Below, in pieces: positions 1 to 35,590 of a stretch of 35,590 nt of DNA. Under the pieces are notes generated by a model. The model had not been told where the DNA came from, ran no database searches, and worked only from the letters and a program-made list of their open reading frames with translations. A program made the position numbers and the translations under genes. How positions within the stretch are numbered: position 1 is the first letter of the stretch; each line of letters opens with the position of its first letter. The stretch is taken from contig JACQZJ010000022.1 in assembly GCA_016213895.1 (NCBI GenBank), forward strand, positions 1-35,590, written 5' to 3'. The stretch is from Planctomycetota bacterium (lineage in GTDB: Bacteria; Planctomycetota; B15-G4; JADJEK01).

Positions 1-61
1 GCAGAAGAGCCGCGAGGCCGAGCGCGAGGCCTTCAAGAAGAGCAACGAACGCGGGGATCAT
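1..61 (-). CDS. Start of a hydrophobic (membrane) protein, cut by window edge
   Basis: Only 20 codons are visible, beginning with an ATG 15 nt after the stop of the glycosyltransferase gene that precedes it on this strand. The peptide (MIPAFVALLEGLALGLAALL) is almost entirely hydrophobic, as expected for the first transmembrane helix of a polytopic protein. It is the last visible member of a minus-strand polysaccharide operon of a flippase and three glycosyltransferases, so an O-antigen ligase or Wzy-type polymerase is plausible. That is inference from position only. No clear Shine-Dalgarno is seen in front of the ATG. Confidence 0.4.
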   Translation of the reverse strand, partial: MIPAFVALLEGLALGLAALL

Positions 62-76
62 TCCGAGCGCCGGAGT

Positions 77-1219
77 CTAGCGACCGGCCCCGGCGGTGCA
101 AACTGCGTCGTGCACCGCGCGCAGGGCGCGCGCGGAGCGCGACCAGTCGTACTCCGCGGCGCGGCAAAGACCGCGCTCGACCAGGCGTCGCGCCTCGCCC
201 TGGTCGGCGAGCACCCTCTCGAGGGCGCGCGCCAGCTGCGCCGCGTCCCGGGCGTCGAAGAGGAGCGCGGCGTCCCCGACGACTTCCTCGAGGGCGCCGC
301 GCCGCGCCGCCACCACCGGGCAGCGCGCGCGCATGGCCTCGAGCGGGACCATGCCGAAGCCCTCGACCAGGGAGGGGATCGCCAGGCACGCGGCCGCGGA
401 GAAGGCGCGGGAGCGGTCGCCGTCGCCAATCGGGCCGGTGAGAACCAGAGGCACGGCCTCCTCCCGGGCCGCCTGCCGCAGCAAGGAGCGCGCCTCGCGC
501 GGCGCGCTTCGCCCCGCGAGCACGAGCCCCACGTCCGCGAACTCCGCGCGCCGGCGGACGAGCCGCAGCGCCGCCACGAGCACGCCCAGGTTCTTGCGCG
601 GCTCGACGTGGCCGAGGGCGAGCACGAAGCGCCCGCGCAGGTCGAAGCGCTCGCGGAACGCGGCGAGCGCGGCCGCGTCCGCAACCGGCGCCACCGCCGG
701 GTCGGCCGCGTTGGCCACCACGGCAACGCGCTCCGGCGGCACGTGCAGCCACTCCACGACGCGCGCGCGCGTGCTCTCGGACACCGCGATCACGCACGCC
801 ACGCGCCTGAGCGCCGGCGCGAGCAGGAAGCGGGCGTAGAGGCGGCGCGCCGCGCTCCCGCCGCACCCCGGCTCGAGGTCGCGCAGGTCGTGGATGGTCA
901 AGAGGAGCGGCGCTTCCCCGCAGCGCGGCACGGGCAGCGTCTCGGCCTGCAGCGCGTGCGCGCCCACCTGCCCCAGGCGCGCGCGCCACGCGGCCGCGGG
1001 AGCGCAGAAGCGCCGCCAGGGAGGAGGAGGCGGCGGCGCCTCGACGCACTCGATGCCCGCGGGCGCGAGCCGCTCCGCGAGGCCGGCGTCCTGGCGGCAG
1101 AAGAGCACGATCTCGTGGCGTCGCTCCAGGGAGGCGTAGGCGAGCAGCAGGTTGAGCAGCCGGGTGCGCGCCCCGGAACGCTCCGGGCCGATCGCGGAGC
1201 CGTCGATGGCGACGCGCAT
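77..1219 (-). CDS. Glycosyltransferase family 4 (GT-B fold)
   Basis: This 380-residue protein has the size and layout of a GT4 retaining glycosyltransferase that transfers a sugar from a nucleotide donor to a lipid-linked or glycan acceptor at the inner face of the membrane. The N-terminal half starts with MRVAIDGSAIG. The linker between the two Rossmann-like domains contains a 'VIAVSESTRARV' strand typical of the family. The C-terminal donor-binding domain shows the 'LGHVEPRKN' segment and the E-x7-E motif region 'PSLVEGFGMVPLEAM'. I chose the ATG at 1219 because it gives the expected first beta strand. The gene lies 5 nt after the stop of the next glycosyltransferase upstream, so the two are probably co-transcribed. 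Donor and acceptor cannot be predicted. Confidence 0.9.
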   Translation of the reverse strand: MRVAIDGSAIGPERSGARTRLLNLLLAYASLERRHEIVLFCRQDAGLAERLAPAGIECVEAPPPPPPWRRFCAPAAAWRARLGQVGAHALQAETLPVPRCGEAPLLLTIHDLRDLEPGCGGSAARRLYARFLLAPALRRVACVIAVSESTRARVVEWLHVPPERVAVVANAADPAVAPVADAAALAAFRERFDLRGRFVLALGHVEPRKNLGVLVAALRLVRRRAEFADVGLVLAGRSAPREARSLLRQAAREEAVPLVLTGPIGDGDRSRAFSAAACLAIPSLVEGFGMVPLEAMRARCPVVAARRGALEEVVGDAALLFDARDAAQLARALERVLADQGEARRLVERGLCRAAEYDWSRSARALRAVHDAVCTAGAGR

Positions 1220-1224
1220 GGCCC

Positions 1225-2346
1225 TCAGGCGAGCCCGCGGTAGAGATCGAGGTACTTCTCCGCGGCCGCCTGCCAGGTGAACTTGCGCGCGTGCCTGAGG
1301 CCCTTCCTGCGCAGCGTCTGCGCCAAGGCCGGCTCGCGCAGCACACGCAGCAGCGCCTCGCGCAGCTCTTCCGGATGGTCGGGAGCGACGGTCAGCGCGG
1401 CGTTCCCCACGACCTCGGGAATGGCCCCGCCGGTCGAGGTGACAACCGGCGTGCCGCAGGCCATGGCCTCGAGGGGCGGCAGGCCGAAGCCCTCGAACAG
1501 CGACGGGTAGACCACGGCCGCGGCCAGGTTGTAGAAGGCGACGAGGTCCTCGTCCGCCACGAAGCCGGGCAGGAACACGCGGCTGCGCAGCTCCTCCCGG
1601 CCCACGATCTCCTCGAACTCGGCCCAGGCCGGGGTGCGGATGCCGGCGAGCACCAGCACGTAGGCGCTGCGCTCCGGCTCCGGCAGGTCGGCGAACACCT
1701 CGAGCAGGAGGCGCAGGTTCTTCTTGCGGCGCAGGGAGCCGACGAAGAAGAGGAAGGGCCGGTCCGGGATGCCGAAGCGCTCGAGGAAGCGGCCGCGCTG
1801 CGGCGCGTTCTCGAGCGGCCGGAAGCGCTCGTCCACGCCGTGGTGGATGACGTGCACCTTCTGGGCGGCCTCGGGATAGAGGGCGATGATGTTGGAGCGC
1901 GTCCTCTCCGACACGGCGACGATGCACGAGGCGTAGCGCACGTTGAGGAACAGCCAGACGCGGTGCCCGCGGCGCACCACCTCCCCGTGCGTGGCGCGCG
2001 CGTCGCGCTCCACCCAGGGCAGCTCGTGCACCGTGGCGATCTTCTTCGCCTTGCCGAGAATGGGTGTGGCCGACACCGGGGAGTGGAACACGTCGATCTT
2101 GTGGCGCGCGAGCAGCGGCGGGACCAGGCGCTCGCGCCACAGGTAGGACGGCCCCTCCTTGACGACCGCCTCGCGGCGGAAGTTCTCCGGCAGGTCGAAG
2201 CCCAGGTCGACCTCCTTGCGGCTGATCAGCAGGTAGCTGTTCTCGCGGTCGAGGCGCGCGAGAGCGCCGAGCAGGCAGCGCTGCACGCGCTCCACTCCCG
2301 TGGCATATGGGGTCTCCTGGATCGAGACGTCGATGGCGATGTTCAT
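1225..2346 (-). CDS. Glycosyltransferase family 4 (GT-B fold)
   Basis: A 373-residue GT4 enzyme. The N-terminal domain begins MNIAIDVSIQ; the 11 residues before this Met in the longer open frame are Arg-rich and do not fit the family, so the ATG at 2346 is preferred. Visible family marks are 'DVFHSPVSATP', the inter-domain 'CIVAVSERTRSNII', the donor-domain start 'FVGSLRRKKNLRLL', and the nucleotide-sugar-binding E-x7-E region 'PSLFEGFGLPPLEAMACG' followed by 'TPVVTSTGGAIPEVVG'. This resembles mannosyl- or rhamnosyl-transferases of O-antigen and capsule clusters, but the specificity is not determinable. It is the third gene of a minus-strand run; about 75 bp separate it from the glycosyltransferase upstream. 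Confidence 0.9.
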   Translation of the reverse strand: MNIAIDVSIQETPYATGVERVQRCLLGALARLDRENSYLLISRKEVDLGFDLPENFRREAVVKEGPSYLWRERLVPPLLARHKIDVFHSPVSATPILGKAKKIATVHELPWVERDARATHGEVVRRGHRVWLFLNVRYASCIVAVSERTRSNIIALYPEAAQKVHVIHHGVDERFRPLENAPQRGRFLERFGIPDRPFLFFVGSLRRKKNLRLLLEVFADLPEPERSAYVLVLAGIRTPAWAEFEEIVGREELRSRVFLPGFVADEDLVAFYNLAAAVVYPSLFEGFGLPPLEAMACGTPVVTSTGGAIPEVVGNAALTVAPDHPEELREALLRVLREPALAQTLRRKGLRHARKFTWQAAAEKYLDLYRGLA

Positions 2347-2421
2347 GCGCCCGCGCCGGACCGCCTCCGCGCGGACCATACCATCGCCGCCGCGCGAGGA
2401 CGAGTCCTCGTCCCGCGTGAA

Positions 2422-3558
2422 TCAGCCGCCGGCCACGTCGCGGTAGACCGCGGCGTGCGCCTCGGCCGAGCGCCGCCAGGAAAAGGCCGCGGCCTGCTTC
2501 TTCCCCTCCTCGGCAAGGCGGAGGCGCAGGTCCGCGTCCGTCGCGACGCGCCGCATTGTCTCGGCGAGATCGGCCTCGTCCTCGGCGTCGGCGTAGACGG
2601 CGGCGTCGCCGCCTACCTCCGGGAGCGCGCCGCGGCGCGTGGTCACGACTGGCACGCCGAGCGCCAGCGACTCGAGCACAGGCAGGCCGAAGCCCTCGTA
2701 GAGGGACGGGTACACCGTGAAGTCGGCGCCCTGGTAGAGGCCGGGCAGGAAGCGGTCCTCCAGGTCCGCGAAGTGGACGACGCGCCCGCCGCGGCGGAGC
2801 GCCGCGATGCGCGCCCGCGCCTCGGCGCACAGCCAGCCGAAGCCGCCCGCGAGCACCAGGGTGTGCGGCAGCGCGTTGCTGGCGCGCTGAAACGCCGCCA
2901 GCAGGCGCAGGTGGTTCTTGCGCGGCTCGATCGTGCCCACCGAGAGGATGTAGGGTCGGGCCACCTTTGCACGTTCGAGCAGCCGCTCCACTTCGTGCGC
3001 CGCGGCCGCGCCCGGCGCCAGCACGTGCTCCGCGCCGTGGGGCACGAGGAAGAGCCGCTCTTCCGGCACGGAGTAGCGCGCCGCCACCTGATCCCGCGTC
3101 TCCCGGGACGGCACGATCACCGCGGACGCGGCTGCCAGTGCTGCCCGCAGCCGCGGCGCCACGGCGCGGCGGAAGCCTTGCTCGTGGAAGGAAGGGTCGA
3201 TGTCGAACACCACGTCCTGCACGGTGACCACGGTGCGCGCGCGCGTGACCGGCGGAAAGACCAGGTCGGTGTGGTGGAAGACGTCGACGCCGCCCAGGCG
3301 CAGGTCCACGCCGCGGCCGAGGCGCCCGAGGAGGCGCGCGAGGCGCCCGGGCATGCGCCTGCGCCGGAGCGCCGCCCCGGACTGCTCGATGAGCCCCGCC
3401 ACGCGCTCCGCGTCCTCGACCGGCCGCCAGGAATCCCCGTAGAGCAGCAGGTCGCCCCCTACTCCCAAGGCGCCGAGCGCGCGCACCAGTTCGGCCACGT
3501 AGCGGCCGATGCCGGTGCGCGAGAAGAGGAGCGGCCGCGCGTCGATCCCCACTCTCAC
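2422..3558 (-). CDS. Glycosyltransferase family 4 (GT-B fold), GTG start
   Basis: A 378-residue GT4 enzyme. The start is a GTG whose last two bases are part of the TGA stop of the flippase gene (GTGA overlap). A purine-rich GGAGGAGGAG sits 4-5 nt before it inside the flippase 3' end, so translation is probably coupled. The N-terminus 'VRVGIDARPLLFSRTGIGRY' is the classic GT4 entry with a Gly-rich loop after the first strand. Later marks are 'VIVPSRETRDQV', 'YILSVGTIEPRKNHLRLL' and the catalytic-region motif 'PSLYEGFGLPVLESLALG'. It is likely to add one residue to a surface-glycan repeat unit; donor unknown. Confidence 0.9.
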   Translation of the reverse strand: MRVGIDARPLLFSRTGIGRYVAELVRALGALGVGGDLLLYGDSWRPVEDAERVAGLIEQSGAALRRRRMPGRLARLLGRLGRGVDLRLGGVDVFHHTDLVFPPVTRARTVVTVQDVVFDIDPSFHEQGFRRAVAPRLRAALAAASAVIVPSRETRDQVAARYSVPEERLFLVPHGAEHVLAPGAAAAHEVERLLERAKVARPYILSVGTIEPRKNHLRLLAAFQRASNALPHTLVLAGGFGWLCAEARARIAALRRGGRVVHFADLEDRFLPGLYQGADFTVYPSLYEGFGLPVLESLALGVPVVTTRRGALPEVGGDAAVYADAEDEADLAETMRRVATDADLRLRLAEEGKKQAAAFSWRRSAEAHAAVYRDVAGG

Positions 3559-4976
3559 GCGATCTCCTCCTCCTCGACTCCCAGGCGGAAGGGCAAGGCG
3601 CGGAGCAGGAGGGCGCCGAGGCCGGCGGCGGCCAGGGCGACCGGCAGCGTCACGAAGAGGGGCCGCCCCGCGCCGAAGAGAACGAGGCCGAGGAAAAGCG
3701 CGCCCCCGAGCAGGAGCGGGCCGAAGAGCTCCCGGGAGACGCCGGTCACGCCGAGCGCCCGCCTCAAGGAGAGGACTCCCGCCCCGAGAACGAAGGCCTC
3801 GGTGGCGAGCGTGGTCGCCGCCGCTCCCTCCGGACCGAATCTCCTCAGGACGAGCAGGTTGAGGCCGATGTTCAACACCACCGAGGCGAGCGTGATGCGG
3901 GTGAACACGGCCGCGCGTCCCGCCGCGATCAGCGCCGTGGTGTGGGGAAAGGTCAGGAACACGAGCAGCATGGCCGCGCCGAGGAGGCGCAGGGAGGAAG
4001 CGGCCCCCCGATACGGCTCGCCGAACACCAGGGCGAGGAGGTCGGGCGCGAGGCCGATGAGGAGGGCGGCGCCCGTGCTCCCGAAGAGCGCCAAGTAGAA
4101 GGTGCTGCGCCGCACGATGGCGCCGAGGAGCAGCGCGGAGCGGTTGTGGCAGCGCACGTAGATGGGGAAGAGGACCTGGCAGAACAGCACCGGGACCATC
4201 AGGCCGAACGACATGAGGCTGGAGGCAGCGCGGTAGTCGGCCACGTCCGCCTCGCCGCGGAGCGGCCGCAGCATGATGACGTCCGCGTAGAAGTAGACCG
4301 AGACCGCGGCCGCGGACACGCCGAGCGGGAAGGCTTCGCGCGCCAGTTTGCCGAGCACCGCTCCTGCGCCGCGCCGCGCGATGAGGCCGCGGCGCGCGGC
4401 CAGGGCGAACAGAAGGAGGTTCTGGCAGGCGCTGCCGGCGCCCCAGGCGAGGAGATAGGGCGGCGCGGAGCGCACGTCGAGAAAGACGAGCGCGAGCCCG
4501 GCGGCCAGGAAGAGCGTGTAGCCGAACACCAGCGAGAGCGCCGGCACGCGGAAGTCGAGGTCGGCCTCGAAGGCGACCGAGGCGCCGCCGCAGGCGTGGG
4601 TCAGGGTGTGCAGGGCGGCGAGCGCGAGCAGCAGGCGCGGCACGAGGCCCTGCTCGGCCAGGAAGATCACGGCGCAGATGACCAGGAACGCCGCCGCTCC
4701 GCAGCACGCCTTGAACGCGATCGCGGCGCAGAGCACGGGTTCGCGCGGCGCCTCCTTGGCCGCGATGATGCGGATCGCGGCGCGGTTGGCGCCGAAGTCG
4801 ATCAGCGCCACCGCGATCAGGAACATGGTCAGGTAGAAGCTGAACAGGCCGTACTCGGCCTTGGAGAGGACGCGCGCGAGCACCACGGCCGTGAGCACGA
4901 AGGTCGCGCCGGCGGAGAAGAGACGCGCGCCGAGCTGGAGGAAGGCACCCTGGCGGACGCGGCCGGAGAGGGACAT
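3555..4976 (-). CDS. Oligosaccharide flippase (MATE/MOP superfamily, Wzx-like)
   Basis: A 473-residue polytopic membrane protein with about 12-14 hydrophobic segments. It is expected to flip undecaprenyl-linked oligosaccharide from the cytoplasmic to the periplasmic face. The N-terminus 'MSLSGRVRQGAFLQLGARLFSAGATF' is the usual amphipathic lead and first helix of polysaccharide_synt proteins, followed by 'ARVLSKAEYGLFSFYLTMF', which matches the family's conserved 'lg..eyGly' region. Size is typical. I start at the ATG at 4976, since the 14 residues upstream in the frame are Pro/Gly-rich. It is the first gene of the minus-strand operon, overlaps the next glycosyltransferase by 4 nt, and its promoter must lie in 4977-5294. 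The cytoplasmic tail ends in an acidic 'EEEE' stretch. Confidence 0.88.
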   Translation of the reverse strand: MSLSGRVRQGAFLQLGARLFSAGATFVLTAVVLARVLSKAEYGLFSFYLTMFLIAVALIDFGANRAAIRIIAAKEAPREPVLCAAIAFKACCGAAAFLVICAVIFLAEQGLVPRLLLALAALHTLTHACGGASVAFEADLDFRVPALSLVFGYTLFLAAGLALVFLDVRSAPPYLLAWGAGSACQNLLLFALAARRGLIARRGAGAVLGKLAREAFPLGVSAAAVSVYFYADVIMLRPLRGEADVADYRAASSLMSFGLMVPVLFCQVLFPIYVRCHNRSALLLGAIVRRSTFYLALFGSTGAALLIGLAPDLLALVFGEPYRGAASSLRLLGAAMLLVFLTFPHTTALIAAGRAAVFTRITLASVVLNIGLNLLVLRRFGPEGAAATTLATEAFVLGAGVLSLRRALGVTGVSRELFGPLLLGGALFLGLVLFGAGRPLFVTLPVALAAAGLGALLLRALPFRLGVEEEEIA

Positions 4977-5294
4977 CTCGGGCGGAGTGTACGGGCCGGA
5001 ACCCGGCTGCGGCGGCAAATCCCTTCTTACCAGGGAACTCCCCGAAGGGAGAATTCAGCCGACTCGTTCCGTTGGCTGTGCTGCGTTCTGGTCAATCCCT
5101 TCTCGACAGGGGCGACACAGCCGGCCGGGTTCCGGTCCGCGCGACCATCCTAGCCCCGACCTTCCCCTCGGGCGGCGCGAATCTCCTCCCGTCCGGCCGA
5201 TTCCTCTTCATCAGCCCCCCTCCGGTTCCGACAAACCAGAAAGGAGCCCATGGGGCTCTCTTTGTCGACCGTGCGCGCACCAGGGTAGAACACC
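4977..5294. promoter_or_regulatory. Divergent intergenic region (318 bp)
   Basis: This gap separates the minus-strand polysaccharide operon from the plus-strand protease gene, so promoters for both directions should lie here. No convincing -35/-10 pair stands out. What can be seen: a 12-bp inverted repeat, ccggaacccggc (4996-5007) and gccgggttccgg (5124-5135); a 5-bp stem with a CGAA loop at 5038-5051; a repeated 'aatccctt' (5018 and 5094); and the palindrome at 5240-5263, described separately. Confidence 0.5.
5240..5263. other. Palindrome with A-run/T-run flanks in the protease leader
   Basis: AAAGGAGCCC-ATG-GGGCTCTCTTT forms a 6-bp perfect stem (5244-5249 with 5253-5258), extended by a G-T pair and three A-T pairs around a one-base bulge. 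The shape is that of a short bidirectional intrinsic terminator or an operator. The loop ATG (5250) also opens a 12-codon frame (MGLSLSTVRAPG, stop at 5286-5288) preceded by AAGGAG, so a leader-peptide attenuator is another reading. It ends about 30 bp before the protease ATG. Confidence 0.35.
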
Positions 5295-7435
5295 ATGAAT
5301 CGAAGAGCCTCCGCGAAGGCCATCCTCGGCTGCGTCCTGCTGCTGGCATCGGTCTCCAACCTATTTGCCGGCGATGGATTGCGGATCATTCGGCGCTCTC
5401 CTGAACCCGCCTTCTCCCCTGCGCAGGAAGCCGGCCTGGACGCGCTCAACGCTGCCGCGCGCGTCCCGTTTGAGGTGCGCCGCGGAGCGCCCGCGGGGCG
5501 CCTCCAGGTCCTCCAGGGCGGGCGCCTGCGAAACGCCAGCCCGGACGCGGACGAGGCGGCGAGGCGCTTCCTCGCTGAACACGCGCGGCTCCTTCAATTC
5601 GATCCGAGCTGGCGCGTCGTGGTCGAGCGCCGCGGCGGAGGCCGCCGGGCGCACCTGCGCTTCCTCGCCCCATCGTCCTCCAAGAGGGCGATGAGATCGC
5701 GGGCGCGGCGCTCTGCCTGCCGCGGCTTAGCACCGTCCTCGGCGCCTTCCGCCTGAGCGCGAGCGACGCCCTGACGCGCGCCCGCAAGGAGCTGCACCTC
5801 CTGCGGCAGAGGCGTGGGGCCACGGCGCGCGTCGACTGGCTCGAGCCGCGCGTGCGGCGCGGTTACTTCGCCACGGACGCGGGCCTGGTTCCTTGCTACC
5901 TGGTGGAAGAGCGCTCGCGCGCGCTCACGGAAGCCTACGGCCTGTTCATCGACGCGCGCGACGGCCAGCTCCTGCGCGTCATCTGCCTGATCCAGCGCGG
6001 CACCGGCCAGTACCCCCACATCGACCAGCCCGGCGGCTTCATCCCCTTCGCCACCGGCGCGGGCGAGGGCAAGGTCTTCAAGAACGTGAAGGACGCGCGC
6101 GCCGGCAAGGCGACGCGGCTGACGCTGAAGAACGTCTCGCTCGGCGTCCCGAGCCCGGCGAACGTGACCAAGGGATTCGTCGTCAGCGCGCGCGCCGACA
6201 CCTGGGACGCCTACGGCCAGGACCCGTTCAGCGCGCAGCTCGAGTTCAACTACGGGCCATTCAGCGCCGCCGGGTACGACCACTTCGATCTGGTCAACAC
6301 CATGTACCAGGTCGAGAAGTTCCACCAGCACGTGCGCGGCGCGATCGGCCAGGACCTGGCCACGAACTTCTCGCTGCCGATCGTGTGCAACATCGCCTCG
6401 GCCTCGCCGAATGCGTTCTTCTCGTCCTCGACGTTCCCCATGGACAACCACACCTCGGGATTCCTGGCATTCTTCGACCTCACGCAGCTCCTCCTCGAGC
6501 CGGCGGCCGACGTGTCGCGCGACCCGGCCGTGGTCGCCCACGAGTACACGCACGCCTGGCTGTTCTTCGAGGGCCTGAGCTTCACCGGCGACCTGGACGA
6601 GCCGTCGCGCGCCGTCAACGAGGCGGTGGCCGACTTCTTCGCCGTGACCTGGCAGAAGGACACGGTGATCGGCCGCTACCTGGACGACCAGTGGCCGGAG
6701 CTCAGCATCAGCCGCAATCTGCAGGACGACGACCACTTCCCCGAGACCACGTTCGCGGCCATGGCCATCAGCCAGACGGGGCTGCCCGAGGAGCACAGGA
6801 ACGGCGAGGTGTTCGGCTCGTTCCTGGTCGACGTGCGCAAGAAGGTGGGCAGCGCGCGCGCCGAGCAGATCCTGTACGACTCCTTCCCCTTCTGGCCGCA
6901 CGAGATGGCGGACGTCGGCTACCCGGAGGTCACGCCGGAGAACGCCATCCTCGCCACGGAGACGTTCTTCACCGCCAGCGTCCAGGGCATGCTGAGCATC
7001 CCGCTCAGCACGCACGAGATCGGAGCGATCATCGGCGCGGCGGCGGGGCGCGGCTTCTGCAACACGGTCGCCAGCTCGACCAGGTTCGCGTCCAGCCTGG
7101 AGTCCGCGCCGGAACGCCGGTTCAAGTTCTTCTCCCGCGTGACGCGGCCCGGCAACCTGCAGCAGTTCCCTTTCCTCGCCCAGCAGGGCCGGATCCTGAA
7201 CGTGACGCTCGCGGGCAAGAGGAACTCGGGCCTCGAGCCGGAGTTCGTGCTCGCCCCCTTCTCGGGCAACCCCGACGACGTGGTCGAGAGCGCCGCCAAG
7301 GTCTACGCCGATCACGGGCGCGTGGTGCGGCAAGAAGGGCTCCTGCTGCAGGAGCCGGACCTCGGGACGTACATGATCACGGTCTGGGGCACGAACGAAT
7401 CGACCGGGCAGTACACGCTGACCATCGACGCCTGA
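5295..7435 (+). pseudogene. Secreted thermolysin-like (M4/FTP-type) metalloprotease, frameshifted
   Basis: Two reading frames together make one protease. Frame A (ATG 5295, open to 5756) has a signal peptide ('AILGCVLLLASVSNLFAG') and an FTP/PepSY-like propeptide. Frame B (in frame from about 5663 to the stop at 7435) continues the propeptide as 'PIVLQEGDEIAGAALCLP'. It then carries the zinc site HEYTH (6539-6553) and the downstream ligand helix 'NEAVADFF' (Glu codon at 6620), which is the gluzincin pattern. A C-terminal beta region of about 110 residues resembles a PPC domain. The switch occurs around the CCCC run at 5668-5671; one missing base there would join the frames into about 713 codons. 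After the shift, frame A ends in unrelated Arg/Ser-rich residues. This may be a true pseudogene or an assembly/read error. It converges on a lipoprotein gene 18 bp away. Confidence 0.8.
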
Positions 7436-7453
7436 CGGAGCGCGCGCGCCGCG

Positions 7454-7864
7454 TCACTCCTCCGCCAGCACCGGCTCCTCGAACACCGGGAACGGTTTGC
7501 TCTTCCAGGGGAACCCGTCCCGCAGCGAGTAGATCTCGAGCGGCGCGAGGTCGTTCTGCGGGTCGATGGCGGCGAGCAGGTAGAACGGAGCCCAGACGAC
7601 GTCCAGCGCGTGCACGGCGGTGTAGACCGCGTGCTTGACCATGTGCAGCGGGATGAGCAGGGGCGAGAGCATGAGCGGCGCCACCGGCTCGCAGGCCTCG
7701 TCCCCCCAGTCCAGGCCCTCGTGCAGGCCGCCAAGCAGGATCGTGGCCGGCGCGGTGGCGACCACTGCCAGATCCTTGCCCACGCGCCGCGTCGACCCGC
7801 AGCCGGTGAGGAACACGAGAAGCAGAGCGGCGCAGCAGAGCGCGATGTCGTGGTGAACGCGCAC
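7454..7864 (-). CDS. Small lipoprotein of unknown function, GTG start
   Basis: A 136-residue protein with a clear lipoprotein signal: a short hydrophobic helix 'IALCCAALLLVFLTGC' whose LTGC is a lipobox, so Cys would be lipidated after processing by Lgt and LspA. The GTG at 7864 is chosen because GGAGGG lies 6 nt upstream and the signal sequence follows at once; longer in-frame starts add 77 residues of low-complexity sequence. The mature part contains a hydrophobic stretch ('LMLSPLLIPLHMVKHAVYTAVHALDVVWAPFYLLAA' in part) and ends in acidic residues. It resembles small YceK-like or 'DUF' lipoproteins, but I do not recognise the family with confidence. It converges on the protease gene. Confidence 0.7.
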   Translation of the reverse strand: MRVHHDIALCCAALLLVFLTGCGSTRRVGKDLAVVATAPATILLGGLHEGLDWGDEACEPVAPLMLSPLLIPLHMVKHAVYTAVHALDVVWAPFYLLAAIDPQNDLAPLEIYSLRDGFPWKSKPFPVFEEPVLAEE

Positions 7865-8015
7865 GGCATTCCCTCCGAGCGAGGATCGCATCCAGGAGCA
7901 CGTCCGGGCGGCGCCGCAACCGGACTCGATCGCTTCAGTCCGAGTGAGGCACCCCGGTCCCGTTCCCCGGCGGCGAGCGTGCGCCGCCGCGAGTCGGAAG
8001 TCCGAAGTCAGAAGT

Positions 8016-8052
8016 CGGCAGCGGGGAACTCCGAGTTCGGAGTTGCCTGCCG
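8016..8052. repeat. Two-tier hairpin with perfect 8-bp core
   Basis: The core AACTCCGA-GT-TCGGAGTT (8027-8044) is a perfect inverted repeat. It is enclosed by cggcag (8016-8021) pairing with ctgccg (8047-8052) across a small internal loop. No T-run follows on either strand, so it is not a canonical intrinsic terminator. Confidence 0.55.
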
Positions 8053-8161
8053 CCGACCCTGCCGCACGCAACGCATCTTTCGCGTCTCTCATCAAGGCTG
8101 CTCCGGATCCTCGCGGCGTGCGAAGATCCTGACGGTTAGTGGCAGAGAATCACGCCCACCC

Positions 8162-8285
8162 TATCGGCCGGCGGCCGCCTCCTGCCCAAGGGGAGGAACG
8201 CGCCGGCCGCCGCATGCGGCCGCCGGCGGAATATCCCGCGGACTCCCGCGCAATCGGTTCACTTCCCGCCGCGCGCCGGCCGATA
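8162..8285. ncRNA. Candidate structured RNA or palindromic element (four-helix layout)
   Basis: Perfect 12-bp inverted repeats tatcggccggcg (8162-8173) and cgccggccgata (8274-8285) close a 124-bp element. Inside are three more helices in order: cctcc/ggagg (8178-8182 with 8192-8196); a long hairpin at 8201-8228, in which cgccggc and gccggcg flank the palindrome GCCGCATGCGGC with one C-C mismatch on the way; and cgcgg-ACTC-ccgcg (8237-8250). This gives a closed multi-branch junction if transcribed. I recognise no known riboswitch or RNA family, and the strand is not determined. In a very GC-rich genome some pairing arises by chance, but 12/12 closing pairs are notable. A palindromic mobile or repeat element is the main alternative. 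Confidence 0.4.
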
Positions 8286-8436
8286 CGTAGCACGGCTGAA
8301 ACGCCTGGCATCGCGGCCGCCCACTCGCCGAGGTCACCTCGGTGCCGGCCCGGTCGCAGGTAAGGCGCAAGCCATGAGCCACCCGAAATAGAGAAGCGAA
8401 AGCGCGGCGCGACGGCCAGCGGAGGTGCACGCACGC

Positions 8437-8829
8437 ATGAACGATCAGAATCCCAGCGACACCAGCACGGAGGACGTGGGGACCGCTCTCGACATGAGCG
8501 TCGTCGCGTCCCTCAAGGAGCTCGGCGGTGAAGACGATCCGGGCCTCTTCACCGACCTCGTCGAGACCTTCCTCGCCGACACCCCGCAGCGGGTGCGGGC
8601 CATCGAGACAGCGGCCCGCGACGCCGACGCCGAGGGCCTCATGAAGGCCGCCCACGGCCTCAAGTCGAGCGCGGCCAACCTCGGGGCCGCGCGCCTCTCC
8701 GCGCTCTGTCGCGAGCTCGAGAAGGCCGGCCGCGGCGGCGCCCTCGAGGGCGTGGACCGCATGGCGGCGCGGCTGGTCAAGGAATACGCCGCGGCGGAGA
8801 AGGCGCTGCGACAGGCCTCTGCCACCTGA
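8437..8829 (+). CDS. Stand-alone histidine phosphotransfer (Hpt) protein
   Basis: A 130-residue cytoplasmic protein formed mainly by one Hpt four-helix domain. The phosphoacceptor motif is 'AAHGLKSSAANLGA', with His at residue 73, matching the family pattern HxLK(G/S)SA. Hpt proteins pass phosphoryl groups between receiver domains in multistep phosphorelays. No histidine kinase is in the window, so its donor is elsewhere. The receiver domain of the next gene, 48 bp downstream on the same strand, is the obvious candidate partner. The start is the ATG at 8437, with GGAGGT 10 nt upstream; a GTG at 8425 lies inside that ribosome site and is less likely. The first 20 residues are polar and unstructured. 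Confidence 0.88.
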   Translation: MNDQNPSDTSTEDVGTALDMSVVASLKELGGEDDPGLFTDLVETFLADTPQRVRAIETAARDADAEGLMKAAHGLKSSAANLGAARLSALCRELEKAGRGGALEGVDRMAARLVKEYAAAEKALRQASAT

Positions 8830-8877
8830 GGACACGATCCGCAGTAGGAAGCTCCACCACGGGACCAGACACAGCCC

Positions 8878-10839
8878 ATGAGCAACAAGTTCGACGAACT
8901 CAAGCTGACCGGCAACCTGCCCTCCCCCTCCGGCGTGGGCATGGCAATCCTGCGCCTCACGCAGAGCGACGACTTCTCGGCCGAGGAGCTGGCACGCACG
9001 ATCCAGTCCGACCCGGCTCTCACCGGGCGCATCGTGAAGATGTCGAACTCGGCCCAGAGCGCCGGCGTGAAGACCATCTCCACGGTTTCGGACGCGGTCG
9101 TGCGGCTCGGCGTGCGCGCCGTGCGCAACGTCGCGCTCGGCTTCTCGCTGGTCTCCGCCTTTCGCAAGGGCAAGTGCGAGGCCTTCGACTACGGCAAGTA
9201 CTGGTCGGATTCCCTGGCGCGCGCGGTCGCGGCCCAGACGCTCAGCCGCGAGCTGCGCCTCATCGTCCCCTCCGAGGCCTACATCTGCGCCCTGCTCTCG
9301 GGCATCGGCCGCCTGGCGCTCGCCTCCGTGCACCCGCGCGCCTACTCCGAGCTGCTGCGCCGCGTCGCGGGCCTCTCCGAAGTCGACCTCGCCGCGGGTG
9401 AGCGCGAGGTCTTCGAGATCGACCATTTCGAGGTCGCCGAGGCCATGCTCAAGGACTGGCGCCTGCCGGATTCCCACGCCCTGGCCGTGGCCAGCTACGC
9501 CAGGCCGGTGCACGAGACCGTGTCGCTCGACAAGACGGCGGCGCGCCTGTGCACCGTGCTGCGCGTGGCCACGCCCATCGCCCGCATCCTGCTGGCCGAG
9601 AACGACGCGCACCACTTCCACTGGCCCGCCTTCGAGTCGGCGCTCAAGCTCATCGACATCGACCGCGCGCGCCTCTGCGCCGCCTGCGACGGGATCGCCG
9701 CCGAGTGGCGCGACTGGGGCAAGGTGCTGTCCGTGCCGACCCAGTCGGCGCCGCCCTTCGCCGAGATCGCCCAGCGCGCCTCCGAGAGCCCGACGGCCGG
9801 CGCGCAGCCCGCGGCCGCGGTGCTGGTCAACGACATCGATCCGACGGCCGCGCCCCAGGAGGCCGAGGAGGAGGCGCTTGCCAAGCTCACCGTGCTCGCG
9901 GTCGACGACGACCCCATCTCCCTCAAGCTGCTGGTCACGCACCTGGCCCGCCAGGGGTACGAGGTCATGCAGGCGGCGAACGGCACGCAGGCCCTGGCCA
10001 TGGCCCTGGAGCGCAATCCGCACATCGTGGTGAGCGACTGGATGATGCCCGGCATGGACGGCATCGAGCTGACGCGCAGCCTGCGCAAGATCGAGATCGG
10101 CCGGGACATGTACATTCTGCTCCTCACCGGCCGCGAGGAGGAGGAACAGGTGGTGGAGGCGTTCGACGCCGGAGTGGACGACTTCGTGTCCAAGCCCTTC
10201 AACCCGCGCATCCTGCTGTCGCGCGTCGCGGCCGGCGAGCGGCTCGTGCGCCTGCAGGTCAGGGTGGCCGGCGACAAGGCGAAGATGGAGCAGCAGGTCG
10301 CGCAGCTCGCCGTGCTCAACCGCAAGCTGACCACGACCACGGTGACGGACGCGCTCACCAGCCTGCCGAACCGGCGGCATGCCATGCAGACCCTCGAGCA
10401 GGCGTTCGAGCGCCGCGATCCGGGCAAGGCGGACCAGCTCTCCTTGATCATGATCGACATCGACCACTTCAAGAAGGTCAACGACGAGTACGGGCACGAC
10501 GCCGGCGACGCGGTGCTGTGCGAGCTGGCCAACGTGCTGCGCGGACTGCTGCGCCGCCAGGACACGGTCTGCCGCCTGGGCGGCGAGGAGTTCATCGTCG
10601 TCTGTCCGGGTTCGGACGCCGCGGGGGCGGCGGCGGTCGCGGAGCGGCTGCGCAAGGGCGTGGCCAGCCACCGCATCCGGCACGGCAGGTTCGACCGCTC
10701 CGTGACGTGCAGCTTCGGCGTGGCCCAGCGCACGCCCCTCATGCAGAGCCACGAGGCCCTACTGAAGGCGGCCGACGTCGCGGTGTACGAGGCCAAGGAA
10801 GCCGGCCGCAACCGGGTGTGCGTGGCCCCGCTCGCCTGA
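8878..10839 (+). CDS. HDOD - receiver - GGDEF protein (diguanylate cyclase)
   Basis: A 653-residue cytoplasmic signalling protein in three parts. Residues 10-280 are an HDOD domain ('LPSPSGVGMAILRLTQSDDFSAEELA' in part, and 'LLSGIGRLAL'), which lacks the HD catalytic pair. Residues 340-460 are a receiver domain with the acidic pocket 'VDDDP', phosphoacceptor Asp387 ('SDWMMPGMDG'), 'LLTGR' and the conserved Lys in 'VSKPFNP'. Residues 490-650 are a GGDEF domain with an intact GGEEF at 568-572 and an RRQD inhibitory I-site five residues before it. It should therefore make cyclic di-GMP from two GTP, under phosphorylation control and product inhibition. It follows the Hpt gene closely, which suggests a phosphorelay Hpt to Asp387. 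No good Shine-Dalgarno is visible near the ATG. Confidence 0.93.
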   Translation: MSNKFDELKLTGNLPSPSGVGMAILRLTQSDDFSAEELARTIQSDPALTGRIVKMSNSAQSAGVKTISTVSDAVVRLGVRAVRNVALGFSLVSAFRKGKCEAFDYGKYWSDSLARAVAAQTLSRELRLIVPSEAYICALLSGIGRLALASVHPRAYSELLRRVAGLSEVDLAAGEREVFEIDHFEVAEAMLKDWRLPDSHALAVASYARPVHETVSLDKTAARLCTVLRVATPIARILLAENDAHHFHWPAFESALKLIDIDRARLCAACDGIAAEWRDWGKVLSVPTQSAPPFAEIAQRASESPTAGAQPAAAVLVNDIDPTAAPQEAEEEALAKLTVLAVDDDPISLKLLVTHLARQGYEVMQAANGTQALAMALERNPHIVVSDWMMPGMDGIELTRSLRKIEIGRDMYILLLTGREEEEQVVEAFDAGVDDFVSKPFNPRILLSRVAAGERLVRLQVRVAGDKAKMEQQVAQLAVLNRKLTTTTVTDALTSLPNRRHAMQTLEQAFERRDPGKADQLSLIMIDIDHFKKVNDEYGHDAGDAVLCELANVLRGLLRRQDTVCRLGGEEFIVVCPGSDAAGAAAVAERLRKGVASHRIRHGRFDRSVTCSFGVAQRTPLMQSHEALLKAADVAVYEAKEAGRNRVCVAPLA

Positions 10840-10900
10840 GGCGGGTTCCTGGCGTGCACCGCGGCCGCGCCCGCGCGCCGTATTTCCGCGCGCGCGGTCA

Positions 10901-10930
10901 TTGCGCCCGCGGCGCGATCGCTGCTACACT
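10901..10930 (+). promoter_or_regulatory. Putative sigma70-type promoter of the matrixin gene
   Basis: TTGCGC (10901-10906) and TACACT (10925-10930) are separated by 18 bp and lie about 90 bp before the GTG start at 11017. The -10 box matches a form seen before several genes here. A 12-bp perfect palindrome (10886-10897) lies just upstream, near the end of the GGDEF gene. Confidence 0.45.
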
Positions 10931-11016
10931 CGCGCCCCCGTGATCCAAACGCGCTGCTCGGGCCGGCCCGGCCCCACCGGCCGGCCCGCGAGACCCCAGC
11001 CAGCGCGCCCCGACAG

Positions 11017-12585
11017 GTGCCCGTGCTCCACTCCATCCACCGCGTTCTCGCCGGTGCTGTCTGCGTGACGGCGGCCTGCTTCTTCGCTCTTCCTTCCGCC
11101 AGCGTCGCCTACTCGCTGCTCTCCGGCAGCCTGGGTCTCGGCACCTCGGGGAACGGCTACCAGCGGGACGTCAGGGTGTACAACAACGCCCTCGACCCGT
11201 CGGCCAACTCCAACAAGGCGGCCGAGATCGGCTACCCCGGAGCGGATGGCGCGGTGCTCGCCAGCTGGAAAGCCGCGACCGCCTGGAACTCGGACAAGCA
11301 CAACGCCGGCAAGAACTTCGACTTCGACTTTCAGGGCTCGGTGACCAGCGCCGGCGACAGCGACTCCAACACCGTCTCCTGGACCTACACGCTCTGCGGC
11401 GGCGGCACGCTGGCCTACACGCTCACGCCGATCGCGAACGGCTGGGCCATCCGCTTGTGCGAGGGCTGGGTGTGGGCGAACGGCCCGGGCGAGCCGGCGC
11501 CGGGCCAGATCGACATCCAGGGGATCGTCGCGCACGAGCTGGGGCACGCCCTGGGACTCGGCCACAGCAGCGTGGGCTGCGGCGGCGACTGCGGCAACGA
11601 CGCGACCATGTGCGCCTACCTCTGCGGCAGCGGCAGCAACTTCCGCTCCCTCGAGGCGGATGATCTCGCCGGCCTCGAGGCGATCTACGGCGCCCGGCCG
11701 CCCGGCAAGCCGGAGATCACGGGCCTGAGCGGCTCGATGAGCAACGGCAACACGCTGATCGTCAAGGGCAAGGGCTTCCCGCCCTCGGTCAACGTCAAGT
11801 TCACGTCCAAGACCACTCAGGACACGGGCGCCATCCAGGGAGTGGTGTACGGCGTGGCGGCCGCAGCGCAGCAGCTCACGGTCACGATCCCCACGGCCGC
11901 GCGGGACGGCAACGTGCTGATCTGGGTGCCGGAAAGCTCCCTGCTGTCCAATCCCTTCCCCATCGACATCGGCGGCGCGCCGCCCACGCCGCCTGCGATC
12001 TACGGCATCGCGCCCGCGGTGGTCGCGGCCCTCGGCGGCAATACGGTCACGCTCAGCGGCAGCGCCTTCACCGGCGCCCTGCGCGTCGAGGTCGGCCCGG
12101 CGACCCTCTTGCCGGGCGCGGGATTCGTGATCCAGAGCGACTCGAGCATCGCTTTCGCGCCTCCGCCGGCGCAAGGCTCGCTCGACCCGGTGCCGGTCAT
12201 CGTGGCCACGGCCGGAGGGTCGAGCGCGCAGGTCACGCTCAGCTACGTGGAGACGTCGCCGCTCCTGCTGCTCGGGCCGCCGCACCTGGGGAACGGCTCC
12301 AGCGCCACCTACACGTGGGGCGGCAAGCCCGGGCAGCTCGCCATCCTGCTCGCGGGCGGCCAGAACGCGACGGTCGACTTCCAGGGAGCGCCCCTCCTCT
12401 GCGCCACGCTCTGGCTGCTCTTGCCGCAGACGGACGCCGCCGGCATCGGCTCGCTCTGCGCGCCCATCGACAACCTGCCGCTCGGAGTGGACGTGTGCGT
12501 GCAGATCGCCACGCTCGCGCCGCCGGGAACGGACCTCGGCAGCGTCGCGCTTTCCAATATCCACGTGGCCAAGGTCCTCTTCTAA
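11017..12585 (+). CDS. Secreted matrixin-like metalloprotease with IPT/TIG domains
   Basis: A 522-residue exported protein. The N-terminus has a signal peptide (hydrophobic 'VLAGAVCVTAACFFALPSAS'). The catalytic domain carries the metzincin zinc motif HELGHALGLGH (residues 173-183; three His ligands and the catalytic Glu) and a candidate Met-turn 'DATMCAYL'. Several Cys around it may form disulfides. Two beta-sandwich modules of the IPT/TIG type follow ('PEITGLSGSMSNGNTLIVKG' and 'AIYGIAPAVVAALGGNTVTLSG'). The last 105 residues or so ('LLLLGPPHLGNGSSATYTWG' onward) form a domain that also appears in two other secreted proteins here. It probably degrades proteins outside the cell or at the surface. 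The GTG at 11017 is the first start that keeps the signal peptide intact; its ribosome site is weak. Confidence 0.88.
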   Translation: MPVLHSIHRVLAGAVCVTAACFFALPSASVAYSLLSGSLGLGTSGNGYQRDVRVYNNALDPSANSNKAAEIGYPGADGAVLASWKAATAWNSDKHNAGKNFDFDFQGSVTSAGDSDSNTVSWTYTLCGGGTLAYTLTPIANGWAIRLCEGWVWANGPGEPAPGQIDIQGIVAHELGHALGLGHSSVGCGGDCGNDATMCAYLCGSGSNFRSLEADDLAGLEAIYGARPPGKPEITGLSGSMSNGNTLIVKGKGFPPSVNVKFTSKTTQDTGAIQGVVYGVAAAAQQLTVTIPTAARDGNVLIWVPESSLLSNPFPIDIGGAPPTPPAIYGIAPAVVAALGGNTVTLSGSAFTGALRVEVGPATLLPGAGFVIQSDSSIAFAPPPAQGSLDPVPVIVATAGGSSAQVTLSYVETSPLLLLGPPHLGNGSSATYTWGGKPGQLAILLAGGQNATVDFQGAPLLCATLWLLLPQTDAAGIGSLCAPIDNLPLGVDVCVQIATLAPPGTDLGSVALSNIHVAKVLF

Positions 12586-12602
12586 TCAACGCGTCCCGGC
12601 GC

Positions 12603-12608
12603 TAGTGT
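12603..12608 (+). promoter_or_regulatory. Possible -10 box before the membrane-TPR gene
   Basis: TAGTGT in the context gctagtgtcc lies 48 bp before the preferred GTG start at 12656. It resembles the -10 boxes at 10925 and 19495, but no matching -35 is obvious. Confidence 0.25.
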
Positions 12609-12655
12609 CCTGTGCGCTCGGCCCCGGCCCCTTCACTCGTGGAGCGCCCCGACCC

Positions 12656-15100
12656 GTGCGCGTCCTTTCTTCCCTGTTCACCGGCCTGCTGCTCGCGCCG
12701 CTCTTCGACCTGGGCGTGCGCCTGTGCCAGGAGGCGTCCGCGGGCGCGGCCCCGGGCCGCGTGCTGGCCGCGCTTGCGCTCGGCGGCTGCGCTCTCCTGG
12801 TCTCTCTCGTTCCGGCCGGCGCGGCCTCGGGCCGCCGCGGCCGGGCGCTCGCCGGCCTGATCCTGCTGGCCGGAGTGATCCTGGCTCTTCTGGCGGCCGG
12901 CGACGCCCGCCCCGGAAGGCCGCTCGTCGCGGCGGCGCTGTTCCTGCTGCCCGCCCTCGGCTTGGCGCTGCTCGGCGGCCAGGCGCCCCATCCAGCCGCC
13001 TTCCTCCTCGGTTCCGCGGCGGGGCTCTTCGTGCACGCGGCCTGGCTCATGCCCTCGTTCGGCCGCGCCGCTCCGGCCGTCCTCGCGGCCCTCTTCCTCG
13101 CGGTCGCGCGCCTCGCGGCGCCCGCGGCCCGGAGCGAGGTTACACGCCGGGCCTGGCAGGTCGATCTCATCCTCTGCGGGCTCGTTCTCGGCTTCGGCTT
13201 CGATCTGGCCCGGCCCTTCGTCCTGCAGCACACGAGCGGATGCGGTTTCAGCCACGCGGCCGTGAACGTCGTCCTCCTCCTGGGCGCGGGGCTCGGCGCG
13301 ATCCTGGCCATGCCGCGCCGGGGCGCGTGGATCTCCCGCGCGCTCTTGCCGTTCGTCGCGCTGCTGGCCCTCCTGAACCTCTTCTTCGCGCTGCGGAACG
13401 CCTCGCAACCGGCGGTGCTCAACGACCTGGCCTTCGCCGCCTCAGCGGACACGCGCCTGACCGAGCTGTCGCTCGCGCGCGCGCTCCTGGGGCTCGCGGC
13501 CATCGGCGCCGGCCTCTGGCTGCGGGACGCGCTCTCCCGCCTGCCCGCCTGCCGCGGAGCGGGCGTGCTGCTCCTCGCGCTCGGCGCGGGCGCGTTCCTG
13601 GCCCAGCGCGTGCTGGAGGGCGGCCTCCCCTGGCCGCGCGCGCTCCTGGGCGAGGAACGGGCGCTGGTCCGGCACCATCCAGCGCTCGAGATCCTGGAGG
13701 AGCAACTGGTCACGCCGGACGGCGTGCTGCGCCTCGCCCGGGACAACACGCTGGCGCAGGGCGAACCGCACCTCTGGTGGCAGGCGCGGCGCGCCTCGCG
13801 CATCGAGGCCTTTGCCTCGCTCGAGGCAGAGGAAGTGAGCCTCGCCGGCAGCCTGCTGCCCGCGGGCGGCAGGCTCCTTCTGATCGGCAACGCCAGCAAG
13901 CGCCACCGCGCCGCGTACACCGCGTCCCCGTTCTCGGAATACGCGGTCGCACCCTCGATCCCGGTGTTCCCGAGCGCGTCCTTGGCGGGAGAGGAGCGTC
14001 TCGACGCCTTCCGGCTCGGAGCGGGGCAGGATCCCATCGACGCGATCGTCTTCCTCTCCTCGGCCGCGCCGGCGTGGCGGCCAGCGCGGCTCTTGTCCCG
14101 GGAGGCGCTTGCCGGCGCGCGCGCCGCGCTCAGGCCGGGCGGCGTCCTGCTCGTCTGGTTCGACCTGCGCGTGAACTCCCTGGACGCGATCGCCGCGGTC
14201 TCCCTCGCCCTGCGAGAGGTCTTCGGGCCGGTCCGAACCTGGATCGCCCTCGACGGCCACGCCGGTCCGTTCCTCGCCCTCGAGGCCGGCCCGCTGCCTG
14301 ACGTGGAACAGGACGGCTTCTGCCGGCCGATCCCGGGCGAAGCGCTCACGGACGGCTGGTCGCGCCTGAACAGCATCCTTGATCCGGTGGTGGAAACGCG
14401 GCGCGTGCTCCGGCCGACGCGGTGCCCGCTGGCGGATGCGACCGAGCTCACGCGGCTCGCGCAGGCCTGCGAGCGCCGCGCCGCGCCTCACGTCGCCCAC
14501 CTGCTGCGCGCCCTGGCGATCCACTCGGCCAACTTCTTCGACGTGGAGTCCGCGACGAGCGACAACGAGCGCCACCGCATCGTCGACGAGGAGTGCGACG
14601 CGCTGGTCCTGGCGCTGGCCGCGGCGCCCGCTGACCCGCTGGTCATGAACCAGGTCAAGCGCTTCATCGCCCTGGCCCACGCCAAGGGCGAGTACGAGCG
14701 CCTCGACCGCGTCCTTTTGCCCGCTCTCGCGGCGCACCCCGGCGACGCCGGCCTGCACTACGTGTCCGGCAAGGCGAACTTCGAGCTGCAGGCCTTCGAC
14801 CTGGCCATCGACGACCTCGAGCTGGTGGTCCGCTCCGACCGCATGCAGTACGAGGCGTTCCTGCTGCTCGGGCTCTCGTACGCCAGCCTCGAGGAGCCGG
14901 ACTTCGCCGCGGCCATCTCCGCGCTGGAAGCGGCCCGGGAGCTGCGGCCGGACGCGCTCAAGGCGCTGCGCGCGCTGGGCGTCACGCTCTGCCGGGCCGG
15001 CCGCGAGGCCGAGGCCGAACCGTACCTCGAACGCGTGATCGGCGAGGCGCCGGCGGACGAGGAAGCGCGCGCCTACCTGGAGAGGATCCGCTCCAGGTAG
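12656..15100 (+). CDS. Polytopic membrane protein with spermidine-synthase-like and TPR domains
   Basis: An 814-residue protein. Residues 1-340 hold about ten hydrophobic helices. Residues 390-550 look like the nucleotide-binding half of a spermidine synthase or methyltransferase fold: strand 'GGRLLLIGNASKRH', then 'IDAIVFLSS', then 'ALRPGGVLLVWFDL'. The Gly-rich cofactor loop (GxGxG) is replaced by GNASK, so catalysis is doubtful. The last 220 residues are helical repeats of TPR type ('GLHYVSGKANFELQAFDLAI', 'EAFLLLGLSYASLEEPDFAA'). The architecture (membrane spermidine-synthase-like protein plus TPR) is known from large-genome bacteria but has no assigned role. I prefer the GTG at 12656 because a hydrophobic helix follows directly; a GTG at 12605 is possible. 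The gene stands between a secreted protease and proline dehydrogenase. Confidence 0.75.
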   Translation: MRVLSSLFTGLLLAPLFDLGVRLCQEASAGAAPGRVLAALALGGCALLVSLVPAGAASGRRGRALAGLILLAGVILALLAAGDARPGRPLVAAALFLLPALGLALLGGQAPHPAAFLLGSAAGLFVHAAWLMPSFGRAAPAVLAALFLAVARLAAPAARSEVTRRAWQVDLILCGLVLGFGFDLARPFVLQHTSGCGFSHAAVNVVLLLGAGLGAILAMPRRGAWISRALLPFVALLALLNLFFALRNASQPAVLNDLAFAASADTRLTELSLARALLGLAAIGAGLWLRDALSRLPACRGAGVLLLALGAGAFLAQRVLEGGLPWPRALLGEERALVRHHPALEILEEQLVTPDGVLRLARDNTLAQGEPHLWWQARRASRIEAFASLEAEEVSLAGSLLPAGGRLLLIGNASKRHRAAYTASPFSEYAVAPSIPVFPSASLAGEERLDAFRLGAGQDPIDAIVFLSSAAPAWRPARLLSREALAGARAALRPGGVLLVWFDLRVNSLDAIAAVSLALREVFGPVRTWIALDGHAGPFLALEAGPLPDVEQDGFCRPIPGEALTDGWSRLNSILDPVVETRRVLRPTRCPLADATELTRLAQACERRAAPHVAHLLRALAIHSANFFDVESATSDNERHRIVDEECDALVLALAAAPADPLVMNQVKRFIALAHAKGEYERLDRVLLPALAAHPGDAGLHYVSGKANFELQAFDLAIDDLELVVRSDRMQYEAFLLLGLSYASLEEPDFAAAISALEAARELRPDALKALRALGVTLCRAGREAEAEPYLERVIGEAPADEEARAYLERIRSR

Positions 15101-15152
15101 CCGCTCGCGGCCCGCCAGCCGGAAGCGCGCGCCGCGCAGCGCCGTGTTGCGG

Positions 15153-15158
15153 TAGTCT
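15153..15158 (+). promoter_or_regulatory. Possible -10 box before proline dehydrogenase
   Basis: TAGTCT in the context gcggtagtctgtgcc lies 31 bp before the ATG at 15190, in an 89-bp gap. No clear -35 is seen. Confidence 0.25.
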
Positions 15159-15189
15159 GTGCCATCCCCTTCGCCTGACGGTGAGACCG

Positions 15190-16092
15190 ATGAGCCTCTT
15201 CGATCGCGTGGTGGCCGCGTCCCTGCCCTTCGTTCCCAAGCCGATCGTCGGCATGGTCTCGCGCCGCTACATCGCGGGCGAGACGCTGGCGGACGCGGTG
15301 CGCGCGGTGAAGGAGCTGAACGCCGAGGGGGCGGCGGCGACCGTGGACGTGCTCGGCGAGGACACCAAGGAGCGCGCGCAGGCCGAGCGCACCGTCGCCG
15401 AGTACCGGCGCGTCATCGAGGCGATCGTCGAGAACGCGCTGCAGTGCAACATCTCGATCAAGCTGACCGCGCTCGGTCTGCTCATCGACGAGTCGCTCTG
15501 CCGCGACAACGTGCGCGCGATCCTCGCCGCCGCCCGGCCGCACGGCATGTTCGTGCGCATCGACATGGAGGACTCGAGCGTCACCACGCGCACGCTCGAC
15601 GTGTACCGCGCCGTGAGGAAGGAGTACGCCGCGGTGGGGCCGGTGCTGCAGGCCTACATGCGGCGCAGCCTGGCTGACGCCCGCAGCCTCCTCGCCGAGC
15701 CGCCGCTGAACGTGCGCCTGTGCAAGGGCATCTACAACGAGCCCGCGGGCGTGGCCTTCAAGGACTTCGAGGTGGTGCGCAGGTCCTACGCCAATTTGCT
15801 CGGGATCCTGCTGCGCGCGGGCGCCTGCGTGGGGATCGCCACGCACGACGCGCCCTTGCTCTACGAGGGGCTGCGTCTGGTCGACGAGCTTCGCCTCGCG
15901 CCCGAGGCCTACGAGTTCCAGATGCTCCTCGGCGTGATCCCGGAGATGCGCCGCGTCCTGATCAGCGAGGGGCACCGCCTGCGCGTCTACGTCCCCTTCG
16001 GCCAGAACTGGTACGGCTACTCCAGGCGCCGCCTGCGCGAGAACCCGAAGGTGGCCGGCTTCGTGCTGAAGAACATGTTCGCGCGGCGTTAG
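15190..16092 (+). CDS. putA: Proline dehydrogenase (monofunctional)
   Basis: A 300-residue FAD enzyme of the PRODH TIM-barrel family. It oxidises L-proline to 1-pyrroline-5-carboxylate and passes electrons to the quinone pool. The length matches stand-alone bacterial PRODH (about 300 residues), not the long bifunctional PutA. Visible family segments are 'ISIKLTALGL', 'VRIDMEDSSVT', 'LQAYMRRSLADA', 'VRLCKGIYNEP', 'GIATHDAPLL', 'YEFQMLLGVIPEMR' and, near the C-terminus, 'VYVPFGQNWYGYSRRRLRENP', which carries the substrate-binding Tyr/Arg cluster. The second enzyme of the pathway (P5C dehydrogenase) is not in the window. The start is the ATG at 15190, with a nearby GGTGAG; an in-frame GTG at 15181 adds three residues. 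Confidence 0.93.
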   Translation: MSLFDRVVAASLPFVPKPIVGMVSRRYIAGETLADAVRAVKELNAEGAAATVDVLGEDTKERAQAERTVAEYRRVIEAIVENALQCNISIKLTALGLLIDESLCRDNVRAILAAARPHGMFVRIDMEDSSVTTRTLDVYRAVRKEYAAVGPVLQAYMRRSLADARSLLAEPPLNVRLCKGIYNEPAGVAFKDFEVVRRSYANLLGILLRAGACVGIATHDAPLLYEGLRLVDELRLAPEAYEFQMLLGVIPEMRRVLISEGHRLRVYVPFGQNWYGYSRRRLRENPKVAGFVLKNMFARR

Positions 16093-16191
16093 CCCGAATA
16101 TCTCACCGCCGGTCCGCGCCTGGCCGGCCCTCGTCGCCGATCTCGTCGTTGCTCGTCGTCAAGAACTCCACCGCCGACGCGCGTCGCCGTC

Positions 16192-18330
16192 GTGGGCGCC
16201 GGCTTCATCTCCGCCTTCCACCTCGAGATCCTGGCGCGCACTCCGGACGTGGAGCTGGTCGCGGTGTGCGACGAGAACCTCGCGGCCGCGGAAGCGGCGG
16301 CGCGCCGCTGCGGCGTGCCCGCGGCCGTCGCGGAGATAGACCAGCTCGCGCGCCTGGGCGTGCACGTGGCCCACCTGGCCGTGCCTCCCGCCCTGCACTT
16401 CGACCTGACGCGGCGCCTGCTCGAGCTGGGCGTGGGAGTGTTCGCCGAGAAGCCCATGGCCTTGTCGAGCGCCGACGCCCTCGAGCTGCTGCGCCTGGCC
16501 TCGAGCCGGCGCCTGCCGCTCGCCGTGAACCACAACAACGTGTTCCACCCGGCCTTCCAGCGCCTGGTGCGCAGGGTGCGCGCGGGCGAGATCGGGCGCG
16601 TCGAGCACGTGCAGGTCACGTTCTCCGTGCCGCTGCGGCAGCTCGACGCCGGCGACTACTCGCACTGGATGTTCCGCGCGCCCCGCAACATCGTCTTCGA
16701 GCAGGCCACGCACCCGCTGAGCCAGCTCAACCACCTCCTCGGGCGCGTGCGGAGCGCGCAGACGACGCTTCTCTCGCAACGCGAGCTCCACCCCGGCCAA
16801 ACGTTCATCGACCGCTGGCTCACGGCCGCCGAGGCCGAGCGCGGAACAGCCCAGCTCTACATGGCGTTCGGCCAGCCCTTCACGCGCAGCACGCTGCAGG
16901 TCCTGGGGAGCGACGGCTGCCTCGAGGCCGACCTCTCCCACGACACGCTGTGCGGCGAGGAGAAGACCCTCTACCTCGACTTCTGGAACAGCTTTCTCGC
17001 CGGTGCGCGGCGCGCGCGCGCGCTGCGCCAGGACGCGCGGCGCGCGCTTTTCGGCTGGATGGGCGCGACGCTCGGCCTGCGCGCGCGCTCCGACCAGTTC
17101 TACGCCGGCATGCGCGCCAGCATCCAGGCCTTCCACCGCGCCCTGCGCGCGGGCGAGCCTCTGCCCAGCGACGCGCGGAGCGGCGTCGAGGTGAGCGAGT
17201 GGTGCGAGGCCGTGGCGGCGGGCGTTTCCGGCGCGGAGGCGCCGCGACCGCGCTTCCCCGCTCCCGGCGGTGCGCGCGGCGGCGAGGTGGTCGTGCTCGG
17301 CGCGACCGGGTTCATCGGCCGCCGCGTGGTGCGGAAGCTGCTCGAACGCGGCGTGCCGGTCACGGCCGTGGTGCGCCGCCTGCACTCCCTGCCCCCGGAG
17401 ATCAGCGAGCCGGCGCTCGCCGGCAAGTTGCGCGTGGTGCAGGGCGGCCTCCTGGACGCGGCCGCGCTCGCCCGCGCCCTGCGCGGCGCAACGGCCTGCA
17501 TCCACCTGGCCACGGGCGGCGGGAACACCTGGGACGAAGTCGAGCGCGCGATGGTGCGGGGCTCGCTCGGAGTCGCCGCCGCCTGCCGCGACGCGGGCGT
17601 GCGCCGCCTGGTCTACGTCTCGTCGATCGCGAGCCTCTACACCGGCCTGGACTGCGGGACGCGCGAGATCGCCGACTCGACCGAGACCGACCCGCTGCCG
17701 AACTGGCGGCCGGTCTACGCGCGCGGCAAGGCAGCCGCCGAGCGAGCGCTCCTCGAGTTCCAGAGCGAACATGACGTCGGCCTGATCATCGCGCGGCCGG
17801 GCGTCGTGCTCGGCGCGGGCACGCCCATGCAGCACAGCGGGCTCGGCCTGTGGGTGCGCGACAACCACTGCGTCGGCTGGGGAGCGGGGGAGCACCCGCT
17901 GCCGCTCGTGCTCGTGGACGACGTGGCCGAGGCGCTGGTGCGGGCCGGCCTCCATCGCGGCGCCGAGCTGCACGGCAAGGCGCTCAACCTGTGCGCGCGG
18001 CCGCCGCTCTCCGCGCGCGAGGTGGTGGCGGAGCTGGCGCGCGCCACCGGCAGGAGGATCGTGTTCCATCCGCGCTCCCTGGCTCTCAGCCAGGCCATGG
18101 AGATCGGCAAGTGGCTGGTCAAGGTGGCCGGGCGCCGGCCGGGGGCGGCCTTCCCCTCCTACCACGACTTGAAGGCGCGCTCCCTCGCGCCGCGCTTCTG
18201 CTGCGAGCTGGCGCGCGAAATCCTCGGCTGGCGACCGGTGGAGGAGCGCGAGGAGTTCCTCGAGCGCGCGGTCCGCGTTTACGGCCGCGCGCACGGCGGC
18301 GGCACGGGCGATGACCGGCGCGCGCCCTGA
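16192..18330 (+). CDS. Gfo/Idh/MocA oxidoreductase fused to extended SDR epimerase
   Basis: A 712-residue two-enzyme fusion. Residues 1-350 are a Gfo/Idh/MocA oxidoreductase: a Rossmann start 'GAGFISAFH', the EKP motif at 86-88, and a C-terminal alpha/beta sheet domain. Residues 365-712 are an extended SDR: 'VVLGATGFIGRRVV' (NAD-binding), 'YVSSIASLY' with the catalytic Ser, and YARGK with Tyr509 and Lys513. Both halves keep their key residues, so both are probably active on a sugar or sugar nucleotide. The GTG at 16192 is the first standard start, but it removes the first beta strand; the frame codes for TRVAVVGAG, and an ACG sits at 16177 where ATG would be expected. The 3' end overlaps the next glycosyltransferase gene by 20 nt, so the two are coupled. 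Confidence 0.85.
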   Translation: MGAGFISAFHLEILARTPDVELVAVCDENLAAAEAAARRCGVPAAVAEIDQLARLGVHVAHLAVPPALHFDLTRRLLELGVGVFAEKPMALSSADALELLRLASSRRLPLAVNHNNVFHPAFQRLVRRVRAGEIGRVEHVQVTFSVPLRQLDAGDYSHWMFRAPRNIVFEQATHPLSQLNHLLGRVRSAQTTLLSQRELHPGQTFIDRWLTAAEAERGTAQLYMAFGQPFTRSTLQVLGSDGCLEADLSHDTLCGEEKTLYLDFWNSFLAGARRARALRQDARRALFGWMGATLGLRARSDQFYAGMRASIQAFHRALRAGEPLPSDARSGVEVSEWCEAVAAGVSGAEAPRPRFPAPGGARGGEVVVLGATGFIGRRVVRKLLERGVPVTAVVRRLHSLPPEISEPALAGKLRVVQGGLLDAAALARALRGATACIHLATGGGNTWDEVERAMVRGSLGVAAACRDAGVRRLVYVSSIASLYTGLDCGTREIADSTETDPLPNWRPVYARGKAAAERALLEFQSEHDVGLIIARPGVVLGAGTPMQHSGLGLWVRDNHCVGWGAGEHPLPLVLVDDVAEALVRAGLHRGAELHGKALNLCARPPLSAREVVAELARATGRRIVFHPRSLALSQAMEIGKWLVKVAGRRPGAAFPSYHDLKARSLAPRFCCELAREILGWRPVEEREEFLERAVRVYGRAHGGGTGDDRRAP

Positions 18331-19459
18331 GTCTCCCCCCCTGCTCTTGCATGCTTTCGCCACGTTCGTGGCGGCCGGGCCGCAGGTGCGCGCCACGCTG
18401 CTCATGGCCGCCTTCGGACCGGCCTATCGCCACGCCATCGTCGCCATGGACGGCCGCGGCGAAGCCGCGTCTCTTCTTCCCGCCGGGGTCGAAGCGGAGA
18501 TGATCGATCCGCCCGCGGAACGAGGCATGGCGCGCCGCGCGCTCGCCATGCGCCGCCTGCTCGCGCGCGAGCGGCCGGACCTGCTGCTCACCTACAACTG
18601 GGGCAGCTTCGACGCCGTGCTCGCGGCACGCGCCCTTCCCGGCCTGCCTCACGTCCATCACGAGGACGGGTTCAACGCCGACGAGGCGCGGCAGCAGAAG
18701 GCGCGGCGCGTGCTGGCGCGCCGCCTCTGCCTGCCGCGTTGCCGGCGCGTGGTGGTCTGCTCGCGCCGCCTGCTCGCCATCGCGCTCGAGTCGTGGAAGC
18801 TCGAGCCCGGCCGCGTGCGGCTCATCCCAAACGGCGTGCGCGGCGAGAGCTTCTCTCCCGGCCCCTCGGCCGTGCGCGAGCGCCTCGACCTCCCCGCCGG
18901 CGCGCTCGTGATCGGCACCGTCGGTCACCTCCGCCCGGTGAAGAACGTGGCGCGGCTGATCGAGGCCTTCGCGCTGCTGCAGGAAGACGGCGCTGGCGGC
19001 CCCTTCCTCTTGATCGTGGGCGACGGGCCGGAGCGGGGCCGGCTGGAGGAGCTGGCGCGCTCGCTCCGGGAAGCCGCGCCGCGCGTTCGCTTCGCCGGAC
19101 ACCAGGCGGAGCTGCTGCCCTATTACCGCGCCTGCGACGTCTTCGCCCTGTCCTCGGACTCGGAGCAGCATCCGCTGGCGCTGCTCGAGGCGCTGGCCTG
19201 CGGTCTGCCCGCGGCGTCGACCGACGTGGGCGACGTGCGCGTTCTCTTGCCGCCGGAGCAGGGCCGCTTCCTGGCGCCGGCGAGCGCGGCGCCGGACGCC
19301 GCCGCGCTGGCCCGCCCCCTCGCCGAGCTGCTCGGCGACCGCGCGCTGCGCGTGCGCCTCGGCGCCCTGAACCGCGCGCACGTCCTCGAGCACTACTCGT
19401 TCGAAGGCATGCGCGACGCGTATCGCGAGGTCTACGACGCGGCGCTCGCGGGCGCGTGA
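18311..19459 (+). CDS. Glycosyltransferase family 4
   Basis: A 382-residue GT-B enzyme whose ATG lies inside the end of the oxidoreductase-epimerase fusion gene. Marks: 'LLLTYNWGSFDAVLAARA' and 'HVHHEDGFNADEA' in the acceptor domain, 'VVVCSRRLLAIAL' at the linker, 'GTVGHLRPVKNVARLI' at the start of the donor domain, and 'SSDSEQHPLALLEALACG' as the E-x7-E region. The 'TYNWG...HHEDGF' signature resembles the sugar transferases found near exosortase (XrtA/PEP-CTERM) polysaccharide loci, but no exosortase is visible here. The enzyme probably uses the sugar product of the fusion protein; this is inferred from the gene overlap. Confidence 0.9.
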   Translation: MTGARPESPPLLLHAFATFVAAGPQVRATLLMAAFGPAYRHAIVAMDGRGEAASLLPAGVEAEMIDPPAERGMARRALAMRRLLARERPDLLLTYNWGSFDAVLAARALPGLPHVHHEDGFNADEARQQKARRVLARRLCLPRCRRVVVCSRRLLAIALESWKLEPGRVRLIPNGVRGESFSPGPSAVRERLDLPAGALVIGTVGHLRPVKNVARLIEAFALLQEDGAGGPFLLIVGDGPERGRLEELARSLREAAPRVRFAGHQAELLPYYRACDVFALSSDSEQHPLALLEALACGLPAASTDVGDVRVLLPPEQGRFLAPASAAPDAAALARPLAELLGDRALRVRLGALNRAHVLEHYSFEGMRDAYREVYDAALAGA

Positions 19460-19494
19460 GCGCGCGCGGCGGGAGAGCCTGGCGCGCCGCTTCC

Positions 19495-19500
19495 TACAAT
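19495..19500 (+). promoter_or_regulatory. Putative -10 box before the receiver/PPDK_N gene
   Basis: TACAAT (context ttcctacaatcgagacg) lies 43 bp before the ATG at 19544 in an 84-bp gap. No good -35 hexamer is seen 16-18 bp upstream. A strong ribosome site AGGAG follows at 19534-19538. Confidence 0.4.
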
Positions 19501-19543
19501 CGAGACGCGGCCCCGGCATCAAGCAGCCGCAGCAGGAGCGAAC

Positions 19544-22500
19544 ATGTCTCTCTCAGGACGGGAAGTGCGGCCGCCGGAGTACGACGATCCGCTGCAGGGA
19601 TTCCGCGAGCTGATGCCGCGGCGCGTGCGCCGCATGCTGCTCGTCGGCAGCCGCTACGACTTCTTCGTGCTCTGGGAGGATGGGCAGCTCAGCCAGCTCC
19701 TGCTCAGCGAGTGGCTGCACGCCCATCTCAGCAACACCAAGTGGATCACGCTCGCGCTCAGCGGCGCCGAGGCCCTGGGCGCCTGCCGCGAGGAAGAGCT
19801 CGACCTGGTCATCGTCACCCCGCACATCCGCGACATGGACGCGCTCGAGCTGGGCCGCCAGCTGCGCGCCGCGCATCCCGAGCTGCCAGTCGTGCCGCTC
19901 GCCTTCGACAGCCAGGAGCTGGCGGCCTTCAGGAGCCAGCCGGACATCGCGCGCTTCGAGCGCCCCTTCCTCTGGCAGGGCGACTTCCGCCTGCTGCTCG
20001 GCATCGTGCAGTCGCTGGAGGATCGCTGGAACGTCGCCCCGGACACGGCGAGCGTCGGCGTCAGCGTCATCATCCTCATCGAGGACAGCGTGCACTACTA
20101 CTCGTCCTACCTGCCCATGATCTACGAGACGCTGCGCCGCCAGTCGCAGCGCGTGATCGCCGAGGGCACGAGCCTGCACCACAAGATCATGCGCCTGCGC
20201 GCCCGCCCCAAGATCCTGCACTGCACCACCTACGAGGAGGCGCTCGGCCACTTCCGCACCCAGCGCGCGCACCTGCTCGGCATCATCTCCGACGTCAAGT
20301 TCCCGCGCGGCGGCGTGGAAGACCGCGATGCCGGCCTGGACTTCGCGCGCATGGTGCGCGCGGAGATGCCGGACCTGCCGATCCTGCTGCAGACGAAGGA
20401 GCCGGCGCTCAGGCGGCAGGCCGAGGAGATCAAGGCGGCGATGGTCCTCAAGGGCTCCCCCACCGTGCTCGAGGAGCTCGGGCAGTTCATGCGCGGGAGT
20501 TTCGGCTTCGGCAGCTTCGTCTTCGTGGAGGACGGCCAGAAGATCGCGGAAGCGGAGGACCTGAGGCAGCTCGAGCAGCTCCTGCAGATCGTGCCGCTCG
20601 ACGTGGTGCTGCGCCACGCCGAGAGCAACCACTTCTCCACCTGGCTCAAGGCGCGCACCGAGTTCGGCCTGGCCGAGACGCTGCGCGACGCGCAGGTCTC
20701 CGACTTTCCCACGGGCGAGGCGGTGCGCGACTACCTCGTGACCTCGCTGCGCGAGTTCCGCCACGGGCGCCAGAGCGGCAGCATCGCCGACTTCGACCCC
20801 GCGGAGTTCAACCCGACCATGAGCTTCGCGCGCATCGGCGAAGGGTCGCTCGGCGGCAAGGCGCGCGGCCTCGGCTTCGTGCGCACCCTGCTGCATCGCT
20901 ATCAGGTCAGGAAGCGCTTCCCCGAGGTCGAGATCCAGGTGCCGGCGGCCGTCGTGCTGGCCACGCACGTCTTCGACCAGTTCCTCGAGGAAAACGGTCT
21001 GCGCGAGTTCGCCATGGAGGAGCAGGACGACGCCGCCATCGAGCGGCGCTTCATCGAGGCGCGCCTGCCCGCGGACGTCTTCCGCCAGCTCACGCAGTTC
21101 CTGGATCTCGTGGACTATCCGCTGGCGGTGCGCTCATCGAGCCTGCTCGAGGACTCGCAGAACTTCTCCCTCACCGGCGTCTACCGCACCTACATGGTCC
21201 CGAACAGCCACCCGGACCGCGAGGTGCGCCTCAAGCAGGTCGTGAACGCGGTGAAGCGCGTGTACGCGAGCACCTTCTTCCAGAACGTCAAGAGCTGCTT
21301 CCGGCCCGCGCCCTACCGCCTCGAGGAAGAGAAGATGGCGGTCATCATCCAGCGCGTGGTCGGGTCGCGGCACGGCAACCGTTTCTATCCCGACTTCTCC
21401 GGCACCGTGCGCTCGCACAACTTCTACCCCACGCCGCCGCTCAAGCACGAGGACGGCATCGCGCGCCTCGCCCTCGGCCTGGGCGAGGAGGTGGTCAGCG
21501 GCGAGAAGGCGGTCAGCTTCAGCCCCAAGTACCCGCAGCACCCGATCCAGTTCTCCACGCCCGCGCAGATCCTGGAGAACTCGCAGACCGAGTTCTTCGC
21601 GCTCGAGCTGGAGGGGCCGGAGAGCCGGCCCGATCCAGCGGCCGAGCTCAAGCTGGCGCGCCTCGGCCTGGCGGCGGCCATCGAGGACGACATGCTGGCC
21701 TGGAGCGGCTCGGTCTACTCGCCGGAGAACGACGCGGTCTACGACGGCGTGGGGCGGCCCGGCGTGCCGCTCGTCACTTTCTTCCCCGTCCTCAAGCAGG
21801 GGCTTTTCCCGCTGGCGGAGATTCTGCGCGTGCTCATGGACGTGGGCGCGCGCGCCATGAACATGCCGGTGGAGATCGAGTTCGCGGCCAATCTCTCGCC
21901 GCCCCCTGGGCAGAAGCGCGAGGTGGCGTTCCTGCAGCTGCGTCCCTTCACCATCGCCTCGCGGCCGGAGAACCTCGTCCTCGACGACCTGGACGTCGCG
22001 CGCGTGCTCTGCGCCAGCACGCTCGTGCTCGGCCACGGCGTGGTGGACGACGTCCGCGACATCGTCGTGGTCGACCGCGACCGCTTCGACCGCTCGCACA
22101 GCCTCGTCGCCGCGCAGGAGGTCGCGGACCTCAACGCCCGGCTGGTGAGCGCGGGGACGCGCTACCTGCTGATCGGCGTGGGGCGCTGGGGATCGGCCGA
22201 CCCCTGGCTCGGCATCCCGATCGCCTGGCCGCAGATCAACGGCGCGCGCGTGATCGTCGAGTCCGACTTCAAGGACATGCACACCACGCCGTCGCAAGGG
22301 TCCCACTTCTTCCAGAACCTGACGACATCAGGCACCGGCTACTTCACGGTCGGCGGCGCCAACCAGGTGGGCTACGTGGACTGGGAGTGGCTGGCCGCGC
22401 GGCCGGCAGAGGTCGAGCTGACCTTCGTGCGGCATCTGCGGCTCGAGAAGCCGCTCAGGACCATGACCTCGATCTTCCGGTCGTCGCCCGGTAGCACGAC

Positions 22501-22684
22501 CCGGCCCCGGAGAGTCGCGCCGTGGGGCGTCGCCAGCACCAGGTCGGCCGCTCGCTTCTCCTCCGGCGCCAGCGTGAAGGCGCTCGGAGCGACCACCCCG
22601 TGTCTCGTGAAGGTCTCGTGGTGCCGGCCGACGATCACGCACCGGATCACCCAGGTCCCCTCGCACAAGCGTGGGAAGAAATAG
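19544..22684 (+). CDS. Double receiver-like, PEP/pyruvate-binding (PPDK_N) protein
   Basis: A 1046-residue cytoplasmic protein. Residues 30-160 and 175-335 look like two receiver domains. In the first, the phosphoacceptor position is not Asp ('LVIVTPHIRDMDALELG'); the second keeps an Asp in 'IISDVKFPRGG'. Residues 425-850 form an ATP-grasp PPDK N-terminal domain, with 'GSLGGKARGLGFV' (Lys439), 'PLAVRSSSLLEDSQ' (Arg530) and 'LTGVYRTYM'. The phosphohistidine swivel domain and the PEP-binding barrel of PEP synthase are absent, so it is not a complete PEP synthase; phosphotransfer to or from a partner is possible. Start ATG with AGGAG at 5 nt. From about 22460 the frame reads antisense to the facing sigma gene; the last 75 residues or so ('TMTSIFRSSPGSTTRPRRV' onward) look non-native. 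Confidence 0.82.
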   Translation: MSLSGREVRPPEYDDPLQGFRELMPRRVRRMLLVGSRYDFFVLWEDGQLSQLLLSEWLHAHLSNTKWITLALSGAEALGACREEELDLVIVTPHIRDMDALELGRQLRAAHPELPVVPLAFDSQELAAFRSQPDIARFERPFLWQGDFRLLLGIVQSLEDRWNVAPDTASVGVSVIILIEDSVHYYSSYLPMIYETLRRQSQRVIAEGTSLHHKIMRLRARPKILHCTTYEEALGHFRTQRAHLLGIISDVKFPRGGVEDRDAGLDFARMVRAEMPDLPILLQTKEPALRRQAEEIKAAMVLKGSPTVLEELGQFMRGSFGFGSFVFVEDGQKIAEAEDLRQLEQLLQIVPLDVVLRHAESNHFSTWLKARTEFGLAETLRDAQVSDFPTGEAVRDYLVTSLREFRHGRQSGSIADFDPAEFNPTMSFARIGEGSLGGKARGLGFVRTLLHRYQVRKRFPEVEIQVPAAVVLATHVFDQFLEENGLREFAMEEQDDAAIERRFIEARLPADVFRQLTQFLDLVDYPLAVRSSSLLEDSQNFSLTGVYRTYMVPNSHPDREVRLKQVVNAVKRVYASTFFQNVKSCFRPAPYRLEEEKMAVIIQRVVGSRHGNRFYPDFSGTVRSHNFYPTPPLKHEDGIARLALGLGEEVVSGEKAVSFSPKYPQHPIQFSTPAQILENSQTEFFALELEGPESRPDPAAELKLARLGLAAAIEDDMLAWSGSVYSPENDAVYDGVGRPGVPLVTFFPVLKQGLFPLAEILRVLMDVGARAMNMPVEIEFAANLSPPPGQKREVAFLQLRPFTIASRPENLVLDDLDVARVLCASTLVLGHGVVDDVRDIVVVDRDRFDRSHSLVAAQEVADLNARLVSAGTRYLLIGVGRWGSADPWLGIPIAWPQINGARVIVESDFKDMHTTPSQGSHFFQNLTTSGTGYFTVGGANQVGYVDWEWLAARPAEVELTFVRHLRLEKPLRTMTSIFRSSPGSTTRPRRVAPWGVASTRSAARFSSGASVKALGATTPCLVKVSWCRPTITHRITQVPSHKRGKK

Positions 22685-25506
22685 CGCCCGGCCGCGTCAC
22701 TGGTCACCTGCTGTTCGGACAAGGTCCACCGGTCCGAAATCCCTGTGCCACCAAGCGAGAGATTGAGCGTCACGTCGGGAACAAGACTGCCGCTCTCGTC
22801 ACGCACCAAGCCCGAGAGCGTCGCCGGCTCCTGGAGCTCCGCCAGCATCTCGCGGATCTCGCCACGCTCCACGCTCAGGTCGGTCAGGATGAACGGCGCG
22901 TACCCTTCCGCCTCGACGAGCACGCTCGCAAGGCTCGCCGGTGAGAGCGCGACGAAGCAGGTCCCGTTGGAGTTCGATTCGGTGCGGCTCCAGCCTTCGC
23001 TCCCTCCGCTGGCACCTTCGGTGGCAATACGGCAGCGGAAACGCAGGATCGGCCGCCCGTCGCGCGCGGCCAGAATGCGGAGCACCACGCCGGAGACGGC
23101 CTCGACCGCAACTCTCACCTCCCGATCGCCCGTGGCCACCGCCGTGACGAACGACGGCCAGGCCTGGCTGCCGGGCTGCCCGGTGCGCGCGGCCGTGAGG
23201 AGATAGGGCCCCGGGAAGAGACCCTCGAGGGCGAACCGGCCATCCGCGCCCGCGAGGGCGTACGTCGCCTCGTTGCAGTGCACTTCGCCGGCGGCTCGGA
23301 CGCGCAGATCAGGGCTGTAGACGTCCATCTTCGCCCGCACCACGGCGCCCGCCACGGGCCGATCACCCGCGTCCACCACCACACCGCTGATCGACTCGCC
23401 GTCCGCCAGCTCGATGGTCAGGTCGGTGTCCGAACTCCATTCCCGGCGCCCGGATTCCCAGGGCAAGAGCCCTTGGGCGCGGGCGTTCAGGATCGCGTCT
23501 CCCGACACCTGTTGGAGGGCGAAGCACCCCGCATCGTCAGTCCGGGTCGTAAGCGACGCGTGGGGCCAGCAGCGCAACGTCACACACGCGCCGGGGACTG
23601 GCGCGCGATTCAACGCGCGCACCACGCGACCTCGAATCGTGTATCCGCGCGCCAGGCGAATCGGAGCGAGCTCACAGTCCGGCGCGTCCGGGACGACGGC
23701 GTCGCAGGGGGAGCAGTCGGCGAAGTCGGGATGCGAGAGCCACAAGGTGTAGGAGAGGTACTCGGTCGGGCAGACTCCCTCGAACAGGAAGTGGCCCGAC
23801 GCGTCGGTCGTTGTCTCCGTGGAAGAGGGCCCCGTCGGGTTCCGGCACCCGTCCCTGACGGCCCGTCGCGTCAGACGCACCACCACGCCCTCGATCGGCA
23901 GTCCCTCCGGATCGAGCACGGTTCCGGCCAGTCTGCGGGTCCGTGGCAGCAGAAGCTCGACCGCGGTCGCGAGGTCGCTGCCCTCAAGCGCGGAGAGCCA
24001 GACCGTGAAACCCACGTGGCCCGGCGCAGCAACGTCGAACACGCTCGATTCGAAGCCCTGCCGGCAGGCAACGCGAAAGAGCCCGTTCCCCAGCGACTCC
24101 GCCGGGCCCGGTGCGAACTCGGGATCGTCCAGAGGACGTCTCGTGGCGGCGTCGAGCGCACGGACGAGGCAGACGCCGCCGTGCGTCGACTCGGGCACGA
24201 GCGGAACCAGCAGCGTCCGCCCAGGATCCGGCCGGAACGGGCTCGCGGTCCACGAGATGAACCCGCCGCTGCTGACCTCGAGCGAGAAGCACGTCGGCGC
24301 GACGACGACCTCGAACTCCCCGGCCGCGTCCGCGCGCCACGAGAGAGTGCCGCCAGCGTCTCGTTCGATCCTCGCGCTGACCGCCGCGCCAGGAACCGGC
24401 GCGCCCGTGTCCGCGTTCACGACGCGGCCCGTCACCCTCACGCCCGGATGGAGGAACACGTCGAGCGACTCGCCGGGCAGGATGGCGGCGCGCTGCACGG
24501 CGACGAAGCCGTCCGCACGGAACTCGAAGTCGAGCGGCTCGGGACCGGGAGGCCGAAAGACCGCGTGCTCCCCGGACCGGAAGCACTCGACCGCCGCGAA
24601 CGGCAGGAGATCCTCACTCCCGCTGCGCCGCGCAAGGATCTCGACGTCATCGAGCAGGCCGCCGAACGGATCGAGGAGCCGAAACGTGATCCCCGAGAAC
24701 TCGGCGGGGGGCTCGCCGTCGCCGGCCACGACCGCCAGCCGCACGGAGTCGCCATCCCGTCCGCCGCCAGGGACCTTGGCTTCGTCGTCGATCAGATGCG
24801 GCGCAGCGCTTGTACCCGCCGGAGCAGACACGTTGGTGCCGGAGGACGAGGACGGACCCACGACAACCAGCAGGATCGAGGCGGTGACCGCCAAGAGAAG
24901 TGCCGCGCACACGACCAGGGCGCCGCCTGCCAGCGCCGGCCCGGCGGCCACCGGGAGAGCGCGGTCCACGCCCGCGAGCACGACGAGACCGCTCATCCAG
25001 CTCCGGTCCCGGCCGTACGCGCTCTCCAGCCGGGCGCGCAGCGTTGCGCGGGCGCGGTGCAGCCGGGTCCGCACGGTCGCCACCGGCACACCCAAAAACA
25101 TGGCGATCTCGTCCGGTCGCCGCTCCTCGAAGTAACGCAGCAGGACGGCCGTGCGGTACGGTTCGTCGAGCGCGAACACGGCCTCCACGACACGGCGCCT
25201 GAGCTCCTCGCGCTCGAGGATCTCCTCGGGCCAGGGGACGCGCGGCTCGGCCCCGTGCGCCGCTTCCCGCCGCGCGCGGCTCGCCGCTGCCCTCTTGGAG
25301 GCCCGAACCACGTTGGTCGCGACCGTCCTGAGCCACCCGGCGAGCCGCGCCGGCTTCTCCGGTTCGCGCTCGAGCGCCCGCAGGAACGTCTCCTGCACGA
25401 CGTCGTCGGCCGCGTTCTCGTCCAGGACCAGCCCGCGCGCCACGGCCCGCACGAAGCCGGCGTGCGAGAGCAGGGTCTCGAGGGTCAAAGGCACAGGCGC
25501 ATCCAT
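22372..25506 (-). CDS. ECF sigma factor fused to membrane segment and carboxypeptidase-regulatory-like region
   Basis: A 1044-residue protein. Residues 15-75 are sigma70 region 2 ('ADDVVQETFLRAL', 'LAGWLRTVATNVV'). Residues 105-160 are region 4, with the helix-turn-helix 'RRPDEIAMFLGVPVATVRTRLHRAR'-type segment. Residues 189-217 are one strong transmembrane helix. The remaining 820 residues or so are about eight beta domains of the carboxypeptidase-regulatory-like type ('VTGRVVNADTGAPVPGAAVSA', 'LAGTVLDPEGLPIEGVVVRL', 'ISGVVVDAGDRPVAGAVVRA'), which should lie outside the cytoplasm. An external signal could thus be linked directly to promoter recognition, with no separate anti-sigma factor. 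The start is the ATG at 25506. The last 30 residues or so, from about 22460 down, are antisense of the facing gene and probably not native. Confidence 0.88.
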   Translation of the reverse strand: MDAPVPLTLETLLSHAGFVRAVARGLVLDENAADDVVQETFLRALEREPEKPARLAGWLRTVATNVVRASKRAAASRARREAAHGAEPRVPWPEEILEREELRRRVVEAVFALDEPYRTAVLLRYFEERRPDEIAMFLGVPVATVRTRLHRARATLRARLESAYGRDRSWMSGLVVLAGVDRALPVAAGPALAGGALVVCAALLLAVTASILLVVVGPSSSSGTNVSAPAGTSAAPHLIDDEAKVPGGGRDGDSVRLAVVAGDGEPPAEFSGITFRLLDPFGGLLDDVEILARRSGSEDLLPFAAVECFRSGEHAVFRPPGPEPLDFEFRADGFVAVQRAAILPGESLDVFLHPGVRVTGRVVNADTGAPVPGAAVSARIERDAGGTLSWRADAAGEFEVVVAPTCFSLEVSSGGFISWTASPFRPDPGRTLLVPLVPESTHGGVCLVRALDAATRRPLDDPEFAPGPAESLGNGLFRVACRQGFESSVFDVAAPGHVGFTVWLSALEGSDLATAVELLLPRTRRLAGTVLDPEGLPIEGVVVRLTRRAVRDGCRNPTGPSSTETTTDASGHFLFEGVCPTEYLSYTLWLSHPDFADCSPCDAVVPDAPDCELAPIRLARGYTIRGRVVRALNRAPVPGACVTLRCWPHASLTTRTDDAGCFALQQVSGDAILNARAQGLLPWESGRREWSSDTDLTIELADGESISGVVVDAGDRPVAGAVVRAKMDVYSPDLRVRAAGEVHCNEATYALAGADGRFALEGLFPGPYLLTAARTGQPGSQAWPSFVTAVATGDREVRVAVEAVSGVVLRILAARDGRPILRFRCRIATEGASGGSEGWSRTESNSNGTCFVALSPASLASVLVEAEGYAPFILTDLSVERGEIREMLAELQEPATLSGLVRDESGSLVPDVTLNLSLGGTGISDRWTLSEQQVTSDAAGRYFFPRLCEGTWVIRCVIVGRHHETFTRHGVVAPSAFTLAPEEKRAADLVLATPHGATLRGRVVLPGDDRKIEVMVLSGFSSRRCRTKVSSTSAGRAASHSQST

Positions 25507-25616
25507 TGGCGAGAGGCTCCGGTCCGCGCCGAGACGATGCCGTGCACGTCCGGGACATTTCACCTTTTCGCAGGCGCCGGATCCCGCGCGCCGCCGGGAA
25601 GGGCGCGCCCGAGACG

Positions 25617-25668
25617 GAGAAACCCGCGAACCAGCCGGCGCGCTGGCCGGCCCGTTCGCGGGTCTCTC
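25617..25668. terminator. Strong hairpin between gdhA and the sigma factor gene
   Basis: acccgcgaac (25622-25631) pairs perfectly with gttcgcgggt (25654-25663). After one A-C mismatch, gaga (25617-25620) pairs with tctc (25665-25668). The loop itself can fold (ccagc/gctgg). It lies 67 bp beyond the gdhA stop on the minus strand. There is no T-run on either strand, so a Rho-independent terminator is only probable; RNA 3'-end stabilisation is an alternative. The rest of the 228-bp gap (25507-25734) holds nothing else I can support. Confidence 0.5.
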
Positions 25669-25734
25669 GCGCTCAGACCGACGACCGGCGGGCTGCGCGC
25701 CCCCCGGCCTTCGGCCCGCGGTCTTCAGCCGATG

Positions 25735-27111
<1,377 letters not shown>

Positions 27112-27148
27112 CTAGTGATATCGAACGGACCAAAATGTGGAATTGGGC

Positions 27149-27178
27149 ATCTTAACTCGCGGTGGAACGGGCCGGCAA
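27149..27178 (-). promoter_or_regulatory. Putative promoter of gdhA
   Basis: On the minus strand TTGCCG (27173-27178) and TAAGAT (27149-27154) are separated by 18 bp and lie about 47 bp before the ATG. The region from 27103 to 27180 is noticeably AT-richer than its surroundings. The rest of the 209-bp gap shows nothing else. Confidence 0.4.
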
Positions 27179-27311
27179 TCAAAACAGCCAACTTTCCGCT
27201 GAGGCCTCGCCCGCGCAGCGCTCCAGCGGATGGCCCCAGGATCGTCTGTTCGCAGCCGCGGTTCAGGAACGAACTTACGAAACCGGGCCCGCGCCGCCTG
27301 CCGGCGCCTTC

Positions 27312-28811
27312 CTACTTCCCGTGCGCCCAGGCCGGCATCTGGCCGAGGTCGATGCTGAAGACCAGCGGGCCCAGGAAGTGCATCGCGGCCACGATGATCA
27401 CCGCACCCAGCAGGTTCAGGAGGAACCCGGTGCGGGCCAGGTCGATGATCCTGAGCCTCCCCGTGCCGAAGATGATCGCGTTCGGCGGGGTGGCCACGGG
27501 CAGCATGAAGGCGCAGGAGCAGGAGAGCGCCGCCGGCACCATGAGGTAGAGGGGGTTCAGGCTGATGGTCTGGCAGAGCCCCGCCAAGACCGGCAGGGAC
27601 ATCTCCGCGGTCGCGGTGTTCGACGTCAGCTCGGTGAGGAACGTGATCACCATGCACACCACGCCGAGCAGCGCGACCGGACCGAGATCGCTCGCTCCCT
27701 TCAGGCTCTCGCCGATCCACTGCGAGAGGCCGGAGTCCACGAAGCCCCTGGCGAGGGCGAAGCCGCCGCCGAACAGGAGCACGATGCCCCAGGGCAGCCG
27801 CTCCGCCGTGGCCCAGTCCATGAGGCGCTCGCCGCGCCGCGCGCCAGAGGGGAGCAGGAACAAGAGAAGCGCCATGCCGATCGCCACGGTGCCGTCCGAA
27901 AGGAACGCCGGCGTGGGCAGGAAGCGCCCCCAGCCAGGAACCACGAACGCGCCGACGTCGATCTCCTCGCGGAAGAGCCAGAGCACGACCAGGATCACGA
28001 AGTCGGCGAACACCAGGCGCTCCGCCAGGGACATCTTGCCCAGCTCGCGGTGCTGGCGGCGCAGCACCTCCGGGTCCACCGCGATCTCGCCGCGGCGCGG
28101 GGCGAAGAACAGCCAGAGCAGCCCCCAGGCGGCCAGGAGGAGCGCGAGCGACACCGGCGCGGCGAAGACGAACCAGGAGGCGAACGAGATGTCGGGCGCC
28201 TCCGGGAAGCAGATGACCAGGAGCCGCGCGAAGGACAGGTTCGGCGGCGTGCCGACCAGGGTGGCGATGCCGCCGATCGAGGCGCCGTAGGCCACGCCGA
28301 TGAGCAACGCGACCGCGAAGCGCCCCACCTTCTCGCGGCCGCTCTCCTCCTCCATCTTGACGACGATGGCCAGCACGATGGTGACCATCATCATGGCCGC
28401 CGCGGTGTTGGAGATCCACATCGACAGGGCCCAGGTGGCGACCATGAAGCCGAGGAGGATCCGTCCGGGACGCGCGCCGAAGAGAAGCAGGATGCGGAGC
28501 GCGATGCGGCGGTGCAGGTTCCAGCGCTCCATGGCGAGCGCCACGATGAACCCGCCCAGGAACAGGAAGATGGTCGCGTTGAAGTACTGCGCCGCCACGT
28601 CCTTGCTGTTCATCACGCCGAAGAGCGGGAAGAGGATCATGGGCAGGAGCGACGTGGCGGCGAGCGGCAGCGCCTCGCCGATCCACCAGACCGCCATGAG
28701 CAGCGCCACCGCGGCGGTCGCGGTGACCTGCGGCTTCCCGGGCACGAGATCGCAGAAAAGAAATAGCGCCGCGGCCAGGATCGGTCCCAGGTAGAGGGTC
28801 GCCCGGCGCAC
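27312..28811 (-). CDS. SLC13/DASS-type anion:sodium symporter
   Basis: A 499-residue polytopic inner-membrane protein with about 12 hydrophobic segments. DASS proteins import dicarboxylates, citrate or sulfate with sodium. The two signature SNT motifs are both present, each in a re-entrant hairpin: 'MWISNTAAAMMM' and 'TELTSNTATAEM'. Each is followed by a Pro-rich element ('VGTPPNLSF' and 'VATPPNAIIFG'), as in the structurally known VcINDY. A hydrophilic loop in the middle ('FFAPRRGEIAVDPEVLRRQH') is usual. The start is a GTG at 28811, with GGGGAGGG just upstream. It follows the SEC-C gene by 14 nt, so the two form an operon. The substrate is not certain; a C4-dicarboxylate is the most likely. 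Confidence 0.92.
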   Translation of the reverse strand: MRRATLYLGPILAAALFLFCDLVPGKPQVTATAAVALLMAVWWIGEALPLAATSLLPMILFPLFGVMNSKDVAAQYFNATIFLFLGGFIVALAMERWNLHRRIALRILLLFGARPGRILLGFMVATWALSMWISNTAAAMMMVTIVLAIVVKMEEESGREKVGRFAVALLIGVAYGASIGGIATLVGTPPNLSFARLLVICFPEAPDISFASWFVFAAPVSLALLLAAWGLLWLFFAPRRGEIAVDPEVLRRQHRELGKMSLAERLVFADFVILVVLWLFREEIDVGAFVVPGWGRFLPTPAFLSDGTVAIGMALLLFLLPSGARRGERLMDWATAERLPWGIVLLFGGGFALARGFVDSGLSQWIGESLKGASDLGPVALLGVVCMVITFLTELTSNTATAEMSLPVLAGLCQTISLNPLYLMVPAALSCSCAFMLPVATPPNAIIFGTGRLRIIDLARTGFLLNLLGAVIIVAAMHFLGPLVFSIDLGQMPAWAHGK

Positions 28812-28825
28812 GGTTCCCTCCCCGT

Positions 28826-29317
<492 letters not shown>

Positions 29318-29575
29318 GGCGGGCTCCAGACGCCGTTCGGCGATCTGCGCGGGCGGAAGTCGGAGCGGGATCCTACGCCCGCCGGCCGCCGATCTCCAGG
29401 ATCGGCGCACGCTGCACCGCGTCCCGCAGGGCTGATCCGCTTCGGGGCGAGCCTGGGGGGCGGTGGCTGACCAGGCTGCTCCCTTCGATTCGGCTGCAAC
29501 AGGCTTTGGGCCGCCGTCGTATCTGCGGGGAATCCGCCCTCGAGACCGGCACGCAGCGACTGCCTGGAGGCCGCC

Positions 29576-30211
29576 ATGAAAGACGCGACGATGGATCGGA
29601 AAGCGTTCCTCAAGTGCGTGGGCGCAACCTGCGCCGGCTCCTGCCTCTGCGCCCTGGGCCTGAGCGGAGCGTCGGGCCAGGAAGAGGCTCCGTCCCCGCA
29701 GGAGGAAGCGCCCCCCTCCAAACCGGAGGGCGCGCCCCGCGCGGTGAAGCGCATCGAGTTCGCCGAGTCCTGGGTCAAGCGCCTCATGCGCGTGCTCGAC
29801 GAGAACCTCGACGCCGAGACGGCGAAGAAGGTGATGATGGCGAATGGCGCGGCCTGCTTCCGCGAGTACATCCGCGCCACGGGGCAGACGATACGTCCTG
29901 TCTCGCGCGACGAGCTCGCGGCATTCATCCAGGCCAACGTCAAGGACGACTCCATCCGCATCGAGGGGGACGTCATCCACTTCCAGTTCAAGTCCAGCGC
30001 CGAGACCGGAAAGCCCGCGCCCGAGGGAGCCTGTCTCTGCTCGCTCGTGGAAACCAAGCCCGCCGGCCTCTCCGGCACCTACTGCCTGTGCTCGGTGGGA
30101 TACGTCAAGGAGTGGCATGAGCAGCTCCTTGGGCGGCCGGTCGAGGTGGAGCTGGTCGACTCGGTCCTGAGAGGCGGCGCGCGCTGCCGTTTCCAGATCA
30201 CCTTGTCCTGA
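29576..30211 (+). CDS. Cys-rich exported protein of unknown function
   Basis: A 211-residue protein. The N-terminus 'MDRKAFLKCVGATCAGSCLCALGLSGASG' in part has an RK-x-FLK pattern like a Tat signal, followed by a short hydrophobic stretch with three Cys; a lipobox reading is also possible. A Pro/Glu-rich linker ('EEAPSPQEEAPPSKPEGAP') follows, then a globular domain of about 150 residues. Cys pairs occur as 'ACLCSLVETK' and 'TYCLCSVGYVKEW', and the end reads 'LLGRPVEVELVDSVLRGGAR'-'CRFQITL', like the C-terminal part of V4R or thiazoline-carboxylate-hydrolase-like small-ligand domains. That similarity is from memory and not certain. The start is the ATG at 29576, or the one at 29591. It stands alone between divergent and tandem neighbours. 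Confidence 0.65.
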   Translation: MKDATMDRKAFLKCVGATCAGSCLCALGLSGASGQEEAPSPQEEAPPSKPEGAPRAVKRIEFAESWVKRLMRVLDENLDAETAKKVMMANGAACFREYIRATGQTIRPVSRDELAAFIQANVKDDSIRIEGDVIHFQFKSSAETGKPAPEGACLCSLVETKPAGLSGTYCLCSVGYVKEWHEQLLGRPVEVELVDSVLRGGARCRFQITLS

Positions 30212-30272
30212 ACGAGCTTCCGCCTCTTGCCTCGCGGGCAGGGCCGCGCTGGCCGCGGGGCTCGCGCGCGGG

Positions 30273-30278
30273 TACAAT
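30273..30278 (+). promoter_or_regulatory. Putative -10 box before the beta-propeller gene
   Basis: TACAAT (context gggtacaatcgccgtg) lies 37 bp before the ATG at 30316. No -35 match is seen at the usual distance. GGGAGA about 8 nt before the ATG is the ribosome site. Confidence 0.4.
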
Positions 30279-30315
30279 CGCCGTGTTCAAGTCACTCCAA
30301 CCGGGAGACAGCGCG

Positions 30316-31974
30316 ATGCGTGAGTCCTTCTTCAGCCTCGTGTGCCTGCTTTGGTTCTGCGGCTCGGTCTTGCCGCAGGAAGTCTCGAGCCGCGTCGAGG
30401 TGACGCGCGACGGCGTGTTCATCGTGGAGAGCACGGGCCCGCTCGCGCCCTCCCCGGCCGGCGCGCTGGCAGCGCGCAATCCCAACCCGACCGCGTCCTC
30501 GCTGCGCTGGGTGTATCCGAACACGCCGGCGCTGCCGTGGATCACCGAGTCGGTGGGCAGCGGCAACTTCGGCACCTTCGCCTGGCTCGGCGAGAACCTG
30601 AACGGCGAGGCCGTGTCGCTGATCTCGGCCACCGAGAACCTGACGCCGCCCTTGCCGATCTACGAGGACGCGGCGCCCGCGACCTCCTCGGTGTTCATCC
30701 GCGTAGCCGCGGCCGACAAGGCGCCGCGCTGCGCCGTGGCGTGGAATGACTCCTCCCTCGTGCTGAACGAGCTCAGGCTCTACGGCGCCTTCGCGCCGGT
30801 TCCCGCGACCCTCGCCATTCCGATCCAGGAAGTCCGCATCAGCGACGACGGGCACTTCATCGCCGCCGGCTACACCGACGTCTCCAACAACGCCGCGGTG
30901 AGCGTCTACGACTCGGGGCTGAACCTGCTGCAGACGGTCACCGGAACGGGCCAGTCGTTCCGCCACCACGACATCTCCGGCGACGGCTCGCGGGTCCTGC
31001 TCGCCAACCAGACGGACAACTTCGTGTTCGACGTGGCGAGCGGGGCGCTGCTCCTGCAGGACGGCACGACCGTCTCGCACGACGCCCACTCCATCGACTT
31101 CGACGGCGACACCTGGGGCCGCGGCGGCTTCGACGTCGGCGTGTGGAAGGACAACGGCGGCGTGTGGACGCGCATCCTGACGTTCACCGATCCGGGACTC
31201 GGCTTCGGCGTGTTCCTCGCTTGCGACGTGTCGGGCGACGGGTCCACCTTCGTGACCGCGGCCTACGACGCGACCAACGCCAACAAGATGCGCGTCTACT
31301 GCTGGTCGCTCACCTCGACCAGCGCAACCTTGCTCTGGCGCTACGTCCACGTCGGTTCCGGCAGCTTCCAGGACGCTCCGCAGGAGGTCGCCGTGTCCGA
31401 CGACGGCCGCTGGATCGCGGTCGGCACGTGGGGCACGCAGGCCATGCAGCAGCCGGAGGTCCTGGTGTTCGATCGCGACGCGGGCTCGGTCCCGGTCGCC
31501 AGCATCAACACGCCCGGCTCGTGCTTCAGCGTGGACATCTCCGGCGACGGCCAGTTCGTCGTGGCCGGCACCAAGGCGGTGCACGCCAACACCATGGGCA
31601 GCGGCGGCGAGGGCTACAGCCTCGATCTCGGCGGCCAGGGCCACTGGCTGCAGGGCACGCCGTCGCTCGGACGCACCATCGTGCTCAACATGAACGGCGT
31701 CCCCGGCGACCTGGTCTACATGTGGGCTGGCCTCGGGCTGCTTCCCGCGCCGGTCACGGTCTACCCGTTCAGCGGCGGGTGGTGGCTCGATCCCGCCCTG
31801 CTCTTCCTCATGCCGATCGCGCTCGCCCCGGTTCCGGCATCGGGGACTCTGTCCCTGCCGGCCGTGATCCCCAGCGTCCCGGCTGCCGTTGGCCTGGAGA
31901 TCTTCACGCAGGTGGCGCGCACGGGCTCGGGCAACGAGATCGACAACTACCTGCGGCTGCCGATCACGCCCTGA
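30316..31974 (+). CDS. Secreted beta-propeller protein (WD40/PQQ-like repeats)
   Basis: A 552-residue exported protein. The ATG at 30316 gives a signal peptide 'MRESFFSLVCLLWFCGSVLP'; an upstream GTG at 30283 would add 11 polar residues. The middle 300 residues repeat a beta-propeller blade pattern: 'EVRISDDGHFIAAGY', 'HDISGDGSRVLLAN', 'ACDVSGDGSTFVTAAY', 'EVAVSDDGRWIAVGTWG' and 'SVDISGDGQFVVAGT', each a G-D-G turn followed by a hydrophobic strand. The last 80 residues or so ('LLPAPVTVYPFSGGWWLDPA' onward) resemble the C-terminal domain of the matrixin and VCBS proteins. A surface-binding or matrix role is likely; no enzyme residues are seen. It ends 7 bp from the facing YigZ gene. Confidence 0.85.
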   Translation: MRESFFSLVCLLWFCGSVLPQEVSSRVEVTRDGVFIVESTGPLAPSPAGALAARNPNPTASSLRWVYPNTPALPWITESVGSGNFGTFAWLGENLNGEAVSLISATENLTPPLPIYEDAAPATSSVFIRVAAADKAPRCAVAWNDSSLVLNELRLYGAFAPVPATLAIPIQEVRISDDGHFIAAGYTDVSNNAAVSVYDSGLNLLQTVTGTGQSFRHHDISGDGSRVLLANQTDNFVFDVASGALLLQDGTTVSHDAHSIDFDGDTWGRGGFDVGVWKDNGGVWTRILTFTDPGLGFGVFLACDVSGDGSTFVTAAYDATNANKMRVYCWSLTSTSATLLWRYVHVGSGSFQDAPQEVAVSDDGRWIAVGTWGTQAMQQPEVLVFDRDAGSVPVASINTPGSCFSVDISGDGQFVVAGTKAVHANTMGSGGEGYSLDLGGQGHWLQGTPSLGRTIVLNMNGVPGDLVYMWAGLGLLPAPVTVYPFSGGWWLDPALLFLMPIALAPVPASGTLSLPAVIPSVPAAVGLEIFTQVARTGSGNEIDNYLRLPITP

Positions 31975-31981
31975 TCGCGGG

Positions 31982-32602
31982 TCAGTCGAGTCTCTCGACC
32001 GTCGCCGTCCCGCCCGAGGAGTCCCGGAGCGCGGCCAGGAAGCGCTCCGCGTGCTCCTCGGGCAGGCGCACGACCTGCTTCACCCTGGCGCCGAACTCCT
32101 CCGCCAGCACCTCGACCCCGAGGGCCGCGCCGAGGCGCCTCACGGCCTCGAGCGCGGGGTAGTCGACCTCGAGCCGCAGGCGCGCCCAGGTCACCTTCCG
32201 CACGAGCTGGGCCTCTGCGAGCGCGCTCTTCACGCACCCGGCGTAGGCCCTCGCCAGCCCGCCCTTTCCCAGCTTCACGCCGCCGAAGTAGCGCGTGACC
32301 ACTGCGGCCACGTCCCCCACGCCGCTGTGCAGAAGCACCTCGAGCATCGGCCGGCCCGCCGTGCCGTGCGGCTCGCCGGCGTCGCTCATGCCGGCCTGCG
32401 CCAGGCTGCCTGGTGGACCCACGACGTAGGCGTAGCAGTGGTGCGTGGCGTCCGGGAACTCGGCGCCGATCCGCGCGACGAAGTCGCGCGCCGCGTCCAC
32501 GCTCGCGACGGGCGCGAGCGTGGTGATGAAGCGGCTCCTCTGGATCACCGTCTCCTGGCGGCTCACCTCGGCGGGAACATCGTAGGGCGCGGGCCGGGTC
32601 AT
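31982..32602 (-). CDS. YigZ/IMPACT family protein (UPF0029)
   Basis: A 206-residue protein of the IMPACT N-terminal-domain family. The conserved core is visible: 'SRFITTLAPV', 'ATHHCYAYVVG', 'SDAGEPHGTAGRPMLEVL', 'VVTRYFGGVKLGKGGLARAY', followed by a smaller ferredoxin-like domain (about residues 140-200). Bacterial YigZ proteins bind nucleic acid and may act in translation or ribosome quality control; the role is not firmly known. The start is the ATG at 32602. It is convergent with the propeller gene and divergent from the toxin-antitoxin pair (132-bp gap). Confidence 0.92.
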   Translation of the reverse strand: MTRPAPYDVPAEVSRQETVIQRSRFITTLAPVASVDAARDFVARIGAEFPDATHHCYAYVVGPPGSLAQAGMSDAGEPHGTAGRPMLEVLLHSGVGDVAAVVTRYFGGVKLGKGGLARAYAGCVKSALAEAQLVRKVTWARLRLEVDYPALEAVRRLGAALGVEVLAEEFGARVKQVVRLPEEHAERFLAALRDSSGGTATVERLD

Positions 32603-32722
32603 CGACCCCCGAGACGCTACTCTCCCGGCCACCCGCCGGCAGCGGGCTTTCACGCCGAGGCCTGCTCGTCTCGAACGAGCGGCAGCCTGGGGCGGCCGTG
32701 GAGCGTCCGAATCCCCCCAAGG

Positions 32723-32728
32723 TATGCT
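32723..32728 (+). promoter_or_regulatory. Putative -10 box immediately before the antitoxin ATG
   Basis: TATGCT in the context aaggtatgctgcg ends only 6 bp before the ATG at 32735. If it is the -10 box, transcription would begin at or next to the start codon, giving a leaderless mRNA. No Shine-Dalgarno is present there, which is consistent with this. Confidence 0.35.
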
Positions 32729-32734
32729 GCGTGC

Positions 32735-33013
32735 ATGGGCGACAACAGCGGTCTGACCAGCATGACGATTTCCCTCCCGGCCACGCAGAAGGCATATGTG
32801 AAGGCCCGGGCGGCCGCGTCGGGGTGCAGCACGCCGAGCGAATACGTGCGGCGGCTCATCTACGCGGACCAGAAGGCGCGCGAGCACGAGGAACTCGAGC
32901 GGAGGGTCCTCGAGGGGCTCGACTCCCCCGCCCGGCAGATGAGCGCCAAGGACTGGAAAGACCTCCGGCGCACCCTGCGGGCGAAGCTCACCAGGCGCCG
33001 GAAGGCCCAGTAG
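32735..33013 (+). CDS. parD: ParD-like ribbon-helix-helix antitoxin
   Basis: A 92-residue protein. The ribbon-helix-helix fold is visible near the N-terminus: the strand 'MTISLP' followed by two helices ('ATQKAYVKARAAASG' and 'TPSEYVRRLIYADQK'). This pairs in dimers to bind operator DNA. The C-terminal half is highly charged and helical, which is typical of the antitoxin segment that wraps the toxin. It is followed after 9 bp by a ParE-type toxin gene, the standard ParDE order. It should neutralise ParE and repress its own promoter. The ATG at 32735 is the first start; an in-frame ATG at 32762 would begin directly at the ribbon strand. Confidence 0.9.
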   Translation: MGDNSGLTSMTISLPATQKAYVKARAAASGCSTPSEYVRRLIYADQKAREHEELERRVLEGLDSPARQMSAKDWKDLRRTLRAKLTRRRKAQ

Positions 33014-33022
33014 AAGGGCCGC

Positions 33023-33343
33023 ATGGCAGGCAGTGTGTTCTGGCGCCGCCGCGCCGAGCAGGACCTCACCGAGGCGTACCCCCACATCGGGGCCGACTCA
33101 CGCGCCGCCGCCGAGCGTTTGCCCCAGGCGGTGGAGGACGCCGTCCGCTTCCGGCTCGACAACCCCGGCGCCGGGCGCCTGCGCGAACTGCTCGCATCGC
33201 GCGCACAAAGTGTACGTTCCTGGGTCGTGAAGGGCTTCCAGGCCTACCTGATCCTGTACCGATCTAAAGGCGATGACCTTGAAGTCGTGCGCTTCCTCCA
33301 CGGAGCACGCGACCTCCCGAGGCTTCTCGAGGACGAGAGCTGA
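33023..33343 (+). CDS. parE: ParE/RelE-superfamily toxin
   Basis: A 106-residue toxin. The pattern fits ParE: 'WRRRAEQDLTEAYPHIGADS' (helix 1 and the A-DL-x-I-Y-like motif), a helical pair, 'DNPGAGRLRELLASRAQSVRSW', a beta hairpin 'KGFQAYLILYRSKGDDLEVVRF', and the end motif 'LHGARDLPRLL' (H-x-x-RD). ParE proteins poison DNA gyrase; RelE relatives cut mRNA, and the sequence does not fully exclude the latter. It follows parD by 9 bp. The 84 bp after its stop (33344-33427) separate it from the convergent VCBS gene and contain nothing further. Confidence 0.9.
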   Translation: MAGSVFWRRRAEQDLTEAYPHIGADSRAAAERLPQAVEDAVRFRLDNPGAGRLRELLASRAQSVRSWVVKGFQAYLILYRSKGDDLEVVRFLHGARDLPRLLEDES

Positions 33344-33427
33344 GGCCGCGACGCGTGGCGCGCGTCACGCCAACTCGGCGCGCCCTCCACCGGACGGCCC
33401 CGGCCGCCTCCGGAAGCGCCGGCCGGC

Positions 33428-35590
33428 TCAAGGCAGGAGATCGATCCTCACGCAGTTCGAGATGCTCCAGCCCATGGGCTGGCCCGCATCCTGGCACGCC
33501 GCCTGCACGTGGATCGACAGCGGGCCGCCTCCGCCCGGGACCCCGCCCGGGAAGAGGATCTCGCCGTCCTGGCTCGCGGACAGGAAGAGGATCGCCACGG
33601 GCGGCAGGATCGGGCAGAGGAAGCCCCCGGCCTCGAACACGTACGTGGGCGAGAAACTGGGCGAGACAAACAGCAGGGTGGCCGCGCCGGGCAGGGCCCC
33701 GGAGAGCACGAAGGTCGCGGACTTGCCCGAGGAGAGCGCCTGCCCCCACACGATGAGGCTCGCGCTCCCCGGCCCCTGATAACCCAGGTCGGCCTGGCAG
33801 ACCCCCATGAGGTTCTCGTACCATGCGATCTTGTCGTCCAGGAGCGACGCCGACAGCGCGTCCGGATCGCCGTCCCCGTCAACATCCGCCGCGAAGACAC
33901 GGCCCGCGCCCTGTCCCACCCAGGTGATCACTCTCTCCGGACCGAAGCTCCCCACACCGTTCGTGTTCTCGTACCACGCGATCTTGTAGTCGTCCATGGA
34001 GGCGGACAACACATCCGCGTCGCCGTCCCCGTCCAAATCCGTGGCAAAGACAGACCACGCACTATCCGCAGCAGTGGAGATCACCTGCTGCGGCCCGAAC
34101 AGCCCCAGGCCGCTCGTGTTCTCGTACCACGCGATCTTGTCGTCGTTCGAGGACGCGGACAGCACGTCCGCGTCTCCGTCCCCGTCCACGTCGGTGGCGA
34201 ACACACACCATGCCCCGTTCACAGCAGTCGAAACGACCTGCTGCGGACCGAAGTTCCCCAGACCGTTCGTGTTCTCATACCACGCGATCTTGTAGTCGCT
34301 GGTGGAGGCCGACAAGACATCTATGTCCCCATCCCCATCCAGGTCCGTGGCGAACACGGAACATGCCCAGCCTGCAGCGGTGGAGATCACCTGCTGCGGG
34401 CCGAAGCTCCCCTGACCATTCGTGTTCTCGTACCACGCGATCTTGTCGTCGTTCGACGACGCGGACAGCACGTCCGCGTCCCCGTCCCCATCCAAGTCCG
34501 CCGCAAGAACGTCCCGGGCACCATCGGCCTGGATCACCGACGCGGAGAGCACGTCCGGGTCCCCGTCCCCGTCCAGGTCCGCGGCGTAAACGCACCACGC
34601 GCCGTTCGCGGCGTTCGAGATCACCTGCTGCGGAGCGAAGCTCCCCTGACCGTCAGTGTTCTCATACCACGCGATCTTGTTGTCGAAGAGCGATGCGGAC
34701 AGCACGTCCGCGTCCCCGTCCCCATCCAAGTCCGCCGCAAGAACGTCCCGGGCACCATCGGCCTGAATCGTGATCACCTGCTGCGCGCCGAAATCGCCCG
34801 CCCCGACCGGGTCGTTCTCGTACCACGCGATCTTGTCGTCGTCCGCCGATGCGGACAGCACGTCCGCATCCCCGTCTCCGTCCAAGTCCGTGGCGTACAC
34901 GCACCATGCCCCGCTCACGGCAGTCGAAATCACGCGCTGCGGACCGAACGTCGCCAGACCATTCGTGTTCTCGTACCACGCCACCTGGTAGCAATGCGAC
35001 GCGGAGAGCACGTCAGCATCCCCGTCCCCATCCAGGTCCCCGGCGAAGACGCACATCGGCCCGTTGTAGGTAGTGGTGGAGATCACCTGTTGCGGACCGA
35101 AGCTCCCTAGGCCGTTCGTGTTCTCGTACCACGCGATCTTGCCGTCACTGTCTGACGCGGAAAGGACGTCCGCATCCCCGTCCCCGTCCAGATCCGTGGC
35201 GAAGACGCAGTACGCCCCGTCTGCCGAAGTAGATATCACCCGCTGAGGGCCGAAGCTCCCGAGGCCATCCACGTTCTCGTACCACGCGATCTTATCGTCA
35301 CCGTCTGACGCGGACAGCACGTCCATGTCGCCGTCCCCATACACGTCCCTGGCGAACACCGAAGCTGCCCTCAGCAACGAGGTCGAGACCACCTGCTGCG
35401 GGCCGAAGCCCCCGAGTCCGTCCAGGTTCTCGTACCATGCGATCCTGTTGTCACTCCACGAAGCGGACAGCACGTCCGCATCCCCGTCCCCGTCCAGGTC
35501 CGCGGCAAACACGGACCGTGCGTCGCCCGCGGCAGTCGAGATCACTTTCTGCGGACCGAAGCTCCCGGACCCGTTCAGATTCTCATACCA
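33428..35590 (-). CDS. FG-GAP/VCBS repeat secreted protein, 3'-terminal part
   Basis: Over 720 C-terminal residues of a larger protein; the frame and repeats run past the window's right edge, so the true start is not seen. Twelve units with a 51-residue (153-bp) period are visible. Each contains a D-x-DGDGD calcium-binding loop, 'VLSAS', 'IAWYEN' and 'FGPQQVIS'. Such units form an integrin-like beta-propeller with calcium in each blade. Unit 7 (at about 34535-34590) lacks the 25 residues or so with WYEN and FGPQQ. After the propeller the last 120 residues or so ('CQADLGYQGPGSASLIVWGQ' onward) form the same kind of C-terminal domain as in the matrixin protein. Likely a large surface or extracellular adhesion-type protein. 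Confidence 0.9.
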   Translation of the reverse strand, partial: WYENLNGSGSFGPQKVISTAAGDARSVFAADLDGDGDADVLSASWSDNRIAWYENLDGLGGFGPQQVVSTSLLRAASVFARDVYGDGDMDVLSASDGDDKIAWYENVDGLGSFGPQRVISTSADGAYCVFATDLDGDGDADVLSASDSDGKIAWYENTNGLGSFGPQQVISTTTYNGPMCVFAGDLDGDGDADVLSASHCYQVAWYENTNGLATFGPQRVISTAVSGAWCVYATDLDGDGDADVLSASADDDKIAWYENDPVGAGDFGAQQVITIQADGARDVLAADLDGDGDADVLSASLFDNKIAWYENTDGQGSFAPQQVISNAANGAWCVYAADLDGDGDPDVLSASVIQADGARDVLAADLDGDGDADVLSASSNDDKIAWYENTNGQGSFGPQQVISTAAGWACSVFATDLDGDGDIDVLSASTSDYKIAWYENTNGLGNFGPQQVVSTAVNGAWCVFATDVDGDGDADVLSASSNDDKIAWYENTSGLGLFGPQQVISTAADSAWSVFATDLDGDGDADVLSASMDDYKIAWYENTNGVGSFGPERVITWVGQGAGRVFAADVDGDGDPDALSASLLDDKIAWYENLMGVCQADLGYQGPGSASLIVWGQALSSGKSATFVLSGALPGAATLLFVSPSFSPTYVFEAGGFLCPILPPVAILFLSASQDGEILFPGGVPGGGGPLSIHVQAACQDAGQPMGWSISNCVRIDLLP
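34461..34531. repeat. 71-bp exact direct repeat, copy 1 (in VCBS gene)
   Basis: Identical over 71 bp to 34695-34765. It encodes 'QADGARDVLAADLDGDGDAD' and the following 'VLSA'. Adjacent bases differ. The other units of the gene are similar but not identical over this span, so this pair was duplicated recently. Copy 1 sits directly at the truncated unit. Confidence 0.85.
34695..34765. repeat. 71-bp exact direct repeat, copy 2 (in VCBS gene)
   Basis: The partner of 34461-34531, 234 bp apart, which is not a multiple of the 153-bp unit. The odd spacing reflects one normal unit plus one shortened unit between the copies. Confidence 0.85.

Follow-up and report, generated by a model that had tools for sequence, protein, structure and literature searches.

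Introduction

Overlaps of more than 60 bp between convergent genes have mostly been put down to the extension of a 3' end. In the classification of PMC2478687 (2008), 124 of 178 such overlaps were assigned to this class, group iii, whose named causes are frameshifts and point mutations in the stop codon, and 54 might be real. Deletion-born gene fusions, in which the start of one open reading frame is combined with the end of another, have been described as a route to new genes (PMC12803068, a preprint of 2026), in a text in which neither 'antisense' nor 'opposite strand' was found on searching.

Here we describe a locus that bears on both. The window, that is, the whole stretch of 35,590 nucleotides that was analysed, is the entire contig 15 of a 5.5-Mb assembly in 218 contigs. 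Within it, a plus-strand gene with a PPDK_N domain faces a minus-strand sigma-factor fusion, and each runs past the end of its homology into the antisense of the other (Table 1). With a probability that we put at about 0.72, a local deletion between the two convergent genes trimmed both 3' ends and joined what was left at 22457-22465.

Table 1. Features at and around the junction, in positions of the window.
Feature	Position	Strand	Remarks
Receiver-like + PPDK_N (PEP-synthase ATP-binding) gene	19544..22684	+	1046 aa; natural C-terminus lost, 3' end extended
ECF sigma + hydrophobic segment + CarboxypepD_reg beta domains	22372..25563	-	1063 aa; last domain truncated
Breakpoint / junction	22457..22465	.	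plus-gene homology stops 22456-22459; sigma homology stops 22459-22465
New 75-aa plus-gene tail, antisense of sigma gene	22457..22684	+	absent from 84/84 homologues
New ~30-aa sigma-fusion tail, antisense of PPDK_N gene	22372..22464	-	relatives without counterpart
Glutamate dehydrogenase (GDH) gene, old PPDK_N neighbour	25735..27102	-	95% identical in same-genus genome

Results

According to the list of open reading frames and their stop codons (22682-22684 for the plus-strand gene, 22372-22374 for the sigma fusion), the 3' ends of the two convergent genes share exactly 313 bp, well above the 60 bp beyond which the 3'-extension class has been defined. The preliminary description of this DNA had reported this overlap, together with the loss of both natural ends near 22460, and both claims are borne out: the two homologies end within 9 bp of each other, and their limits place the breakpoint in the interval given in Table 1. 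In both genes the 3' end differs from the orthologues while the remainder matches: the plus-strand gene shows this in 84 of 84 comparisons, the sigma fusion against a relative of the same genus and against a paralogue.

In the plus-strand protein, Pfam recognizes Response_reg (1.3e-7, residues 45-122) and PPDK_N (2.2e-33, residues 435-808). Receiver-like folds precede PPDK_N in the part encoded by 19544-22459, and the model of a homologue matches the tandem-receiver protein PleD. As a phosphohistidine or PEP-binding domain was not recognized in it, the protein falls short of a complete PEP synthase or PPDK. Its homologues comprise 80 from many phyla, obtained in a scan with one genome per bacterial species, and five from closer relatives; 84 of these 85 are readable beyond residue 971, one further locus reaching its contig end before. 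The window protein matches the family through 'RHLRLEKPL' (residue 971, base 22456) and departs from it after the 'PL' of the 'RHLRLEKPLR' at which it had been said to leave. Family members continue with a 16-residue motif like 'VVKINGRxxxGVILKP'; the pattern V-x-[IM]-[DN]-G-x(4)-G-[VI]-[IL]-K-P, with variations, is present in all 84 readable homologues. They stop 15-38 aa past 'PL', a range that refers to those with a visible stop, as one of them leaves its contig inside the tail. The window protein instead has 75 aa after 'PL' and lacks the motif, although up to 'PL' it retains 75 of 77 residues that do not vary among 40 homologues. A frameshift hiding the normal tail is ruled out, the motif being encoded in no plus-strand frame downstream of the breakpoint.

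In the predicted structure of an intact homologue (L092), a long beta strand (968-982) pairs in a hairpin with another strand (987-991), and the confidence of the prediction is good for both. The lost residues fall in the latter half of the long strand and in its partner. The model of the window protein itself still draws a hairpin at this site, probably guided by the alignment, and shows residues 991-1046 as disordered. Judging from these models, the PPDK_N protein has probably kept its domains; its altered end has likely added a disordered tail and upset the last beta-hairpin.

The minus-strand protein carries Sigma70_r2, Sigma70_r4_2 and five stretches of CarboxypepD_reg. Its nearest relative, with 64-65% protein identity, is encoded on contig 29 (C29; L062:13713-17021) of a genome of the same genus, G001. 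This relative extends about 76 aa beyond 'RKIEVVV' to '...VEVELVVADLR', completing another beta domain, and a more distant sigma paralogue likewise continues past the point at which the window protein departs. The sigma pattern had been described as stopping at about 22462, in good agreement with the end of DNA homology to G001 at 22459-22465; identity is 82% over 22459-22542, and homology reaches 22459. The lost sigma 3' end was found nowhere else in the window's own assembly, on another contig or otherwise. The sigma fusion has likely been left without most of its outermost beta domain. Apart from its end, the gene is unusually divergent between the two same-genus genomes, with 73% nucleotide and 65% protein identity and a dS of 0.62, compared with 95-97% protein identity and a dS of 0.11-0.19 (PPDK_N 0.11, GDH 0.19) for the flanking genes. 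Either allele exchange between lineages or much faster evolution could account for this; a plain deletion does not explain the excess over the neighbours.

Both new tails were thought from the outset to be antisense of the facing gene, and their composition fits this. By codon position, the GC content of the plus-strand tail is 0.49/0.70/0.91, as opposed to 0.70/0.41/0.96 in the gene body, which is the profile expected from the antisense of the sigma frame; that of the sigma tail, 0.43/0.73/0.93, is likewise antisense-like. Neither tail has a Pfam match above noise. Natural tails of unusual length are ruled out, as homologues of neither gene have the tails of the window: shared tails would have spoken against the preliminary description, yet none of the plus-gene homologues has this one and the sigma relatives continue differently. 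When the two genes were joined at random, both tails reached at least the observed length in 12% of about 17,000 trials, and the length of the overlap therefore carries no signal of selection.

The surroundings of the junction are conserved. In G001, the only other same-genus genome compared (14 genomes of the order were covered), window positions 10883-20368 are collinear with contig 305 (C305; 88% nucleotide identity) and 25617-32573 with contig 29 (87-91% over most of the stretch). Contig 305 stops partway through the PPDK_N gene, with residue 275 the last one covered and residue 276 to the end unassembled, and contig 29 breaks just past the sigma gene, inside a transposase-like gene. Thus, the undeleted locus is whole in none of the genomes compared; G001 shows its sigma side, and the 3' part of PPDK_N is unassembled there. 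The transposase-like element is weakly related to REP-associated/IS200-like transposases, with NCBIfam and Pfam scores below cut-offs for its longer copy, upstream of the sigma gene; about nine relatives of it, 78-83% identical to the G001 copy, are present in the window's genome. Transposase-like genes of the same orientation flank the G001 sigma gene on both sides (L062:12828-13778 and 16977-17348); in the window, the interval from GDH to the sigma gene contains none.

PPDK_N and GDH are old neighbours. In order- and phylum-level relatives (L066, L022 and others) they sit directly next to each other, in convergent orientation and without an intervening sigma gene, and the sigma block is absent from this place in the order-level relative G009. 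More broadly, in 47 homologous loci from many phyla (L066, L092, L133 and others), a receiver/PPDK_N gene has GDH within 700 bp; GDH is upstream and in the same orientation in 31 of them, and in 6 the two genes are convergent. The recurrence of this arrangement suggests a functional link between the two genes, on which a literature search found nothing.

Discussion

How did two facing genes come to lose their natural ends at one and the same point, amid conserved surroundings, and to acquire tails of antisense composition? In the scenario that we favour, a deletion would have removed the last ~16 residues and the stop codon of the PPDK_N gene, the last ~76 residues and the stop codon of the sigma fusion, and whatever lay between the genes. 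With the cut ends joined at 22457-22465, each gene would read on into its partner's antisense strand as far as the first stop codon met by chance, gaining 75 and about 30 extra residues, respectively, which would have no protein ancestry in those frames. The preliminary description had left the choice between a misassembly and a small deletion in which both stop codons were lost; this pair of options is supported, and the evidence favours the deletion. Both flanks stem from the same chromosomal neighbourhood, as expected of a deletion junction, given the collinearity with G001 and the linkage of PPDK_N and GDH, and a join of unrelated contigs is for the same reasons unlikely. Since synteny with G001 holds on both sides and the sigma end is missing from the assembly, a local deletion is preferable to the joining of unrelated pieces; what stands on either side of the junction belongs to one region, and the missing piece, comprising both gene ends and perhaps the transposase-like element, is what would be lost in a local deletion. 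We infer that a single deletion took place, in the cell lineage and not during assembly, and that a transposase-like repeat such as that found at the matching place in G001 belonged to the lost interval or played a part in its history. Direct or inverted repeats of at least 8 bp were not found within 40 bp of the breakpoint. A 9-bp match between the junction and the repeat end in G001, CCGCTCAGG, was set aside as likely due to chance, its orientation being wrong for a deletion.

The junction could also have arisen on the way to the assembled sequence, through a misassembly or a chimeric template that skipped a stretch between the genes; in the relative, a repeated transposase-like element lies there. 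The fragmentation of the assembly into 218 contigs speaks for this, as does the place where the G001 contig ends, within the repeat and on the very side of the sigma gene that is concerned here. Assemblers based on k-mers, however, join sequences only via a longer shared word, and without a shared repeat spanning reads are needed. As no repeat of at least 8 bp was found around the junction, the window contains no N, the repeat relatives within the genome are just 78-83% identical (to the G001 copy, with which rather than with each other they were compared), and the missing sigma end was not left behind on another contig, we consider an artefact unlikely.

An import of a divergent sigma-fusion allele, whether through recombination or through insertion, in which the 3' breakpoint of the incoming allele fell within the PPDK_N gene, is improbable to a similar degree. 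It is kept as a rival with a faulty 3' junction because the dS of the sigma gene exceeds that of its neighbours (as does its nucleotide divergence); the transposase-like genes on both sides of the sigma block in G001 and the absence of this block from G009 would also suit such an event. However, G001 has the sigma gene in the same place and orientation, with the same neighbours, and faster evolution of this gene alone would raise its divergence as well. The loss of the sigma end would still be needed, such that an import differs from a deletion only in its route.

Should the local deletion be real and both products expressed, mutual read-through could have consequences of its own: the antisense-derived tails, or the 313-bp complementary mRNA ends, might couple the expression of the two genes or alter sensing by the sigma fusion, one deletion having yielded two new C-termini. 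We regard this as a very long shot. That the overlap is instead maintained as a functional antisense arrangement in which the new tails matter is the least credible reading, for while both frames are open and possibly real long overlaps occur mainly in convergent pairs (PMC2478687), the tails are conserved in no relative or homologue, their codon-position composition is that of antisense, the plus-strand tail is predicted to be disordered, and such lengths arise by chance in the 12% of random joins reported above.

Read as the product of a local deletion, the locus is a clean single example of how two stop codons can be lost in one event that leaves two proteins with antisense-derived tails. 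Its value is local. For annotation it is a warning, as the gene calls of 1046 and 1063 aa do not show the natural ends of their families; and it offers a case for surveys of gene birth that look at fusions in the same direction.

How does this compare with what has been described? As in group iii of the convergent overlaps (PMC2478687), both genes differ from their orthologues at the 3' end. What sets the locus apart from that group is that each gene is in addition missing genuine C-terminal residues, with both losses at a single point, and this suggests a deletion in which both ends were taken. On the deletion reading, the locus shares with the fusions of PMC12803068 that a genomic deletion joins parts of genes and that new ends of reading frames are made from existing DNA; in contrast to them, the genes face each other, and each gains antisense sequence rather than the C-terminus of its partner. 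The locus thus combines two known kinds, with two new antisense-derived ends from one event, and is an unusual product of ordinary mutation, not a new gene system.
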